A DNA stretch of 64,000 nucleotides from Bacteroidaceae bacterium (GTDB taxonomy: Bacteria; Bacteroidota; Bacteroidia; Bacteroidales; Bacteroidaceae). The translations under genes were made by a program, and so were the position numbers. The notes beneath the pieces are model-generated. The model ran no database searches, was not told the origin of the DNA, and was given only the letters and a program-made list of their open reading frames with translations. Shown here one piece after another: positions 1-64,000 of the stretch; the stretch's first letter is position 1; each line of letters starts with the position of its first letter. Where the stretch lies: the NCBI GenBank assembly GCA_017649485.1, contig JAGCGS010000068.1, positions 62,001 through 126,000 on the forward strand, written 5' to 3'.

Positions 1-2
1 AT

Positions 3-95
3 CAGGATCTGACGCTAAAGGCTTTAGGCTTACCTGGACAAGATGTTCTCTGCGTGATGGCTGATGGTACAGAACGATTTGTAGAAATGAAATGA
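3..95 (+). CDS. 3' end of an unidentified gene (cut by window edge)
   Basis: One frame is open from the left edge to a TGA at 93-95 and encodes about 30 C-terminal residues, including GLPGQDVLCVMADG and ending FVEMK. The stop overlaps the ATG of the next gene in an ATGA arrangement, so the two are probably translationally coupled and this gene belongs to the same operon. I do not recognise the fragment. Given the Ubl and E2 genes downstream it could be the tail of an E1-like enzyme or another T6SS component, but nothing visible decides this. Confidence 0.6.
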   Translation, partial: QDLTLKALGLPGQDVLCVMADGTERFVEMK

Positions 96-880
96 ATATT
101 GATAATAACATATCGCATATCAGGGCAGAGGTACTGTTAAATCGCCTTTTTCCAGAGTTTGAACAACAATGGAGGGTGCGTAACTTGGGCTCTTTCTATC
201 GCAACTATACCCAAGATATTTTGTTTCTGGATGAAGAAACAAAAGAATTGGAAATGAGTCGTAACGGCTTATTAAACCTGCTGCCAGAAGGACTTTATAA
301 TAGTCAGGAAGAACTGAAGGGTGAGGATATGCGCGAGAAATTCAAGGAGTTGGAAGAACGCATCAAACTCCTTAGAGAGGCGTTTATGCCGATAGATACC
401 TATTGGTTTAAACAAAGCCTTTTGGTTGAACGACAGGTGTGTGAGTTGTTGGAAGATAAGTTGGACTATGTGTTGCGCACCTATTTTGATTTTGATATGA
501 GCCAAGAGAAAGACCCGTTGGTAAAAGAAGTGGCTGTTATGTTGCCATTCATAAGTTGCAAACGAGGTGACTTTGGTTTCGTGCGACAGTTGTTAGAGAC
601 CTTACTGCATTGTCAGGTGATTATGGATACGTGTAGATATAGTCATACCGACAATACTGTCAGGTGGCTGCCAATGGTGCGATATGATTTGGTGCTGCCT
701 GGGCTATCAGCTGAGGAGTATAAGAAGAAGAATGAGGCATTGGAATCGTTGAGGGAGTTTATTATTGAGTGGTTCATTCCCATGGAAGTGGAGTGTGTTA
801 TATTGGTGAAGGAGTTTGGAGTTCCCCAGCAAACCGACTCACGATTGGTGTTGGACTATAATACAGAGACAAAATATTAG
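92..880 (+). CDS. tssG: TssG-like T6SS baseplate protein
   Basis: A 262-residue soluble protein with no signal peptide, lying directly before TssK-, TssE- and TssF-like genes. TssG is a wedge subunit of the T6SS baseplate and binds TssF, TssE and TssK in the cytoplasm. Visible hallmarks are a short N-terminal helical part (about 1-35), a stretch around residues 40-75 reading as strands followed by RNGLLNLLPEGLY, and a C-terminal part ending in an EWFIPMEVE strand. The start overlaps the preceding stop by four bases, and TssK begins 36 bases downstream. The assignment rests on gene order and weak motif resemblance to the Bacteroidetes (T6SSiii) form, not on a strong signature. Confidence 0.6.
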   Translation: MNIDNNISHIRAEVLLNRLFPEFEQQWRVRNLGSFYRNYTQDILFLDEETKELEMSRNGLLNLLPEGLYNSQEELKGEDMREKFKELEERIKLLREAFMPIDTYWFKQSLLVERQVCELLEDKLDYVLRTYFDFDMSQEKDPLVKEVAVMLPFISCKRGDFGFVRQLLETLLHCQVIMDTCRYSHTDNTVRWLPMVRYDLVLPGLSAEEYKKKNEALESLREFIIEWFIPMEVECVILVKEFGVPQQTDSRLVLDYNTETKY

Positions 881-916
881 TTAATAGTTACTAGCTACGG
901 GTTAGGAAGAGATAAT

Positions 917-2119
917 ATGGATATAAATTCAAGAATTAATTGGAAGCCGGGAATGGAGATTACCGCTAAAACTATGCGAGGCATGGCCATTGCAGATGAC
1001 ATGAGGCATCGTATAGCTTTGCGGGCGGCCATTGGTGCAGTACGCATGGGCAGGCTGCCTGATATGCCATTCAATTGCAATGGCGTATTTGTTAAGAACC
1101 ATTTTGAGGCCGACCATTTTAGGTGCATGGCCTTGCTTCCCTCTGGCAGGATAGTAGATGCTGAAGAAGACATCAACGTAGATATTCCGATGCTGTTTGG
1201 TGACCGCTATTACTTGACAGTGGGTATAGTTGATGAGCAACGTGAGTATGAGAGCGAGGGAATTCCCTATGTGACATCTCGCTATAGATACGGTATCCAT
1301 TCTCAAGAAGAGATAGAGCAAGGTGACTTACTGCCTCTGGTGCGCTTCAAGGCTAAAGATGGGTTGCTTAGCATGGAAACCGACTTTATGCCACCGTGTT
1401 TAGTGTTGGACTCAGATGATCGTTTTAGGATTTATGCCGATAAATATACAGCTCACATCGACAGGTTGGCACATCATCCTAACCTTGAAGAAGGAGAAGG
1501 AAAGCGTACCTTGCTACATTATCTGTTCCTTTTGAAAGGCTATGATATGCGTGGCAGTGTGCAAGGTTTTGTAACCTTGATGCATGAGATTGCACAAGCT
1601 ATCGCCTACTATATTTTGTCGAAACATCAAGAGAATCCGGTAGATGTTCCACAAGTCTCTTATGTCGATATCCAACTGTGGTTGCAATGGCTTGATGATT
1701 ATTTCTCGGGAACAGCCACTTTGCTTGATGGAGTAGTGTTGGTTGATAACACCATCGATTATGAGGCATTGCTGGCACAGGCAAAAGCTGAGCTTTATAG
1801 CCGCTTGCATCCTGAATTGATAGAGAAGCTAATAGCTGATATGAGGGAGGAACTGAAGGCAGAAGTGAAGCGTAAGTCAGATGAGATAACCATTTTCATC
1901 AACGAAACACTCAGAAATGAATTGGAGAAGCATTTGACAGATCTTTTGCAGGATAAAGCTCAACAGATGAATAACGAACTGAATGAACATGTTATACAGA
2001 TGAGCGAGGAAATCAGTCAATCGCTGTTTGAGAAGATGTATTTCGAACTGTTTGAGAATCTGTATAATGCATTATATGTGCCTGAACCAGAGGAAGAACC
2101 TTTTGTACCATTGATTTGA
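917..2119 (+). CDS. tssK: TssK-like T6SS baseplate protein
   Basis: A 400-residue cytoplasmic protein. The N-terminus (INWKPGMEIT, about residues 8-17) corresponds to the start of TssK proteins, where W-x2-GM recurs. A MPPCLVL segment near residue 157 matches the conserved 'PP-C-L' strand that ends the N-terminal shell domain. The C-terminal third (about 290-390) is strongly helical and probably coiled coil. TssK links the baseplate to the membrane complex. This cluster has no TssJLM, as in the Bacteroidetes T6SSiii type, so its partner is more likely one of the membrane proteins encoded at 5.2-9.7 kb (inference). The next gene starts seven bases after the stop. Confidence 0.65.
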   Translation: MDINSRINWKPGMEITAKTMRGMAIADDMRHRIALRAAIGAVRMGRLPDMPFNCNGVFVKNHFEADHFRCMALLPSGRIVDAEEDINVDIPMLFGDRYYLTVGIVDEQREYESEGIPYVTSRYRYGIHSQEEIEQGDLLPLVRFKAKDGLLSMETDFMPPCLVLDSDDRFRIYADKYTAHIDRLAHHPNLEEGEGKRTLLHYLFLLKGYDMRGSVQGFVTLMHEIAQAIAYYILSKHQENPVDVPQVSYVDIQLWLQWLDDYFSGTATLLDGVVLVDNTIDYEALLAQAKAELYSRLHPELIEKLIADMREELKAEVKRKSDEITIFINETLRNELEKHLTDLLQDKAQQMNNELNEHVIQMSEEISQSLFEKMYFELFENLYNALYVPEPEEEPFVPLI

Positions 2120-2126
2120 TGATATT

Positions 2127-2582
2127 ATGACGAACATTGCATTACCTTTGAGAGTAACAAGTTCTGGATTGGCGAAGGAAAGGAGCCTGAAACGGAGCAT
2201 TGATGCATCGATAGACGTGCTGCTGACTACACAGTTGTTCAGCTCGCCTGCCGACCCATTTTATGGCTTCGTGTTCAATAACTTGCGATTCGAGATTTTC
2301 AATGAGCATGAAGGAGTGGTGTATGACAGTAATGATACTGGAAGCGTGTATGGTCTTCCTGGACTGTATGACAAAAAAATTTCTGGTTCATCGAAAAATA
2401 TAAACACATACGCTGCTGAGCTGAAAGAAGCCATTGTCAACAATGAAAAAAGATTGTCCGATGTGACAGCAAGCATGACCTATATGCGGGAGGAGCGTAA
2501 GGTGTATGTGACGGTGAAAGGGAATATCATCTCTACAAATAAGGAATATGTTTATACAAATATATTAAGAATTTGGAATTGA
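2127..2582 (+). CDS. tssE: TssE, gp25-like baseplate wedge protein
   Basis: A 151-residue protein of the GPW/gp25 family. The N-terminal half shows the family pattern: IALPLRVTSSGLAKERSLKRS, then a helix SIDASIDVLLTT and an extended FNNLRFEIFN segment, close to the IRP-aligned core that starts sheath polymerisation. It lies between TssK- and TssF-like genes, seven bases after one and one base before the other, so translation is likely coupled. The 25-60 segment is the most convincing part; the C-terminal half (VYVTVKGNI) fits the closing strands. Confidence 0.68.
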   Translation: MTNIALPLRVTSSGLAKERSLKRSIDASIDVLLTTQLFSSPADPFYGFVFNNLRFEIFNEHEGVVYDSNDTGSVYGLPGLYDKKISGSSKNINTYAAELKEAIVNNEKRLSDVTASMTYMREERKVYVTVKGNIISTNKEYVYTNILRIWN

Positions 2583-2583
2583 C

Positions 2584-4296
2584 ATGAAACAGACTGTGTT
2601 TGAAACCAGACAAAGGGCGGAAGAACTACTGCGTGAGGCACTGAACGTGTGGCGGCAGAGTGACAGAAATGATGCATTAGAAGGGTTGGAGAACGACCCT
2701 GTGATGCGTTTGATGATTACTGCCCTGGCTTATCAGGCTAATGAGGCAGCCAGCGATATGGAGGAAATTAAGCTGGAAGTGCTGCAGGATTTCGCCAATC
2801 TGTTGGTTCCTTATGAGGTGGGACATGCTGTACCTGCTACTGTTGCTGTGCAGTTGGCATTGGAGGATAATGTGCAGGAGATGGAGTTGGACTCTCGTAG
2901 CGAATTCGTTTTGGAAGGATCGGCCCACACTTTCATTCCTTTGCTGGAAACACGTGTGATGAATGCTCGTTTACGTTCTATATCCAGAATGGATGGACGT
3001 CGATGGAAGGTTTCGTTGCATTTCAAGAATTCGGTATCAGACCTGTCGGGTTTGTGTTTCACTATAAAGAATACTTGGTTTCAGGATTTGAAACTGACTT
3101 TAAACGGACAGACATTGCATCTGGTGAAACCTTGGAATTATAGCGATCTGCCACTGAATAGTAACTTTGGGTTGGATGCTATACTTTATAACCGCTCGCA
3201 GACTTATAATGCATCGGCTACATGTATGGATCTTTTCGCTCGCCAGAATACAAGGATGTTCTGTTTGAGTAAGAACGACACAGGTAGGCCAATGTTTCCA
3301 ATTGAAACAGATACTGTAGATTTGATATTCGAGTTCTCTGGTATTAACGACAATTTTGTGTTCGACAAAGATAACTTCATACTCAATACAGCATTGCTGG
3401 TAAATGCCAGAAAGCAGACTGTTACTCTCTCTAAGTCTTCTCCTGTAGCAAGGGTGACAGGAGCTAATGCCGATGAGGTGCAGGCTGGACAGCAGTTCCT
3501 GCACGCTATACGCCCTGCTGAAGAACAGATTTATGCTGATGCATTGATAGAAATACGTCGTGTGGCAGCCGATCGTTTTGACCAAGGTCGCCTGATGGCA
3601 CTGCTCAACTCGTTGTTGGTTAGATACCGTTCTGATTTCATTGCATACCGTAACCTGCCTGAGGGCTTTAACGATAAGACTATACTGACGCTGAATAATA
3701 TACTGACTTCGCTGATAGATGTAGTAAGCAAAGACAAACTGAAAGTATCACCAGGTGTCTATCTGATTCTGCGTCCCATCAAATCGGCTATTCATGAGAA
3801 CTATAGCGTGGATGTGTCATACCTTACCACCAGTGGAGCTGTGGTTAACTCATTACTCAATAGTTCAAGCAAGTTTGTAGCGCCTGTCGGTATTGATGGA
3901 GCGAAAGTCCGTCAAATAGCCGAACCTGTGTTGGGATTCAATGAGATTAGGGAAAAGACTGCTGAAGCAAGCTTGTCTCGTTATTATTTGGCAACACAAG
4001 ACCGTGTAGTGACGCCTGCTGACATCAAGTTCTTCTGTTATAACGAGCTCCTCACGCATTATGGTATCACCCGTGAAATGGTGAATAGCATCAGAGTGAG
4101 TCGCAGGCAGAAACCAGAACTGAGGTCATGTGGTTATGAGATTGTAGTGGAAATTACGCTTACGAACAACTCGTTTGTTATGCGTAGCTTCTTCGACAAG
4201 ATGAAACAGGTGGAGATATTGATACAGAAGATGATAGAAGTTCGCAGTGCCAATATCTATCCTATAACTGTTATATTGAAAGTAGAGAATAATTAA
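2584..4296 (+). CDS. tssF: TssF-like T6SS baseplate protein
   Basis: A 570-residue cytoplasmic protein. Residues 35-90 show the typical TssF opening: a 'DPVMRLMITALAYQANEAAS' helix, then LLVPYEVGHAVPATV, corresponding to the 'DP-E--RLLEAFA-L' and 'L-P-Y--P-PS' motifs of VasA/TssF. TssF is the large wedge protein that builds the baseplate with TssG, TssE and TssK. The length matches the family (about 580-600 residues). It starts one base after tssE and ends four bases before the Ubl gene, which ties the Ubl to the secretion operon. Confidence 0.75.
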   Translation: MKQTVFETRQRAEELLREALNVWRQSDRNDALEGLENDPVMRLMITALAYQANEAASDMEEIKLEVLQDFANLLVPYEVGHAVPATVAVQLALEDNVQEMELDSRSEFVLEGSAHTFIPLLETRVMNARLRSISRMDGRRWKVSLHFKNSVSDLSGLCFTIKNTWFQDLKLTLNGQTLHLVKPWNYSDLPLNSNFGLDAILYNRSQTYNASATCMDLFARQNTRMFCLSKNDTGRPMFPIETDTVDLIFEFSGINDNFVFDKDNFILNTALLVNARKQTVTLSKSSPVARVTGANADEVQAGQQFLHAIRPAEEQIYADALIEIRRVAADRFDQGRLMALLNSLLVRYRSDFIAYRNLPEGFNDKTILTLNNILTSLIDVVSKDKLKVSPGVYLILRPIKSAIHENYSVDVSYLTTSGAVVNSLLNSSSKFVAPVGIDGAKVRQIAEPVLGFNEIREKTAEASLSRYYLATQDRVVTPADIKFFCYNELLTHYGITREMVNSIRVSRRQKPELRSCGYEIVVEITLTNNSFVMRSFFDKMKQVEILIQKMIEVRSANIYPITVILKVENN

Positions 4297-4300
4297 TAAT

Positions 4301-4618
4301 ATGGAAGAATACTTTTTGGATATCGCTTATAAGAACAAGACGGTGAGGTTCAGGGTAGTAAATCCTGATGCACCGTTGAGTCAGCTGATGACTAACCTGC
4401 GGCATGCTGTGGGTAGTGACGGTAGATTGATTTTCGACTTCCCCTCTATAGATCAGACAGGTGCACCCTTGGATTATTTCTTTGGTAAAGAAGATCCTAC
4501 GGTAAATGAAGTGAGGGTTTTACGCCCCCGCATAGGTAAGACCGAGAAGAAGTTGAAAGACTATAATGTGAACAATGGGGATAAGCTGTTCCTGATACCA
4601 GACCCATTCCCAGGATAG
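4301..4618 (+). CDS. Ubiquitin-like (YukD-type) beta-grasp protein
   Basis: A 105-residue protein. The pattern is strand (YFLDIAY), strand (KTVRFRV), helix (APLSQLMTNLRHAV), then later strands ending KKLKDYNVNNGDKLFLIPD, which matches a ubiquitin/YukD-like beta-grasp where 'dY-v--GD-l-l' precedes the last strand. The protein ends in PFPG, so it has a single C-terminal glycine exposed without processing; ubiquitin-type conjugation normally needs a terminal glycine, usually GG. The gene lies four bases after tssF and 23 bases before an E2-like gene. I infer that it is the modifier of that E2 or a structural Ubl like EsaB/YukD of type VII secretion. The fold is inferred from pattern only. Confidence 0.62.
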   Translation: MEEYFLDIAYKNKTVRFRVVNPDAPLSQLMTNLRHAVGSDGRLIFDFPSIDQTGAPLDYFFGKEDPTVNEVRVLRPRIGKTEKKLKDYNVNNGDKLFLIPDPFPG

Positions 4619-4641
4619 TTGGGAGTTAGTAATAAGGAATT

Positions 4642-5217
4642 ATGGTCACTGGCAAAAACCGAAGGCTTTATGCAGAATGGCAGCTGATGGAAAAAAGGCT
4701 GGCAGGGAGGCAAGACATAAGCTATGAGGTAACGGAACGCAATGCGGCAGGGATGCCTACAGCTTACTTGGTAAACTACAAGTTAAAGAGCATCTGTGGG
4801 GTGAATGATGTGGATCGCTTGGATGACCCTCGTGTGAGCAACCCTCCGCTGTTTGCCACAGGATTTTGGATGAGCATCCAGTTGCCTGATGGTTATCCGT
4901 CGGTGGATGCACCTCCAGCTTTCCAGTTCCTTACAGAGGATGGACAGGGTAGGCCGATACCGCATCCTTGGCATCCCAACATCCGGTATTTCGGAGCTTT
5001 TGCCGGACGAGTCTGCATCAATATGGCAGACACATATACCGACTTGGTGTGGGGTGTAATGAGAGTGGCCGATTATTTGAGGTACGATATATACCATGCG
5101 GTGCAGGAGCCGCCTTACCCAGAAGATATGAAAGTGGCTGCATGGGTAGTGATGCAGGGTGAGCCAAATGGTTGGATTTATTTTAATCAAGAGATTGAAA
5201 ATGTACGGAATGATTAG
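4642..5217 (+). CDS. E2-like (UBC-fold) conjugating enzyme
   Basis: A 191-residue protein with the ordered landmarks of ubiquitin-conjugating enzymes: N-terminal helix RRLYAEWQLMEKRL (7-20), strands to FWMSIQLP (75-82), DGYPSVDAPP (YP at 85-86, PP at 91-92), PHPWHPNIRYFG with HPN at 111-113, then GRVCIN placing the candidate catalytic cysteine at C125, and a Trp (W137) after it as in E2s. HPN-to-Cys spacing is 12 residues, against about 8 in many eukaryotic E2s. It may carry the thioester of the upstream Ubl. It overlaps the next gene. No E1 is visible in the window. Confidence is high for the fold, moderate for activity. Confidence 0.82.
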   Translation: MVTGKNRRLYAEWQLMEKRLAGRQDISYEVTERNAAGMPTAYLVNYKLKSICGVNDVDRLDDPRVSNPPLFATGFWMSIQLPDGYPSVDAPPAFQFLTEDGQGRPIPHPWHPNIRYFGAFAGRVCINMADTYTDLVWGVMRVADYLRYDIYHAVQEPPYPEDMKVAAWVVMQGEPNGWIYFNQEIENVRND

Positions 5218-6361
5218 AAAAATAGGGTTAATAGGGTGGATGTGCCTGCTGATGCAGGGCATTGCTGCACAGACGGTGAAAACCATCACCGTTAGCCATC
5301 AAACACCTTACACTGACCACCTGACATTGTCGAAAGATGCCAGAGACAAAGATTTAATGGTGAAGTTCATCTTTGACGAAGGAGCCAACACTCTCACTGT
5401 AAGTTTGATTTCCTATCGCTCACTCTTTGTGTTCTGGGATCAGGTGCGTTATAAGCCTGCCGTATGGAATGGAAAGCTGCGTCCCGGACTGTTGCCATAC
5501 GTAACAGAAGGTAACCCTGACACCAAGATCAGGCTCAGCAGGAAATTCAAAAGATCAATACCTTTGCCTCGCAAAAACCATGTATTCAACCGTTGGATAT
5601 ATGTGGACGGCATGCAACCTGTACCTATGCCTTATAAGTTAGTGAATGATATCATCGAGCAGAAGTTTGACATTGTAGGGAAGCGCGAAATGGTAAAGGT
5701 TACCTTAAGAGATGTCTTGCTGATGGATCAAATACCTACGCGACTGGGCAAGCCAGAGAAGTATGAGATATCCTTCTCAACTGATCTCAACCTACAGTAC
5801 CAGGTACTCATCAGCCGAGACCCTTGCTTCGGTATGGACGAGGAAATCGCTGCAGCACAAAATGCTGTTGCCAGTGTGGAGAAAGCATCTGTTGCCATCA
5901 AGAACCGTTTTGGCAATGGTGTGGCTGCCAGCAAAGAACTGCTTGACGTGTTTGAGGAGATGAAGTCGCTCTTTTTACAGCAGTTTGCCCCTCATGAAGG
6001 CACCAGTACTTGCCCGAATGTAAATCAGGCTTGGGAGGAATATAACAAGCATGTCAGCTCCATTGCCTCTTTAGAGTGCAGGTTGGGCGGCATTGATTCC
6101 GATGGTGTTGTTGTTGGCGATGGGGTAAGTGCCCGCCTGTTGTTGGTGAAAGCACGCCAGATTGATGGATATGTGTCTCGGTGGCTGCTTACGAAAGATG
6201 TCATAGAGCGCCGAGATATCATTGCTAAATGCGAGGGTGTGATAGGTGAGGTGAATGAGTTGGTGTCATTACAGGGCATCAAGACTGATGAACAGCGCCG
6301 TGCCTTGAACGTGTTCCGTGAGGCACAGCAGTATTATAAGACAAATTGTGTGATGCCATGA
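5201..6361 (+). CDS. Secreted T6SS-operon protein, family not recognised
   Basis: The open frame begins earlier, but the ATG at 5201 (or 5210) gives a clear signal peptide, MIRKIGLIGWMCLLMQGIAAQ, with likely cleavage after AAQ; earlier starts bury it. The start overlaps the end of the E2 gene by 17 bases. The mature protein of about 360 residues has a beta-rich N-terminal half (residues 25-200, with a basic stretch RKFKRSIPLPRKN) and a helical C-terminal half. It should lie in the periplasm. By position it may stand in for one of the T6SSiii envelope proteins TssO, TssP or TssQ, but I cannot assign which. The stop overlaps the next start (ATGA). Confidence 0.6.
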   Translation: MYGMIRKIGLIGWMCLLMQGIAAQTVKTITVSHQTPYTDHLTLSKDARDKDLMVKFIFDEGANTLTVSLISYRSLFVFWDQVRYKPAVWNGKLRPGLLPYVTEGNPDTKIRLSRKFKRSIPLPRKNHVFNRWIYVDGMQPVPMPYKLVNDIIEQKFDIVGKREMVKVTLRDVLLMDQIPTRLGKPEKYEISFSTDLNLQYQVLISRDPCFGMDEEIAAAQNAVASVEKASVAIKNRFGNGVAASKELLDVFEEMKSLFLQQFAPHEGTSTCPNVNQAWEEYNKHVSSIASLECRLGGIDSDGVVVGDGVSARLLLVKARQIDGYVSRWLLTKDVIERRDIIAKCEGVIGEVNELVSLQGIKTDEQRRALNVFREAQQYYKTNCVMP

Positions 6362-7224
6362 GATTAGCTGCTTGTGTATTGGTGATGTGGTTGTTGTGCC
6401 CATTGGCAAGTTTGGCACAGACTATTGACGCTGATGCGTATATCGCCCCTTATGAGGTGGAAGCACGAGTGTTGCAATTTCAGGAGGAGTTGAATGAGCT
6501 TTATATTAGGAGTAATCAGAGGCTGGATTTTGACTATGATGCCCCTATGTCCGCTGGATTGATGCAGTCAATATCTGAAAGTATTGATTCTATGGAAGAT
6601 TCCTTGCATTCTTTCTCTACGCGTTGGAACACTTATCAGCAGGGGCTGCAGACATATATTGCCACTGATGAAGTGTTGCTTGATAGGGTGTCAGAGGTGC
6701 AGAAGCTGGAGCAGTTAGTTAGTCAGTCGATAGAAGGCCTGCGTCAGCAGTTTAACCAGATGTCAGCTTTCAATAGTGCTGAGGTTTTTGTGTTCGGACA
6801 AGACTCCGCATATTCCAGCCTCTATCGCCAAGCCATGAGCCTGTCGTTATCCTCCAAGCTACAAGCGCAGCTGGAGAAGGTCAAGGCAGCAGAGCAATTG
6901 CTGTTTGCCAATGTGCAGAAGAACTATGATGAAGCCAAGCAGACGGCAGAAAACTTTGTGCAGCTGGAGGGGCGTATGGAGAAGCTTGAAAGCAAGTATG
7001 TCGAGCTGAAGGTGGTATCAGGAAAAATACAGCAAGCGGTCTATAAGCCATTCATCCAGCGTATCAAGGACGAGCTGATGGTAACAGCAGCTGTGGTTGT
7101 TGTGATGATGTTTGCCAATATGTTAATTACTCGTTTGAAGGCAGCAAAGAAAACTGCTGACCAGATGAAGAAAATGAAGAATATGGTGGGAGGAGGAGGC
7201 CAAGAGTACTACCCAACCATCTGA
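6358..7224 (+). CDS. Periplasmic coiled-coil protein with C-terminal membrane anchor
   Basis: The ATG at 6358 overlaps the upstream TGA (ATGA) and starts a signal peptide (MRLAACVLVMWLLCPLASLAQ). A mainly helical periplasmic part follows, with coiled-coil character around residues 60-120 and 165-225. One membrane segment (MVTAAVVVVMMFANMLI, about 235-252) and a short, basic, glycine-rich cytoplasmic tail end the protein. The layout suits a trans-envelope scaffold linking periplasmic parts to the cytoplasmic baseplate. The family is not recognised; an analogue of TssO or TssP of T6SSiii is possible (inference from position). Confidence 0.6.
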   Translation: MRLAACVLVMWLLCPLASLAQTIDADAYIAPYEVEARVLQFQEELNELYIRSNQRLDFDYDAPMSAGLMQSISESIDSMEDSLHSFSTRWNTYQQGLQTYIATDEVLLDRVSEVQKLEQLVSQSIEGLRQQFNQMSAFNSAEVFVFGQDSAYSSLYRQAMSLSLSSKLQAQLEKVKAAEQLLFANVQKNYDEAKQTAENFVQLEGRMEKLESKYVELKVVSGKIQQAVYKPFIQRIKDELMVTAAVVVVMMFANMLITRLKAAKKTADQMKKMKNMVGGGGQEYYPTI

Positions 7225-7244
7225 TTGATAATAGATAATTGACG

Positions 7245-9707
7245 ATGAATATTTTTAGAAGATATATCGGTTACTTTAGCGTTGCCACTTTATTGTTGGT
7301 AACAGGCTTTATGATTGTTGCCTGCCAAGGACAGCAGAATGACGATTTGGAGTCTATGCTCACCAGTCTTAACAGCTCGAATACCAAGAAGCCAGTGGAA
7401 TGTGTAGTTAGCAGTTATGATTTTTCTACTGACTATAAGTTCATGGATCTTACGTTAAAGCTCAACAAAGGATTGGGCGCGTTGGAGCTTTCCGATACAG
7501 CTTCTGTGAAAATGGTTATCCGCCAAAAAGCAGGCCTCACAAGAGGTATCTTGGTGGACGACAATCGTCCTCCTGTTCTTTATAGCATCAAGAATGTGGC
7601 AAAAGAAGAGGTGGCGAAAGATAGTGTAAAGATGCTGATGCTCGTCGATCTCTGCCAGCCTCAGTATTTGGTGGATCTTGAGCGTCAGGCTGTGCAGGAA
7701 GTGCGAACCCTGCTGGATGCCAACCAGCTGTACGTGGCTTTCATGCAGGGAGATAAAGTGTCTGAGACATACGAGGCTACCGACTATATCATCAATAATT
7801 ATTTCCAGAGTCAGTCCGTTCCGTTCATCTATCTTTATCGTTCTTTATTGGAGAAGCTGACGGAGATGGCCGACCCCAACAGTGTGTTTGCCAGAGGTAA
7901 ACATAAGGGCTTGATTGTGTTGTCAAATGGCAAGACATACAATGATGACCGTCCACTCGACCCCCGTCATTTTGAGATTCAGCAGCGTTTGGCTGAGTTG
8001 GCTCCACAGCTTAAGGGTCAAGAAATATGGGTGAGTTTTGCCCAGTTCTCTGATAACGCGGGAACTGCCAGAAATGCCAATGACGCTATGCAGTCAGCTA
8101 CAGCCAGCAATCAGCAGGAATTGGGTATTATGCAACTGTTGTGCACCCAGACACTTGGTGTCTTCCAAAACTCTTTTGACTGGCCAACATTGCGCGATGA
8201 CTTTATGAAAGAGCATGAGATTGACTACGATGATTACCGCATTACGCTGATGATGCCCGACCATAAAGTGTTCCGTGGTAATCGCATGTCACTCGACTTG
8301 GATTTCTTCAACAAGCAGACTGGTGAGCAAATAACCACCTGCCATCATGATTATGCGATAGGCAGTGTATATCATCCCATCATTGTCAGGGGAAAAAGGC
8401 TCAATGAGGTTTTGCTGGAAGGACTTTTGGTGGCGGTATTGCTCTCATTGGCCATCTATCTTACTTTGCAGGTTGTTGCTCCCTGGGTGCGTTACCAGCA
8501 CTTCCTCCGCAAGCATGTGATACGCTATACAGGTGCGCAGATGAGTAAAGATGGTATATTGCTGGACGAGTCGTGCTACCTGTGCAAAGCCCCCTTTGAG
8601 GTGGGAGATGAGGTGGTGACCAAGTGCGAGCATGTCATGCACAAGGAATGTTGGGATGAGAACGACTATCATTGTCCTGAGTATGGCCGTAATTGCGAGC
8701 ATGGCTCACATTATTATAATCAACACAACCTGTTGGATGTGCGCAATGCTACATTCTACATGCAGTGGATCATGGCTGGTGTGTTGGCTGGATTCTTGGC
8801 TTGGACATTCTTTATGCTGCGAATGCACCTCATTGATACCCAGATTATCACCTATATCCTGTTCTCATTCTATGGCATAACGCCTGATACCCCTGAAGCT
8901 GAGAAATTCCTCTTGGACTATTCCGCGCATTTGGATTTCCAACCAGCGTTTGGCTTCAGTATAAGCTTCTTCTCCACGCTGATTCTGTCATACCTTGCCT
9001 TGCGAAATGTCAAGTTCCAGAAGCGAAACACCAGCTCGTTCCTGCGAGCCATCATAGCCGGCCTATGCGGCTTCCTGTTTTTCGCATTCAGCTGTGTGGT
9101 GGCGATATTGTTAGATGTCAAGACCAACTCTATCATCCTTGATAGTGTGCCTTGGATTCTCATGACCACAGTCATCATGTATTGTGTTACCTTGCGCACC
9201 CGCATCCGTGTTCGTCCTCTGTGGCTGCTGATAGCCTGCTTGTTAGATATATTCCTTATGTATGCGTGGCTGCTGTTCTATCAAGACAGCCTGGTGGATT
9301 TCCGCCTGTTCCTGTTGCTCAGCTTCCTGTTCACGGCAGTTGTACTCGCCATCTGTATTGGCTTTGAGGCACCCCAGTCAGAGCACTATTTCCTGCAAAC
9401 AAGTGGAGCTATCAAGCCGTTGGACATTGCTCTCTACAAATGGATGCGTGCCAATCCTTCTGCTGTGGTTACATTGGGACAGTCTGTTGATTGCTCCATC
9501 CATCTGTCTTGGGACATCTCAGGCAATGTTGCCCCCATTCATGCAGAGCTTTACCTCAGGCGAGGCACTGTCTGGCTCAAGGCGTTGGAGAAGGGTGTGC
9601 TGTTCAACAATGAACCAATGGAGGATGGCGAAACAGAACCACTCAGTCATGGAAACAGCTTTACCATCGGCAATACCACATTTACTTATTTGGAGAAAGA
9701 CTTCTAA
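7245..9707 (+). CDS. vWA-like / RING-like / FHA-like polytopic membrane lipoprotein
   Basis: Start taken at the ATG 7245 (a TTG at 7239 is possible). The N-terminus has a lipobox (IVAC). Residues about 125-290 resemble a von Willebrand-A fold (KMLMLVDL, later GLIVLSNG) with a degenerate metal site. A membrane segment lies near 385-410. Residues 444-484 form a RING-H2-like set: C444, C447, C461, H463, H466, C469, C477, C484, with the last pair spaced C-x6-C instead of C-x2-C. Six further hydrophobic segments follow (about 505-715), then an FHA-like domain to the end (TLGQSVDCSIHL, IHAELYL), where the usual phosphothreonine-binding Arg is Gln. With the N-terminus periplasmic, seven membrane passes put both RING and FHA in the cytoplasm with the E2. 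It may combine the roles of the T6SSiii proteins TssR and TssN with an E3-like module. Confidence 0.65.
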   Translation: MNIFRRYIGYFSVATLLLVTGFMIVACQGQQNDDLESMLTSLNSSNTKKPVECVVSSYDFSTDYKFMDLTLKLNKGLGALELSDTASVKMVIRQKAGLTRGILVDDNRPPVLYSIKNVAKEEVAKDSVKMLMLVDLCQPQYLVDLERQAVQEVRTLLDANQLYVAFMQGDKVSETYEATDYIINNYFQSQSVPFIYLYRSLLEKLTEMADPNSVFARGKHKGLIVLSNGKTYNDDRPLDPRHFEIQQRLAELAPQLKGQEIWVSFAQFSDNAGTARNANDAMQSATASNQQELGIMQLLCTQTLGVFQNSFDWPTLRDDFMKEHEIDYDDYRITLMMPDHKVFRGNRMSLDLDFFNKQTGEQITTCHHDYAIGSVYHPIIVRGKRLNEVLLEGLLVAVLLSLAIYLTLQVVAPWVRYQHFLRKHVIRYTGAQMSKDGILLDESCYLCKAPFEVGDEVVTKCEHVMHKECWDENDYHCPEYGRNCEHGSHYYNQHNLLDVRNATFYMQWIMAGVLAGFLAWTFFMLRMHLIDTQIITYILFSFYGITPDTPEAEKFLLDYSAHLDFQPAFGFSISFFSTLILSYLALRNVKFQKRNTSSFLRAIIAGLCGFLFFAFSCVVAILLDVKTNSIILDSVPWILMTTVIMYCVTLRTRIRVRPLWLLIACLLDIFLMYAWLLFYQDSLVDFRLFLLLSFLFTAVVLAICIGFEAPQSEHYFLQTSGAIKPLDIALYKWMRANPSAVVTLGQSVDCSIHLSWDISGNVAPIHAELYLRRGTVWLKALEKGVLFNNEPMEDGETEPLSHGNSFTIGNTTFTYLEKDF

Positions 9708-9774
9708 GCAGGTAGCTGTGGGCATGTTTTAGCCTGAATTGAATCATTTTTCGTTTTTTTGAAAAAAAAGTTCC

Positions 9775-9798
9775 CCAAATATTTGGAGATATCCAAAT
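9775..9798. promoter_or_regulatory. Operator-like palindromes overlapping the SPFH promoter
   Basis: A perfect 12-base palindrome CCAAATATTTGG (9775-9786) runs into an inverted repeat ATTTGG-6-CCAAAT (9781-9798). Both cover the predicted -33 TTG at 9783-9785. Two GATATC words follow the -7 box. The operon encodes a ribbon-helix-helix protein, so autoregulation at this site is plausible. Confidence 0.45.
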
Positions 9799-9814
9799 TT
9801 CTTTGTTATCTTTG
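9783..9814 (+). promoter_or_regulatory. Predicted promoter of the SPFH operon
   Basis: TTG at 9783-9785, 21 bases, then TATCTTTG at 9807-9814: the Bacteroidetes housekeeping pattern. The ATG is 45 bases further on. Confidence 0.65.
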
Positions 9815-9859
9815 CGATATCAAAATGATATCAAACTAATCTTATAAAAATTAAAGACT

Positions 9860-10813
9860 ATGGGAACAAAGGAATTAAATTATCAGGGAACTACGATGAA
9901 CGGCTTCGCTATGCTGTTCTTCAATCTGTTGCTCACATTAGCTGGCATAGCTGCCATCGTGTTGTTTATCATCTATGGTGACTGGTGGCTTATTGTAGCG
10001 GGTCCATTGGCACTGCTGGTGTCATTCTTTATCTGGGCAGGATTCATCATGCTGGAGCCCAACGAGGCGCGCGTGTTGACTTTCTTCGGCAAGTATCGCG
10101 GCACCTTCACCAAGACTGGCTATTATTGGATTAACCCCTTCATGAGCACCAAGAAATTGTCTCTGCGTGCCAGAAACCTCGATGCTCAGCCCATCAAGGT
10201 GAATGACAAGACAGGTAACCCCATCATGATAGGTCTGGTACTGGTGTGGAAACTGAAAGACACCTACAAGGCTATGTTCGAGATTGATGCGCAGACTATG
10301 GCACAGGGCAATGTGAAGGCCGACCAGATCACCGCTGGCGTTTCAGGCATCATGAAGGCTTTGGAGCAGTTCGTACAGGTACAGAGCGACGCTGCTCTCC
10401 GTCAGGTGGCTGGACAGTATGCCTACGATGATACTGACGACAAGAGCCATGAACTGACCTTGCGTGGAGGTGGTGAGGAAATCAACCAGCAACTGGAAGA
10501 CAAGCTCAACGAGCGTCTGGCTCTGGCTGGCATCGAGGTGGTGGAAGCCCGCATCAACTACCTGGCTTACGCTCCTGAGATTGCTGCCGTAATGTTGCGT
10601 CGCCAGCAGGCTGCTGCCATCATCACTGCACGTGAGAAGATTGTAGAGGGTGCTGTATCTATGGTAAAGATGGCTCTCGATAAGCTTTCTAAAGAAGAGG
10701 TGGTGGAGCTGGATGATGAGAAGAAGGCTGCTATGGTGAGCAATCTCATGGTGGTGCTCTGTGGCGACGATGCTGCTCAGCCTGTGGTCAATACAGGTAC
10801 ACTGAATCATTAA
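9860..10813 (+). CDS. SPFH / band-7 domain membrane protein
   Basis: A 317-residue protein with two N-terminal membrane segments (about 14-38 and 43-66), followed by the SPFH domain: [34 protein letters not shown] and later [17 protein letters not shown], all typical of prohibitin/stomatin-like proteins. The C-terminal helical region (about 230-295) would drive oligomer formation at the inner membrane. It is the first gene of a three-gene operon with a ribbon-helix-helix protein and a DUF1648 membrane protein. The exact role of such bacterial SPFH proteins in Bacteroidales is not known to me. Confidence 0.85.
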
Positions 10814-10832
10814 TCTCTAAATCGACCTTAGC

Positions 10833-11027
10833 ATGTCAAAGAAGGAAAACATGACCAAAAGCTTTGTGCTGCGTGTCGATGCGGAAACCATGAATGCTAT
10901 CGAGGCATGGGCGGCAGATGAGTTCCGCTCCACCAACGGACAGCTGCAATGGATTATCAATGAGGCATTGCGCAAAAGCGGAAGGCTGAAAAAATCGAAG
11001 AAAAATGAACTGGAAGAATCTGTTTAA
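10833..11027 (+). CDS. Small ribbon-helix-helix (Arc-type) DNA-binding protein
   Basis: A 64-residue protein. KSFVLRVDAETMNAIEAWAA is the strand plus first helix and STNGQLQWIINEALRKSG the second helix of an Arc/MetJ-like fold, which binds DNA as a dimer with the strand in the major groove. The C-terminal tail is basic. The gene starts 19 bases after the SPFH stop and overlaps the DUF1648 gene by 23 bases. It may regulate its own operon through the palindromes at 9775-9798 (inference). Confidence 0.75.
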   Translation: MSKKENMTKSFVLRVDAETMNAIEAWAADEFRSTNGQLQWIINEALRKSGRLKKSKKNELEESV

Positions 11028-11508
11028 CGAGAGGAGATCTAACAAGGTCTATAATGTGCGACTGCCTGTTACCTGGACCGACCGCATCATGGAGTTCATT
11101 GCCTTGACCTTGCTGCTCGCCATGTGGGTGGTGGCTGCTGTGCTCTGCCGTGAGTTGGAGGGCCATGAGATACCCACGCACTGGAACCTGTCAGGAGTGG
11201 TGGACAAGCAGTCTGACCCCATTTCGTTGCTGGTGATTGCCACAGCCTGGACATTCGTGATGCTCCTTACGGGCTTCTCGGCATATCGTCCGCGCCTGCT
11301 GAACCCACCCACAGCCATCACCACAGTGAAGCAGCTAAAGCTGTTGGTAACACAGACGCGTGTGATGAACATCATCCTCGGCATCATGGGCATCTTCATC
11401 CTGCTGGCTATGGTGAACGACGCCCCCATAATGGTTCTCATCCCAGCCCTCTTGCTCTTTATAGAGGTGCTGGTATTCAGCATCCTGATTCGCAGGGCTG
11501 GCAAATAA
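11005..11508 (+). CDS. DUF1648 (SdpI-like) membrane protein
   Basis: A 167-residue protein with four hydrophobic segments (about 27-45, 66-88, 115-135 and 138-158). The loop after the first contains IPTHWNLSGVVDKQ, the signature 'iP-HwN--G--d' of DUF1648, found also in the immunity/regulator SdpI of Bacillus. It overlaps the ribbon-helix-helix gene in another frame. The function in Bacteroidales is not established. Regulation is probably through the operon promoter at 9783-9814. Confidence 0.75.
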   Translation: MNWKNLFNERRSNKVYNVRLPVTWTDRIMEFIALTLLLAMWVVAAVLCRELEGHEIPTHWNLSGVVDKQSDPISLLVIATAWTFVMLLTGFSAYRPRLLNPPTAITTVKQLKLLVTQTRVMNIILGIMGIFILLAMVNDAPIMVLIPALLLFIEVLVFSILIRRAGK

Positions 11509-11515
11509 AACAGGA

Positions 11516-11552
11516 ACTCCCCCTCTCTGACACTTTCGTCCGGAGGGGGAGT
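11516..11552. terminator. Hairpin between convergent genes
   Basis: Ten-base arms (ACTCCCCCTC / GAGGGGGAGT) lie between the convergent DUF1648 and GH97 genes. The T-runs beyond the arms are short, so it is either a weak bidirectional terminator or a member of the CT-rich intergenic hairpins also seen at 51165-51290. Confidence 0.45.
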
Positions 11553-11655
11553 AATCTTTCTGTGTAGGGTAGGGTGTCAGGATTCATCCCATAAATCCCA
11601 TCCAAAGCAAAGAATAGATTATCGGTAGAGTGGGGGGGGTATCACTCCCCTCTCT

Positions 11656-13605
11656 CTATTCAATCACAGCTGCCCAGCCGCCATTCTTTGCCAGATGAAT
11701 ATCAAGCTTGGTAGATGCGCTCACCGCCTGCTCCACCTTATTATAATGCATCGCCTGGTATTCGGCATTCTTACCATCCTTGTATGCTGTCAGCCTGTGC
11801 TGCCCAGCCCCGATAAAGTCAAGGCTGATGGTGAAATCCCGTGCCGTTCCGTTCGTAATGGCTCCGATAAACCACTTGCTGCCCTTGCGTTTAGCCACCA
11901 CCACATACTCACCTGCGCTTGCCTCTAAGCAGCGGGTTTCATCCCAGGTAGTTGGCACTGAGGTTATATAGCGCGTGCAGTCATCAGCCTCATAATAGCG
12001 GGTAGGGTTATCTGCCAGCATCTGCACACCACTCTCCAGCACCACATACAGCGCCATCTGGTAAGCCCTCGTTCCCATCGCTGCGCTGTTAGGCCTTTGG
12101 GAATGATAGCGTTCCGGCTGCATGTTAAGCATGCCTCCAGGGGTGAAATCAGCAGCTCCCACAGCATTGCGGATAAAGGGGATAAACAGCGTGTTGCTGG
12201 TTGTGCATCTGCCCATCTGCTCAAGACCCAGCACACCCTCATAGCTCACGAGGTTCGGATATTCCTGCTCCAATCCAGCAGGTGTGAATGCCCCATGCCA
12301 ATCCACAATGATGTGATACTTAGCAGCTTCTATCATGGTTCGCTTGTAGAAATTCACCATCCACTGGTCGGCATGATCCATAAAGTCAATCTTCACGGCG
12401 GTGATGCCCCATTCAGCGTATGTCTTGAACAGTGTGTCAAAATGATTATATACAGCCAACCAGGGAAGCCACAGCACCACCTTCACGCCCTTCGCGTCGC
12501 AGTACTTGATCAGGTCAGGCAGGCGCAGGTTATCATTGCCATGCAGTGGATCTGTGGTACTCTTCGCCCATCCCTCATCCAAGAGGATATACTCAATGCC
12601 ATACTTGGCGGCAAAGTCGGCATAATAGCAATAGGTCTCATAGTTGCACCCAGCCTTGAAATCCACATCGGGACCGTAAGGCGTGGCACCGTTCCACCAT
12701 TCCCAAGAGAATTGTCCGGGCTTGATCCAGCTTGTGTCAGTCAGCACATTCCTGCGAGCCAGTTGTACAGGCACTGTCTGCTCGATGATGCCCTTTGAAT
12801 CCGTCACAGCCACCCATCTCCAAGGCAGTGCGCGTGTTCCGCTTGTTTTGGCTATGTAGTCAGCCTCCTTCGTGATTGTCTCGCCTCTGTCGCCCTGAGG
12901 CTCCCAAGCCAAGGGTGCCTTGGGGAAAATGGTAGTAATGGCATTGCCCTTTGCCAGCAGGAACATGTGCGGATAGTCATCCACATCGCTCTCGCCAATC
13001 AGCAGTTGCGTGTCGTTGGCACCAGAGAGCAGGACAGGTATGGTGGCCATCTTGCCGCTGTTTTCCCACTCAGCCAAGGAATTGGTTAGGTAAGGCTCCT
13101 CGTAGGAGGTGTGAAACGAGTCCTCTGTCTGGTAGTGGGCAGTAAAGCCTGGAGCGGGATGGATGTTGAACTGCTCGTCCATAATCTCCACATCACCCTT
13201 CTGATTCAGCACAAAGCGGTGGGCAACGGCATTGTTCATCACCCTCACCACCACCTGGTACTTGCCGAAGTTCAGCGTTGCCTCATTGTAGTTGTCATTA
13301 ATCTCCGAGAACTTCAGTGGCACCACAGGGTGAATCTTTTGGCTCACGCTGTTTCGTTTCACGCCCCTCACTTTGGCGTTGCTGCCCAGCACAGTGCCGC
13401 CCACATTCACCGTCACGCCCGTTTCTGTGTACATCACCTTGCCAGCCTTAGTCACAGTCCAGCTCAGTCCGTCCGCTTCCGTCTTCACATTCACGTTCAG
13501 TTGTCCGTCAGGCGATGTCACCACCGTATCTGCCTTTGCGTAGCTGCCAAGTAGGCAGAGGGCGGATGCAAGCATCGTGCATTTAAGAAAATCAAGTGTT
13601 TTCAT
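11656..13605 (-). CDS. GH97 glycoside hydrolase
   Basis: A 649-residue protein with signal peptide (MKTLDFLKCTMLASALCLLGSYAKA). The N-terminal beta-sandwich begins VVTSPDGQLNV, typical of GH97; the barrel holds FSWEWWNGATPYG, a LLDEGWAK segment, GITAVKIDFMDHADQ, then NLVSYEGVLGLEQ and the PGGMLNM segment; a C-terminal beta domain closes it. Family members cleave alpha-linked galactose or glucose. The Asp in VKIDF sits where retaining GH97 alpha-galactosidases carry their nucleophile, while inverting SusB-type enzymes use Glu bases, so I favour the retaining type (inference). Its own promoter lies upstream; no SusC/SusD partner is nearby. Confidence 0.85.
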   Translation of the reverse strand: MKTLDFLKCTMLASALCLLGSYAKADTVVTSPDGQLNVNVKTEADGLSWTVTKAGKVMYTETGVTVNVGGTVLGSNAKVRGVKRNSVSQKIHPVVPLKFSEINDNYNEATLNFGKYQVVVRVMNNAVAHRFVLNQKGDVEIMDEQFNIHPAPGFTAHYQTEDSFHTSYEEPYLTNSLAEWENSGKMATIPVLLSGANDTQLLIGESDVDDYPHMFLLAKGNAITTIFPKAPLAWEPQGDRGETITKEADYIAKTSGTRALPWRWVAVTDSKGIIEQTVPVQLARRNVLTDTSWIKPGQFSWEWWNGATPYGPDVDFKAGCNYETYCYYADFAAKYGIEYILLDEGWAKSTTDPLHGNDNLRLPDLIKYCDAKGVKVVLWLPWLAVYNHFDTLFKTYAEWGITAVKIDFMDHADQWMVNFYKRTMIEAAKYHIIVDWHGAFTPAGLEQEYPNLVSYEGVLGLEQMGRCTTSNTLFIPFIRNAVGAADFTPGGMLNMQPERYHSQRPNSAAMGTRAYQMALYVVLESGVQMLADNPTRYYEADDCTRYITSVPTTWDETRCLEASAGEYVVVAKRKGSKWFIGAITNGTARDFTISLDFIGAGQHRLTAYKDGKNAEYQAMHYNKVEQAVSASTKLDIHLAKNGGWAAVIE

Positions 13606-13634
13606 TGTCTTATCAGTTTTATTGTTTCCTCCTG

Positions 13635-13667
13635 CAAAGTTACAAAATATATTCTCTTATTGTACAA
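13635..13667 (-). promoter_or_regulatory. Predicted promoter of the GH97 gene
   Basis: On the - strand, TTG at 13667-13665, 22 bases, then TAACTTTG at 13642-13635, about 30 bases before the ATG. A GGAGG sequence follows within the leader. Confidence 0.6.
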
Positions 13668-13821
13668 ATATTATGATTGATTATTTGTGTTTTATTGGGT
13701 AGTAAGGGGGAAAATGGGAGGAGGAGAAAATACACTCTGCTGCCATTAGGGGCATTAAGTCCCCAACCCGTTCGGACGGATTTGTAATCCGAACGAACGA
13801 GGGTTCGAACGAACAGAGGAT

Positions 13822-13899
13822 ATAGCAATGGGGCTTGCCCCATTGTGAATGCATCATGTAATGGAAACAACAAGGGGGCAGAGCCCCCTTGCTATCCAT
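13822..13899. repeat. Double-hairpin repeat, left copy
   Basis: Two adjacent hairpins, GCAATGGGGC-TT-GCCCCATTG and CAAGGGGGC-AGA-GCCCCCTTG. The same pair recurs in inverse orientation at 17211-17275 with a diverged spacer, so the two copies bracket the accessory patch with the toxin-antitoxin, HU-like and smalltalk genes. Confidence 0.7.
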
Positions 13900-13969
13900 A
13901 TTCCCAATCCCGTTCTTTCGGATTTGTATAAATTGTTCATGCTCGGTGTACTCTAAGTACTAATTCTCC

Positions 13970-14042
13970 CGTTCGTTCGGATTTGCAATCCGAACGTATC
14001 GATTATCAGGATTTTTAATCCGAAATAATATTTATCGCATCA
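13970..14042 (+). repeat. Palindromic interspersed element, truncated copy
   Basis: Contains GTTCGGATTTGCAATCCGAAC, then CAGGATTTTTAATCCG and the start of the TATCGCAT segment, where it stops. The same order recurs at 14905, 15119, 15516, 17062, 17550 and (inverted) 58437. Shorter fragments lie at about 13768-13817 and 13909-13960. Confidence 0.7.
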
Positions 14043-14173
14043 CTACTGTCCAAAGAATTTTTCCTATAAGTTCAGCTGACCATCATTGGAGCCGACTCCG
14101 ACTTCTTGGGGAAAAAGTTCGTTGCCATAACGCTTTCACTTTGCTACGGGCACTCGGAATGTCAGATCGAGAA

Positions 14174-14515
14174 TTATTGTTCTTCTAACTCTTTGATGTA
14201 TTTTTCTATGAGAGGGCTTAATTCATCAAGGTCATTAACGATTGTTTCCCATAGTTTACTTGGAGAAACCTGATAATAACCATGCACCAAGACGTGACGC
14301 ATATCAATCATAACCCTCCAAGGCACTTCCCCATGAGATTCACGGAACTCATTAGTCAATTGGTATGACGCCTCACCTATCATCTCCATTTCTTTAACAA
14401 CGCCATAGAAGAAAATCTTGTCTTTTTGCAAACTTTCAAGAGTGAATCTCGTTCTAAGAGACAGCAATTCTTCCGTGAAGGTTAAAATATTTCTCAAATG
14501 GTCAATGTCACGTAT
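14174..14515 (-). CDS. hepT: HepT-like HEPN toxin of a TA pair
   Basis: About 107-113 residues, all helical. It carries the HEPN ribonuclease motif R-x4-H-x-Y (RHVLVHGY), as in HepT toxins. A TTG at 14497 gives 107 residues. However, the frame continues upstream to an ATA codon at 14515, directly after a TAG, which would give IRDIDHLRNIL, closely resembling the usual MRDI--L--IL start of this family; the true start is therefore uncertain. It overlaps the end of the antitoxin gene by eight bases if the ATA is used. HepT is inactivated by MntA through AMPylation of the Tyr in this motif in characterised pairs. Confidence 0.78.
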   Translation of the reverse strand: MRDIDHLRNILTFTEELLSLRTRFTLESLQKDKIFFYGVVKEMEMIGEASYQLTNEFRESHGEVPWRVMIDMRHVLVHGYYQVSPSKLWETIVNDLDELSPLIEKYIKELEEQ

Positions 14516-14816
14516 CTATTCTCTCATAAATCAATATTTTATCACGTTCTGCATTGTGGGCGGCAAATGGCAGAAGGGTCCCATCTTCCACCAAATCGAC
14601 CTCTTTATGAAGCGTGTCTTTCAGGATGCCATATAAGCGAGCATATCCAAATAAGGTGACATGGTCGTCGAAGATGACGAGGATATCCACGTCACTCTCC
14701 GCTGTCTCTTCTCCTCGCGAATACGATCCAAAAAGCCAAGCTTTCTTTACGGGTTGGTCTTTCAATGATTCCCGTATTCTGGGTATAAGCACATTTTGTG
14801 TATTAGGTGTCACCAT
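14508..14816 (-). CDS. mntA: MntA-like nucleotidyltransferase antitoxin
   Basis: A 102-residue minimal nucleotidyltransferase. The motif LFGSYSRGEETAESDVDILV matches G-S-x10-D-x-D of the MntA/DNA polymerase beta superfamily, with both metal-binding Asp residues present. It lies upstream of and overlaps the HEPN toxin, the standard antitoxin-first order. MntA adds AMP to the HepT active-site tyrosine. The pair sits among palindromic repeats, which suits a mobile or recently acquired locus. Confidence 0.82.
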   Translation of the reverse strand: MVTPNTQNVLIPRIRESLKDQPVKKAWLFGSYSRGEETAESDVDILVIFDDHVTLFGYARLYGILKDTLHKEVDLVEDGTLLPFAAHNAERDKILIYERIDT

Positions 14817-14904
14817 AACGCATTCTTATTTTCGTGCCAAATATATGGAATTCTTTCTGAATTACCAAAGGAAAGCAAATAATTCTCAATCTGTCAAAGA
14901 GCCC

Positions 14905-15094
14905 CGTTCGGACGGATTTGTAATCCGTCCGTATCGATTATAAGGATTTGAAATCCATAAAACATATATTAATCGCATTGCAAATGCTCATATTCAACAC
15001 GTTCGGATTACAAAATCGCGAGTAAGCGAGAGCAGAGTCAAGCATGCTTGAACTATGCCGAGCGTAAGCGATTTATCTAAATCCGAACGAACGA
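14905..15094 (+). repeat. Palindromic interspersed element with nested insert
   Basis: A full copy: CGTTCGGACGGATTTGTAAT..., AAGGATTTGAAATCC, TTAATCGCATTGCAAATGC, then CGTTCGGATTACAA. The last palindrome is interrupted at 15014-15079 by a second palindromic element, after which ATCCGAACGAACG completes it. Confidence 0.75.
15014..15079. repeat. Second palindrome family, nested copy
   Basis: About 66 bases. ATCGCGAGTAAGCGAGAGC on one side and GCGTAAGCGATTTAT on the other flank a core CAAGCATGCTTG. Standalone relatives lie at 16967-17033, 48918-48984 and, more diverged, 31192-31251. Confidence 0.7.
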
Positions 15095-15118
15095 GGGATG
15101 TTGAACGTTGACTCTATT

Positions 15119-15272
15119 GTTCAGTCGGATTTGTAATCCGACTGTACTGAATATCAGGATTTGTAATCCGTAAAAATATATTAATCGCATTGCAAATGCT
15201 TATATTCAATACGTTCGGATTACAAATCCGAACGAACGAGAGTGAGCGATTTATCTAAATCCGACCGAACAG
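15119..15272 (+). repeat. Palindromic interspersed element, partly nested copy
   Basis: The same order as the 14905 copy. It begins with CAGTCGGATTTGTAATCCGACTG (arms changed on both sides together) and ends with GAGTGAGCGATTTATCTAAAT, a remnant of the second palindrome family, followed by CCGACCGAAC. Confidence 0.7.
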
Positions 15273-15274
15273 GG

Positions 15275-15441
15275 TAGATGGTGTTATAGTTGAAGCGAGG
15301 CTCCTCCAACCAATCCTCGCAGAGGTCAATCAGGTTCTCCACAGCCTCCAATGGCGGCTCGTTGTTATCTTCAGTCTTGAAGCTTGTCTTGGTAAGCTCC
15401 CCCAGCGTAAAGTGCTAGGAGAGTTTCTTTGATTTATCCAT
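15275..15441 (-). pseudogene. Remnant of an M15-type peptidase gene
   Basis: Read on the - strand from an ATG at 15441: MDKSKKLS, an in-frame TAG at 15417-15415, then HFTLGELTKTS and AVENLIDLCEDWLEEPRFNY, after which the sequence runs into a palindromic repeat. HFTLGE-TKTS followed by a helix ending 'ENL--LC' is the N-terminal pattern of Bacteroidales M15A-type (D-Ala-D-Ala carboxypeptidase-like) peptidases, often found near HU-like and smalltalk genes. The catalytic part is missing, so this is a dead fragment. Confidence 0.65.
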
Positions 15442-15469
15442 TATAAAAGTAAAATATAAAATCACATTT

Positions 15470-15493
15470 GTTGCACCGTTGCACCGTTGCACC
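15470..15493. repeat. GTTGCACC tandem repeat, copy 1
   Basis: Nearly three ten-base units of the word GTTGCACC(GT). Preceded by ATCACATTTG. An inverted copy lies at 15822-15853 and a direct copy at 15982-16007. Confidence 0.75.
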
Positions 15494-15515
15494 AAGCTTT
15501 TAGCCAACCTTAGTT

Positions 15516-15698
15516 CCGTCGGATTACCAATCCGACGGTTATGAATATTAGGATTTGCAATCCGATTATATTTTTTTCGCATTACAAATGCTCATACTCG
15601 ATATGGTCGGATTACAAAATCGCGATTTAGTGAGTGCTGAGTCAAACTTGTTTGAACTATGCTGAGCGTGAGCGATTTATTAAAATCCGACCGAACAG
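15516..15698 (+). repeat. Palindromic interspersed element with nested insert
   Basis: A further full copy, beginning CCGTCGGATTACCAATCCGACGG. Its last palindrome is interrupted at 15617-15682 by a member of the second palindrome family, at exactly the same position as in the 14905 copy. Confidence 0.75.
15617..15682. repeat. Second palindrome family, nested copy
   Basis: Core CAAACTTGTTTG flanked by GCGATTTAGTGAGTGCTGAG and its imperfect complement GCTGAGCGTGAGCGATTTAT. It differs in sequence from the 15014 copy but keeps the insertion point. Confidence 0.65.
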
Positions 15699-15821
15699 GC
15701 ATAACAACATAACAACATAATATTTGGCAGTGCTAATTCACGACACCAACAAGCAAATCGCCATATTTATTTTCATGAAATATAGAGCTCCTTTGCGCTC
15801 CCCTATTGCCTGTAACGTCTC

Positions 15822-15853
15822 GGTGCAACGGTGCAACGGTGCAACGGTGCAAC
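15822..15853. repeat. GTTGCACC tandem repeat, inverted copy
   Basis: GGTGCAAC words in tandem, every ten bases, in opposite orientation to the copies at 15470 and 15982. Followed by ATTTGTGTTTTTG, the complement of the flank of copy 1. Confidence 0.75.
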
Positions 15854-15896
15854 ATTTGTGTTTTTGATAATGCACCTGGAATCCTGTCCCCATAAT

Positions 15897-15931
15897 TTTA
15901 TCTATATATATTAATAATATATATAGATAAA
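15897..15931. other. Perfect AT-rich palindrome
   Basis: Sixteen-base arms beginning TTTATCTATATATATT with a three-base centre AAT. Within a gene-free stretch (15442-16282) it is the strongest hairpin or cruciform candidate. It lacks a T-run typical of a terminator; its role is unknown. Confidence 0.7.
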
Positions 15932-15981
15932 GTCAACTCAGCCTATTTTATGGCAAATTGTGAAATCGCATTTGTTGCTTC

Positions 15982-16007
15982 GTTGCACCGTTGCACCGTT
16001 GCGCCAA
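15982..16007. repeat. GTTGCACC tandem repeat, copy 3
   Basis: GTTGCACC units in the same orientation as copy 1 and with the same type of left flank (AATCGCATTTG, compare AATCACATTTG). Confidence 0.7.
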
Positions 16008-16144
16008 CAGTCAGTACTTCTTAAATTGTTCCTTGCAATTGCCTCAATTTGACAGAGCGAATTGCTTAATTTGCCAGAGTAATTGTCCTGGGGGCTCGTG
16101 TGATAAATAAAATGCATCCCAGATGAAAAATAATTTATAAAATA

Positions 16145-16176
16145 TTTGGTGGTTTATGATATTATATATACCTTTG
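16145..16176 (+). promoter_or_regulatory. Predicted promoter of the HU-like gene
   Basis: TTG at 16145-16147, 21 bases, TACCTTTG at 16169-16176. A leader of about 100 bases separates it from the ATG. Confidence 0.6.
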
Positions 16177-16282
16177 CATTGTCAAACATGAGGTGCGCAA
16201 TCATGGGTGGCAGAGCGGGAAGCGGTGACCCGAGGTAACTCATCGCAAGATTTAAAAACACAAAATAAAACACACAAAAACT

Positions 16283-16933
16283 ATGGCAACAAAAAGAATT
16301 GCAATGGGGATCAATCTCCGAAAGAACAAGAGTAACATCGCTCAGGCGAATGGTAAGTACTACCCTGAGGTGGATGTGCAGAAGACACTGAGCTTGCGCG
16401 GTTTCGCCAAGCACATGACCGACCACGGCAGCCTGTTCGGTCGTGACGTAATCGAGGCTGTGCTGATCAAGATCACAGAATGTCTGCCCGAACTGGTGGC
16501 ACAGGGCGTTCCGGTGCAGTTAGGCAACTTAGGTACGTTCTATCCGACAGCGAAGGTGAAGAAAGGTGCTGCAGTGCCTGACATCGCATCGATGGAAGGT
16601 CTCGATCCTAATGACATTGTACAGGGCATCCGCATCCGCTTCCTGCCGGACATGACTGACGAGGACAACCTCTGCGGTCCTGCATTCAAGAAGTTCTGTG
16701 CATTGGAGTTCCGCAACATTGTGGACACCGAGGCAGTGACTATCAACGGCAAGACGCGCAAGGTGCAGACCTTGGTGCCAATCGCTACGGCAGTGGCTCA
16801 GCTGCACTCCGGCACTTCTGTGGTGAACCCGGGAACTGGTGGCGGCAACTCAGGCGGCTCTGGTGGCTCTGGCAACGGCAGCGGCTCTGGTGATGGTGGC
16901 GGTGATAATGGTGATGGCGATCTTGATAATTAA
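16283..16933 (+). CDS. HU-like DNA-binding protein with Gly/Ser-rich tail
   Basis: A 216-residue protein of the long Bacteroidales HU/IHF-like type. Residues 1-130 hold the fold: a basic start, helical LRGFAKHMTDHGS and IEAVLIKITECLPELVAQG, then VQLGNLGTFYPT, matching HU's 'L-gfG-F' turn. Residues about 130-180 form a second small beta domain, and the end (185-216) is a Gly/Ser/Asp tract that is probably disordered. Such proteins usually accompany smalltalk and a peptidoglycan amidase or peptidase; here the peptidase survives only as the fragment at 15275-15441. The nucleic acid target is unknown. Confidence 0.78.
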   Translation: MATKRIAMGINLRKNKSNIAQANGKYYPEVDVQKTLSLRGFAKHMTDHGSLFGRDVIEAVLIKITECLPELVAQGVPVQLGNLGTFYPTAKVKKGAAVPDIASMEGLDPNDIVQGIRIRFLPDMTDEDNLCGPAFKKFCALEFRNIVDTEAVTINGKTRKVQTLVPIATAVAQLHSGTSVVNPGTGGGNSGGSGGSGNGSGSGDGGGDNGDGDLDN

Positions 16934-16966
16934 CCATTGACCATTGACCATTGAACATTGACAATT

Positions 16967-17033
16967 AGATAAATCGCTCACGCTCGGCATACCCAAGCAA
17001 GCTTGGCTCTGCTCTCGCTTACTCGCGATTTTG
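16967..17033. repeat. Second palindrome family, standalone copy
   Basis: TAAATCGCTCACGCTCGGC ... core CAAGCAAGCTTG ... GCTTACTCGCGATTT. It is inverted relative to the nested copies and flanked on both sides by TTGACCATTGAC-type words, which may be a duplicated target or simple repeat. Confidence 0.7.
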
Positions 17034-17061
17034 ACCATTGACCCTATTGATCCGTTCATTG

Positions 17062-17181
17062 TTCAGTCGGATTTGCAATCCGACTGGACTGAATATCAGG
17101 ATTTTTAATCCGAAAAAATTTATTTATCGCATTACAAATGCTCATATTCAATGCGTTCGGATTGCAAATCCGAACGAACGG
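17062..17181 (+). repeat. Palindromic interspersed element, uninterrupted copy
   Basis: CAGTCGGATTTGCAATCCGACTG, CAGGATTTTTAATCCG, TTATCGCATTACAAATGC, GTTCGGATTGCAAATCCGAAC in order. With no nested insert, this copy shows the basic unit of about 120 bases. Confidence 0.75.
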
Positions 17182-17210
17182 GGGGTGTTAATTCATTGAT
17201 GTGGATAGCA

Positions 17211-17275
17211 AGGGGGCTTGCCCCCTTGTTATTACCATCGCAAAATTATTCACAATGGGGCAAGCCCCATTGCTA
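17211..17275. repeat. Double-hairpin repeat, right (inverted) copy
   Basis: GCAAGGGGGC-TT-GCCCCCTTG then CAATGGGGC-AA-GCCCCATTG: the two hairpins of 13822-13899 in reverse order and orientation. Confidence 0.7.
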
Positions 17276-17294
17276 ACTAATCTACTAAAAGACT

Positions 17295-17411
17295 ATGAAG
17301 AACAAGGAGACCTGGAAGATGGTGATTCAGTTCGCTATCTCAATACTGACAGCAGCATTGACTGCTATGGGAACGACCTCGTGTATGGGACATGGGCCGC
17401 TGTATATCTGA
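17295..17411 (+). CDS. Smalltalk-family micro-protein
   Basis: A 38-residue protein starting MKNKETWKMVIQFAIS, then a hydrophobic helix (ILTAALTAMGTTSC) and ending MGHGPLYI. This matches the Bacteroidetes 'smalltalk' family: a short basic, Trp-containing start, one membrane-like segment and a Cys. It follows an HU-like protein, the usual neighbour. The function is unknown. The ATG at 17295 gives the canonical start. Confidence 0.75.
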   Translation: MKNKETWKMVIQFAISILTAALTAMGTTSCMGHGPLYI

Positions 17412-17700
17412 GATAACAAGTGGGCTTGCCCCCGAACGAACGATGGAACGATGCTTTTGCCCTTACAGGGCGTACTTTCTATGAACTACATACCCAGGGC
17501 GTTGCCCTGGGCTATGTGTTAGATGCCCCTTCGGGGCGTTCTTTATTATACCGTATTGATTATCAGGATTTTTAATTCGTAATACATATATTTATCGCAT
17601 TGCAAATGCTTATACTCAACTCGTTCGGATTACAAATCCGAACGAACGAAGCTAAATCCGAACGAACGGGTGAGGGGGAACGAACGAACGGGTAAAATGC
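17412..17700. other. Gene-free repeat stretch
   Basis: I see no gene. It holds a CCAGGGCGTTGCCCTGG hairpin (about 17492-17508), GCCCCTTCGGGGC (about 17525-17537), an interspersed-element copy at 17550-17670 and scattered CGAACGAACG words. Confidence 0.6.
17550..17670 (+). repeat. Palindromic interspersed element
   Basis: Degenerate first palindrome, then CAGGATTTTTAATTCG, TTATCGCATTGCAAATGC and GTTCGGATTACAAATCCGAAC, ending with repeated AATCCGAACGAACG. Confidence 0.7.
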
Positions 17701-18417
17701 TTATTCGGTTTCTCCGAACTTCATGCCTCTGATTACGTCGAAGGTGGGGACGGGCTCTTCATAGACTTCATGGTCTTCAAGGTATTTCTGATAGGCTTCC
17801 TCAATCTCATCAAGCTTGTCATCCTTCAACTTGTCAACCTGCTCGACGGTTTTGTCGTAAAGCTCCTTGAGCCTTGCCTCCGCTTCTTGTATGTCTTTTT
17901 CTGTGGAGAGGAAACTGCCGTTGGTGAGCTGGGCTTTTGTCTGCATGTTCACCACCTTCACCCTCGACATACATTCGTCGTGCAGGCTTTTCACCCCATT
18001 CGTGAGTAGGTCGTAACGATTCTTATCCACCTCAGGCATAGTGAAAATCAAATACTTCACGCCTTTCAGAGACTGGTCGTAAAGCTTATCCGGATTCAGT
18101 TCCTGATCTTCCCCATCGCTGGTGTGAAGCATGAGTGTCTGCTTGAACTCAGGATGAGCATGCAGCACACCCTTGGAGATCTCAACTAAGTACATTTCGT
18201 CGTTCGGATAGATGGCCATGCGGAAATCATCGACTGTCAATACGGAGGCAACCTCCTCGATGTTACATTCATAGAGGTTGGCTTGTATGGTGACAGGCAA
18301 TAGCGAGAATGGGTCGGCCTTCACACACAGATTCTTATAACGAAAGTCGAGTAGGCCATAGTATGCTCCAAACTTGGAACTGGCCGTCTGCACTTCTTTT
18401 AATAATAGGGGATTCAT
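17701..18417 (-). CDS. Unrecognised protein at the end of the VgrG operon
   Basis: A 238-residue soluble protein without signal peptide. Residues 1-140 look like a mixed alpha/beta domain (VTIQANLYEC, FRMAIYPNDEMYLVEIS, VKYLIFTMPEV); residues 150-215 form a highly charged coiled coil (DIQEAEARLKELYDK...). It is the last gene on the - strand after hcp-like, hcp-like, vgrG-like and a beta-helix-like gene, starting 45 bases after the latter. That position suits a T6SS cargo, an adaptor or chaperone loading cargo onto the spike, or an immunity protein. I recognise no family. Confidence 0.6.
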   Translation of the reverse strand: MNPLLLKEVQTASSKFGAYYGLLDFRYKNLCVKADPFSLLPVTIQANLYECNIEEVASVLTVDDFRMAIYPNDEMYLVEISKGVLHAHPEFKQTLMLHTSDGEDQELNPDKLYDQSLKGVKYLIFTMPEVDKNRYDLLTNGVKSLHDECMSRVKVVNMQTKAQLTNGSFLSTEKDIQEAEARLKELYDKTVEQVDKLKDDKLDEIEEAYQKYLEDHEVYEEPVPTFDVIRGMKFGETE

Positions 18418-18462
18418 ATCTCTTAAAAATACTAATAATCAAATCTATAAACCATAATACTA

Positions 18463-20448
18463 CTACGCTGGCGCATCTTCTGCCTTCAGCTTGGCACTCA
18501 GGCTACCGCCAGCTGCTGGAGCAGGAACGGCAATGCCATCGGTGATGTTCTGTGACTTGAATGAGGTTTTTGCCTCCAGGTTGTCGAATGTGCCCTTGGG
18601 AGCAGTGACATCGCCTTTGATTTCGGTCTTGCCATTGATGGTGGTGTCGCCAAACAGCTGCGTCTTGCTGCCACCCACTGAGGCATTGCCACCAGCGAGC
18701 TGCACAAGCGACTTGCCATCGCCCTGCTGTATCTCCAAGGTGTTGTCGGCAAAGGCTCCCACTTCTTCTGACACCACTTGCACTTTCTTGCTCTTGACAT
18801 CCTTTGACTTTGCGCCCACAAACATCTTTTCTGACACCAGTATCACTGTGCTGCCTGCAGCCAGTTTGTCGTCCGTGCGCTTCTCCTTCTCCACATCCAT
18901 CGTCTTGACACTGATGGCCTTGGCGTTCAGGTCGATATTGCCTGTAGCCTTGCCTTCGGTATCGGTGGCAGACAAATCCATCTTCTCGGCACGGATAGCA
19001 AGGGCACCGCCCTGTGTAAGAGCTTTCTCTTTACGCTCGCCATTCTCCAGGTCGTAGTCGATGCTCTCCACAGTGACTGTCTTGGAGCGTACAAGGAGGT
19101 CGCCTTCTGAGGTATAGTTCGCTTTTGTGAGCTTGCCCTGCTCGTCCACCTCCACATTGGCAGAGTTCTCTGTGCTCACCTCCACTGTCTTTGCCCTGAC
19201 GCTGATCTTGCCATCGGCAGTAAGGGCTTTCTCTTGCAACTTCTTCTCTTTCACCTCGTAATCCATGCTTTCTAACGAGATGTTCTTCGACTTGAGGATG
19301 ATGTCGCCCTCTGCCACATACTCGGCAGTGTTCAGTTCGCCAGTATTGTCTTCAAACTCAGCCTTGTCCAAACCTGCTGTAGTTACCTCCACCGTCTTTG
19401 CCTGGATGCTGAGCTTACCATTCTCTTTCAGCTTGCCATCAGTCTCAACAGAACGCAGGAAAATATCGTTGGCAAGAAGACCTATTCCAGAGCCATCATT
19501 GTCGCGCAAGTTACCCTCGCCGTCAGATGAAGCCAAGTTAATCCTCTCACTGACAATGGATACTGATGTGCCAGTACTGTTCTGCTTGAAATCATCACCC
19601 TTCTTGATCTTTCCCTTCTCGTCCTTGAAGCATTTAATCTGGCGGTTCACCTCTGCCAGCAATGAGAGGCTCTGCGTATAGCTTGCCACCAATTCAGAGA
19701 GCGAGAGTGACAGGCTTTCTATTTGATCGTCAATCTCAAACAAATCCTGATAGCCGCTGCGCACCTCCTCGTCATCCTTGGTTATATCTTCTTTCTGCTT
19801 CAGTAAATCCTCCATTTCCTTGACTAATTTACCAAACGAGTCCTTCTGCTCCGAAGCTAACTTCTTCAGATTGCCCTTCTGCGTTTCATACTCTTTGATG
19901 ATTGAATCAAGCCTTTTCTCACGGCTCTCAGCCGTAGCAGTGGCATCAATCACAATACTGTTGTCAGCATGTATGCGCACACCGCACCCATTGGCAGAAA
20001 TTGTGGGAGCGGAGAATGTGCCTTGCGCGTCGTCGCTTTGGATGATGATGTTGCGTGCCTGGCTAACCACCTCTGACACACCGCCAACCACATGCTCCAA
20101 CCCGTCGATGCCTGGGTCTTCGGCAATCTCGCGTATGCTGGATGCGCGAATCTCTATTTGTCCGCCTTCGCCTGATGCCTGCATGCCCACCTTCTGGCCT
20201 CGCATAACAACATAACCTCCGGAAAGCAGCTTGCCCGATTCATCCACATTGCCGATGATCACCTCGGGGGCTGAAAGCACAAGCCTATTGTCATCGCGAA
20301 GATAGTGACCCTTCTTCATCTGATTAATCAACTCCACTTTCATGCCCTGGATCTCGGCCTTACATTGGCGAATTTCCTTCAGGTCTTTCTCCACACTGCT
20401 TTCGAAGTTAGAAAGTGTCTTTTTCCAATCGTCAAATATGTAGTCCAT
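18463..20448 (-). CDS. Beta-helix-like repeat protein beside VgrG
   Basis: A 661-residue protein without signal peptide. It starts with a short helical segment (about 1-40), then a beta-repeat stretch (45-170), a coiled coil (about 170-270), and then long units of about 75 residues that repeat GKLSIQAKTVEVTT / GKISVRAKTVEVST and EGDIILKSKNISLES / EGDLLVRSKTVTVES (about 370-520). The last part (540-640) has further short strands and ends in an Ala/Pro/Gly-rich tail. The repeats resemble the beta-prism and 'DVKISGKNVTI' strands at the tip of the neighbouring VgrG, so a spike extension or tip-bound cargo is likely. I see no PAAR motif and no enzymatic motif. Confidence 0.6.
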   Translation of the reverse strand: MDYIFDDWKKTLSNFESSVEKDLKEIRQCKAEIQGMKVELINQMKKGHYLRDDNRLVLSAPEVIIGNVDESGKLLSGGYVVMRGQKVGMQASGEGGQIEIRASSIREIAEDPGIDGLEHVVGGVSEVVSQARNIIIQSDDAQGTFSAPTISANGCGVRIHADNSIVIDATATAESREKRLDSIIKEYETQKGNLKKLASEQKDSFGKLVKEMEDLLKQKEDITKDDEEVRSGYQDLFEIDDQIESLSLSLSELVASYTQSLSLLAEVNRQIKCFKDEKGKIKKGDDFKQNSTGTSVSIVSERINLASSDGEGNLRDNDGSGIGLLANDIFLRSVETDGKLKENGKLSIQAKTVEVTTAGLDKAEFEDNTGELNTAEYVAEGDIILKSKNISLESMDYEVKEKKLQEKALTADGKISVRAKTVEVSTENSANVEVDEQGKLTKANYTSEGDLLVRSKTVTVESIDYDLENGERKEKALTQGGALAIRAEKMDLSATDTEGKATGNIDLNAKAISVKTMDVEKEKRTDDKLAAGSTVILVSEKMFVGAKSKDVKSKKVQVVSEEVGAFADNTLEIQQGDGKSLVQLAGGNASVGGSKTQLFGDTTINGKTEIKGDVTAPKGTFDNLEAKTSFKSQNITDGIAVPAPAAGGSLSAKLKAEDAPA

Positions 20449-20463
20449 AGTTCTTATGCTTAA

Positions 20464-23400
20464 TTATTTAATACCTTTCATCCTGCATACCAATGCTTCC
20501 CAGTTTCCGTTCACAGCTTCAATCTCTGCCACGAAATTACCATTGTCAAATACTCTCGACTGGCCTTTGGTGTCAGACATCAGGATGTTGCCATATCCTC
20601 GGTCAGCCCACACTTTGCGGTCATGAATCTTGGCAAACTCATCAATCTGCAAATGATCCTTGAAAGGTTCAACAATGCTGTCGTAGAGCTTGCGCAACGC
20701 CAAATTCATAGGCTTTCGCATTCGCTCAACGAAGTGTTTCCAGTGGTATTCGCTTTCTAAAGCGTCCTCCTTTATCTCATCAGGGGTGAAATGAACGTGC
20801 AGGAATTTGCCCTTTGCTGTCGCATCGAGTGGATTCCTGATGAAGTTGGCAACAACATTGCCTGCTCCTTCGCCCAAGCTTTCCAGCTGATACTCATCAC
20901 ATTCGGCTACTTTTGCTATAAATACGGCAGCCAGGGCGCGCCTGAACTTCATGGATGATGCTATAATATCTTCTGTTGTTGTATTCTCATCTATAAGTGA
21001 CTCGAACATCGCGGCTTTGGGTTCTGTGCCATTCATGTATTTCTCATTCCAGGTGTTCAGTCGTTGATCCTTCCTTGAGTCAAAGGCTGCTTTCATCATT
21101 TCCTTCATCTTATCGTCGGCAACGAGGTTAGGCACATTGTCGAAAAGCGTGTTGAAACGATTCATGTGCTTGTGGAAATCATAAACAGTACGGGCGAAGT
21201 TGTTGGCAAGCTCTACCATCTTTGCCTTTTTTTGTGGCAGGGTGTAATGATTTCCATCTGGTCCTATCTGGTCTGCACTTTCTAATTTGTCATTAAAGTA
21301 ATCTTCGTTAAATGGCTCCCTGAAATCTTCATCCACATTTCCTCGCCAAATTGTACTCATGACATCGACATCGAATTCATCCCAATCTTCATCATCTTTC
21401 AAGAAAGTCATTCCAAACTGATCCAACGATCTCCTGCCCTCGGTGGCTGCGTTCCAAAGCGTAATATAGTTGGCAACGAAGCTCTTATATACTGTGTCGA
21501 TCTTGTCGATGCAATTCACCATCTTTGACATGAATATGATTTCTTCCTTTGCCACCAAATTACGTTTCTTGGTGCCGGTATAGCGACTGGCAGGTATCTG
21601 TGCAAAGCTGTCAATGCCAGCCTCAAGCTTCATGTAACGGTTTGACTTGATTTCCATTGTGCCTTCGATGGGGCGGAGCATAACCTCCATAAAGCACCTG
21701 ATGAAGTACATGTCAACAAACATGCTTGCAACTGTGTCGGCAATACCTCCGATGACACCTGAGACAACTCCTGTGACGAAGGCTCCAAATTTTCCGCCAC
21801 CAGTTGGATGGCCAGGCACAGGCTTCTGGATGTTCAGTCCAGATTTGATGGTGATGTTGTTGCCCGCCTCAATCGTGACATTCTTGCCAGATATCTTGAC
21901 ATCACCATTGGGAGCGCTGAGGGTAATGCCTGTGAAGGCATCGATGTTGACATCGCCATAGGGTGAGCGGATATCCACCTTGCGGTCATGCGCATTCATG
22001 GAGATTTCATACAGCCCGTAGCGGTCGCCGATATGGATGCCACCAGTCATGTCTTTCGCAAAATCAAATGTTAGTCCTGCCGCCCCTGCAATGGCGGTGA
22101 GTCCACCCTGTATGCCAGCCATGAGTTTGGTACCATCTTCCGGGTCGTTGAAGACGATGTGGTGCCCATTGGGTGACACAATATAGGTGGATGCTTCAGC
22201 AAGCAGACTGTTTCTGGCACCAATGATGTTATTGCGATACTGGGGAGTCTGCACATTCTTGGAGTAGAGGCTGCCCACAACGTAAGGTCGCTCGATGTTA
22301 TCATTGTCGTAGTTCACAAGCACTTCATCACCCGGACGGAGCTTGAAGAAATAGCCGCCTCCTGTGGTGGCCATCGGTGTGGCTACGCGCACCCAGGGAG
22401 ATGCCAATACGGAAAGCTCGCCGGAAAAGTTCTCCTTAGCTTCTTCTACCTGCTCTTCTTTCTCTTCTTGCGCTTTCTTGTGAGCTTCTAACTGCCTCTT
22501 GTATTTATTCAGGCTTTTCGTATTATTATTGATTTGCTCTTTTATGTCGGCCAACTGCTGGTCATAGTTATCTTCACCTCCTTCGATGGCTGCCAGCTCT
22601 GCCTCCAGCATTTTGAGCTCATTTTTCAAGCGTCCCACTTCTGCCACGTTGGATATCAGCTCATCGTATTCTTCTTTTGAGAGTTCCTTTTGCTGTGCAT
22701 AATTATTGATAACTTCAGCCAACTTGCTGGGGTCTTGGCTGAGGTCAAAATCGTAAGTATTTCCGGGGATGTCAAGCTCCTTGATGCGCAGTTTGTCATT
22801 CTCTATAGCGAATCTCAACTCTTTGAGAATCAACTCTTGTTCTTCCTTGCTGCTGTTTTTGTAATTATTGATGAAGCCACTCTCTTTCTCAAGCATCTTG
22901 CTGATTTTTTGGAGCTCTGCTATGAGGGCCTCAATCCTGGCTATTTCTTCATCCTCATAGGTGAGGTCTTTTACTGATTCTGCCAGCTTAACCCGTGTCT
23001 GCTCAGTTTGTGATTGCCAAGGATAGACTATGCGCACGCGATCCTGGTATTTGGGGTCGTCGCTATCAACCACAAAAGCAGTTTGAGGACCTGATTTCCT
23101 ATAATGAGGTGCCTTGATGAGGGGAGGAACAATCTGCTCTATAGAAGAACTTAAAACCTGAGTCTTATAGGTAGGAATGGCATAAATGACCTGTGACTGG
23201 TTGCTGGAAGAGATGTCTGTCAAATTGTTGGGATTGTCGAACTTCTGATAGTTACGTGTCCACTTCTGATTGGAAAGCAACTTGATTTCAGTCACGATAT
23301 AATTGTCACTCAAACCATCTACCTTGATGGTATCGCCCAAGCCAACAGCAGCATAGTTCGTGCCCATGTCGATGCAGATCATCTTTTGCTGCTGCTCTGC

Positions 23401-24777
23401 TTGAAGATTATGCAAGTTGTTATAGAATGAGATATTAGTCCAGCCGTTGGTTGACAAAGGACCGAATGCCACCACCTTATTGTTGCTCTTGTCGGCCTGT
23501 TCTTTATTTTCCAGCAAATCCTTCATGTACTTCTCATTCTTGGGCGCATCAATCTCCAAGGAAGACAAGAGGTTGAAGGTGATCTTACCCATGTTGACGT
23601 AGAAGAAGCACTTGGCGGCTAGCACACCCCATTCTTTGGCACAGTTAATGGCAAAATCGATAGCATGACAAATACCATCAGTACTGGTGTTCTTCAGTTC
23701 GTTGGAAATGAGCGATAGCACCAGTGCCACACCGAAATCCTTAAATGACTGTCCTGATCCGTATTTCGGGTCGAATCCCATTTCGTAGGGGAAGGTGCAC
23801 CACTTGTCGCCCACAATGGGGTAGAAGTATTCATCGCTGGCTATCTCCACATTATAAGCTGGGGTGGTGGGGAAAATATCATCAGGATAGCCAGAATCCC
23901 CCTTGGATATGTTTTCAAAGTTCAAGATATTCACATCACCATTGCCTTCTTTCACACTATCACGGGTGAAACGCGTAACAGTTACCGGGTTGGAAGCGTA
24001 TTCCTGGAAGGTGATGCAGTTGTAATTTTTTATATCTTTAGGTTCTGCTTTAGGTACACCCAGGCAGAGCTTGCCGTTTTCGAAATAGAAAAACTCTCCG
24101 CACCTGTTGGCTGTGCGCACCATGAAGTCGTAGAAAGATTCATTATACTGTACCAGATAAGGTTGGATGAATTCGTATGAATTGTAAGTGAGGTGTTGTA
24201 GGTTTTTATAGTTGGTTTGAATGAGTCTGGTTTTGAAGCCAAAGCTTCTTGCCTCAAATTCAAGTATCTCGGCACCCAGTTTCTTGGCGGTGTAGCACTT
24301 ACTGTATTTGTCGAGTGTCATGAGCTTGTCCATGCTGTGGATGGTGAGCTTGAGTGTCATCAGGTTGCCTTCAGGGCCTCGTGACAGCTGAGGGTTCAGT
24401 TTATAGACATAGTAATTGGTAGCTATGCGCACATCCTGGGCAGTTGTATTCTCTTCGCTCTCTTCCACAATGCCCAGTTCCACCCTGCGCATCAGGAATA
24501 GCTTGCTGATTTTATCTGTCGAAGGGGGTATGGGAGTACCATCCAACGCAAAGAAGATGCGGTCGATGACAATTTCGGCTTCAATCAGGCCTGGCTCATA
24601 AATCTTACGTGAAAACTTGACGCCGTTGAGAACAATGTCATAATACTCGCCTTTAAACGAGTATCCTTCTTTTTTATTGCGCTGTTCCAATACGAGCGGC
24701 TGTAACAAAGGATCGTTATCTTTGATGTTTTCTCCGAAATAGAGTCGGAAAAAGTAATTGTTAGATGAATCAGCCAT
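20464..24777 (-). CDS. tssI: Large VgrG (TssI) spike protein with insertion and C-terminal extension
   Basis: 1437 residues, about twice a plain VgrG. Residues 1-500 form the gp27-like base (an N-terminal barrel with NYFFRLYFGENI, later YVYKLNPQLSRGPEGNLMTLKL and FYDFMVRTANRCGEFFYFENG). A gp5-like OB domain begins near 560 (AFVVDSDDPKYQDRVRIVYPWQ) and resumes near 786 (SPWVRVATPMATTGGGYFFKLRPGDEVLVNY). Between them lies a charged coiled coil of about 200 residues. The beta-prism follows (DVNIDAFTGITLSAPNGDVK). After a glycine-rich hydrophobic stretch (about 990-1020) comes an extension of about 400 residues of unknown fold, which may be an effector domain (inference). It begins seven bases after the second Hcp-like gene. 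Confidence 0.82.
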   Translation of the reverse strand: MADSSNNYFFRLYFGENIKDNDPLLQPLVLEQRNKKEGYSFKGEYYDIVLNGVKFSRKIYEPGLIEAEIVIDRIFFALDGTPIPPSTDKISKLFLMRRVELGIVEESEENTTAQDVRIATNYYVYKLNPQLSRGPEGNLMTLKLTIHSMDKLMTLDKYSKCYTAKKLGAEILEFEARSFGFKTRLIQTNYKNLQHLTYNSYEFIQPYLVQYNESFYDFMVRTANRCGEFFYFENGKLCLGVPKAEPKDIKNYNCITFQEYASNPVTVTRFTRDSVKEGNGDVNILNFENISKGDSGYPDDIFPTTPAYNVEIASDEYFYPIVGDKWCTFPYEMGFDPKYGSGQSFKDFGVALVLSLISNELKNTSTDGICHAIDFAINCAKEWGVLAAKCFFYVNMGKITFNLLSSLEIDAPKNEKYMKDLLENKEQADKSNNKVVAFGPLSTNGWTNISFYNNLHNLQAEQQQKMICIDMGTNYAAVGLGDTIKVDGLSDNYIVTEIKLLSNQKWTRNYQKFDNPNNLTDISSSNQSQVIYAIPTYKTQVLSSSIEQIVPPLIKAPHYRKSGPQTAFVVDSDDPKYQDRVRIVYPWQSQTEQTRVKLAESVKDLTYEDEEIARIEALIAELQKISKMLEKESGFINNYKNSSKEEQELILKELRFAIENDKLRIKELDIPGNTYDFDLSQDPSKLAEVINNYAQQKELSKEEYDELISNVAEVGRLKNELKMLEAELAAIEGGEDNYDQQLADIKEQINNNTKSLNKYKRQLEAHKKAQEEKEEQVEEAKENFSGELSVLASPWVRVATPMATTGGGYFFKLRPGDEVLVNYDNDNIERPYVVGSLYSKNVQTPQYRNNIIGARNSLLAEASTYIVSPNGHHIVFNDPEDGTKLMAGIQGGLTAIAGAAGLTFDFAKDMTGGIHIGDRYGLYEISMNAHDRKVDIRSPYGDVNIDAFTGITLSAPNGDVKISGKNVTIEAGNNITIKSGLNIQKPVPGHPTGGGKFGAFVTGVVSGVIGGIADTVASMFVDMYFIRCFMEVMLRPIEGTMEIKSNRYMKLEAGIDSFAQIPASRYTGTKKRNLVAKEEIIFMSKMVNCIDKIDTVYKSFVANYITLWNAATEGRRSLDQFGMTFLKDDEDWDEFDVDVMSTIWRGNVDEDFREPFNEDYFNDKLESADQIGPDGNHYTLPQKKAKMVELANNFARTVYDFHKHMNRFNTLFDNVPNLVADDKMKEMMKAAFDSRKDQRLNTWNEKYMNGTEPKAAMFESLIDENTTTEDIIASSMKFRRALAAVFIAKVAECDEYQLESLGEGAGNVVANFIRNPLDATAKGKFLHVHFTPDEIKEDALESEYHWKHFVERMRKPMNLALRKLYDSIVEPFKDHLQIDEFAKIHDRKVWADRGYGNILMSDTKGQSRVFDNGNFVAEIEAVNGNWEALVCRMKGIK

Positions 24778-24783
24778 ATCGGT

Positions 24784-25260
24784 TTATTCTTTTGTAATTT
24801 CTAAAAAATGATAAGAGCCATTGCCCAAGAAGATCATCTTACTTAACAGCATCTTAACGTGGATGAGCAACTGCTCCTCACCGCTTTCGTCTCCGTCCCA
24901 GAACTTCTCTGCAACGTCAGTCACATAGCCATAGGTTATCAGACCATCCTCATAGTCGTGCAAGCGGCCGGTATTTGTAAATCTGGCATTGAAGATAAAC
25001 GAGAAAGGTACATACTTGTTATGTTCCATGCACTGATAGAAGAACTTGCATGCGTAAGGGTTGGATACGATGACAGAAAAGTCCAGATACTCAGAGAGGA
25101 TGCTGCCGTAAGGGTCACCCATCTCATCACGCTCACGATAACAGTGATAGTGGTAATCCTGTACGGTCAGGCAGTTTGACTGTAAGACGCTTCCGCTTAC
25201 TTCTGCCAGGTTGTTGTCAAAGAGGATAGCTTTCAGATAATCGGGATGATTGTTGCTCAT
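24784..25260 (-). CDS. tssD: Hcp-like (TssD) T6SS tube protein
   Basis: A 158-residue protein without signal peptide. The pattern VQDYHYHCYRERDEMGDPYG followed by LSEYLDFSVIVSNP and FSFIFNAR is the family's 'Y----D--GrP-g-v--g-l-l-v' series of strands, and the later YEDGLITYGYVTDVAEKF corresponds to the strand carrying the extended loop. Bacteroidetes Hcp proteins form stacked hexamer rings inside the sheath. Two different Hcp-like proteins in tandem before VgrG suggest that one is a specialised ring, for example the top ring touching the spike, or a cargo receptor. The gene is preceded by another hcp-like gene, with three bases between. Confidence 0.6.
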   Translation of the reverse strand: MSNNHPDYLKAILFDNNLAEVSGSVLQSNCLTVQDYHYHCYRERDEMGDPYGSILSEYLDFSVIVSNPYACKFFYQCMEHNKYVPFSFIFNARFTNTGRLHDYEDGLITYGYVTDVAEKFWDGDESGEEQLLIHVKMLLSKMIFLGNGSYHFLEITKE

Positions 25261-25263
25261 GGC

Positions 25264-25677
25264 TTAATGGCGATAAAAGGTGACATCATTGATTCTCACT
25301 TCTTTGGCTACAAAGCGTACTTTTAACGTTCGACGCTGGTTTTTAAAGATGTGATACTCTTCTTCGAAAGAGAAGCACTTAGCTTCTTCAAATTGTATTT
25401 CATGCGAGTCTGACTCCTGCATGTTGGGCTTGGGAGGCAGCTGTACAATAATTCTGCCGGAAAAGGTGGTCTGCTTGATGAACCATTCGTAAAGCGTCAT
25501 GTCTTCTTTACCTGGCGCAATGACTGACAATTCTATGCAGTCGCAAATCTTGTTTGTCTTTGGCCTGTATTCATCAACCTCCCGAAAAGTGTGACATTTG
25601 TAGTCAGTCAGCAGGTATTCTTTTGAATATCTGCCTAATTCATTGTCACCAATTTGAAGTTTTTTCAATAATGACAT
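25264..25677 (-). CDS. tssD: Hcp-like (TssD) T6SS tube protein, first of two
   Basis: A 137-residue protein: YLLTDYKCHTFREVDEYRPK, then CIELSVIAPG, YEWFIKQTTFSGRIIVQLP, IQFEEAKCFSFEEEYHI and LKVRFVAKEVRI, a strand order matching the Bacteroidetes Hcp/TssD fold. It is the promoter-proximal gene of the - strand operon that continues with a second Hcp-like gene and VgrG. Similarity between the two Hcp-like proteins is low, so they are not a recent duplication. The assignment rests on strand pattern and neighbours. Confidence 0.6.
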   Translation of the reverse strand: MSLLKKLQIGDNELGRYSKEYLLTDYKCHTFREVDEYRPKTNKICDCIELSVIAPGKEDMTLYEWFIKQTTFSGRIIVQLPPKPNMQESDSHEIQFEEAKCFSFEEEYHIFKNQRRTLKVRFVAKEVRINDVTFYRH

Positions 25678-25706
25678 AGTTTAGTTATATTAATGACTTA
25701 TTGTTG

Positions 25707-25737
25707 CAAAAATACGAAAAGTATTTAAATATCACAA
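25707..25737 (-). promoter_or_regulatory. Predicted promoter of the hcp-vgrG operon
   Basis: On the - strand, TTG at 25737-25735, 20 bases, TATTTTTG at 25714-25707; the ATG follows about 30 bases later. Confidence 0.6.
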
Positions 25738-25756
25738 TCCTTTTTTGTTATTTTAC

Positions 25757-25800
25757 AAAAAAGATGTGAGTGATAAGGACGAACCTTGTCACTCACATCT
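25757..25800 (-). terminator. Intrinsic terminator of the Gfo/Idh/MocA-DUF1080 operon
   Basis: On the - strand, AGATGTGAGTG pairs with CACTCACATCT around a further paired AAGG/CCTT, followed by TTTTTT. It lies between the DUF1080 stop and the hcp promoter, insulating the T6SS operon. Confidence 0.8.
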
Positions 25801-25837
25801 TATAACTCGAAGCTTGTGTCTAATGACTCTCTGCTTC

Positions 25838-26701
25838 TTAATCCATTACCTTCACCTTGATGTTGCGGAACCAAACATCGTCGCCATGATCCTGGAAACC
25901 GATTAAACCTTCGTGGTTGTCGCCACCCAGGTTGTTCAGCAAGCCGAATGCCAAAGGCCAAGCCTTCTCACTGAACTTACTCTCCTGCAGCATCTCAGTC
26001 CAACGTGGAGTCCACAAGTGATATTCAACCACGTTCTCTCCATTGTGCTGGTGCAGTACAGTGCCCTTGAACACCATGATAGAACCAGTGTTCCACTCGC
26101 CTGCTGGCTTAGCGTTCTGTGGCTTAGCAGGAATCATGTCGTAGAGAGAAGCAGCCTGACGGTTGCCATCCTTACCCATCTTTGCATCTGGGTGATTCTG
26201 GTTGTCGAGTACCTGATACTCAGGAGCTGAGATATAGATAGGCTCGAACTCACCTGGCTTGCCCTCTACAGGAACTTCCTGTGCCAATACGAAGATACCA
26301 GAGTTACCACCCTTAGAGATCTTATACTCGAAGGTCAGCTCGAAATTCTTAAATTTGTGAGCGAAAATCAGGTCACCACCTTCTGCGGTCTGACCTTCAC
26401 CTGTGCCAGAACCATTGAATTTGATGCAACCGTCTTCGATTACCCAGCGTGCAGGAACATTGCTCTTGCCATAGCCACGCCATCCGTTGAATGTCTTGCC
26501 ATCAAAGATGGTGATGTAACCATCAGCATCGGTAGGCAACTCCAAAGCCTGAGTCTCGGCACCCATAGGAGTGGTTGAAACATTGATAGTGGTTGTTGTT
26601 ACTGCAGCACTACCACCATCTGCCTTTTTCTGGCCACCGCAAGCGGTGAATGCAGCTGCCAATACCATGCAGCCTGCAACTGTAAATAAACTTTTCATCA
26701 T
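25838..26701 (-). CDS. DUF1080 (3-keto-disaccharide hydrolase-like) lipoprotein
   Basis: A 287-residue lipoprotein: signal with lipobox TACG (Cys about residue 21). The DUF1080 domain begins YITIFDGKTFNGWRGYG and includes LIFAHKFKNFELTFEYKIS, GNSGIFVL, PEYQVLDNQNHPD and the closing IGFQDHGDDVWFRNIKV, a laminarinase-like jelly roll. Members of this family have been shown to hydrolyse 3-keto-glycosides. It is the third gene of an operon after two Gfo/Idh/MocA oxidoreductases, which can supply the 3-keto substrates, so the three probably open unusual glycosidic bonds in the periplasm by oxidation and elimination or hydrolysis. Confidence 0.85.
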   Translation of the reverse strand: MMKSLFTVAGCMVLAAAFTACGGQKKADGGSAAVTTTTINVSTTPMGAETQALELPTDADGYITIFDGKTFNGWRGYGKSNVPARWVIEDGCIKFNGSGTGEGQTAEGGDLIFAHKFKNFELTFEYKISKGGNSGIFVLAQEVPVEGKPGEFEPIYISAPEYQVLDNQNHPDAKMGKDGNRQAASLYDMIPAKPQNAKPAGEWNTGSIMVFKGTVLHQHNGENVVEYHLWTPRWTEMLQESKFSEKAWPLAFGLLNNLGGDNHEGLIGFQDHGDDVWFRNIKVKVMD

Positions 26702-26746
26702 TTCTTAATAATAGCTTTAAACTTTAAACATTAAACTTTCAATTAA

Positions 26747-28216
26747 TTAAGGCATCGCTGGCAGCTGGTAGCCATTCTTGTAAGTGTGCTTGATCAGCTC
26801 GTTTGCAAACTCAAGTGCATTTACTGGCTCTGCATACTCGTTGTTGAATGTTGGGTGACCATCGTTCACGCTGAAGTTGCTTGCCTTCATGATGCGTACA
26901 GTAGCGTTTGGATCGATGTTGGTGAGCTTCATGTTCTCGCCATCCCAATCCAATACCTGGTTCAGGCCTTGCAGACGGGTAGCCAATACACCGATGTCCA
27001 CCATTTCTGTCAAACCTGCTGAACGAGAGAAGTCTGACCAGCTCTTCATGCGGCTGGCTGCATTCTCTTTACAAGCACGAATCCAGTCAGTCTGGTGCTC
27101 ATTTTCTGTTGTCTCATGATTACCAGGGGTGTAGGTAGGTACGCGACCTGAGAGCAACCAAGGCTCACGGCCATAGCATCCATAGATCAGAGTGTCTTTA
27201 GTACCATGCAGAATGGTGCAACCGCCAGCTACTTCCAGTTCCTTGCCCTTAGGCATACCCTCTGGACGCATAGGCTTCAGACCGCCATCATACCAGGTTA
27301 CCTCTACCTGAGGCATAGCTTGTTTTGGCAGGTTAGGACGAGCAGGGAATACCATGCGGATGGTTTGTGCAGAAGGAGCGCAATCGGTGAGCAGAGCTGT
27401 TGAACTACCCTGAATCTGGATAGGATAGCCTAATTGCAGTGCTTCATAAACACCGTGCAGGATGTGGCAAGCCATATCACCCAGGGCACCTGTACCGAAG
27501 TCCCACCATCCACGCCAGTTCCATGGATGATATACTGAGTTGAAATCACGGAATGGAGCCGGGCCAAGGAAGAGGTTCCAGTCGAGAGTCTTAGGTACCT
27601 TATCTACTTTGGTAGGACGGTTCAGACCCTGTGGCCAGATAGGACGGTTGGTACTTGCCTCTACCTTAGTAACTGTACCGATCTCACCGTTTTGTACCCA
27701 CTGAATAACCTTGCGGGTGCCTTCGCCAGAAGAACCCTGGTTACCCATCTGAGTAGCTACATTGTATTTCTCAGCCAACTTCTTCAGCAGACGAGCTTCA
27801 TAGATAGAGTGGGTAAGTGGCTTCTCAACGTAAACGTGCTTGCCCATTGTGATAGCTTCTGCAGCGATGATAGCGTGAGTATGGTCGGCTGTAGCCACCA
27901 TCACAGCATCAATGCTGCTGCCCATCTCGCTGTACATCTGGCGATAGTCTTTGTACTTCTTAGCATTGGGGTATCTGTCCATAACAGGTTTTGCATAACC
28001 CCAGTCAACATCGGCAATAGCTACGATGTTTTCTGCTTCCATGCCTCTCAAAACACTGGCGCCACGACCACCTACACCTACAGCTGCGATATTCAGCTTG
28101 TCGGTAGGAGCTGCATGTCCGTGACTCTTGCCTAAAATGATATTAGGCGCAATAGTGAATCCTGCCAAAGCTGCTGCTCCGGTTTTCAGGAAACTTCTTC
28201 TTGATAAGTTTGACAT
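26747..28216 (-). CDS. Gfo/Idh/MocA oxidoreductase with Tat signal
   Basis: 489 residues. The N-terminus SRRSFLKTGAAALAGF is a twin-arginine signal, so the enzyme is exported folded with its cofactor. The Rossmann part has IAAVGVGGRGASV, AIADVD, VMVATADHTHAIIA and GKHVYVEKPLTHS (the EKP motif, Lys catalytic), followed by the C-terminal beta-sheet domain with WDFGTGALGDMACHILH. Such exported enzymes oxidise a sugar hydroxyl using bound NAD. It lies 27 bases after the upstream Gfo/Idh/MocA gene and 45 bases before the DUF1080 gene; substrate unknown. Confidence 0.88.
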   Translation of the reverse strand: MSNLSRRSFLKTGAAALAGFTIAPNIILGKSHGHAAPTDKLNIAAVGVGGRGASVLRGMEAENIVAIADVDWGYAKPVMDRYPNAKKYKDYRQMYSEMGSSIDAVMVATADHTHAIIAAEAITMGKHVYVEKPLTHSIYEARLLKKLAEKYNVATQMGNQGSSGEGTRKVIQWVQNGEIGTVTKVEASTNRPIWPQGLNRPTKVDKVPKTLDWNLFLGPAPFRDFNSVYHPWNWRGWWDFGTGALGDMACHILHGVYEALQLGYPIQIQGSSTALLTDCAPSAQTIRMVFPARPNLPKQAMPQVEVTWYDGGLKPMRPEGMPKGKELEVAGGCTILHGTKDTLIYGCYGREPWLLSGRVPTYTPGNHETTENEHQTDWIRACKENAASRMKSWSDFSRSAGLTEMVDIGVLATRLQGLNQVLDWDGENMKLTNIDPNATVRIMKASNFSVNDGHPTFNNEYAEPVNALEFANELIKHTYKNGYQLPAMP

Positions 28217-28243
28217 ATTAATTGAATTTTGGTTAATAATATT

Positions 28244-29329
28244 TCATTTGCTTACAGTCTGGTGCAACAGTCCGTAACCATTGGTCATGTGGGCACGGCG
28301 GTAACGGATTTGCTCCAGTGTTTCTAAGTCACCGATGGCAGGCAGGTCATGAGTACGGGAATCGGCCAGACAATCCCATGCGAACTGGGAAGCAACGGCA
28401 GAGTCGCGCAAAGATGGGAGGGTCATGTCGAGCTTGCCATTGCGTATGCTTTGGGCAAACTTCTCAATCATCACGTCGATGTTCTTACCACCATAAGGCT
28501 TGTTGATGGTAACAGTCTTGGTGATGCCTCGCAGCTCTACAGTAGCAGTCTTGAAATCATGCGTCATACGAGCGATTCCGTGAGTACCTATTAAGTCAAT
28601 ATAAGAATTATGTGTCTGATCTTTTGACATTTGTCCATAGACGAAACCTTGTGTGATATCGTAAACAATACCATTGTCGAAGGTGCCATGAGCCTGCAGC
28701 CACCAAGGATCCTTGTAGTTCCACATACGGATAGCCTGAGAATGCATGGTCTTAAATTCGCTTTGGGCATACCAGCGGGTAATATCGCAATAGTGCATGC
28801 CGCAGTCATGGAAAGAAGGACCTTCTGCTTCATGTCCTTCACCTGGAGCTAATCCAGGAGTCATGTGGCAGATACGGATGATGGCTAATTCGCCTAATTC
28901 GCCTTCGTCTATGAATTGTTTTAGCTGGTGATGATACCATGAACTGCGTAGATAGAGGTTAACAGTGGCTAAACGGTCGCTTTCCCCAACAGCTTTTACC
29001 AGTTCCCACTCGTCTTCTGGAAGCATGGCAATTGGTTTCTCAGAAATGATGTGCTTGCCATGAGCCAGGGCTTTCAGGATTTGTGACTTACGTGAGTCTG
29101 CCAAAGCACAGAGAGCCACAACATCCACTTCTGGATCGTTGAAAACATCGTCCTCATCGCCTGTTACTTTGGCGGTAGGGCAATAGTCGCGTGCCATTTC
29201 CTGCGCCTTGTCGAAAGGATCGCAAATATAAGTTACCTGCCAATTTTTATTTCTCTGGAACTCGTGTAAATAAAAGCGGCCCATTCTGCCAAACCCGATG
29301 AGGCCCACTTTAATCATGGTATTCTCCAT
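28244..29329 (-). CDS. Cytoplasmic Gfo/Idh/MocA oxidoreductase
   Basis: 361 residues, no signal peptide (a start at the second Met, MIKVGLIGFGRMG, is equally likely). GLIGFGRMGRFYLHEF is the NAD(P)-binding loop; GKHIISEKPIAM carries the catalytic-type EKP; FHDCGMHYCDITRWY corresponds to the 'GiH--D-----G' segment of inositol-dehydrogenase-like members. It probably acts on the imported or epimerised product of the exported partner enzyme. It is the first gene of the three-gene operon. Confidence 0.88.
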   Translation of the reverse strand: MENTMIKVGLIGFGRMGRFYLHEFQRNKNWQVTYICDPFDKAQEMARDYCPTAKVTGDEDDVFNDPEVDVVALCALADSRKSQILKALAHGKHIISEKPIAMLPEDEWELVKAVGESDRLATVNLYLRSSWYHHQLKQFIDEGELGELAIIRICHMTPGLAPGEGHEAEGPSFHDCGMHYCDITRWYAQSEFKTMHSQAIRMWNYKDPWWLQAHGTFDNGIVYDITQGFVYGQMSKDQTHNSYIDLIGTHGIARMTHDFKTATVELRGITKTVTINKPYGGKNIDVMIEKFAQSIRNGKLDMTLPSLRDSAVASQFAWDCLADSRTHDLPAIGDLETLEQIRYRRAHMTNGYGLLHQTVSK

Positions 29330-29538
29330 TATAAAAGGTTTTAAAAATGTTTATCAAATTTTGTTACAAAAATTGGTTGCTTGCCTTTTTCTGTTAGCAA
29401 AATTAATGAACTTATGCGTACGTGTGAATAATCAATATAAAAATGTAGATTAATTAAAACATTAATCTGCTTATTACCAACGTAATGTTTATTATGATGA
29501 TGAGATAAAATGTAGATGTTTTGGAAAGCTAAATCCGA

Positions 29539-31155
29539 CTACTTATTGATAAATTTGTCTTCAAATGTGTTTTTGTCAATAGCGCGGTTACGCATCTTTG
29601 TACGGTAGTTGTAGATGGTGCTGGTAGAGCAACGAAGGAAATTGGCTATCTTTTCGCTGTCAGTAATACCAAGCCGAAGTAGGGCATAGATACGCAGCTC
29701 TTTGTTGAGCAGGGTGTCTTGTTTAAGTACAATACGTTCATCTTCCCTCAGTAGGGCATTGAGGTCAGCCACGAAAGTAGGGAAGAGGTTGAGGAAGATG
29801 GTGTCAAAATGGTGGTAGAGCGCTTCAGTCTCAGAGTCAATCAAAGTAGTTGAACGCAACTTCTTTACCAATTCGTCGTAGTGCTTGTTGACAGCTAAGC
29901 GATAAAGCACATTCTGATAGTCACCTATTTTGTCGATATAGCCAGAACAGATGTTGAAGAATTGACCGATATATTGCTCTTTAATAGCATTGTTCTCTTC
30001 CAACAGGGAGTTACTGCTATGTAGCTGAGCATTCATGCTGTTCAACGTTTCGTTAAGGCGCTGTAATTCGTCGTTGCTATTGGCTAAGTCTTTACGAATA
30101 CGCATAATCTTCTTCAGCTGCTGGAAGATGAAGAATACAGCTATTATTAAGCATACCAGCAATATACCACTCAAGACGATGATGTTGATGAGCGATTGCT
30201 TATCGCTTGCTTCTCGACGCTGATAAACATCTGTGATAATGGAGTAGAAGCCAGACACCTGGGCTACTCGGAACTGAATACCTGCAGTGATGGCATCTTC
30301 AAAAGATGACTGTGCATAGCGGTAAGCACGGGCATAGTCGCCATCATCGTAAGAAAGAAGTGCCAACTCATAAATAGATTGGTTCTCACGCGTTACATTA
30401 TAAATATCTGACAAGGCAGAACGGATGAGGAATTTCTTAGCTTCGTCACGATTGCCTTCCTGCGCATAGATCGTACCCATATTATAAGTAATGCGTGCAT
30501 ACAGAGGTGAGAATCTCTCAACCAATTCAAGCAAACGAGCATAACTTGACAATCTCTGATTCTCTGGCATGCGTTCCACCAAGTTGAGTCGGTATTCGAT
30601 AGATGACTGATCTTGAGTGGCATAAAGAGAGTCGCGGTAGTTGCTTTGCATCAAGATGTCTTCAGGCGAATCGGATGTATAAAGGTAGTATTGCAGGAAT
30701 TGGATATTGGCATTGTAGTATTCAGCGCGCAAGTCTTTGGGCAGCGTCTCAAGACTGTGCTTATTCAAAATTTGTTCAGCTTGCAGATACATACCATGCA
30801 TGGCATAGGAAGTGGCCAACTGAAACTCCGCCTGCGTTTGTCGATAGTTGTCCTCCATACGGATAGCGGTTTCCACCTCCAAACGCGCATAATGGATGGC
30901 TGAGTCAAGGTCGAATTTCCAGTATTCGTTGTAAAGCTGGTTATAAACAACATATTTATTGACATCATTCAGGTTAGGGTAGGACAGGGCACTTCGTATA
31001 TCATCTATTCGCTTGATCTTCTCTTGGGCATACATATCCTTATGAGACACCGAATAGTCCAGTGAATCATATAATGCCCTCAAATCATCTTTTCCCAATA
31101 AAGGAATGGCGACGATCATTAGCATCCCAAGCAATATGTACTTTTTAATGCCCAA
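29539..31155 (-). CDS. TPR / membrane / HTH sensor-regulator (DUF6377-like)
   Basis: 538 residues: signal-like N-terminus (MGIKKYILLGMLMIVAIPLLG), a periplasmic helical-repeat region (about 25-325) with TPR-like units, one membrane segment (about 330-350, IIVLSGILLVCLIIAVFFIF), a coiled coil, a helical cytoplasmic region, and a C-terminal helix-turn-helix (LGITDSEKIANFLRCSTSTIYNYRTKMRNR, about 495-525). This single-protein layout is common among Bacteroidetes regulators of the DUF6377 type. The regulated genes are unknown; the adjacent Gfo/Idh/MocA-DUF1080 operon starts on the same strand about 210 bases downstream and is a candidate. Confidence 0.8.
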   Translation of the reverse strand: MGIKKYILLGMLMIVAIPLLGKDDLRALYDSLDYSVSHKDMYAQEKIKRIDDIRSALSYPNLNDVNKYVVYNQLYNEYWKFDLDSAIHYARLEVETAIRMEDNYRQTQAEFQLATSYAMHGMYLQAEQILNKHSLETLPKDLRAEYYNANIQFLQYYLYTSDSPEDILMQSNYRDSLYATQDQSSIEYRLNLVERMPENQRLSSYARLLELVERFSPLYARITYNMGTIYAQEGNRDEAKKFLIRSALSDIYNVTRENQSIYELALLSYDDGDYARAYRYAQSSFEDAITAGIQFRVAQVSGFYSIITDVYQRREASDKQSLINIIVLSGILLVCLIIAVFFIFQQLKKIMRIRKDLANSNDELQRLNETLNSMNAQLHSSNSLLEENNAIKEQYIGQFFNICSGYIDKIGDYQNVLYRLAVNKHYDELVKKLRSTTLIDSETEALYHHFDTIFLNLFPTFVADLNALLREDERIVLKQDTLLNKELRIYALLRLGITDSEKIANFLRCSTSTIYNYRTKMRNRAIDKNTFEDKFINK

Positions 31156-31191
31156 AACTCAATGTTTAATTTATATGTTCAATAGTCACTT

Positions 31192-31251
31192 TTCGGAGCA
31201 GCGAGCGCCATCAAGCTTGCTTGAATGGCCGAGTCGCGACGAAATAGGACG
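31192..31251. repeat. Diverged copy of the second palindrome family
   Basis: TTCGGAGCAGCGAGCGCC, core CAAGCTTGCTTG, then GGCCGAGTCGCGACGAAATAGG. The core matches the nested copies in region 14-17 kb. Confidence 0.5.
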
Positions 31252-31272
31252 CAGTCAATGGTCAATAGTCAA

Positions 31273-32610
31273 TCAAAATATAAATCTAATAACATCATTT
31301 AGGTTCGCCCAAATCAGTAGGCCAAACAAAATCGCCATTCCCACTACTTCAGCACGCTCCATGAACTTATCACTCGGTTTGCGTCTAGCAATGATCTCGT
31401 AGAGCAAGAACAACACATGACCACCGTCCAAAGCAGGAATAGGCAGGATGTTCATAAAGGCCAAGATGATGCTCAGGAAGGCTGTCATATACCAGAACTG
31501 ATGCCAATCCCATGCAGCGGGGAAGATGCTGCCGATGGTGCCAAAACCACCCAACTGCTTAGCTCCCTCTTTCGAGAATACATACTTCATTTGATTGACA
31601 TAACCCTTCAACGTGTTTACACCCAATGTAATACCTGCAGGGAACGAAGCAAAGAAACCATAGTCGGTTTTTACTACAGGTAATAATTGTGCAGTGCTGG
31701 TAACTGGATATACACCAATCCTATGTTCTTCGTTTGTAGTCAATGTCAAATCCTGACGTACACCTTTGCGTATGATGGTCAGCGTAATGTCATGTTCCTC
31801 ACTATTAGCATCCCTGCGACGTTGCATCTCCTTCATGAAGTCATCGTATGCCAAAGGTGTTACTCCATTCATGGCAATGATGCTATCGCCAGGCAACATT
31901 CCTGCTAACTTAGCTGGGGAATCAGCCAACAAGCTATCCACTACGAAAGGCATGCGGAAAGCAGTGAATGTCACACTATCTTCCATCAGACGATTGATCA
32001 TATCATCTGGGATATAGACAGACACCTCCTGTCCGCCTCGCAACACAGTCACCTGACGCGCGTCCACCACATTCATCAGCAGGTCGGTACCCAAACGTTC
32101 CAAAGGCTTGCCGTCGGCAGATATCAGTATATCGCCATCTTGAAATCCTGCGTTGTGAGCAGTTTCATTGAACTGCATACCTAATGGTGCCTGCTGAACT
32201 GGTATATAAGAATCGCCCCAGGCGAATAGTATCATGCTATATATCAATAATGCCAGCAGGAAATTAAAAAGCACACCACCAATCATTATAAGCAATCGCT
32301 GCCATGCTGGCTTAGCCCTGAACTCCCAAGGCTGTGCAGGCTGTTTCATCTGCTCCAAGTCCATCGACTCGTCTATCATACCGGCAATCTTGACATAGCC
32401 ACCCAGGGGTATCCATCCCAAACCGTATTCAGTCTCACTGTTTTTCGGCTTGAATTTCAACAAGGTAAACCATGGGTCGAAAAATAATCTGAATTTCTCT
32501 ACCCTTGTCTTAAACAGTTTGGCAAATAGAAAATGACCACCTTCATGGATCACTACCAGCAGAGATAGGCTCAGCATCAGCTGCACCGCTTTTATCAAAA
32601 ACGTTTCCAT
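31273..32610 (-). CDS. rseP: RseP-type site-2 protease (RIP metalloprotease)
   Basis: 445 residues. The first membrane helix carries the zinc motif HEGGH (VVIHEGGHFLFAKLF, about 22-26); the last part has PIPALDGGHVLF with the second metal ligand Asp (LDG). Two PDZ-like domains lie between (AGFQDGDILISADGK and AGMLPGDSIIAMNG). RseP releases anti-sigma factors or remnant signal peptides by cutting within the membrane. In many Bacteroidetes it follows dxr; here the upstream neighbour is a GH125 gene and rseP has its own promoter. Confidence 0.92.
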   Translation of the reverse strand: METFLIKAVQLMLSLSLLVVIHEGGHFLFAKLFKTRVEKFRLFFDPWFTLLKFKPKNSETEYGLGWIPLGGYVKIAGMIDESMDLEQMKQPAQPWEFRAKPAWQRLLIMIGGVLFNFLLALLIYSMILFAWGDSYIPVQQAPLGMQFNETAHNAGFQDGDILISADGKPLERLGTDLLMNVVDARQVTVLRGGQEVSVYIPDDMINRLMEDSVTFTAFRMPFVVDSLLADSPAKLAGMLPGDSIIAMNGVTPLAYDDFMKEMQRRRDANSEEHDITLTIIRKGVRQDLTLTTNEEHRIGVYPVTSTAQLLPVVKTDYGFFASFPAGITLGVNTLKGYVNQMKYVFSKEGAKQLGGFGTIGSIFPAAWDWHQFWYMTAFLSIILAFMNILPIPALDGGHVLFLLYEIIARRKPSDKFMERAEVVGMAILFGLLIWANLNDVIRFIF

Positions 32611-32642
32611 TCAATTTTGTCTTGTTTTGTTAATTCAGGGCG

Positions 32643-32673
32643 CAAAGTTACAAATAAACATGAGAAAAGCCAA
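32643..32673 (-). promoter_or_regulatory. Predicted rseP promoter
   Basis: On the - strand, TTG at 32673-32671, 20 bases, TAACTTTG at 32650-32643. Confidence 0.6.
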
Positions 32674-32733
32674 ATGTATTTGTGCTTTTCCGAATATGAG
32701 TAACTTCGGCTAAGCCAAAGATAATGCTTTTTA

Positions 32734-34197
32734 TTACTCTATACTGTTCAATAAATTCAGTTTGCCATCATTCACCAGCTTGATAATCAACTCTCCAAAT
32801 AGGGTGTTTTGCCAAGCGAACCATGCACGGGTAAAGTGGGTAGCATCATCCTTGTGGAATGACTCATGCATAAAGCCTGTGCCTGCATCCGTATCCATCA
32901 ACATCTTGACACACTGCTTGATTTCCTGGTCATCCTGTGAGGTAAATGCTCGTATCATGATGCTCATAGGCCAAGGCATATCATGGCCTATGTGTGGTCC
33001 ACCAATACCTTCACCGGCTTTACCACGGAAGAAATATGGATTATCTTCGCTCCATACAAAGCGTCGGGTGTTCTGATAGATGGGGTCATTGATGTCCACC
33101 AAACCTAAGTAAGGCATTGAAATCAATGAAGGTACATTAGCATCGTCCATTAGCAGGTGATTGCCAAAGCCATCTACCTCGTAGGCATACATCTTGCCGT
33201 ACATAGGATGATCATAAATGGCGTACTGTTGCAATGCCTGTTCCACCTCGTTGGCTAATGCTGTACATTGTCCAGCCAGGTCAGTGCGTTTGTTCACATT
33301 GTTGAGAATCTCTGCTGCTTGACGCAAAGACTTGACAGCAAAGAAATTGGATGGCACCAAGAATAAGAATACCGTGGCATCGTCAGAAGGACGAAACGCT
33401 GATGCTATCAAACCTACAGGCTTCACTGGAGCGCCCCAACCGTCGTTGCTCATGGTGTCGAACTGACGCTCCGTTCGGCGCATAAAGCGATAGCTGCCTT
33501 TGCTCTCCTTGCGTTGCTGATCGATGAAAGTCTTGAGAATATTCTGCACAGCCTCAATCCATGCAGCATCGAACACACTGGCATCACCCGTCACCTTCCA
33601 GTATTCGTATGCCAGACGGATGGGGTAGCACAGTGAGTCAATTTCCCACTTGCGCTCATGCAATTCATCTTTCATGTCCGTCATGTCGCTTTTCCATTCA
33701 CCTCCACCTGGAATTGCTTCCATGTTGAAGGCATTGGCAAATGGGTCGATATTGATGCAGGCAAATTGGCGGTTGATTACTCCAGCCACCATCTCCTTCA
33801 GCTTGGCATCTTGGTTGGCCAGCTGCACGTATGGCCACACCTGTGCGCCAGAGTCACGCAGCCACATGGCATGGATGTCGCCAGTATAAACAAAGGTGTC
33901 AGGCTTGCCCGTCTTGGCATCCTTGCTGAAATGTACGGTGGTATCCAGTGTGTTAGGAAAACAGTTGCTGAACATCCAAGCCAACTTCGGGTTGGTAAGC
34001 TTGGCCTGCATCTGTTTGATGACTTGTTCCACTGCTTCAGAGCGGAACAAGCGTTTTTCGGCTGTTGGACGTTGGTCGGTGTAAGAGGTTGCGTCAGAGG
34101 CGCAAACCATAGGTTCTATACTCAGGGGCATGGCATTCAGCGTCAGGGCTGTGGTTGCCAGGACCATTGTCATTGCTGTTTTGAAAATAATCTTCAT
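32734..34197 (-). CDS. GH125 exo-alpha-1,6-mannosidase
   Basis: The open frame extends upstream to 34299, but the ATG at 34197 gives a proper signal peptide (MKIIFKTAMTMVLATTALTLNA). The mature enzyme of about 465 residues has the GH125 features: TFVYTGDIHAMWLRDSGAQVWPY, INRQFACINIDPFANAF, ERKWEIDSLCYPIRLAYEYW and, towards the end, a GGPHIGHDMPWPMSIM segment. Family members remove terminal alpha-1,6-mannose, as from N-glycan or yeast mannan. No other mannan gene is adjacent. Confidence 0.85.
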   Translation of the reverse strand: MKIIFKTAMTMVLATTALTLNAMPLSIEPMVCASDATSYTDQRPTAEKRLFRSEAVEQVIKQMQAKLTNPKLAWMFSNCFPNTLDTTVHFSKDAKTGKPDTFVYTGDIHAMWLRDSGAQVWPYVQLANQDAKLKEMVAGVINRQFACINIDPFANAFNMEAIPGGGEWKSDMTDMKDELHERKWEIDSLCYPIRLAYEYWKVTGDASVFDAAWIEAVQNILKTFIDQQRKESKGSYRFMRRTERQFDTMSNDGWGAPVKPVGLIASAFRPSDDATVFLFLVPSNFFAVKSLRQAAEILNNVNKRTDLAGQCTALANEVEQALQQYAIYDHPMYGKMYAYEVDGFGNHLLMDDANVPSLISMPYLGLVDINDPIYQNTRRFVWSEDNPYFFRGKAGEGIGGPHIGHDMPWPMSIMIRAFTSQDDQEIKQCVKMLMDTDAGTGFMHESFHKDDATHFTRAWFAWQNTLFGELIIKLVNDGKLNLLNSIE

Positions 34198-34430
34198 ACT
34201 CAGTTGCTTTAGTTTATGATGCAAATTTAATAAAAGGCGAAAACAAAAGCAAATAAAACGGCAAAATAACAAAAATCTGCTGTCTGCCAGCATTGTCATA
34301 CAAAGGAAAGTATGGTCTCATGACCTTGTTACCAAAAGGCCGAGACTCAATAAGTATGACTGCAGATGGTTACAATAATGTGTCAGAGTCAAGACTATGC
34401 TTCTCTCATCGAGGAGATGGCAATGCACTC

Positions 34431-34455
34431 ACACCAAAACAAGTTGTTTTGGTGT
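34431..34455. repeat. Perfect palindrome, copy 1
   Basis: Twelve-base arms (ACACCAAAACAA) around a single G. The second copy, 42 bases further on, has the same arms (11 bases) around a C, so the copies are inverted relative to each other; CACTCA outside copy 1 also matches TGAGTG outside copy 2. Confidence 0.75.
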
Positions 34456-34497
34456 CGTTAAATGGCTTCGAGAGGAGTGTTAGATAGTATTCTCTCG

Positions 34498-34520
34498 CAC
34501 CAAAACAACTTGTTTTGGTG
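34498..34520. repeat. Perfect palindrome, copy 2
   Basis: Eleven-base arms (CACCAAAACAA) around a single C; partner of 34431-34455. Confidence 0.75.
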
Positions 34521-34621
34521 AGTGTAACTTCAGTGTAACTTTTTTGAGAAGGTACACTGAGTTAATATAGATAAGTATCAAGTAGTTAAAAGGCTTAGTG
34601 TAACTATGTAAATAAAATAGC

Positions 34622-34674
34622 AAAAAAAAAATTATAAATAGTTGGGACGTGCCTATTCGACACGCCCCCACTAT
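34622..34674 (-). terminator. Intrinsic terminator of the GH9 gene
   Basis: On the - strand, ATAGTGGGGGCGTG pairs imperfectly with CACGTCCCAACTAT, then TTATAATTTTTTTTT. It lies about 30 bases past the GH9 stop. Confidence 0.7.
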
Positions 34675-34704
34675 CTGTTCTGCCTAATTTGCTTTATCTT
34701 AGCT

Positions 34705-37227
34705 TTATCTGCTTAACTGTTGTGCAGCCAATGCCAGGAACATATAATGTGATGAACCACCACCCAAAACATATTCAACCTGTTGCCACAGGAACGGGAA
34801 TGTCAGCAATTCGGGGAAGTCAGGACGAATCAGTGCTGTTCCAGACACTACACCTCCTGGGATATAACTCCAGTCGGCACGGTTTAGACCATAAGCCACA
34901 GTAGCCGATTCTGCACCTACACCAGAAGCAAAAGATGCCTGATTAGAGCCTGGATGGCAACCCAGGATGAAGTTTAATGCATTGTAAATGGTATTCTTCG
35001 GGAAGATTTCAGGATAAGCAGAAGCTAAGAAATAATACTCATAGCCAAAGCGTTGGATATCCCAACCTGCTCCCCAAATACTTGGGCGGTACGGCACTCC
35101 ATAAGGCGTTTCTGCAGCTTGCTTGTCGAGGTTTTCTTTCTGAGTAGCTAAAGCGGCTTTAAAAGCTGTGGTAAACTGGCTGGCACGCCTATCTTTCATT
35201 GTTTCTATGATTTTAGCTACACGGGCCATATACCAGCCTGTGCGACTTATCTGTTGCATTACAACTTGCTGGTTGTTGAGGATATAGTCTAAGTAAGCCT
35301 GCTGTTGTGTAGTCAGATACAACTCTACGGCTGCATGCAACTTGTTACTCATCAGTCGCTCGTTGGCATCCGTCTGGTTGTAGATGGCTGTAGCTATATC
35401 TAAACAATGGACACTCAAGGTGTCGTTAAAGCCTTTCAATACTCTTGAAACGGCTGCCAATTCTGCGGCAGTACTCAATGCCCTGCCAGGATTGTCTTCT
35501 GTGAATATCCATCGGTCGTCATCATTGCCCAACACACCGTCTGTCATGGCTGCGGCATCGCCTAACATGGCATATTGTCTCAAGCTGTTGCAAATGATGC
35601 CACGATAGAGCCTGCCTAAAGAAATGTAGCTGTTTACCACTGTCAAAGCACCATTTTCTATTTGCTGCAGAATGTCATTCTTGCCATCTGGTTGATGAAT
35701 TTCAGTCACATGTTTTACTTGATCAATGGCTGTTACATCGATGTCAGGATGGAAAGCTTCATAAGCCATCGTCAGGATGTAAGACTCTCCAGCTTGTGAT
35801 TCCACACGCAGGTCGAAATCGCCGGCATCATGCCAACCACCCACATTTACGCCTGGCACCACTGAGCGCTCGGCATACTTCGTAAGACCAGGACGTTGGT
35901 CGTAACCATCTATATGATTGCCAACTGGGGCCATCTGTGCATCATCCATGTGGCAAGCATCATGCCAAACGCGATACTTCTCATTTACACGCATGTGGCA
36001 CATTTGTACTGGCAGGAAATACTCGATGACTGGTTGCCAAACGCCCCTGTCATATACATCCTTGTCAATTCTGAAAACAGAGGAAGTCGAGGTGCCATAT
36101 TTCACTTGGTAAAGGCCTGACTCTGTAATGTCACTAAAATCTACCTTCAAATAGTTATACCTTAGGAACTGACCCCATTCTTTTGGACTTGTAGTTTTGA
36201 CAACTTTTTCGCCATTGGCATCAATCTTGATAATCAACGCTTCTACACGTGTCTGATCCCTGTTGTCAGTTTCAATGATGGCCTCCTTTGGCTGATTGGG
36301 ATGGTATCCCACTTGTGAGGTTTGAATGACTGGAGTATAAAGCCACCCTGGTACAATATTAGGGGTGATAATCCATTTTACGGCTCCCTTAGTCGCACCT
36401 GGGGCAATCTCGCTACGCAGTACAAACCAACCGTTGTTGTGGTTCATTCTGCCATCATAGAGCTTCAAATCTCCTGTGAGTGATTCCACGGTTAGCTTGC
36501 TATATGGGTCGTCAGGGCGTGAGGTAAACTTCTTGCCTATTGCATAAGGTTCACTGATGATATCATCGGCAATCAGTGGACTATACCCGGTTCCATTCAG
36601 CTGTTTTGGGTCGGCAAGAGGACTCTTGCCATCGTGGAAATTGCCATCAAAGCCTAAGTTTTGCTTGGTAAAAGCCAAAGGAGAGTTCGGTTGCTGAGGA
36701 TAGATGCCACTCTGGCCATCCATTACCCAAGGCTTGCCGAACAGCCAGCCTGGGAAGAATTCCAGGTTAAAGCCGACTTTACCTTGCAACTGTGCAGGCA
36801 CCGGCTTGTCAATATCCACCGTTACTACGATGCTGCCCCCTTGGGCCTCCGTCGTAACGGTGTAGTTGAACACGTAATCAGGATAAACCATTGGGTTGAA
36901 ACCCGTTAAATGACGTGCAGAGTCGGGGAAGCAGAGGGTGGTTACTATGCTGTTGCCCTCAACCTTACGGCTTAGCTGCTTAGGCACGGGTTGCCACTGC
37001 CCTGGAGTAGCTTCCATGCGGATGTCACCATTGGTGGCAATGCGGTGTCCGTTCATTAACACGCTTACGCCACCCTGATGACCCTCAGGATAGAAGTCAT
37101 TAAATGCCATTACATCTACTCCCTGGTTGGAGAAATATCCACTAGAGTTTAATTGGAATTGTTGCGCTGAAGCTGTGACAAAAGAAACTGTCAATGCGCA
37201 TACGGTCAATAGAATGCTTTTTTTCAT
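34705..37227 (-). CDS. GH9 endoglucanase-type glycoside hydrolase
   Basis: 840 residues with signal peptide (MKKSILLTVCALTVSFVTASA). An N-terminal beta domain (25-290) precedes an Ig-like cellulase N-terminal domain (about 300-395: QVGYHPNQPKEAIIE, SGLYQVKYG). The catalytic part has VGGWHDAGDFDLRV, the GH9 Asp motif, and near the end IPGGVVSGTALIRPDFPE and a QQVEYVLGGGSSHYMF segment where the acid Glu is expected. The extra N-terminal domain and the unusual C-terminal motif suggest a substrate other than plain cellulose, such as beta-glucan or glucomannan side-chain structures. Monocistronic with its own terminator. Confidence 0.85.
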   Translation of the reverse strand: MKKSILLTVCALTVSFVTASAQQFQLNSSGYFSNQGVDVMAFNDFYPEGHQGGVSVLMNGHRIATNGDIRMEATPGQWQPVPKQLSRKVEGNSIVTTLCFPDSARHLTGFNPMVYPDYVFNYTVTTEAQGGSIVVTVDIDKPVPAQLQGKVGFNLEFFPGWLFGKPWVMDGQSGIYPQQPNSPLAFTKQNLGFDGNFHDGKSPLADPKQLNGTGYSPLIADDIISEPYAIGKKFTSRPDDPYSKLTVESLTGDLKLYDGRMNHNNGWFVLRSEIAPGATKGAVKWIITPNIVPGWLYTPVIQTSQVGYHPNQPKEAIIETDNRDQTRVEALIIKIDANGEKVVKTTSPKEWGQFLRYNYLKVDFSDITESGLYQVKYGTSTSSVFRIDKDVYDRGVWQPVIEYFLPVQMCHMRVNEKYRVWHDACHMDDAQMAPVGNHIDGYDQRPGLTKYAERSVVPGVNVGGWHDAGDFDLRVESQAGESYILTMAYEAFHPDIDVTAIDQVKHVTEIHQPDGKNDILQQIENGALTVVNSYISLGRLYRGIICNSLRQYAMLGDAAAMTDGVLGNDDDRWIFTEDNPGRALSTAAELAAVSRVLKGFNDTLSVHCLDIATAIYNQTDANERLMSNKLHAAVELYLTTQQQAYLDYILNNQQVVMQQISRTGWYMARVAKIIETMKDRRASQFTTAFKAALATQKENLDKQAAETPYGVPYRPSIWGAGWDIQRFGYEYYFLASAYPEIFPKNTIYNALNFILGCHPGSNQASFASGVGAESATVAYGLNRADWSYIPGGVVSGTALIRPDFPELLTFPFLWQQVEYVLGGGSSHYMFLALAAQQLSR

Positions 37228-37319
37228 GATTCTCGGTTTTTATGGTTGATTTCATTAACGATAAACGTTTTTTTTACATTTTATTGGCCAAAAGTACACA
37301 AAATAAAAATAATAATCAC

Positions 37320-37327
37320 TATCTTTG
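37320..37327 (+). promoter_or_regulatory. -7 box upstream of purB
   Basis: TATCTTTG, 35 bases before the purB ATG. I see no well-spaced TTG upstream. Confidence 0.5.
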
Positions 37328-37362
37328 CATCCTAAAATGATTGAATAGGGATAATTTTTTGC

Positions 37363-38709
37363 ATGAGATTAGATGAATTAACAGCCATTTCGCCCATTGA
37401 CGGACGCTATAGAGGTAAGACAGAGTCACTTGCCGTTTATTTTTCAGAATATGCCTTAATTAAGTATCGTGTTCAAGTGGAGGTTGAATACTTTATCACA
37501 CTGTGTGAGTTGCCTCTTCCTCAGTTGGAAGGAGTGAATCAACAGGTGTTTGAGGTACTGCGCGACATCTACCGACATTTTTCTGAGGCTGATGCGGATC
37601 GCATCAAGGATATTGAGGCCGTGACCAATCACGATGTCAAGGCAGTGGAGTACTTCCTGAAAGAGCAATTCGATAAGATTGGCGGTATGGATGATTTCAA
37701 GGAGTTTATTCACTTTGGTTTAACTTCTCAGGACATCAACAATACTTCAGTGCCACTATCTGTTAAAGATGCACTTGATGAGGTGTTTTATCCCGCTTTG
37801 CAAGAGTTGATTGACCAGTTGGCTGATTATGCTGACGAATGGAAAGATATCGCTATGTTGGCAAAGACACATGGCCAGCCAGCTTCTCCCACCCGTTTGG
37901 GCAAGGAAATAGAAGTGTATGTTTATCGCTTGCAGCAACAGCTTGATTTGTTGAAGGCCTGTCCGATTACTGCCAAGTTCGGTGGTGCAACAGGCAACTA
38001 TAACGCACATCATGTGGCTTACCCAGCCTTTGATTGGAAAGCTTTTGGCAACAAGTTTGTTTCGGAAAAGCTTGGCTTGCATCGTGAGCAGTTTACTACG
38101 CAGATATCCAATTATGACAACCTCGCCGCTGTTTTTGATGCACTGCGACGCATCAATACCATCATCATGGACCTTGACAGAGATTGTTGGATGTACATCT
38201 CCATGGGCTATTTCCATCAGAAAATCAAAGCTGGCGAGGTAGGGTCAAGCGCTATGCCTCACAAGGTGAACCCCATTGATTTCGAAAATTCTGAAGGAAA
38301 TGTGGGAATCGCGAACGCCATCTATCAGCATCTGGCGATGAAACTGCCAGTGTCTCGCTTGCAACGCGACTTGACTGATTCTACCGTATTGCGAAATATT
38401 GGTGTGCCGATGGGACATAGTCTTATTGCTATCCAAAGTACCTTGAAAGGCTTGCGCAAGCTGTTGCTGAATCGTGATGCAATTGACGCTGACCTCAATA
38501 ATTGTTGGAGTGTGGTGGCTGAAGCTATCCAGACCGTATTGCGCCGTGAGGCATATCCGCATCCTTACGAGGCATTGAAGGCGTTAACACGCACTAACGA
38601 GGCCATCACCGAATCATCTATCCGTAACTTTATAAACAACTTGGATGTGAGCGATGAGGTGAAAGAGGAGTTGCGTGCCATTACCCCTATGAATTATACT
38701 GGCATTTAA
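37363..38709 (+). CDS. purB: Adenylosuccinate lyase
   Basis: 448 residues, cytoplasmic homotetramer. It splits SAICAR to AICAR and adenylosuccinate to AMP. The family signature SSAMPHKVNPIDFENSEGN (flexible catalytic loop with the serine) is present near residue 291, with HGQPASPTRLGKE and GLTSQDINNTS upstream. The length and N-terminus (MRLDELTAISPIDGRYRGK) match the Escherichia-type subfamily. A possible -7 box lies 35 bases upstream. Confidence 0.96.
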   Translation: MRLDELTAISPIDGRYRGKTESLAVYFSEYALIKYRVQVEVEYFITLCELPLPQLEGVNQQVFEVLRDIYRHFSEADADRIKDIEAVTNHDVKAVEYFLKEQFDKIGGMDDFKEFIHFGLTSQDINNTSVPLSVKDALDEVFYPALQELIDQLADYADEWKDIAMLAKTHGQPASPTRLGKEIEVYVYRLQQQLDLLKACPITAKFGGATGNYNAHHVAYPAFDWKAFGNKFVSEKLGLHREQFTTQISNYDNLAAVFDALRRINTIIMDLDRDCWMYISMGYFHQKIKAGEVGSSAMPHKVNPIDFENSEGNVGIANAIYQHLAMKLPVSRLQRDLTDSTVLRNIGVPMGHSLIAIQSTLKGLRKLLLNRDAIDADLNNCWSVVAEAIQTVLRREAYPHPYEALKALTRTNEAITESSIRNFINNLDVSDEVKEELRAITPMNYTGI

Positions 38710-38802
38710 TTACATAACATAAACAATTAAGTATTTAAATCTCGAGAGAAAAACATTTGGCCGTGAGGCCAAGCAGTACAAACAATTTTTAAATTTTGTA
38801 AA

Positions 38803-40212
38803 ATGATTACAGAAGACGAAAAGTGGCAGAATGCCGAACCTAATGGCAATGCCGATGGAAATCAATTTGAAGGTTTTGACCGTGGATCTAGACCACAGCG
38901 TGTTTACACAAACGACAGGCCTTACCGCCCTCGTTTTAATCCGAATGCAGACAATTCCAACCGTCAGCAGAGAGATTACCACAATGGTGGCGAGCAACGT
39001 TCTTATCGTCCTCGCTTCAATAGCAATGGTGAAGGAGGTGAGCAGCGTCCTTACCGCCCTCGTTTCAACAGCAATGGCGAAGGTGGCGAGCAGCGTCCTT
39101 ACCGTCCTCGTTACAACAGCGAAGGTGGCGAGCAACGTCCTTACCGTCCTCGTTACAATCAAGCCGCTGGCGGTTACAACAATAGCGAACGTCCTTATCG
39201 CCCTCGTTATAACAACAATGAAGAAGGTGGTGAACAGCGTCCTTACCGTCCTCGCTATAACAGCGAAGGTGGCGAACAGCGTCCTTACCGTCCTCGTTAC
39301 AACAGCGAAGGAGGTGAGCAGCGTCCTTATCGTCCTCGTTACAACAGCGAAGGTGGCGAACAGCGTCCTTATCGTCCTCGTCCAAACAGTGGTGGTGGAC
39401 GTTATGGCAAACCAAATCATTCAAGACGTCCGGGTGGTATGAGACCGAATAATAATCACAGGCCTATTGAATATACTGAGGTTTATACACCGGAAGACGA
39501 TATCCGTCTGAACAAGTTCTTGGCAAACGCCGGTATCTGTTCTCGTCGTGAGGCTGACGAATACATTCAGGCAGGTGTAGTGACCGTGAATGGTGAAGTG
39601 GTGAAAGAGTTGGGTACCAAGATTAAGCGTGGTGATGAGGTGAAGTTCCACGATCAACCCGTTTCTATTGAACGTAAAATATATGTGCTGTTAAACAAGC
39701 CAAAGGATTGCGTGACTACCACTGATGATCCACAGGCTCGTAAGACTGTGATGGATATCGTGAAGGGTGCTTGCCCTGAGCGTATTTATCCTGTTGGCCG
39801 TTTGGACCGTAACACCACTGGTGTACTGCTGCTGACCAACGATGGTGAACTGGCTTCTAAGCTGACCCATCCTAAGTATGAGAAGAAGAAGATTTACCGT
39901 GTGCGCCTGGACAAGGATTTGACACAGGAGGATATGGATAAGATTGTAGCTGGCATCGAACTTGAAGATGGTGAGATACATGCTGATGAGATTGCTTATG
40001 CTGATGAAACGAAGAAGAATGATATCGGCATTGAAATCCACTCTGGCAGAAACCGTATCGTGCGTCGCATTTTCGAGCACTTGGGTTATAAAGTAACCAA
40101 GCTTGACCGTGTGTTCTTCGCAGGTCTGACAAAGAAGGGTCTTAAACGTGGTGACTGGAGATTCCTGACTCAGCAGGAGGTGAACTTCTTGCGTATGGGG
40201 TCATTCTCTTAA
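38803..40212 (+). CDS. rluB: RluB-like 23S rRNA pseudouridine synthase with Arg-rich repeat tail
   Basis: 469 residues. Residues about 45-205 are a low-complexity tract of about ten units of GGEQRPYRPRYNSE, basic and certainly disordered. The S4 RNA-binding domain follows (about 225-285: IRLNKFLANAGICSRREADEYI), then the RsuA/RluB catalytic domain with GRLDRNTTGVLLLTNDG (catalytic Asp335) and GRNRIVRRIFEHLGY. The core places it with RluB/RluE/RsuA enzymes, modifying 23S rRNA. The RGG-like repeat probably adds general RNA or ribosome affinity. Its repeated DNA leaves long open frames on the other strand that are artefacts. A small hairpin (TTGGCC-GTGA-GGCCAA) precedes it. Confidence 0.9.
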   Translation: MITEDEKWQNAEPNGNADGNQFEGFDRGSRPQRVYTNDRPYRPRFNPNADNSNRQQRDYHNGGEQRSYRPRFNSNGEGGEQRPYRPRFNSNGEGGEQRPYRPRYNSEGGEQRPYRPRYNQAAGGYNNSERPYRPRYNNNEEGGEQRPYRPRYNSEGGEQRPYRPRYNSEGGEQRPYRPRYNSEGGEQRPYRPRPNSGGGRYGKPNHSRRPGGMRPNNNHRPIEYTEVYTPEDDIRLNKFLANAGICSRREADEYIQAGVVTVNGEVVKELGTKIKRGDEVKFHDQPVSIERKIYVLLNKPKDCVTTTDDPQARKTVMDIVKGACPERIYPVGRLDRNTTGVLLLTNDGELASKLTHPKYEKKKIYRVRLDKDLTQEDMDKIVAGIELEDGEIHADEIAYADETKKNDIGIEIHSGRNRIVRRIFEHLGYKVTKLDRVFFAGLTKKGLKRGDWRFLTQQEVNFLRMGSFS

Positions 40213-40237
40213 TATATATAAGGTGTAAATTGACGAT

Positions 40238-41640
40238 ATGGAAAACATTCGTAGAACAAAAGTGGTTGATATACTAAAGCGCAATGACTTTGGTGCTTTG
40301 GTGAACGTGAAAGGATGGGTGCGTACTCGTAGAGGTAGCAAGAAGGTGAGTTTCATAGCTCTGAACGATGGCTCTATCATTCATAATGTGCAGATTGTCG
40401 TTGACCTTGATAATTTCGATGAGAATTTGCTTAAAGACATTACCACAGGTGCTTGCTTGAGCGTTAACGGTGTGCTGACGGAATCAGTTGGCTCCGGACA
40501 GCAGGTTGAGATTCAGGCTCGTGAGATTGAAGTGCTTGGCATAGCCGACAATACATATCCTTTGCAGAAGAAGGGGCACTCCATGGAGTTCCTGCGTGAA
40601 GTGGCTCACTTGCGTATGCGAACCAATACCTTTGGTGCTGTATTCCGCATCCGCCACAATATGGCGATGGCCATTCATCGTTACTTCCATGAACATGGCT
40701 TCTTCTATTTCAACTCACCCATCATCACTGCAAGCGATTGCGAAGGTGCAGGCGAGATGTTCCAGGTAACCACCCAGAACTTATACGATCTTAAGAAGGA
40801 TGAGGACGGTAAGATTAAGTACGATGATGACTTTTTCGGCAAGATGACTTCACTGACGGTGAGTGGTCAGCTGGAAGGAGAAACGGCGGCAACTGCTTTG
40901 GGTGCCATCTATACCTTTGGTCCTACATTCCGTGCCGAGAATTCTAATACTCCTCGCCATTTGGCTGAATTCTGGATGGTGGAGCCCGAGGTTGCTTTCA
41001 TCGACCTCAACGACTTGATGGATCTGGAAGAGGATTTCATTAAGTATTGCGTGAAGTGGGCTTTAGATAACTGTATGGATGACCTGCAGTTCCTCAATAA
41101 CATGATCGACAAGACCCTGATTGAGCGTCTGCAAAGTGTGCTTAAGGAAGATTTCGTTCGTCTGCCTTATACCGAAGGTATCAAGATACTGGAAGAGGCT
41201 GTGAAGAACGGACATAAGTTCGAGTTCCCAGTGTCTTGGGGCACTGACTTGGCTTCCGAGCATGAGCGTTACTTGGTTGAGCATCACTTCAAGCGTCCTG
41301 TCATCATGATTGACTATCCTAAGGAGATCAAGGCCTTCTATATGAAGATCAACGAGGATGGCAAGACCGTACAGGGTACTGACGTTCTTTCCCATCTATT
41401 GGTGAGATTATTGGAGGTAGCGTGCGTGAGGAGAACTATGACAAGTTGAAGAATGAAATCGACAGTCGCGGTATTCCTATGAAAGATATGTGGTGGTACC
41501 TCGATACCCGCAGATATGGTAGCTGCCCTCATGGTGGCTTCGGTCTGGGTTTCGAGCGACTCATCCTGTTTGTTACTGGTATGGCTAACATCCGCGATGT
41601 GATACCTTATCCACGTACTCCGGGTAATGCAAATTTTTAA
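40238..41640 (+). CDS. asnS: Asparagine-tRNA ligase, apparent one-base frameshift
   Basis: The N-terminal OB anticodon-binding domain ([18 protein letters not shown]) and class II catalytic domain ([38 protein letters not shown]) are intact to about residue 383 in one frame. The frame then reads into 28 unrelated residues and stops at 41449. The correct C-terminus ([15 protein letters not shown] ... [18 protein letters not shown], motif 3) continues in the next frame to 41640. One extra T in the T-run at 41388-41390 restores GTDVLFP-IGEIIGG. AsnRS is normally essential, so a sequencing error is more likely than true loss, unless another copy exists. Confidence 0.93.
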
Positions 41641-41648
41641 AGTTTTTT

Positions 41649-41679
41649 TTGGCTAATTGATAGAAAAGCCGTACCTTTG
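41649..41679 (+). promoter_or_regulatory. Predicted rplM operon promoter
   Basis: TTG at 41649-41651, 20 bases, TACCTTTG at 41672-41679, leaving a leader of about 125 bases. Confidence 0.65.
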
Positions 41680-41684
41680 CAAGC

Positions 41685-41805
41685 CGATTATTATCAAGAT
41701 TATAAAAAGCAGTTGATTCATAACGGATTGTAGCTGCCTTTTGGCCGAGGCACTACCGTCTTTTATGATGAGATTTAGTAGTAACAATTAAAATTTTTAA
41801 TTAGA
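41685..41805 (+). promoter_or_regulatory. Possible structured leader of rplM-rpsI
   Basis: A leader of about 120 bases with GTAGCTGCC-TTTT-GGCCGAGGCACTACC, an imperfect stem (GTAG/CTAC plus GCC/GGC) ending about 50 bases before the GTG start. Ribosomal operons are often controlled by their own products through such leaders. Confidence 0.4.
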
Positions 41806-42267
41806 GTGGATACTTTAAGTTACAAGACCATTTCTGCAAAAAAGACTACGGTAAACAAAGAATGGGTTATCGTAGATGCCTCAGATCAGATTTTAGGACG
41901 TCTGGGCTCAAAAGTTGCGAAGTTGCTGAGAGGTAAGTATAAACCTAACTTCACCCCTCATGTGGATTGCGGCGATAATGTAATCGTTATCAACGCTGAC
42001 AAAGTTAAGTTGACAGGTAACAAGTGGAACGGTAGAGTTTATCTTTCATACACAGGTTACCCTGGCGGTCAGAGAGAAGTTACTCCTGCACAGCTGTTGG
42101 CTAAGCCAAATGGCGCAGACCGTCTGTTGAGAAGAGTTGTAAAGGGCATGCTGCCAAAAACCAAGTTGGGTGCTAAGATTCTCGACAATCTGTACATCTA
42201 CGCTGGTTCAGAGCACAAGCATCAGGCACAGGAGCCTAAGCTCATTGATATTAACGCACTTAACTAA
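41806..42267 (+). CDS. rplM: Ribosomal protein L13 (uL13)
   Basis: 153 residues starting from GTG (MDTLSYKTISAKKTTVNKEW is the usual Bacteroidetes N-terminus). The signature KVKLTGNKWNGRVYLSYTGYPGG and later GADRLLRRVVKGMLPK are typical. An early-binding 50S protein. First gene of rplM-rpsI; the next starts nine bases later. Confidence 0.97.
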   Translation: MDTLSYKTISAKKTTVNKEWVIVDASDQILGRLGSKVAKLLRGKYKPNFTPHVDCGDNVIVINADKVKLTGNKWNGRVYLSYTGYPGGQREVTPAQLLAKPNGADRLLRRVVKGMLPKTKLGAKILDNLYIYAGSEHKHQAQEPKLIDINALN

Positions 42268-42276
42268 AAAGAAGAT

Positions 42277-42663
42277 ATGGAAGTAATTAACGCATTAGGC
42301 AGACGCAAAAGTGCTGTTGCACGTATCTTCATGTCAGAAGGTACAGGTAAGATTACCATTAACAAGAAAGATTTAGCTGTCTATTTCCCATCATCAATCC
42401 TGCAGTTCGTTGTGAAGCAGCCATTGAATAAGCTGGGTGTGGCAGAGAAGTATGATATCAAGGTGAACCTCATTGGCGGTGGCTTCACAGGTCAGTCTCA
42501 GGCTCTGCGTCTGGCAATTGCCCGCGCTTTGGTGAAGGTTAACCCAGAAGACAAAAAGACCCTGCGCGCCGAAGGTTTCATGACTCGCGACCCACGTGCC
42601 GTTGAGCGTAAGAAGCCAGGTCGTCCAAAGGCTCGTCGTAGATTCCAGTTCAGCAAGCGTTAA
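42277..42663 (+). CDS. rpsI: Ribosomal protein S9 (uS9)
   Basis: 128 residues. The start INALGRRKSAVARIFM, the GGFTGQSQALRLAIARAL segment and the basic tail PGRPKARRRFQFSKR, which reaches into the 30S P site, are all present. The terminal Arg is on the same short C-terminus (SKR). Follows rplM and precedes a structured 122-base gap before rpsB. Confidence 0.97.
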   Translation: MEVINALGRRKSAVARIFMSEGTGKITINKKDLAVYFPSSILQFVVKQPLNKLGVAEKYDIKVNLIGGGFTGQSQALRLAIARALVKVNPEDKKTLRAEGFMTRDPRAVERKKPGRPKARRRFQFSKR

Positions 42664-42690
42664 TGTGCTGGTGGAGAGAATTTGCGTTTA

Positions 42691-42746
42691 GCATCTAAAC
42701 TACCGGGACTCGTAGGTTTAGGCTACCCGGCGGTTGGTTTAGAACA
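42691..42746 (+). promoter_or_regulatory. Structured leader upstream of rpsB
   Basis: In the 122 bases between rpsI and rpsB, TCTAAAC (42694-42700) pairs with GTTTAGA (42737-42743), enclosing CCGGG (42703-42707) paired with CCCGG (42726-42730) and GTAG/CTAC (42712-42715 / 42723-42726). This is a good candidate for autoregulation by S2. Confidence 0.55.
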
Positions 42747-42785
42747 AACAAAAAAGAAAGTAAACGATTTAAAGAAAAAGAACAA

Positions 42786-43631
42786 ATGTCAAGAACAAGT
42801 TTTGATACATTACTCGAGGCAGGTTGCCACTTCGGTCATCTTAAGAGAAAGTGGAACCCAGCCATGGCTCCTTACATCTTTATGGAGCGCAATGGTATTC
42901 ATATCATTGATTTAAATAAGACGGTTGCTAAAGTTGATGAGGCTGCTGAAGCTATGAAGCAAATCGTCAAGTCAGGTAAGAAAATCCTGTTTGTTGCTAC
43001 TAAGAAACAAGCTAAGCAGATTGTAGCTGAGAGAGCACAGTCTGTTGGCATGCCTTACGTGATTGAGCGTTGGCCGGGCGGTATGCTCACCAACTTCCCT
43101 ACCATCCGCAAGGCTGTGAAGAAAATGGCTAACATCGATAAGCTGACAAGTGATGGTACATTCTCTAACTTGTCAAAGCGTGAGATTCTCCAGATCTCTC
43201 GTCAGCGCGCTAAGCTGGAGAAGAACCTTGGTTCAATCGCCGATCTGACCCGTCTGCCTTCTGCATTGTTCGTAGTGGACGTGATGAAGGAGAATATCGC
43301 AGTTCGCGAGGCTAACCGTTTGGGTATCCCTGTGTTCGGTATCGTGGATACCAACTCTGATCCAGATAACATCGATTTCGTAATCCCAGCTAACGACGAC
43401 GCTACTAAGTCAATCGAAGTAATTCTCGACGCTTGCTGCGCTGCTATGCAGGAAGGTATTGATGAGCGCAAGATAGAGAAGATTGATATGGAAGCTGCCG
43501 GTGAGGAAGAGGCTGAGAAGGCTCCAGCTAAGAACATCCGTCCACGTAGGACTAAGGCTCGTATGGACAAGCGCGATGAGGATGCTCTGAATGCTGCTAA
43601 GGCTGCTAACTATATCAAGGAAGAGGATTGA
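42786..43631 (+). CDS. rpsB: Ribosomal protein S2 (uS2)
   Basis: 281 residues. FDTLLEAGCHFGHLKRKWNPAMAPYIF, ILFVATKKQAKQIV, ERWPGGMLTNF and NIDFVIPANDDA are the S2 signatures. The C-terminal tail (about 225-281) is an acidic then basic extension as in other Bacteroidetes. Followed by tsf after 30 bases, the near-universal rpsB-tsf pair. Confidence 0.97.
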   Translation: MSRTSFDTLLEAGCHFGHLKRKWNPAMAPYIFMERNGIHIIDLNKTVAKVDEAAEAMKQIVKSGKKILFVATKKQAKQIVAERAQSVGMPYVIERWPGGMLTNFPTIRKAVKKMANIDKLTSDGTFSNLSKREILQISRQRAKLEKNLGSIADLTRLPSALFVVDVMKENIAVREANRLGIPVFGIVDTNSDPDNIDFVIPANDDATKSIEVILDACCAAMQEGIDERKIEKIDMEAAGEEEAEKAPAKNIRPRRTKARMDKRDEDALNAAKAANYIKEED

Positions 43632-43661
43632 TTATTAACCATTAAACAAGATTAAAGAATT

Positions 43662-44654
43662 ATGGCTGTAACAATGGCTGATATCACCAAGCTCCGCAAG
43701 ATGACGGGTGCTGGTATGATGGACTGTAAGAATGCATTGACTCAGGCGAACAATGATTTCGATGAGGCTGTTAAGATAATCCGCGAGAAGGGTAAGGCAG
43801 TAGCTGCTAAGCGTTCTGACCGTGAGGCTTCTGAGGGTTGTGTGCTGGTTAAGGTTGACGGTAACTTTGGCGCTATGATTGCTCTGAAGTGTGAGACCGA
43901 TTTCGTGGCTAACAACGCTGATTTCGTAAAGCTGACTCAGGAAATCCTGGATGCTGCTGTGTCTAACCGTTGCAAGACTCTGGATGAGGTAAAGGCTCTG
44001 AAGCTGGGTGACCGCACCGTGGCTGAGGCTGTTACTGATCGTAGCGGTATCACCGGTGAGAAGATGGAGTTGGATGGCTACAATGTGTTGGAAGGCGAAG
44101 GTATCTCAACCTACAACCACATGAGCAAGAATTTCCTCTGCACCATGTGCTTGCTCAACAAGCCTGGTTTCGAGGAGGCTGGTCATGAGGTAGCTCTACA
44201 GATTGCTGCTATGAATCCTGTGGCTGTTGACGAGGCAAGCGTTCCTCAGTCAGTTAAGGACAATGAGCTGAGCGTAGCTATTCAGAAGACCAAGGATGAG
44301 CAGATTAACAAGGCTGTTGAAGCTGCTTTGCGCAAGGCTGGTTACAACCTTTACATCGCTGAGAATGAGGATCACCTGAACGAGGGTATCATGAAGAAGA
44401 TGATTACTGAGGAGCAGGCTGATGACATTCGCCGCATCAAGAAGGAAGAGGCTGAGAAGAAAGCCGCAAGTCTGCCAGAGCAGATGATCCAGAACATCGC
44501 TAACGGTCGTATGGCTAAGTTCTACAAGGACGTTTGCCTGCTGAAGCAGGAGTACAACAAGGATGCTAAGAAGACCGTTGCAGAATACCTGCAGGGCTTC
44601 GACAAGGAGCTGACTGTTGTTGACTTCAAGCGCTTCACTTTGCGTGCTGAGTAA
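43662..44654 (+). CDS. tsf: Elongation factor Ts
   Basis: 330 residues. ITKLRKMTGAGMMDCKNAL is the N-terminal domain contacting EF-Tu, and IALKCETDFVANNADF the core motif. EF-Ts exchanges GDP for GTP on EF-Tu. The Bacteroidetes form is longer than that of Escherichia, as here, with an inserted helical part near residues 240-290. Last gene of the operon, with a clear terminator at 44676-44711. Confidence 0.97.
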   Translation: MAVTMADITKLRKMTGAGMMDCKNALTQANNDFDEAVKIIREKGKAVAAKRSDREASEGCVLVKVDGNFGAMIALKCETDFVANNADFVKLTQEILDAAVSNRCKTLDEVKALKLGDRTVAEAVTDRSGITGEKMELDGYNVLEGEGISTYNHMSKNFLCTMCLLNKPGFEEAGHEVALQIAAMNPVAVDEASVPQSVKDNELSVAIQKTKDEQINKAVEAALRKAGYNLYIAENEDHLNEGIMKKMITEEQADDIRRIKKEEAEKKAASLPEQMIQNIANGRMAKFYKDVCLLKQEYNKDAKKTVAEYLQGFDKELTVVDFKRFTLRAE

Positions 44655-44675
44655 TATTGAATAATTTTATTGATT

Positions 44676-44711
44676 GGGTGTTTCCTGTGAGGGAAGCACC
44701 CTTCTTTTTTT
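44676..44711 (+). terminator. Intrinsic terminator of rpsB-tsf
   Basis: GGGTGTTTCC-5-GGGAAGCACCC stem with one G-T pair, then TTCTTTTTTT. Confidence 0.85.
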
Positions 44712-44774
44712 GCCCTTTATTCACACATTTTGTCCAGTTTTTTGTAACCTCTCCCACAAAAAATTGCAAAACCT

Positions 44775-44805
44775 TTGCATTTCCTTATTTTTCTTCTTAA
44801 ATTTG
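44775..44805 (+). promoter_or_regulatory. Promoter of surface lipoprotein gene 1
   Basis: TTG (44775-44777), exactly 20 bases, TAAATTTG (44798-44805). The same TTG-N20-TAnATTTG pattern precedes all six array genes. Confidence 0.75.
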
Positions 44806-44814
44806 CAAGGTAGT

Positions 44815-44832
44815 GTGGTTGGATTCAACCGC
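44815..44832 (+). promoter_or_regulatory. 5' leader hairpin, gene 1
   Basis: GTGGTT-GGATTC-AACCGC: six base pairs (one G-U) and a six-base loop, starting nine bases after the -7 box, so at or near the mRNA 5' end. Matching hairpins precede genes 2, 3, 4 and 6, and a weaker one gene 5. Confidence 0.65.
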
Positions 44833-44875
44833 ATTATGGATTTGGTAAAAGAAATTAAATAATGGAGGACTGTAT

Positions 44876-46645
44876 ATGAAAAAGTTTTATTTTGGTTTAG
44901 CAGCACTTCTGTTCATGGCGGCAGGCTGCTCGAACGATGACTTTACTGACAATGGAGCAAGCTCTCCCGAAGGTCAGAAACGTTCTCTCAGCACCATCAA
45001 TGCTTCGATAGCGGGTGCTGATACCCGTACAGATTTGGTGGATGGCAATAAATTGGTTTGGCTTGCGGGCGATCACATCAGTGTTTTTTCTGATGATCCA
45101 GTAGATGGCTGGATTACTCGCTTTGACATTACTGATGGTGTAGGTACTTCTACTGCCACCTTCAAAGGTGTGGCAGAGGTAAAGGGTAGTGAGTTCTACG
45201 CTTTCTATCCTGGCACAATATTCAAGCTGAATCAGGAAGTTCAGTTACTTTATTTCAACTGGAATTACGATGTCATCTTTAGCAGTGACCCTTCTCCAAT
45301 GCAGCGCAGTATCCCTATGTTTGCTAAAGGTACTGGCGAAAACTTTGTGTTCCAGAAGCTCGCTGGTTTGTTGCATTTCAAAATCAAAGGAAAGGGCTCC
45401 TTGATTAAAGCGACATTGAGAGATAACGCTGGAGTGAAATTCGATGATTATTTCACGGTGGATTATGGTGGAAACAACATGATTCTTAATCCTATGGATG
45501 ATAGTGGTCTTGAAGATTATATTACGGGTACCCCCAGTCTTGACACTCCATTGTCTGACACAGAAGCTGTAGATATCTATTTTTCTTTACCAGCAAATAA
45601 GACTTTCGAAAATGGTTTCTCTCTTGAGTTGGAGTATTACGATGAGAACAAGATAGAAAGGACTTATACGCATCAAACAGAGAAGGAATTTGTTGTTAAG
45701 GCAGGTGAAGTGAGTACCTTCCCTGCAATAGTACTAAGTAGTACTGGTGGTTCAGAAGAGCCTGAATTTGGATGGGAAACTAACTTCTTCGATCTTTCTG
45801 GTAAGGATGTTGATGTGTCCTACTACTTCTCTTATGATAAAACCCAGATTTTCTGGTCTCTCATTTTCAAGACTGAAGACAACGCCGATCCTATATATTT
45901 GGATTTCTGGATGGATTATAAGGGCGGCAATCCTGAATTATCATGGCTTTCAGGCATCGTATTTGATAAGAGATTGCCCGAATTTGCCGATTTTAGGTTC
46001 CATGATTTTAAAACAGGTTCTGTTTATATGTTAAACTTAGCTGAATCTCTAACAATATCCGAGAATACCGATGGTACTTGGTCTCTTCGCCTTAAGAATG
46101 TGACCTTGGAGAATAATGATGACCACACGCTTTTGTATAACATCAACCTCAAGTTTGATGGTTACTTCAACTTCATTCCTCTGCCAACTTGGAATTTCTC
46201 AGGAGCTGCATGGATGTCGGGCGCATATACTTCTGCCACAATGGAAGTTGAGGATAATTCTGTGAAATACCAGATACGATTCTTGGATTTCCCATGGGGT
46301 GATGGTGCTCCTCCTAGTTCATTCCATGAGGTAATGTTCAAGTTTCGCTTTGTATTTGAGGGTGATACTCCATCTTTCCCAACGAATGCTATTATCGATG
46401 ATTTTTATTTGGACATTTTCTCGCAAGGATATGATTGGACTGGTGTATATGTAAAAGTTGACGATGATACCGTTGTGACTATTTATCAGAATGAGGACGG
46501 CGCTTATGAGATTACCATCAAGGGTGTGAAGATGTATCCTGTTGATGAAGGTTGGGAAACCAACATGGCTGCAGACCCGATAATCTCTGACTTCTCTTTC
46601 GTAGGAGAATTGGAATTTGAACCAGGTGCAATTGGTGGCATATAA
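44876..46645 (+). CDS. Fimbrillin-like surface lipoprotein, array gene 1
   Basis: 589 residues. The lipoprotein signal ends AAGC, followed by SNDDF, an acidic stretch like the Bacteroidetes lipoprotein export signal for surface display. Residues about 35-280 form a fimbrillin-like beta domain (STINASIAGADTRTDL, KLVWLAGDHISVFSD, FYAFYPG). Then comes module A (about 300-430, GWETNFFDLSG ... INLKFDG) and module B (about 435-570, WNFSGAAWMSGAY ... SFPTNAIIDDFYLDI). A GGAGG sequence lies nine bases before the ATG. It has its own promoter, leader hairpin and terminator. I cannot assign a function; adhesion or a protective surface layer is a guess. Confidence 0.7.
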   Translation: MKKFYFGLAALLFMAAGCSNDDFTDNGASSPEGQKRSLSTINASIAGADTRTDLVDGNKLVWLAGDHISVFSDDPVDGWITRFDITDGVGTSTATFKGVAEVKGSEFYAFYPGTIFKLNQEVQLLYFNWNYDVIFSSDPSPMQRSIPMFAKGTGENFVFQKLAGLLHFKIKGKGSLIKATLRDNAGVKFDDYFTVDYGGNNMILNPMDDSGLEDYITGTPSLDTPLSDTEAVDIYFSLPANKTFENGFSLELEYYDENKIERTYTHQTEKEFVVKAGEVSTFPAIVLSSTGGSEEPEFGWETNFFDLSGKDVDVSYYFSYDKTQIFWSLIFKTEDNADPIYLDFWMDYKGGNPELSWLSGIVFDKRLPEFADFRFHDFKTGSVYMLNLAESLTISENTDGTWSLRLKNVTLENNDDHTLLYNINLKFDGYFNFIPLPTWNFSGAAWMSGAYTSATMEVEDNSVKYQIRFLDFPWGDGAPPSSFHEVMFKFRFVFEGDTPSFPTNAIIDDFYLDIFSQGYDWTGVYVKVDDDTVVTIYQNEDGAYEITIKGVKMYPVDEGWETNMAADPIISDFSFVGELEFEPGAIGGI

Positions 46646-46657
46646 ATGATATGTTTA

Positions 46658-46694
46658 CTGCGCTCAATATCTCTATTGGGCGCAGCTTTTTTTT
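46658..46694 (+). terminator. Terminator of array gene 1
   Basis: CTGCGCTCAATA / TATTGGGCGCAG stem, then CTTTTTTTT. Confidence 0.85.
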
Positions 46695-46714
46695 CTCAAA
46701 AAATGCATTTTTAT

Positions 46715-46745
46715 TTGTGTTATTGCAAAAATCTTTATAGATTTG
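46715..46745 (+). promoter_or_regulatory. Promoter of array gene 2
   Basis: TTG (46715-46717), 20 bases, TAGATTTG (46738-46745). Confidence 0.75.
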
Positions 46746-46754
46746 CAAGTTAGT

Positions 46755-46773
46755 ATAGTCTGTATGGGACTAT
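46755..46773 (+). promoter_or_regulatory. 5' leader hairpin, gene 2
   Basis: ATAGTC-TGTATGG-GACTAT: all six pairs Watson-Crick, sequence different from gene 1 but the same distance (nine bases) from the -7 box. Confidence 0.65.
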
Positions 46774-46821
46774 TTGAGAAATAGAATAAGTAATAAAAAT
46801 AAAGAATAAGGAGGCTTCACT

Positions 46822-48630
46822 ATGCTTAAAAAGTACTTAGGACTCGCTGCTGGTTTGCTGTTCTTGGCAGGCTGCTCGAACAACGATTTTACTGACAACG
46901 GGACTAATAATGCTCCTGAAGGTCAGAGACGCTCCATCAGTACCATCACAGCTACGATGGAGGGTACTGCAGATACACGTTTATTCTTGTCTGATAAGTG
47001 GCTTGTATGGGATGCTGCTGATGAAATCCTAGTCCTTTCTGATGAAGGAGACGCTACCAATCCTCAACGTTTTCGGGCAACATCAGTTGACTATACTACA
47101 GGAGTTGCTCAATTTTCGGGTAATCCTGTTTATGGCTCTGAGTTCTATGCGTTCTATCCAGTTCCAATAGACTACAACACGTTAACAGATGTAGCCATCG
47201 TTCCTTGGGATTATGCTGCAATATACAATGAGATGAATATAGATCTCAAGACCCCGATGTTTGCCAAAAGCATTAATGAGTGGATGGAGTTCATGCAGCT
47301 GGGTGGCATGGTTCATTTCAGAATTTTCGGCACAGGTCAGTTGCAAGAGTTGACTCTAAGGGGCAATAACGGGGAGAAGTTCTATTCTGGCTTCAACTTG
47401 TACTATGGTTCAGATCACAGTTTAGTATTGGAGCCCAATCCTGAGAGAGGTGAGAGAACGTCAATTACTGAAGATTTTGCCACAAGAAGTGGTGACAATG
47501 CTCCAGTATTGTCTGAAACTGTACCTTTAGACCTCTATTTCTCATTGCCTGGAGGCATGACCTTCGAGAATGGTTTCACAATAAGTGGAGTTACTCACGT
47601 AGACGATGATACACTACCTGTAAAATTCTCAATGACAACCGAAAAGGCTTTCACTGTTAATCGTGCTGAAGTGAGCCATTTCCGTGACATCAAGATTGGA
47701 AGATTTGGTGATGTGGAAGAAATGGGCTGGCGCACTAACTTCTGTGATCTCTCTGGTCTTGAAGTTGATGTAACTCCTACTATAACTTATGATAAATCTA
47801 ACGTCGAATGGAATTTCACTTTCTATACAGATGACCATGCTGACCCTGTTATAATTACTCTCCTTACACCTTATAAAGGTGGCACTCCTGTTTTGGATTG
47901 GCTTGATGGCGTAGATATTGGTGGGCAGTCTGTGGCAGCTAAAGCCGATTTTAAGTTCCATGATTTTGAAAATAATCTCATCTATAGAATTAAAGAGTCT
48001 GACCAGGCTAAACTTGACATTAATAAGGATGAAAATGGCAATTGGACCTTGGTTGCAAAGAACTTGGTTCTTTATGAGAATAATGGAGACGCTGCAGATC
48101 AGACTGGCATAAATCTTAAGTTCAATGGCAAATTCAACTTTGTTCCTCTGCCAACCTGGCATTTCACAGGAGCTACATGGATGGAAGGTGCATACAATCA
48201 TGTGATGATAGATGTGTTCAACGAAAACGTGGCAGTCGTGGAAATGCGATTCTTATCTTTCCCATGGGGTGATGGAAGTAACATCCCAAGTTCATTCAAG
48301 GAGGTAATGATTACTTTTGACATTCATGAGGGTGGATTATTACCTTCCTTCCCAACGGATGTTACTATGCATGATTTTTCTTTGGATATTATGTCACAAG
48401 GATATTCTTGGGCCGGTGTTTATCAAAAAGTTGACGAAGATGCAGTTTTGACTATTCATCAGAATGATGATGGTACTTATCAGATTAGCGTAGAGGGCAT
48501 GAAGATGTACCCTGCTACTAGTAGTACAGATTGGTCACCCAACATGTTTGTTGAACCGGAAATTTCTGACTTTACTTTTGAAGGTACTTTGTTGATAGAC
48601 ACTTACTCTCCTTCTGTTGAGGAAGAATAA
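46822..48630 (+). CDS. Fimbrillin-like surface lipoprotein, array gene 2
   Basis: 602 residues, lipobox LAGC followed by SNNDF. Fimbrillin-like domain to about 285, then module A (GWRTNFCDLSGLEVDV ... INLKFNG) and module B (WHFTGATWMEGAYN ... SFPTDVTMHDFSLDI). It has the same module order as gene 1, with A and B clearly homologous but diverged. A conserved 'LPTW-F(S/T)GA-WM-GAY' linker opens module B in both. AAGGAGG precedes the ATG. It is an independent transcription unit. Confidence 0.7.
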   Translation: MLKKYLGLAAGLLFLAGCSNNDFTDNGTNNAPEGQRRSISTITATMEGTADTRLFLSDKWLVWDAADEILVLSDEGDATNPQRFRATSVDYTTGVAQFSGNPVYGSEFYAFYPVPIDYNTLTDVAIVPWDYAAIYNEMNIDLKTPMFAKSINEWMEFMQLGGMVHFRIFGTGQLQELTLRGNNGEKFYSGFNLYYGSDHSLVLEPNPERGERTSITEDFATRSGDNAPVLSETVPLDLYFSLPGGMTFENGFTISGVTHVDDDTLPVKFSMTTEKAFTVNRAEVSHFRDIKIGRFGDVEEMGWRTNFCDLSGLEVDVTPTITYDKSNVEWNFTFYTDDHADPVIITLLTPYKGGTPVLDWLDGVDIGGQSVAAKADFKFHDFENNLIYRIKESDQAKLDINKDENGNWTLVAKNLVLYENNGDAADQTGINLKFNGKFNFVPLPTWHFTGATWMEGAYNHVMIDVFNENVAVVEMRFLSFPWGDGSNIPSSFKEVMITFDIHEGGLLPSFPTDVTMHDFSLDIMSQGYSWAGVYQKVDEDAVLTIHQNDDGTYQISVEGMKMYPATSSTDWSPNMFVEPEISDFTFEGTLLIDTYSPSVEEE

Positions 48631-48654
48631 TCGCACTTGTTAAAATAAGTTTTG

Positions 48655-48691
48655 CTGCGCTCAATATCACTATTGGGCGCAGTTTTTTTTA
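48655..48691 (+). terminator. Terminator of array gene 2
   Basis: GCTGCGCTCAATA / TATTGGGCGCAG stem followed by TTTTTTTT; nearly identical to that of gene 1. Confidence 0.85.
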
Positions 48692-48760
48692 GGGGGGATT
48701 ATACAGCATTAGTTTCAATTCTCTTTTCTGTATTATTGCCTAATCAAAATTGCGTTTCAA

Positions 48761-48826
48761 TTTGGGTATAGGGACACAATCGTTTGGGTATAGGCGCATG
48801 ATCGTTTGGGTATAGGCAAACGATTG
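48761..48826 (+). repeat. 22-base tandem repeat, three units
   Basis: Units at 48761, 48783 and 48805, each beginning TTTGGGTATAGG and followed by a variable ten bases ending near ATCG. Confidence 0.75.
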
Positions 48827-48917
48827 TTAGCTACCGCTTCGTTCCCTTTTTACTTAAGACTAACACCCCAATGAAAAGATATGGCTTACCCATGCAATAA
48901 GCGTTGGCTCGTCAACC

Positions 48918-48984
48918 ATAAATCGCTAACGCTCGGCACGACTAAAGCAAACTTGGCTATGTTCTCGTTTATTCACATTTTTGG
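48918..48984. repeat. Second palindrome family, standalone copy
   Basis: TAAATCGCTAACGCTCGGC ... core AAGCAAACTTGG ... GTTCTCGTTTATTCACATTT, the same layout as 16967-17033, diverged. Confidence 0.6.
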
Positions 48985-49105
48985 GGAACCTCCTTTTTTT
49001 GTTGCTCAATCTTGGGTAAGCTACTAACTTAGGTGAAGAGTTTGTCGATAGCTCTCTTATCCAAGTACCAAATTGTATATAATTGCCAAATAATACGCCT
49101 TATCT

Positions 49106-49136
49106 TTGCAAAATTCTATAAAACTATGTATATTTG
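49106..49136 (+). promoter_or_regulatory. Promoter of array gene 3
   Basis: TTG (49106-49108), 20 bases, TATATTTG (49129-49136). A second TATCTTTG at 49101-49108 could be an additional -7 box. Confidence 0.7.
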
Positions 49137-49145
49137 CAAATTGGA

Positions 49146-49163
49146 GTAGTCTATATTGACTGC
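49146..49163 (+). promoter_or_regulatory. 5' leader hairpin, gene 3
   Basis: GTAGTC-TATATT-GACTGC: six pairs including one U-G, nine bases after the -7 box. Confidence 0.65.
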
Positions 49164-49208
49164 ATCGAGATTTAGAATGAAAATAATAAAGATTGGGAGG
49201 ACTTCTAT

Positions 49209-50990
49209 ATGGCTAAAAAGTACTTAGGATTTGCGGCAGTTTTGCTACTCTTGGCAGGCTGCTCGAACAACGATTTCACTGACAACGGGGCAAATGTCCC
49301 AGAAAGTCAGTTGAGCGCCATCAGCACCATCAATGCCATGATGGATAATGCAGACACTCGCTTATATCTGAATGAAAACGAAGTGCGTTGGAAAGGTAAT
49401 GAAACTATCTATGTTTTCTCTGATATAGAGTCAGCCAATTGGTATGAGTATAAGCTTTCAACTATAAGATCTGATATGAGTGCAGAGTTCGCGGGAGATG
49501 CGATTTCCGGTACTGAATTCTATGCCTTACATCCCAAGCCAACCGCTGTTGACGGGACAGCCAGGACAGCCACCATTCCTTGGAAATATGAGATTCTCTA
49601 TGATAAGATGAATACATATTGCAGTTTCCCTATTTTTGCCAAGAGCCGCAACAGCAATATGCTCTTTAAGCAGTTAGGCGGTTTATTGCATCTCACCATC
49701 TACGGCAAAGGCATTCTGAAGACTTTGACACTGAAAGGCAACAACAATGAAGGACTCTATAATTACTATGATTTGAACTTTGCTGACGATGACTTAGAGC
49801 TGACTCCTAACACCAATCTTGGGATGCCTATCTCTGATATTTCTTTGGTTGATCCCCAAGTATTTACTGGTGATCTGACTTTGTCTGAGGAAGAGCCGTT
49901 GGATATCTACTTCATATTACCTGCCGGATTGACCTTCGAGAAAGGTTTCACAATAAGTGGTACGACAGAGGTTGAGGATCTCGAGACTGCGACCCATTCT
50001 TTTGTGCCATTCGAACAGAAGACCACCGACTCTTTCACCGTAAAAAGAGCTGAAATGGCCAACTTCCCTGCATTCAGCACTACAGGAATTATGCCTACCC
50101 CAGAGCCTGTGAACGGCTGGATATCTAATTTCTTTGACTTTTCAGGCACGGAAGCTGGTGCTTATTGTTATATTATCAATGGTAAAGTTGACTGGCAGTT
50201 TGCGTTCTTTGTCGATAATGAATCAGAGGAAGGCCCAAAAGATGTATTAGCTATAGAATTCTTTACGGATTATACAGGTGGTGCTCCTACCTTATCTTGG
50301 CTTGAAGGGACAGATGTGCAAGATTTGGAGGCTTCAAGGTTCCATGGTCCCGATGGCAATATTTATAGAATAGGGGATTCAAGCGGATTCAAGGTTAAGA
50401 GAAATCCAGATGGCACTTGGTCTTTGTCTGTTGAGGATGCAACAGTTTATAATAATAATGCATCTTCTGAGAAAATGGAAGGCATCTACCTCAAGTTCAG
50501 AGGTAAGTTGACGGGCAATGTGCCAGAAACAGCTTGGACGATTAGCGGTGGCCTTGACTTCGGTGGAAATGAAGCAAGTGTTTATGCTGATGTAACTTCG
50601 AGTAAAATCTATTGGAATTTCACTTTTGCTGATTTGGACGAAGACGATAATATGAAAAGAAATATGTTGTTGAGCTTTGAGACTCCGTATGAGGGTCAAA
50701 CCCCGTCATTATCAATGCTTGAGAATTTCGAGACAGCTGATTTTAGTTCAAACATGCATGATTTTACTAATGGAGGAGTTGCGTATTGGAGATCGGAAGG
50801 AGATAAAACTAAGCTTACAATTACCAAATCTGATAAGGCTGATGTGTGGACCATTAGTTACAATGGGATGGCTGTTGAGAATAATGATGGTGCTGTTTCT
50901 GGTGGCGTTAACTTTAAGTTTGAAGGTAAACTCACACTTCCTCCTCAACCTACTTGGAGCTTCTCTGGTGATGCAAGTATGGACGATTAA
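49209..50990 (+). CDS. Fimbrillin-like surface lipoprotein, array gene 3, possibly truncated
   Basis: 593 residues, lipobox LAGC followed by SNNDF. Fimbrillin-like domain (35-295), module A (GWISNFFDFSGTEAG ... YLKFRGKL), then a second A-like module (about 440-575: WTISGGLDFGG ... VNFKFEGKL). It stops 17 residues later, at TWSFSGDASMDD, the point where module B would begin in genes 1, 2 and 6. So it either lost a terminal module or ends at a natural module boundary. The terminator follows about 40 bases later, which argues for a settled end. GGGAGG precedes the ATG. Confidence 0.68.
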   Translation: MAKKYLGFAAVLLLLAGCSNNDFTDNGANVPESQLSAISTINAMMDNADTRLYLNENEVRWKGNETIYVFSDIESANWYEYKLSTIRSDMSAEFAGDAISGTEFYALHPKPTAVDGTARTATIPWKYEILYDKMNTYCSFPIFAKSRNSNMLFKQLGGLLHLTIYGKGILKTLTLKGNNNEGLYNYYDLNFADDDLELTPNTNLGMPISDISLVDPQVFTGDLTLSEEEPLDIYFILPAGLTFEKGFTISGTTEVEDLETATHSFVPFEQKTTDSFTVKRAEMANFPAFSTTGIMPTPEPVNGWISNFFDFSGTEAGAYCYIINGKVDWQFAFFVDNESEEGPKDVLAIEFFTDYTGGAPTLSWLEGTDVQDLEASRFHGPDGNIYRIGDSSGFKVKRNPDGTWSLSVEDATVYNNNASSEKMEGIYLKFRGKLTGNVPETAWTISGGLDFGGNEASVYADVTSSKIYWNFTFADLDEDDNMKRNMLLSFETPYEGQTPSLSMLENFETADFSSNMHDFTNGGVAYWRSEGDKTKLTITKSDKADVWTISYNGMAVENNDGAVSGGVNFKFEGKLTLPPQPTWSFSGDASMDD

Positions 50991-51033
50991 GTTCCATAGA
51001 AATTATTCGAGCATTTTTTGTAATAAAACTAAG

Positions 51034-51070
51034 GCTGCTTTCAATATCACTATTGGAAACAGCTTTTTTT
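51034..51070 (+). terminator. Terminator of array gene 3
   Basis: GCTGCTTTCAATA / TATTGGAAACAGC, then TTTTTTT; both arms differ from the gene 1/2 terminators in a way that keeps the pairing. Confidence 0.8.
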
Positions 51071-51164
51071 GTGGCAATTATATACGACTTGACCCTTGGA
51101 CAAGAAGTTATTAACAAACTCCTATCCTAATTTAGAGATAGGTCCAAGATTGAGCAACTAATCT

Positions 51165-51290
51165 AAGACTCTCCCTCTAAAATAGATGGAGTACGGCGAA
51201 GCCGGGAGGGAGTATTATAAAACTGGCCAGGAACATGATACTCCCCCGTCGCTTCGCGACACCCCCTCTATGTTAGAGGGGGAGCTTTGG
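51165..51290. repeat. Inverted pair of CT-rich hairpins
   Basis: Hairpin A (about 51168-51214: CTCCCTCTAAAATAGATGGAG, CGGCGAAGCCG, GAGGGAGTAT) and hairpin B (about 51239-51285: ATACTCCCCCGTCGCTTCGCG, ACACCCCCTCTA, AGAGGGGGAG) are inverted versions of one element of about 50 bases. Confidence 0.65.
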
Positions 51291-51339
51291 GGTTTAGTCG
51301 TGTATAATTGCCTTTTTTGTTTAAAAAAGTAGTTTTCTT

Positions 51340-51370
51340 TTGCGTTATTTCGAAAATCTTTGTAGATTTG
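51340..51370 (+). promoter_or_regulatory. Promoter of array gene 4
   Basis: TTG (51340-51342), 20 bases, TAGATTTG (51363-51370). Confidence 0.75.
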
Positions 51371-51376
51371 CAAATG

Positions 51377-51398
51377 GTGGAGTGGGTATCTACTACAC
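51377..51398 (+). promoter_or_regulatory. 5' leader hairpin, gene 4
   Basis: GTGGAGT-GGGTATCT-ACTACAC: seven positions with one G-A mismatch, starting six bases after the -7 box. Confidence 0.5.
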
Positions 51399-51441
51399 TT
51401 CATTTCTGGATTGGAAAATTAAAGATTTGGAGGACTTCAAT

Positions 51442-53595
51442 ATGACTAAAAAGTACTTATGGCTCGCTGCTGGTTTGCTGTTGTTGGCAGGCTGCTCGAA
51501 CAACGATTTCATTGACAAGGGGGCTAATGTTCCCGATGGTCAGATGCGCACCATCAGCACCATCAATGCTACGATGGACAATGCTGATACACGTGTACAG
51601 CTTTTGAATAATCATAAAATGGCTTGGGAAGACGACGATCAAATTTTGGTGTTCTCTGATACAAGTGATGGCGCTTATGTTTATTCTATGTCTTATTTAT
51701 CTGACCCTCAAGAAGCTGAGTTTTCTGGCAGAGAGGTGACAGGTACTGAGTTCTATTCAATCTATCCTGCAGGTACTTGGGATGATGATTTTGATAGTAG
51801 TAAGAATGAAGTGTCAATACCCTGGAACTATTATGCGGTGTATGATGGTACAGATGTTGACTATACCATCCCTATGTTTGCCAAATCTAGTGGCAACAAT
51901 ATGTTATTCAAGCAACTGGGTGGCTTGCTGCATTTCCAGATTTATGGTGAGGGTATCTTGAATTGGGTGGAACTGGCGGCAAATAATGAAGACCTTACTG
52001 ATGCTGATAACCATTTGTTCTGTGAGGCATACTCACTGGATTATACAGCCAATGAGATAAAGTTGGAGCCTTATACTGACAGATTTGTTTCATATATTCA
52101 GGAGATTATTTCTCCATACAGAGATGGTAGCGCCAGAACGTTGTCAAGTTCAGAGCCTTTTGATATCTATTTCTCATTGCCTGCTGGCATAGAAATGAAG
52201 CATGGTATTAGGCTGAGAGTAGGTTATACCGTTGTTGACTCGGAAACTTTAGAAGAACACCAGCTTGAATATGTGATGAAATCCGAGAAGTCTTTCACCG
52301 TTACCCGTGCCGAAATGGCAAACTTCCCAGCAATCAGCACTACGGGTATATTGCCAACGCCAGAGCCTGAAAAAGGCTGGATATCTAACTACTTAGACCT
52401 TTCCGGTACCAAAGTTGAGATGAATTGTTTTGTTATCAATAGCAAAGTTGACTGGCAATTTGCATTTTATCCTGATAATGGCTCTGGTGAAGCGTCAGAT
52501 AATGTGATAGCTATAGAATTCTTCACTGATTATGAGGGTGGTACTCCAGACTTGTCTTGGCTTATTGGGACAGTAATATATGATTTGGAAGCTTCAAGAT
52601 TCCATGGCCCCGATGGCATTATTTATAGAATAGGTGATTCAGACGGGTTCAAAGTAAAGAAGAATACAGATGGTACCTGGTATCTGTCTATTGAGAATGC
52701 AAAAATTCATCCGAATGGTAGTTCTATTAATATTATGGAAGATTTCTACCTCAAGTTCAGAGGCAACTTCGTGGGTGAAGAGCCAGAACCTACTGAAAGT
52801 TTAATAGGCGATGACGGTGTGATTAACACAGCTTTGTTGCCTAATGGCTATGGTGGATATCAATATGATATGTGGCATTTCAATTTGACAGATGATGAAA
52901 AATACACTGTTTCATTCCTGAGGTATCCAGATCTTGAAGAAAGCACTTCGGCTATTCCTACAGGCACGGGGAGCTATGATTTCTATGTTACCGACAATGG
53001 CAAGCGTTACAGAGCCGGTTATGTTCCCGTAACCATTGTGAAGAATGGCGATGGGACATATACCATCAGTGTTACAGATGTTTATTTGAATGGTGAAGAC
53101 GGAGAGCCTGATGTTTCTGGCGTGTCCATGACTTGGACAGGAACGTTGAATTCGTATGATGAGTCGAATGGTGGCGGCACTTTGACTATCGGCGGAGAAA
53201 ATATAAGTGCTACCTATAGTGAGGCCGTGTTCTCAGAAGACGGATGGCATCTGTATTTTACGAATTTCCAGTTCCCGTCAAGTATTTCAGCAGATATAAA
53301 GGAATACGTTGAGAATATCGCGAGGATGACGATTGTTTTGACAGGTGAGGTGGGAGCGACTGAATATCCGACGGTTCCATCATATAATGGCGATGAATTT
53401 GCTTTCCAGATAGTTGATACTAATGGCAATTTACTTTGGTATAGTATGTCTGAAGGTGAAACTGAAAATAGTCTTCAAATCCATGAAGATGATGACTATA
53501 TAATTAGAATGTCTGGAAATGTGAAAAGTGTTGATGGTTTAAAGACAAGCACCGTGTTCTTTGATTGGACAGGTGCAATACCAAGAAGGCATTAA
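51442..53595 (+). CDS. Fimbrillin-like surface lipoprotein, array gene 4
   Basis: Start at the ATG 51442, after GGAGG, because it gives the lipoprotein signal (MTKKYLWLAAGLLLLAGC, then SNNDF); the open frame extends to 51340 through the leader. 717 residues: fimbrillin-like domain to about 300, module A very similar to gene 3's (GWISNYLDLSGTKVE, RFHGPDGIIYRIGDS), module C (about 445-570: AGYVPVTIVKNGDGTYTIS ... VSMTWTGTL) and module D (about 575-717: EDGWHLYFTNFQFP ... VDTNGNLLWYS ... VFFDWTGAIP). C recurs in gene 5, D in gene 6. Confidence 0.7.
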   Translation: MTKKYLWLAAGLLLLAGCSNNDFIDKGANVPDGQMRTISTINATMDNADTRVQLLNNHKMAWEDDDQILVFSDTSDGAYVYSMSYLSDPQEAEFSGREVTGTEFYSIYPAGTWDDDFDSSKNEVSIPWNYYAVYDGTDVDYTIPMFAKSSGNNMLFKQLGGLLHFQIYGEGILNWVELAANNEDLTDADNHLFCEAYSLDYTANEIKLEPYTDRFVSYIQEIISPYRDGSARTLSSSEPFDIYFSLPAGIEMKHGIRLRVGYTVVDSETLEEHQLEYVMKSEKSFTVTRAEMANFPAISTTGILPTPEPEKGWISNYLDLSGTKVEMNCFVINSKVDWQFAFYPDNGSGEASDNVIAIEFFTDYEGGTPDLSWLIGTVIYDLEASRFHGPDGIIYRIGDSDGFKVKKNTDGTWYLSIENAKIHPNGSSINIMEDFYLKFRGNFVGEEPEPTESLIGDDGVINTALLPNGYGGYQYDMWHFNLTDDEKYTVSFLRYPDLEESTSAIPTGTGSYDFYVTDNGKRYRAGYVPVTIVKNGDGTYTISVTDVYLNGEDGEPDVSGVSMTWTGTLNSYDESNGGGTLTIGGENISATYSEAVFSEDGWHLYFTNFQFPSSISADIKEYVENIARMTIVLTGEVGATEYPTVPSYNGDEFAFQIVDTNGNLLWYSMSEGETENSLQIHEDDDYIIRMSGNVKSVDGLKTSTVFFDWTGAIPRRH

Positions 53596-53627
53596 GCTAT
53601 ATATAATTTTCGCTTTTAAGTTTGTTG

Positions 53628-53663
53628 GCTGTGCTTAGTAGTAATACTGGGCACAGCTTTTTT
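53628..53663 (+). terminator. Terminator of array gene 4
   Basis: GCTGTGCTTAGTA / TACTGGGCACAGC stem, then TTTTTT. Confidence 0.8.
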
Positions 53664-53685
53664 GTTTAAAAAAACGTTATTTCTT

Positions 53686-53716
53686 TTGTGTTATTGCAAA
53701 AAACTTCGTAGATTTG
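53686..53716 (+). promoter_or_regulatory. Promoter of array gene 5
   Basis: TTG (53686-53688), 20 bases, TAGATTTG (53709-53716). Confidence 0.75.
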
Positions 53717-53788
53717 CAAAGTGGAGTAGTCTATATGTACCGCTTCATGAATTTGAATGAGAAAATTAAAGATTTGGAGGACTTCAAT

Positions 53789-55921
53789 ATGACTAAAAAG
53801 TTCTTAGGACTCGCTGCTGGTTTGCTGTTGTTGGCAGGCTGCACGAACAACGATTTCATTGACGACGGGGTCAATCCTGATGGTCAGATGCGCTCTATCA
53901 GTACGATTGATGCTACGATAGAAGGCGCTGATACGCGTGTGGATTTGAAGAACGGTAAGAAGGTGATTTGGCTTGCTTCTGATTACATCTCCGTGTTTTC
54001 TGATGTTTCAGGTGCGCATAGGTATGACATCACAAGTGGAGTAGGCACCTCTTCTGCCACTTTTGCTGGTGATGTGGTGATAGGTAATGAGTTCTACGCA
54101 CTCTCTCAAGCTGATATTATCAATCTTGATCAGGCAAACCATGAGATTTCCTTCTATTGGATGAATGATGTGATTTTCAGTGTTGATGGGTCGATGCAGC
54201 GCTTTATGCCCATGTTCTCCAAATCAAATGGCAACAATATGGTGTTCCAGCAATTGGCGGGCATCTTGCACTTCCAGATAAAGGGAGCTGGTCAATTGAC
54301 GAATGTGTCGTTCTCTGGTAACAATGGAGAGCTGTTCTGCCCCCAATATACTTTGAACTACGCTAGTAATGTACTGCAGCCTCTCAGTGAAGAGTATGCT
54401 ATGAGTGTAATTTCTGATTTCCCCAAGGCAACTGCACTTTTGTCGCCGTCAAAGGCTCTGGATGTCTATATCTCTTTGCCATCTGATATGGTGTTCAACA
54501 ATGGTTTCTCTCTCAAAGTAGATTATATTAGTGAAGCTGGAGAAGCGTTATCCTATACGCAGAAATCTACCAATAAGTTCAGTGTGAAACGTGGCGAAGT
54601 GAGTACCTTCCCTGCATTCAGCGTAACGGGAGAAGCTCCTGAACCAAACAACTCTTGGACCTTGAGCCTCAATAATAAGTCAGGTGCATACGCAGAAGTC
54701 TCTTACAATTTCCCTCCAAGTGATTCAGGTGTTGTGAACTGGATTGTGAATTTCTATGATGCTGAGAATCCTGATGACCAAACTTGCATGGTCCACATGG
54801 CATTCCCAGGCCTTCCTCATACGGGTGGCACTCCATCCCTGGATATGCTTGATGGTATGAGATTCTCAGGAGATGATTATCATGTTTCGGTTTGGGATTA
54901 TTCGGGAGAAGAAGAAGTAGATTATCAAATTTCCGGAACCAAAGTTCATTTTGACAAAGACGGTGACATTTGGCATATCTACTTTGAAAGCGGAACAGCT
55001 AAAGTGTTGTGGGAAAGTACTATAATTGAAGATATCGACTTCGATTATACGGGTACGTTGGAAGTAAGTTATCAGTCACTGATTGATGATAAAGGTGAGG
55101 TTGTGACTTATTTGATACCAAACGGTGATGTTAATTATTCAAGTGATTGGGGTTCCTGGCATTTCAATCTCTATGATGAACATGGAGAATATAACGTTTC
55201 ATTCCTGATGAGTTCAGATGGTTTTACCAATCCTCAGGTTATTCCAACAGGCACCTTTACCGTAGATCTCTATGTGGATGACATGGAGAAAAAATACAGA
55301 AACGGCTCAGCTCCTGTAACTATAGCAAAGAATAGTGATGGTACTTATACCATCAGCTTCTCTAACATTAATATAGGAGCTGATGGAAGTGGAGATATTT
55401 CTGGCGTTTCAATGACCTGGACAGGTTATTTGGATAACCCCAATGAATTGAAAACAGGTGAATGGGAATGGTATTATGCACCTGATGGAGGTACCACTTT
55501 GACTGGTACATACGGCTATAAGGGTATAGATATTGTTAGGGGAGTCTCAATGGAAGATGGAGGAGGTGTGCACTACAAACTCATCTTCACAGATTATGAT
55601 ATGAGCAAGGGGATGCCTGAAACATACAATGAAGTGAATATTACGTGGACAGAACCTTTTGCTGATTTTGTGCCTTCTTTCCCAAAGAATAGGATGGTAA
55701 CTGGATATATCATTCATGTCAATCAGGGTGGAGGATATGATCATCAGTACCAGGGAACAAATACCTCTGAGGCAGAACTGACGATTAGTACTGCTAATGA
55801 TGGAACGGTAACCATTTCTGCTCCAAATCTAATAATGAGTCCTGGCTCTGGGCAAGAACCACATGCGTCTATGTTCAGCTTCACTGGGAAATTAAACGAC
55901 TTAGGTGTAAATGATTTCTAA
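53789..55921 (+). CDS. Fimbrillin-like surface lipoprotein, array gene 5
   Basis: Start at the ATG 53789 after GGAGGACTTCAAT, identical to the gene 4 start region; the frame extends upstream to 53714 through the leader. 710 residues, lipobox LAGC then TNNDF. The fimbrillin-like domain resembles gene 1 (IWLASDYISVFSD, RYDITSGVGTSSATF). A diverged A-type module (about 305-430) is followed by module C (about 435-575: APVTIAKNSDGTYTIS ... VSMTWTGYL) and a B-like module (about 590-705: YNEVNITWTEPF, VPSFPKNRMVTGYI). The leader hairpin is degenerate here (four of six pairs kept at 53726-53743). Confidence 0.7.
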   Translation: MTKKFLGLAAGLLLLAGCTNNDFIDDGVNPDGQMRSISTIDATIEGADTRVDLKNGKKVIWLASDYISVFSDVSGAHRYDITSGVGTSSATFAGDVVIGNEFYALSQADIINLDQANHEISFYWMNDVIFSVDGSMQRFMPMFSKSNGNNMVFQQLAGILHFQIKGAGQLTNVSFSGNNGELFCPQYTLNYASNVLQPLSEEYAMSVISDFPKATALLSPSKALDVYISLPSDMVFNNGFSLKVDYISEAGEALSYTQKSTNKFSVKRGEVSTFPAFSVTGEAPEPNNSWTLSLNNKSGAYAEVSYNFPPSDSGVVNWIVNFYDAENPDDQTCMVHMAFPGLPHTGGTPSLDMLDGMRFSGDDYHVSVWDYSGEEEVDYQISGTKVHFDKDGDIWHIYFESGTAKVLWESTIIEDIDFDYTGTLEVSYQSLIDDKGEVVTYLIPNGDVNYSSDWGSWHFNLYDEHGEYNVSFLMSSDGFTNPQVIPTGTFTVDLYVDDMEKKYRNGSAPVTIAKNSDGTYTISFSNINIGADGSGDISGVSMTWTGYLDNPNELKTGEWEWYYAPDGGTTLTGTYGYKGIDIVRGVSMEDGGGVHYKLIFTDYDMSKGMPETYNEVNITWTEPFADFVPSFPKNRMVTGYIIHVNQGGGYDHQYQGTNTSEAELTISTANDGTVTISAPNLIMSPGSGQEPHASMFSFTGKLNDLGVNDF

Positions 55922-55982
55922 AATCTCATAAAAGCGGAACTTTTTAGTTCATAGATTAAAATAAATGTTAATAAAACTGATG

Positions 55983-56019
55983 GCTGCACTCAATAGTGAT
56001 ATTGGGTGCAGTTTTTTTT
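55983..56019 (+). terminator. Terminator of array gene 5
   Basis: CTGCACTCAATA / TATTGGGTGCAG stem, then TTTTTTTT. Confidence 0.85.
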
Positions 56020-56037
56020 GTAATTATTAGTATTTCC

Positions 56038-56068
56038 TTGCATTATTGAGAATATATTTGTAGATTTG
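56038..56068 (+). promoter_or_regulatory. Promoter of array gene 6
   Basis: TTG (56038-56040), 20 bases, TAGATTTG (56061-56068), only 19 bases after the previous terminator's T-run. Confidence 0.75.
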
Positions 56069-56077
56069 CAAGGTGGT

Positions 56078-56095
56078 GTGGTAGGTTTCTGCCAC
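56078..56095 (+). promoter_or_regulatory. 5' leader hairpin, gene 6
   Basis: GTGGTA-GGTTTC-TGCCAC: six pairs including one U-G, six-base loop, nine bases after the -7 box. Confidence 0.65.
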
Positions 56096-56139
56096 GTTAT
56101 AGGTATTGAATGTAAGTAAATAAAGTATAGGAGGGCATT

Positions 56140-58344
56140 ATGATGACCAAGAAGTATTTAGGCTTTGCCGCTGGATTGCTGTTGCTGGCAGGCTGTACGA
56201 ACAACGATTTTACTGACAATGGGGCAAATGTCCCTGATGGTCAGGTTCGCACCATCAGCTCCATCACTGCCACGTTGGATCAGGCAGACACCCGACTGGT
56301 TTTGGAAAACAACCTACTGGTATGGGAAGGCCAGGAGCATGCATTTGTGTTCTCAGACATGGAGACTGTAGGCTTGCATGACTATGAGTTGTCATATTTA
56401 GACTTAAAACTCAACACCGCTGACTTCTATGGAGATGAGATTTCAGGCTCAGAGTTCTATGCATTCATCCCAGAACCCAAGGCGGTAGATTTCTCAGCAA
56501 ACGAGGCTACCTTGCGTTGGGGATATGATGTGATTTATGACCAGGTGAATTATAACCGCAGTATCCCGATGTTTGCCAAGAGCCATAGTAGCCAGATGCA
56601 GTTCCAGCAATTGTCAGGTATCCTGCATTTCCAGATTTATGGTGAAGGCAGGCTGCAGTCTTTGACATTGACAGGCAACAATGGGGAGAAGTTCTATCAG
56701 AATTACAAACTGAAATATACAGCTGACGAGATAAAGCTGGAGCCTACAAACATATCAGAGGAGGAGCCTACCTCTGTTGTCGAATCGATTATGGTTTCAA
56801 CAGACGGAAAATATCAATATCTTGAAGAGGATGAGCCGTTCGATGTTTACTTCGTACTGCCTGCAGGCATGACCTTCGAGAAAGGCTTCACGATAAGCGG
56901 TGTGACAGAGATTGAAGATTTCGAGAAAGCTATCACTTATACTGTGCCATTCGAACAAAAAACCACCGACTCTTTTACTGTAAAAAGAGCTGAGGTGGCC
57001 AGCTTCCCTGCATTCAGCACTACGGGAGATGTAGAGCCGGAGCCGGAACCGGAGAACGGCTGGATAAGCAACTTCTGCGACCTTTCTGGCTCGGTGGTAA
57101 GTGTGTCTTACTATTACTCTAATTCTCAGGTTTGGTGGAGTTTCGTCTTCTTGACTGAAGATCATGCAGATCCGATTTACATTGATATCGCTACAGAAAA
57201 CACAGGTTCTGCTCCTTCATTGGCCAACTTGGACGGAGCTTTGGTAACAGATTTGAGAATGCATGATTTTTCCAATAATCTGATCTTTAGGACTGATGAC
57301 GTTGTTCATCTTATCGTAAAGAAGAATGAAGACAATACCTGGTATATAGCTGTCAAGAACATGACTATTTACGAGAATAATGGTGATGCTGCTAATCAGA
57401 AGAGCATCTATGTGAAGTTTAATGGCAATGTCAATGTAGAGCCTCCGGCATCCTGGAGTTTTACAGGCGCAGCGTGGATATCGGGTGCTTACGCTACTAT
57501 AGAGCGTGTTATTGAGGAAGCCGGTGATTTTAGTCAATTTGGGGCTGAGCATAGTCGCGACTTTGTGAGGTGGAGACTGAGATTCACGAATTTCCCTTGG
57601 GGCTTCTTCAAAGGCTATATACCAGAAGATTTCTATGAAGTTGTTGTCATTTGGGAAGAGGAGCATGACGGATTATTGCCGGCTTTCCCAACCAATGTTA
57701 CGATAGATGATTTTTGGCTGGATATTATGTCAAATGGATATGATATGGCAGGTCAGTATGTGATGGATGACGATGATGCACAGCTGACTATTCACCAGAA
57801 TGATGACGGTACTTATGAGATTTCCGTTAGCGACGACATAAAGATGTATCCAGTCGACTCAGATGTTGCTGCAGATCCGAAACCATCCAACTTCTCTTTC
57901 AATGGTGTCTTGACTGAAAAGTATAAGTCGGATGAAAATCCCGAGGGTGAGATCTACATTAACGATGGTGAAAATTCGGCAACGCTGATTTTTAATACCG
58001 CTTATTTTACCTACCAAGGGGATGGCTTACATATAATGTTTGAAGACATCCAAGTGGCGGACATAGAAATAAATAATATTAACTTCAGCTATTTATTTGA
58101 AGATATCAAGAATGCCGAAATCGTATGGGATGAACCTGCAAAGGAAGGAGGTGTCTCACCAGAATGGACTGAAAATAGTTACCTGCAACTAACAGATGGA
58201 GCCGGAAACCTTTTATGGCAAACCGATAAAGATCAAGACTTGACAATAACCAGTGAGGGAATGGAATTCTATCCTTCAATCAAGGCTCCAAATGGCAGAC
58301 AGGCTAAACTTCATTTCGTCTGGAAAGGACCTATAGAAGTCTAA
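56140..58344 (+). CDS. Fimbrillin-like surface lipoprotein, array gene 6
   Basis: 734 residues (a start at the second Met, 56143, is equally good). Lipobox LAGC then TNNDF; AGGAGGG lies upstream. Fimbrillin-like domain close to gene 3 (VPFEQKTTDSFTVKRAE shared), module A (GWISNFCDLSGSVVSV ... IYVKFNG), module B (WSFTGAAWISGAY ... AFPTNVTIDDFWLDI) and module D (about 600-734: GDGLHIMFEDIQV ... AGNLLWQT ... LHFVWKGPI). It thus combines the A-B of genes 1/2 with the D of gene 4. Confidence 0.7.
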   Translation: MMTKKYLGFAAGLLLLAGCTNNDFTDNGANVPDGQVRTISSITATLDQADTRLVLENNLLVWEGQEHAFVFSDMETVGLHDYELSYLDLKLNTADFYGDEISGSEFYAFIPEPKAVDFSANEATLRWGYDVIYDQVNYNRSIPMFAKSHSSQMQFQQLSGILHFQIYGEGRLQSLTLTGNNGEKFYQNYKLKYTADEIKLEPTNISEEEPTSVVESIMVSTDGKYQYLEEDEPFDVYFVLPAGMTFEKGFTISGVTEIEDFEKAITYTVPFEQKTTDSFTVKRAEVASFPAFSTTGDVEPEPEPENGWISNFCDLSGSVVSVSYYYSNSQVWWSFVFLTEDHADPIYIDIATENTGSAPSLANLDGALVTDLRMHDFSNNLIFRTDDVVHLIVKKNEDNTWYIAVKNMTIYENNGDAANQKSIYVKFNGNVNVEPPASWSFTGAAWISGAYATIERVIEEAGDFSQFGAEHSRDFVRWRLRFTNFPWGFFKGYIPEDFYEVVVIWEEEHDGLLPAFPTNVTIDDFWLDIMSNGYDMAGQYVMDDDDAQLTIHQNDDGTYEISVSDDIKMYPVDSDVAADPKPSNFSFNGVLTEKYKSDENPEGEIYINDGENSATLIFNTAYFTYQGDGLHIMFEDIQVADIEINNINFSYLFEDIKNAEIVWDEPAKEGGVSPEWTENSYLQLTDGAGNLLWQTDKDQDLTITSEGMEFYPSIKAPNGRQAKLHFVWKGPIEV

Positions 58345-58395
58345 GTGAATAATAATCAGCAGAGACTTGCCTCTGAAAACTGTAGCTTATAATCT

Positions 58396-58430
58396 GGCTG
58401 CGGCAACACAGAATGCCGCAGCCTTTTTTT
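58396..58430 (+). terminator. Terminator of array gene 6
   Basis: GGCTGCGGC-10-GCCGCAGCC perfect nine-base stem, then TTTTTTT. Confidence 0.88.
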
Positions 58431-58436
58431 CTTACC

Positions 58437-58562
58437 GTTCGTTCGGATTAAATATGAGCATTTGTAATGCGGAAAACATATATTATCGGATTACAAATCC
58501 TAAAACTCGATGCGGTCGGATTGCAAATCCGACCGAACAGGTTGCAAATCCGACCGAACAGG
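58437..58562 (-). repeat. Palindromic interspersed element, distant inverted copy
   Basis: GTTCGTTCGGATT, GAGCATTTGTAATGCG, CGGATTACAAATCC, then GGTCGGATTGCAAATCCGAC and two GACCGAACAGGT words: the unit of the 14-17 kb copies in reverse orientation, 41 kb away. Confidence 0.7.
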
Positions 58563-58584
58563 TGGAAACAGTAATAATTGTTGT

Positions 58585-58932
58585 TTAGCCCACTGGTTTT
58601 GTCTGCGAGTAGCCTTTCGCCTTGAGCAGGTCGAGGATGCGTTGCTTGAAATCACCTTGTATGATGATCTCACCGTCTTTGGCGGTGCCACCTACGCCAC
58701 AGCTGGCTTTCAGTAGCTTGCCTAAGGCTTTCAGATCTTCTTCTGAGCCGATGAAGCCTGTTATCAAGGTAACTGTTTTACCTCCACGATTCTTACGGTC
58801 AATGCCCACCCGCAATTTCTGTTGTTGAGGTGGCAGTGTAATGGCCTCTTCCTCCTGAGAGGTCTCATACTTAAAATCTGGATTGGTGGAATATACCACA
58901 TTCAATCTGTCTTTCCAATTATCATTCTTCAT
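58585..58932 (-). CDS. yciH: SUI1/YciH-type translation initiation factor
   Basis: 115 residues. The SUI1 domain occupies residues about 38-112: LRVGIDRKNRGGKTVTLITGF, LGKLLKASCGVGGTAKDGEIIIQGDFKQRILDLLKAKGY, matching eIF1/YciH. Bacterial members are thought to affect start-codon fidelity and leaderless mRNA initiation. The N-terminal 37 residues are a non-conserved extension with Tyr and acidic residues. Divergent promoter shared with the FAH-family gene. Confidence 0.92.
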   Translation of the reverse strand: MKNDNWKDRLNVVYSTNPDFKYETSQEEEAITLPPQQQKLRVGIDRKNRGGKTVTLITGFIGSEEDLKALGKLLKASCGVGGTAKDGEIIIQGDFKQRILDLLKAKGYSQTKPVG

Positions 58933-58951
58933 TTTATTTTGTTCTTTTCCG

Positions 58952-58984
58952 CAAAAATAGGCAAAAAGTTTGGTATGTTGTCAA
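58952..58984 (-). promoter_or_regulatory. Predicted yciH promoter
   Basis: On the - strand, TTG at 58984-58982, 22 bases, TATTTTTG at 58959-58952. It overlaps the divergent promoter of the FAH-family gene. Confidence 0.55.
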
Positions 58985-59002
58985 TGAAAAGCAGTAAATT
59001 TG
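58970..59002 (+). promoter_or_regulatory. Predicted promoter of the FAH-ispF operon
   Basis: TTG (58970-58972), 22 bases, TAAATTTG (58995-59002), 20 bases before the ATG. Confidence 0.55.
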
Positions 59003-59022
59003 CGTTTTGAAAGGGATTGAAT

Positions 59023-59640
59023 ATGAAGATTATTTGTATCGGCATGAATTATGCCCTCCATAAAGAGGAGTTAGGACATACGGAAGCATGTCCTGAGCCT
59101 GTGATATTTATGAAGCCAGACTCTGCCATTCTGCGTGATGGCAAGCCATTCTTCCTGCCTGACTTCTCACAGAATTTACAATATGAGACAGAGGTGGTGG
59201 TACGCATCAGTCGCTTGGGCAAAGCCATCAGCCCTAAGTTCGTGCGTAGGTATTATGATGCGGTGACGATTGGCATCGACTTTACAGCCAGAGATTTGCA
59301 GAGCAGGTTCCGCTCAGAGGGTCATCCCTGGGAGTTGAGCAAAGGTTTCGACGGTAGTGCGGTGATTGGCGACTTTATTCCATTGGCTGATGTGGGCAAT
59401 GAGGTGCAGAACCTGCATTTCCATCTTGACATTGATGGCAAGACTGTACAACAGGGCTTTACCGATGACATGCTGTTCACGGTGGATGAGATTATCTGCT
59501 ATGTGAGTAAGTTTATGACACTGAAGATAGGTGACCTTATTTATACAGGAACACCTGTTGGGGTGGGGCGAGTTGCCGTTGGCAATCATCTGCAGGGATA
59601 CTTGGAAGACAAGAAGCTGTTGGACTTTTACGTAAGATGA
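59023..59640 (+). CDS. Fumarylacetoacetate hydrolase-family protein
   Basis: About 205 residues from the ATG at 59023 (a TTG at 59017 is less likely). Metal-binding pattern of the FAH fold: PVIFMKPDSAI, LQYETEVVVRI (E-x-E), and GIDFTARDLQS; PWELSKGFDGSAVIG and YTGTPVGVG complete the usual small-FAH set. Members hydrolyse C-C bonds or decarboxylate oxo-acids such as oxaloacetate. It overlaps ispF by four bases (ATGA). The substrate cannot be told from sequence. Confidence 0.9.
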   Translation: MKIICIGMNYALHKEELGHTEACPEPVIFMKPDSAILRDGKPFFLPDFSQNLQYETEVVVRISRLGKAISPKFVRRYYDAVTIGIDFTARDLQSRFRSEGHPWELSKGFDGSAVIGDFIPLADVGNEVQNLHFHLDIDGKTVQQGFTDDMLFTVDEIICYVSKFMTLKIGDLIYTGTPVGVGRVAVGNHLQGYLEDKKLLDFYVR

Positions 59641-60122
59641 TGATGAAGATTCGTGTTGGGTTTGGATATGATGTACACCAGTTGGTGGAGGGACGTGACC
59701 TGTGGCTGGGAGGAATTAAGTTGCAGCATAGCAAGGGTTTACTGGGTCATTCCGATGCCGATGTGTTGATTCACGCCATCTGCGATGCCCTGTTAGGTGC
59801 TGCCAATATGCGTGATATTGGCTATCACTTCCCAGATAACTCTGCTGATTTTAAGGATATTGACAGTAAGGTGTTGCTCAGGGAAGTGGTGCGTTTAATC
59901 GCTTCAAAAGGATATAAGGTGGGCAATATCGATGCCACTGTTTGTGCCGAACGCCCTAAGCTGAATCCTCATATCCCTGCGATGCAGCAAGTCTTGGCAG
60001 AGGTGATGGGCATAGATGCTGATGATGTTTCCATCAAGGCTACAACTACCGAGAAACTTGGTTTCACGGGTAGGGAAGAGGGCATCTCGGCATTTGCTAC
60101 CGTATTGATAGAGAAAAATTAA
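59637..60122 (+). CDS. ispF: 2-C-methyl-D-erythritol 2,4-cyclodiphosphate synthase
   Basis: 161 residues; any of three clustered ATGs (59637, 59640, 59643) may be used, the last giving MKIRVGFGYDVHQL. Zinc ligands DVH and the GHSDADVLIHAI segment are present, as are YHFPD and the TTEKLGFTGREEGI C-terminal motif. IspF forms the cyclodiphosphate in the MEP isoprenoid pathway. Overlaps the FAH-family gene. Confidence 0.95.
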   Translation: MMMKIRVGFGYDVHQLVEGRDLWLGGIKLQHSKGLLGHSDADVLIHAICDALLGAANMRDIGYHFPDNSADFKDIDSKVLLREVVRLIASKGYKVGNIDATVCAERPKLNPHIPAMQQVLAEVMGIDADDVSIKATTTEKLGFTGREEGISAFATVLIEKN

Positions 60123-60135
60123 AACTAATGATACT

Positions 60136-62727
60136 ATGAAAATCTTGAGAACTATGAGTCTTTTCCTGTCTGCAGCTTTACTGTCGCTGGCAGGATGTGA
60201 TACTGAGAATCAGAAAGAGAAGTATAGCCTGACTGATACATTAGAGTCATCAGCTTGGGATGCGTCACAATGGATATCTGTGGCAGATGCCCCTGTAGTG
60301 CAGGGTATCGTTTATGAACCAGGCAATTGGCGTGCTGCAGATGGTGCCAATTGGTTCGTTTCTGTTGTGAAGAATGATAAGAAGGTGGTGGGAGCCAAGT
60401 GGATGACTACCGCTTTGGGTGTGTATGAAATCTATGTAAACGGTGAGGCTGTGGGCGATGAGGTGTTGAAGCCTGGCTTTACACACTATGCCAAGACCAA
60501 GCGTTCATATACCTATGACATTACCCCTTTGCTGGAGCGGAAAGCTGGTGCCGAAAACACTTTGTCAGTGCAAGTTACCCCAGGTTGGTGGGGCGATAAG
60601 ATTATCACTCCTGCAGGCCATGACGGCATGATTGGCAAGAAGTGCGCTTTCAGAGGTGTGCTGGAACTGACCTATGCTGATGGCACGAAACAACTCTTTG
60701 GTTCAAATACGGATAATTGGAAGGCTGGCATAGCGGGTCCTGTTAAGCATGCAGGTATCTTCGATGGTGAGGAATATGATGCCCGTGAGCCACAGGGCTA
60801 TCTGATGGCTGATCAGTTCAAGACTCCGGAGGTAAACACTGAGTTTAGTGGAGAGATCCTTCCAACCGCAGGCGCAGAAATCTACCTGCGTAAGGACTTG
60901 GCGATGAATCCTGTTAAGGCATACATCTGGAAAGACATTGAGAATGTAAAGGACGAAGAGTTTGGTAAGGTGGTGATTAGCCGTGAGTATGCTACAGGCG
61001 AGGAAATAGTCTTGCAGGCAGGTGAGACCTTGGTGGTGGATTTCGGTCAGAATGCTGCCGCAGTGCCCGCATTTACTTTCAAGGCTGCCCCAGGCACTGT
61101 GCTTACTTGTCTGAGTGGTGAGTTGCTGAACGATGGCAATGGTGCCAAGAGTCGTGGCATGGACGGTCCCGAGGGCAGTGTGCATCGCGACAACCTGCGT
61201 ATCGCCCATGCAGATGGTATGAAGCTGACCTATACTTTTGCAGACAATGCAGACTTTGTGTCATACTATCCGCATTGTACATTCTTTGGCTATCGCTTTG
61301 CCTCCATCACCACTACTGATCAGGTGACTATCAAGTCGTTGCAATCCATTCCTGTGACCTCTATCGCTGAGTCGTTGGAGACAGGTGTCATCACTACTGG
61401 CAACGAATCTGTGAACAAACTGATATCAAACACCATTTGGGGACAGCGTTCCAACTATCTGTCAGTGCCTACCGATTGCCCGCAACGCAACGAACGACTG
61501 GGTTGGACGGCAGATACCCAAGTGTTTACAGAAACAGGCACTTTCTTTGCCAATACGGATCAGTTCTTCCATAAGTGGATGCGTGATATGCGTGACTCAC
61601 AAAGTGAGACAGGCGGTTTCCCAGGTGTGGCTCCTTTGGCTCAGTATGGCGGTGATATGATGCGATTGGGTTGGGCTGATGCGGGCATTATCGTGCCTTG
61701 GACGGTTTGGAAGCAGTTTGGCGATACCCAGATCATTAACGAGAACTGGGATGCCATGAACCGCTTTATGAATCATGTGAATGAAACCCGTTACGACCAT
61801 ACGGCACTGAGTGCAGAAAATGGCAACTATCAGTGGGCTGACTGGCTGAGCTACGAGCCATTGGAGAGCTGTGGCGGAGGTGCGTTCAGAGATACGCCTA
61901 AGGGTAGGGCTCCTTTGGCTGATGCCATTACTTATTGGAGCTATTTAGGTGCTTCCTATTGGCTCATCGATGCGGAAATGATGCGTGATATGGCTGAGGC
62001 TACCAATCGTGACGCAACAGCTTATCAGCGAATGGTGAATGATGCCAGAACTTATATTAAGATACAGTTCCTGAAACCAGACGGCAGCTTTAAGACCGAG
62101 ATACTGAACACCATGCAGACTCCTGCCTTGTTCGCATTGAAGAACCAGTTGGTAGAAGGTCAGGCTAAGGAAGCCATCATCGCTCGCTTGCGCAAGAACT
62201 TCGAAGAGCATGATAACTGCTTGCAGACAGGTTTCTTAGGCACCTCTATCTTGATGCAAACGCTTACTGATAATGGTATGGGCGACATTGCCTACGAATT
62301 GCTCTTCCAGCGTAAGAACCCCAGCTGGCTCTATTCTGTAGATAATGGTGCCACCACCATCTGGGAGCGTTGGAACAGCTATATGCTTGACAAGGGTATG
62401 GGTCCTCAGGGCATGAACAGCTTCAACCATTATGCTTATGGCGCTGTGTGCGCATGGCTTTGGGAAACTGCTGCAGGCATAGCTGCCGATCCAGCCAAGC
62501 CTGGCTTCAAGCATATCATCATGAAACCGATGCCTGACAAACGTCTGGGTCATCTGGAAGCCAACTATCAGTCGGCTGCAGGTTTGATACACAGTGCATG
62601 GAAGTATGAGGGTGACCAGTGGACTTGGGAATTTACCATCCCTGAAGGAGCCACAGCCACCGTTACCTTGCCTGGCGAAACAGAATCCAAGGATTATCAG
62701 GCTGGCACATATACGATAACGATGTAA
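60136..62727 (+). CDS. GH78 alpha-L-rhamnosidase lipoprotein
   Basis: 863 residues, lipobox LAGC (signal MKILRTMSLFLSAALLSLAGC, followed by DTENQ). The N-terminal beta domains (ALGVYEIYVNGEAVGDEVLKPG, WWGDKIITPAG) precede the (alpha/alpha)6 catalytic domain with TDCPQRNERLGWTADTQVF, the GH78 motif containing catalytic acidic residues. The C-terminal beta domain ends with PGETESKDY. It removes terminal rhamnose from pectin RG-I side chains or similar glycans. It follows ispF by 13 bases, so it may be cotranscribed. No other pectin gene is visible. Confidence 0.9.
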   Translation: MKILRTMSLFLSAALLSLAGCDTENQKEKYSLTDTLESSAWDASQWISVADAPVVQGIVYEPGNWRAADGANWFVSVVKNDKKVVGAKWMTTALGVYEIYVNGEAVGDEVLKPGFTHYAKTKRSYTYDITPLLERKAGAENTLSVQVTPGWWGDKIITPAGHDGMIGKKCAFRGVLELTYADGTKQLFGSNTDNWKAGIAGPVKHAGIFDGEEYDAREPQGYLMADQFKTPEVNTEFSGEILPTAGAEIYLRKDLAMNPVKAYIWKDIENVKDEEFGKVVISREYATGEEIVLQAGETLVVDFGQNAAAVPAFTFKAAPGTVLTCLSGELLNDGNGAKSRGMDGPEGSVHRDNLRIAHADGMKLTYTFADNADFVSYYPHCTFFGYRFASITTTDQVTIKSLQSIPVTSIAESLETGVITTGNESVNKLISNTIWGQRSNYLSVPTDCPQRNERLGWTADTQVFTETGTFFANTDQFFHKWMRDMRDSQSETGGFPGVAPLAQYGGDMMRLGWADAGIIVPWTVWKQFGDTQIINENWDAMNRFMNHVNETRYDHTALSAENGNYQWADWLSYEPLESCGGGAFRDTPKGRAPLADAITYWSYLGASYWLIDAEMMRDMAEATNRDATAYQRMVNDARTYIKIQFLKPDGSFKTEILNTMQTPALFALKNQLVEGQAKEAIIARLRKNFEEHDNCLQTGFLGTSILMQTLTDNGMGDIAYELLFQRKNPSWLYSVDNGATTIWERWNSYMLDKGMGPQGMNSFNHYAYGAVCAWLWETAAGIAADPAKPGFKHIIMKPMPDKRLGHLEANYQSAAGLIHSAWKYEGDQWTWEFTIPEGATATVTLPGETESKDYQAGTYTITM

Positions 62728-62780
62728 GATGTAGGATGGATGATTCCCATTAATCCCATAAAAAACAAAAAAAAAGAAAA

Positions 62781-64000
62781 ATGAAGAAATTGTTGATTGT
62801 TTCATGCTTGCTGGCTTTTGTGGCAAGTATAAGTATGAGTGCCCAGGACACCTTGCGTTACCACATTGATTTAAAAGACAAGGCGGCTACTAAGTTTAGC
62901 TTGAAGCGTCCTGAGAAGTTCCTTTCTGCAAAAGCTTTACAACGCAGACAGAAGCAAAACCTGAAAGTGGATTCCACCGACTTGCCTGTACCTGAGGCTT
63001 ATATCAAGGCTATCCAGCAAACGGGTGTGAAGGTGTTGGTAACCAGTAAATGGGAAAACTTTGTTACCGTATCATGTAATGACACCACAAAGATTGAACA
63101 AATACGCGCTCTGCCGTTTGTGAAGCAGGCCGTGAAGGTGTGGAAAGCTCCCGACAGTTTTATTCTCGCATCACGCAGGGATACTATCATAAATGATTTG
63201 ACAGTGAATCCAGATACCATCTATGGCACAGGTTTCGGACAGATTCATGTGAGCAATACCGATAGGTTGCATGAGGCTGGGTATAAGGGTCAGGGCATGA
63301 CGATAGCTGTAATAGATGGTGGTTTCCATAACTTTGACCGCATCCCCGTATTGGATAATGTGAAGGTGTTGGGTACAAAGGATTTTGTGAATCCAGAGGC
63401 AGATATCTTTGCGGAATCTTCACATGGACTAAGTGTGCTTTCGTGCATGGCTACTAACAAGCCTGGTGTGATGATTGGTACGGCTCCGGAGGCTTCTTAC
63501 TGGCTCTTGCGTAGTGAGGACTCTGATTCTGAATATCCTATAGAACAAGATTATTGGGCAGCTGCTGTCGAGTTTGCCGATAGTGTGGGTGTGGATTTGA
63601 TAAATACTTCGTTGGGTTACAATGAGTTTGACGATTCTTCGATGAACTTTAAGCTCAGAGACTTGGACGGACAGCGTTCTGTTATCTCACGCGTGGCAAG
63701 TCGTTTGGCTGACAAGGGTATGATTTTGGTATGCAGTGCAGGTAACTCAGGCAATTCAGTGTGGAAGAAGATTACCCCTCCTGCCGATGCCGAGAATGTG
63801 CTGACTGTGGGAGCAATGGTTTGGCAGACAGGTGTTATCGCCTCTTTCTCATCTGTGGGCAATACGCAAGATGGACGCATCAAACCCGATGTGGTAGCTG
63901 CTGGCGTGAGGGCTAATGTCATCAATTCGCATGGTAGTCAGGGTAGGGCCAATGGCACCTCGTTCGCATCTCCTATCATGTGTGGCATGGTTGCTTGCCT
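62781..64000 (+). CDS. Subtilisin-like (S8) protease, 3' end beyond window
   Basis: Open from the ATG at 62781 (after an A-rich GAAAA leader) to the window edge, about 406 residues. Signal peptide MKKLLIVSCLLAFVASISMSA. The propeptide-like part (about 20-150) precedes the catalytic domain: AVIDGG (Asp), SSHGLSVLSCMA (His), LVCSAGNSGNS (oxyanion Asn) and NGTSFASP (Ser), so the full triad is visible. It follows the GH78 gene by about 50 bases. Bacteroidetes S8 proteases of this type often end in a type IX secretion domain; that end is not in view. Confidence 0.93.
   Translation, partial: MKKLLIVSCLLAFVASISMSAQDTLRYHIDLKDKAATKFSLKRPEKFLSAKALQRRQKQNLKVDSTDLPVPEAYIKAIQQTGVKVLVTSKWENFVTVSCNDTTKIEQIRALPFVKQAVKVWKAPDSFILASRRDTIINDLTVNPDTIYGTGFGQIHVSNTDRLHEAGYKGQGMTIAVIDGGFHNFDRIPVLDNVKVLGTKDFVNPEADIFAESSHGLSVLSCMATNKPGVMIGTAPEASYWLLRSEDSDSEYPIEQDYWAAAVEFADSVGVDLINTSLGYNEFDDSSMNFKLRDLDGQRSVISRVASRLADKGMILVCSAGNSGNSVWKKITPPADAENVLTVGAMVWQTGVIASFSSVGNTQDGRIKPDVVAAGVRANVINSHGSQGRANGTSFASPIMCGMVAC

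Follow-up and report, generated by a model that had tools for sequence, protein, structure and literature searches.

A ubiquitin-like E1-Ubl-E2-RING gene set as a fixed part of a type VI secretion operon in gut and rumen Bacteroidales

Introduction

To our knowledge, most of the ubiquitin-like conjugation systems hitherto studied in bacteria are linked to phage defence. Type II CBASS carries a fused E2-E1 (Cap2), and Burroughs, Iyer and Aravind reportedly described in 2011 bacterial operons of RING, E1, E2, JAB and YukD-like Ubl (ubiquitin-like modifier) genes, for which E1-E2-RING-JAB conjugation was predicted. The Bil operon (BilABCD) combines E1 and E2 with an ISG15-like Ubl and a JAB-family DUB, and its Ubl is attached to a phage tail part, the central tail fibre according to a review (PMC11354881, PMC12948488). 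The archaeal operon of Caldiarchaeum subterraneum comprises Ub, E1, E2, RING (srfp) and DUB, and no secretion machine is described for it in the accessible text of two sources (PMC5654768, PMC11354881). Within the type VI secretion system (T6SS), a molecular speargun, a ubiquitin-like fold is found in the Bacteroidota type T6SSiii (TssNQOPR membrane complex), where the cytoplasmic ubiquitin-like domain of TssN recruits TssK; in that study tssN is almost always present, and tssR was missing or not identified in 31% (PMC10781749).

Here, a T6SS operon with its own E1, Ubl, E2 and RING genes is described from a bacterium related to Bacteroides; no report of a T6SS paired with a ubiquitin-like cascade was found in the open literature searched. 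The window, i.e. the whole stretch of DNA analysed, is 64,000 nucleotides long. Like the C. subterraneum operon, the T6SS operon unites Ubl, E1, E2 and a C3H2C3 RING, which is here part of a large membrane protein. E1, E2 and Ubl are shared with Bil, from which the locus differs by its membrane RING protein, its T6SS genes and the lack of a JAB match; unlike in type II CBASS, E1 and E2 are unfused and lie 4.5 kb from each other as individual genes, with part of the T6SS gene set in between. Predicted E1-E2-RING conjugation and, in diverged relatives, a JAB-family protease resemble the operons of 2011. TssC, TssD (Hcp), VgrG and baseplate genes are common to this locus and T6SSiii, whereas TssN and TssR gave no match here and the Ubl is a stand-alone protein accompanied by a dedicated E1, E2 and RING.

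Materials and methods

Counts over 81 sequences refer to the window and 80 related loci; L092 and L093, whose contigs match those of L060 and L057 in length, were taken as duplicates of these and left out. Set A1 contained 24 of 120 homologues among the matches listed (680 found) and set A2 22 of 120 (192 found). The Ubl of L087 was identified from its place, not from the first profile. The Pfam JAB scan covered L087, L095 (below cut-off), L108 and one G013 protein in L112. Five TssC genomes had neither E2 nor TssN: three of their loci were covered in full and G363 (L103) over 4.8 kb, and G321 (contig edge) was left out.

Results

The Ubl, E2 and RING genes form the tail end of a single long T6SS operon (Table 1). 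They and two envelope genes had been predicted directly behind baseplate-type genes, and the ORF positions agree with this in place and spacing. The putative baseplate names are uneven in strength: TssE is solid, TssK and TssF are weaker, and TssG is named only by place, directly after E1 in loci holding both, with no above-cut-off family match in a profile search. The TssF-like protein had no Pfam match; in three T6SS loci of the standard Bacteroidaceae kind, a profile built from it in this analysis matched an ORF close to TssN (E 8e-15 to 2e-18). TssC (PF17541, E 2.5e-99) and TssD/Hcp (PF17642, E 3.8e-28) of the Bacteroidota type are present.

Table 1. Features of the operon in window coordinates.
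Feature	Position	Strand	Evidence
E1-like (ThiF/UBA2-type) activating enzyme, 3' end	1..95	+	Pfam ThiF, E 1.6e-48
TssG-like gene	92..880	+	position and size only
TssK-like baseplate protein	917..2119	+	TIGR03353, E 4.9e-4, below cut-off
TssE baseplate wedge (gp25 family)	2127..2582	+	PF04965, E 2.7e-8, over cut-off
TssF-like baseplate protein	2584..4296	+	profile similarity to ORF in TssN-type loci
Ubl, ubiquitin-like modifier, 105 aa	4301..4618	+	beta-grasp AlphaFold model
Ubl C-terminal Gly105	4613..4615	+	last residue in 81/81
E2 (UBC-fold) conjugating enzyme, 191 aa	4642..5217	+	UBC fold in AF2 model
E2 HPN motif (H111 P112 N113)	4972..4980	+	81/81
E2 Cys125, predicted catalytic cysteine	5014..5016	+	81/81; segment aligns with UBE2K
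Env1, predicted secreted, 382 aa	5213..6361	+	no known family
Env2 (start approximate)	6358..7224	+	signal sequence, helical region, C-terminal TM, short tail; no known family
RING protein, 820 aa	7245..9707	+	lipobox, vWA-like domain, TM, RING-H2, six hydrophobic segments, FHA
RING-H2 zinc ligands C444 to C484 (C3H2C3)	8574..8696	+	77/77; RNF24 profile match, E 0.04
FHA domain (residues 742-810)	9468..9674	+	TagH FHA model TIGR03354, E 4.2e-4, below cut-off

The gene set is larger than originally noted, since the E1 gene straddles the window edge and was absent from the original prediction, which otherwise holds. This gene (376 aa; contig positions 60965-62095) starts 1036 bases upstream of the window and immediately precedes TssG. 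Its product is a eukaryote-like E1 with SUMO-activating enzyme subunit 2 as best PDB match (E 4.2e-20); a profile of the C-terminal residues 260-376, where an E2-binding UFD would be expected, gave no UFD match among PDB sequences, a comparison at sequence level only. C154, C157 and C173 are present in 76 of 77 alignment rows and C247 and H250 in all 77. C173, also kept in diverged loci, is by its position the putative catalytic cysteine.

For the Ubl, a beta-grasp protein with a free C-terminal glycine had been proposed; the AlphaFold model has this fold, and its final, invariant residue aligns with ubiquitin Gly76. Ranked by Z, the structural comparison placed domains of talin (F0) and EccD5 first (10.4-10.7), and ubiquitin scored about 9.3; Foldseek with the model returned no match at E 0.001 or better, and hhalign against the TssN cytoplasmic domain gave no convincing profile similarity (probability 3.6). 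Among ten genes compared over 72 loci, the Ubl evolves slowest (mean p-distance 0.21 versus 0.40-0.62), which fits the expectation for a modifier.

The E2-like protein had been singled out by its HPN motif and candidate Cys125. Structure prediction yielded a UBC fold (AF2, pLDDT 90.7) with UBE2K closest on structural comparison, and motif and cysteine proved invariant among the homologues. Sequence searches were weaker: Pfam UQ_con matched below its curated cut-off (E 6.3e-4), the E2 profile matched PDB entries weakly (E 0.047), the single sequence gave no PDB match, and PF00179 matched neither the own genome nor the control genomes. One further E2 match, in G036 (L088), was set aside as unconfirmed (contig edge, 83 positions covered, HPN not aligned).

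With E1 directly upstream, the odds shift from a scaffold toward real conjugation. The Ubl, UBC fold and RING could be structural parts of a membrane complex, comparable to the ubiquitin-like domains that EccD and TssN contain, and acting without conjugation; this we consider distinctly improbable, since the conserved putative catalytic and zinc residues of E1 would then have no purpose, nor would the invariant E2 cysteine, the terminal glycine of the Ubl or the JAMM protease of relatives.

The RING protein was expected to be a membrane protein with a RING-H2-like Cys/His set facing the cytoplasm. All eight residues of the ligand pattern (C444, C447, C461, H463, H466, C469, C477 and C484) are invariant in the 77 sequences compared, and plain hydropathy gives the order signal/lipobox, single TM (394-412), RING, six hydrophobic segments and FHA, an arrangement predicted to place RING and FHA in the cytoplasm. 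The match to zf-RING_2 was below cut-off (E 9.8e-4); vWA and FHA exceed Pfam cut-offs in the relative L108, and PF00498 (FHA) is precomputed for many relatives. The single RING sequence gave no PDB match and its profile a weak one (E 0.04), and profile-profile comparison revealed no usable similarity to TssN. Env2 was undetected by similarity in L007, L021 and L031, although these contigs reach far enough.

The survey of gene order in other genomes found E1-TssG-TssK-TssE-TssF-Ubl-E2-Env1-RING kept in 80 related Bacteroidales loci wherever the contig reaches far enough. E1, Ubl, E2 and RING run on the same strand with the baseplate genes, every E1 or RING absence falls at a contig end, and the cascade genes show distances that correlate with those of TssF and TssK (r 0.71-0.85). 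Contractile injection machines resemble phage tails, and the cascade might tag incoming phage tails as Bil does, its placement being due to chance or to a shared envelope defence. The fixed place between baseplate genes and the parallel distances make this very unlikely, as do the PADLOC E1-E2 models, whose match is confined to the E1 core.

In diverged relatives the four proteins are all retained and accompanied by a JAMM protease (11/11); the E2 of these relatives is 32-53% identical to that of the window (eight aligned). The Ubls of L087 and L110 bear a short tail after the glycine, which the JAMM protein could trim; those of L108 and L087 gave matches to YukD and ubiquitin that stay under the cut-off. 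In L108 and L110 the RING has lost its first pair of cysteines as well as its central His/His/Cys ligands, and zinc is therefore not essential there. A second Ubl-like ORF, not ending in Gly, was seen in L098. No JAB/JAMM match was obtained in the window or the loci of its subtype, and Prok-JAB had 0 matches in the own genome (82.6% complete; the control matched in 8/14 genomes), so that reversal is left unexplained by the cascade reading.

Two JAMM-bearing diverged modules adjoin a PAAR gene, one of them near a contractile injection operon: eCIS structural genes lie near the module of G552 (L114), whereas G646 shares only PAAR and an nSTAND-type gene and has no eCIS structural genes within 20 kb upstream. 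The G013 module adjoins SrfB/Virul_Fac genes, and the stretch examined there gave no T6SS match. In a further alternative, the Ubl is ligated to Hcp or to a VgrG/PAAR-linked effector to load it, hold it back or time its export, and the baseplate is not the target. Hcp, VgrG, spike and PAAR-like genes stand immediately upstream of E1 in the same gene run, L085 and L094-L099, all of them diverged loci, have the Ubl behind PAAR, and the L108 module adjoins PAAR and an eCIS_core cargo-type gene; in the window subtype, however, Ubl, E2 and E1 are in fixed order among baseplate genes, and the Ubl varies little where cargo would be expected to vary. We regard such cargo tagging as unlikely.

Neither TssN nor TssR was found by profile search in the own genome (82.6% complete). 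Seven further E2-positive genomes likewise had no TssR and no TssN over cut-off, a below-cut-off TssN match in G447 being on another contig. In a sample of 199 genomes nine were E2-positive; all nine had TssC, and eight were without TssR and above-cut-off TssN (the below-cut-off TssN rows G295, G361, G447, G462 and G464 were left uncounted). TssN and TssR were both present in 15 of 15 TssN-type genomes; two genomes that have neither TssN nor TssC (G411, G444) also contained TssR. Two Ser/Thr kinases are encoded in the sister T6SS loci that lack the cascade (3/3 loci examined), and no homologue of these kinases was detected in the cascade loci scanned with flanks of up to 10 kb, which makes a post-translational switch at the same place plausible.

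Discussion

Gene content and order, the folds modelled for Ubl and E2, and the conserved catalytic and zinc residues point to a predicted working cascade of four proteins, which probably ligates the Ubl onto a T6SS component as a switch for assembly or firing. E1 would adenylate Gly105 of the Ubl and carry the Ubl on Cys173, from which Cys125 of E2 would receive it. With its vWA domain in the periplasm and its FHA domain in the cytoplasm, the RING protein may bring the charged E2 to the inner membrane, the site of baseplate docking, where the Ubl would be passed to a lysine of the baseplate or membrane complex and docking would become conditional on an envelope signal. TssN, the standard dock, was not found in this type, and a covalently added Ubl may therefore supply the dock. 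Much more tentatively, one may imagine that Bacteroidota have contractile injection machines of a class controlled by a dedicated ubiquitin-like cascade, in which an envelope-sensing transmembrane vWA-RING-FHA ligase welds the Ubl onto the machine and replaces the fixed dock of TssN in trans, with JAMM as the eraser in some lineages.

In gut and rumen Bacteroidales, E1, Ubl, E2 and RING thus belong to the fixed inventory of a T6SS; cultured carriers include Bacteroides mediterraneensis An793 and Caecibacteroides pullorum AN421. The finding suggests that there is a TssN-less type of T6SS, set against the nearly ubiquitous tssN in the T6SSiii study (PMC10781749). If the cascade reading is true, this would be a ubiquitin-type switch on a bacterial nanomachine, and the role of bacterial RING proteins would become directly testable in cultured commensals.

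Gene run containing the predicted cascade

The window covers positions 62001-126000 of contig C10 in its genome. The 20 kb preceding it carry T6SS genes (table), after which come a 376-residue E1-like enzyme, whose 3' end extends past window base 92 into the beginning of the TssG-like gene, and then TssK, TssE, TssF, Ubl, E2, two envelope proteins (Env1 and Env2) and the RING protein. Given this gene content, the Ubl/E2/RING genes close a single long run of T6SS genes, with the cascade's first enzyme just beyond the window edge.

Features before and within the window and in locus L001 (upstream, within the 20 kb before the window; same, same strand as the cascade)
Feature	Position	Strand	Remark
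ClpV-like ATPase	upstream	same	
TssB-like protein	upstream	same	named by place
TssC	upstream	same	PF17541, 2.5e-99
Hcp-type proteins (three)	upstream	same	two scanned with Pfam, both PF17642
VgrG-like hub	upstream	same	
Spike protein	upstream	same	
PAAR-like DUF4280 protein	upstream	same	
PEGA protein	upstream	same	
Small protein	upstream	same	weak RRF match
Apparent MNT/HEPN-type toxin-antitoxin pair	14174-14816	minus	from translations
Small T6SS-linked protein	17701-18417		similar to L001:18236-18940
Small T6SS-linked protein	L001:18236-18940		weak ribosome recycling factor similarity (Pfam RRF 1.3e-5, below cut-off)
Second VgrG-type cluster (hub protein, spike-like protein, partner)	17701-25260	minus	apart from main operon; by reading
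Tandem array of similar lipoprotein-like genes	44876-58344		fimbrillin-like in appearance

Conservation of the gene unit

Genome contigs were scanned with an E2 profile, which gave 131 stretches, 120 of them encoding a relative; 80 loci were kept and counted together with the window's own locus. Ubl, E2, TssE and TssF were present in 81/81 loci, Env1 in 80, E1 and the RING protein in 77 each and Env2 in 74, and the order of the unit (E1, TssE, TssF, Ubl, E2, Env1, Env2, RING) was identical in all loci, while the PEGA and RRF-like genes varied in position. The four loci lacking E1 have just 2.6–4.4 kb upstream of E2, as against about 5.7 kb required, and in the four lacking the RING gene the sequence stops 0.9 kb or less after E2. 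In three loci of sufficient length, no Env2 was detected. Going by record titles, the hosts were Prevotella, Xylanibacter ruminicola, Bacteroides mediterraneensis, Caecibacteroides, Mediterranea, Parabacteroides, Alistipes, Millionella, Paludibacteraceae and uncultured Bacteroidales. Between loci, the cascade genes diverge in step with TssF and TssK in pairwise distance (r 0.71–0.85), and Ubl evolved slowest among the ten genes compared.

E1 enzyme and RING protein

A ThiF domain was found in E1 (Pfam, 1.6e-48), and phmmer against PDB returned SUMO-activating enzyme subunit 2 as top match (E 4.2e-20), with MccB, MoeB and ubiquitin E1 ranking below. C173, C154 and C157 were each conserved in 76 of 77 rows, C247 and H250 in all 77, and all five are also retained in the diverged loci; by position and by analogy with UBA2, we take C173 to be the putative catalytic cysteine and the other four to be a putative zinc site. 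A profile of residues 260–376 searched against PDB sequences gave no identity for the C-terminal domain.

The RING protein starts with a lipobox (C27 in 76/77), followed by a vWA-like part, one transmembrane segment, the RING-H2 and six hydrophobic segments; an FHA domain lies at the C-terminus. All eight RING ligands were unchanged (77/77), and the last two are widely spaced, a trait that a passage of a review assigns to prokaryotic RINGs (PMC11354881).

Diverged systems

Eleven more distant loci (L085–L087, L094–L099, L108 and L110) were compared. The six loci L094–L099 come from the window's family, with E2 matches at E 6e-43 to 7e-46; these, L085 and L086 carry Ubl, E2, RING and E1 within T6SS loci in a different order (Ubl-E2-...-RING-E1-TssG), in most with VgrG and PAAR preceding the module. 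A protein matching a JAMM/JAB profile adjoins the RING gene in 11/11 (JAB family over cut-off in L087 and L108, below it in L095), and none was found in the window-subtype loci. The Ubl has a tail beyond the Gly in L087 and L110 only, which is compatible with JAMM processing, two cases being too few for a statistic. In the relative L108, vWA and FHA are both over their Pfam cut-offs. Neither L108 nor L110 retains the first RING Cys pair or the central His/His/Cys ligands, and the segment contains DPIT, which may be reminiscent of a U-box.

In genome G552 a PAAR gene and an eCIS_core gene are opposite the module, and a contractile injection system with sheath, tube, hub and gp25 genes is encoded ~20 kb away; genome G646 has in common with it only PAAR and the adjacent NTPase gene. 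In the G552 loci L108 and L114 an nSTAND1 NTPase gene stands immediately before E1 in an E1-Ubl-E2-JAMM-RING module near the eCIS-like operon, and the eCIS_core protein has a weak lipase match. The G013 module (L087, L112) has SrfB and Virul_Fac genes as neighbours; an extra JAB gene and a protein beginning with two Ubl-like repeats were also seen.

T6SS types and frequency

Across 199 genomes from the window's family, nine have E2, 28 TssC, 15 TssN over cut-off and 17 TssR; TssR accompanies TssN in 15/15. All nine E2 genomes have TssC; eight have neither TssN over cut-off nor TssR (one, G447, has a weak TssN match below cut-off on a different contig), and the ninth, G437, has an additional TssN-type T6SS at another site. 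Five genomes have TssC with neither E2 nor TssN. The loci of three of these (L100, L101 and L102, from G222, G424 and G408) were read and gave no match to E1, E2, Ubl or RING; each has two Ser/Thr kinases (Pkinase and FHA Pfam-confirmed in L100, the rest called by similarity to those). They are a sister T6SS type with two Ser/Thr kinases and with neither TssN nor an E1-E2 cascade. In addition, L100 has an FHA-like protein as well as a gene that reads as sigma-54-activator-like. Homologues of the kinases were not found in the window-subtype and diverged loci scanned, L108–L114 lying outside the scan. With matches in 5/295 genomes order-wide (counting the own genome and one unconfirmed) and 3/392 phylum-wide (counting the own), besides 9/199 in the family, the cascade system is uncommon.

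Relation to known systems and proposed mechanism

Titles, abstract beginnings or passages of the open-licence literature searched described no link between T6SS and ubiquitin, or between contractile injection and ubiquitin-like proteins, nor did the parts consulted of PMC3482391, PMC10781749 and PMC12948488. Bacterial E1/E2/JAB/Ubl operons are described in a passage of PMC1779556; in one such group, which includes Bacteroides thetaiotaomicron, the E2-like protein lacks the classical histidine, whereas the window E2 has it.

In the proposed mechanism, Ubl would be activated and handed to E2, which together with the RING protein would ligate it, at the inner membrane, to a component of the machine. 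The target is the least secure step; the baseplate is favoured, because cascade genes flank the baseplate genes on both sides, because the RING is predicted to lie at the membrane, the docking site of the baseplate, and because in the standard T6SS the dock for TssK is TssN, with a ubiquitin-like fold in its cytoplasmic domain (PMC10781749). The Ser/Thr kinases of the sister T6SS type suggest a need for a post-translational switch at this position.
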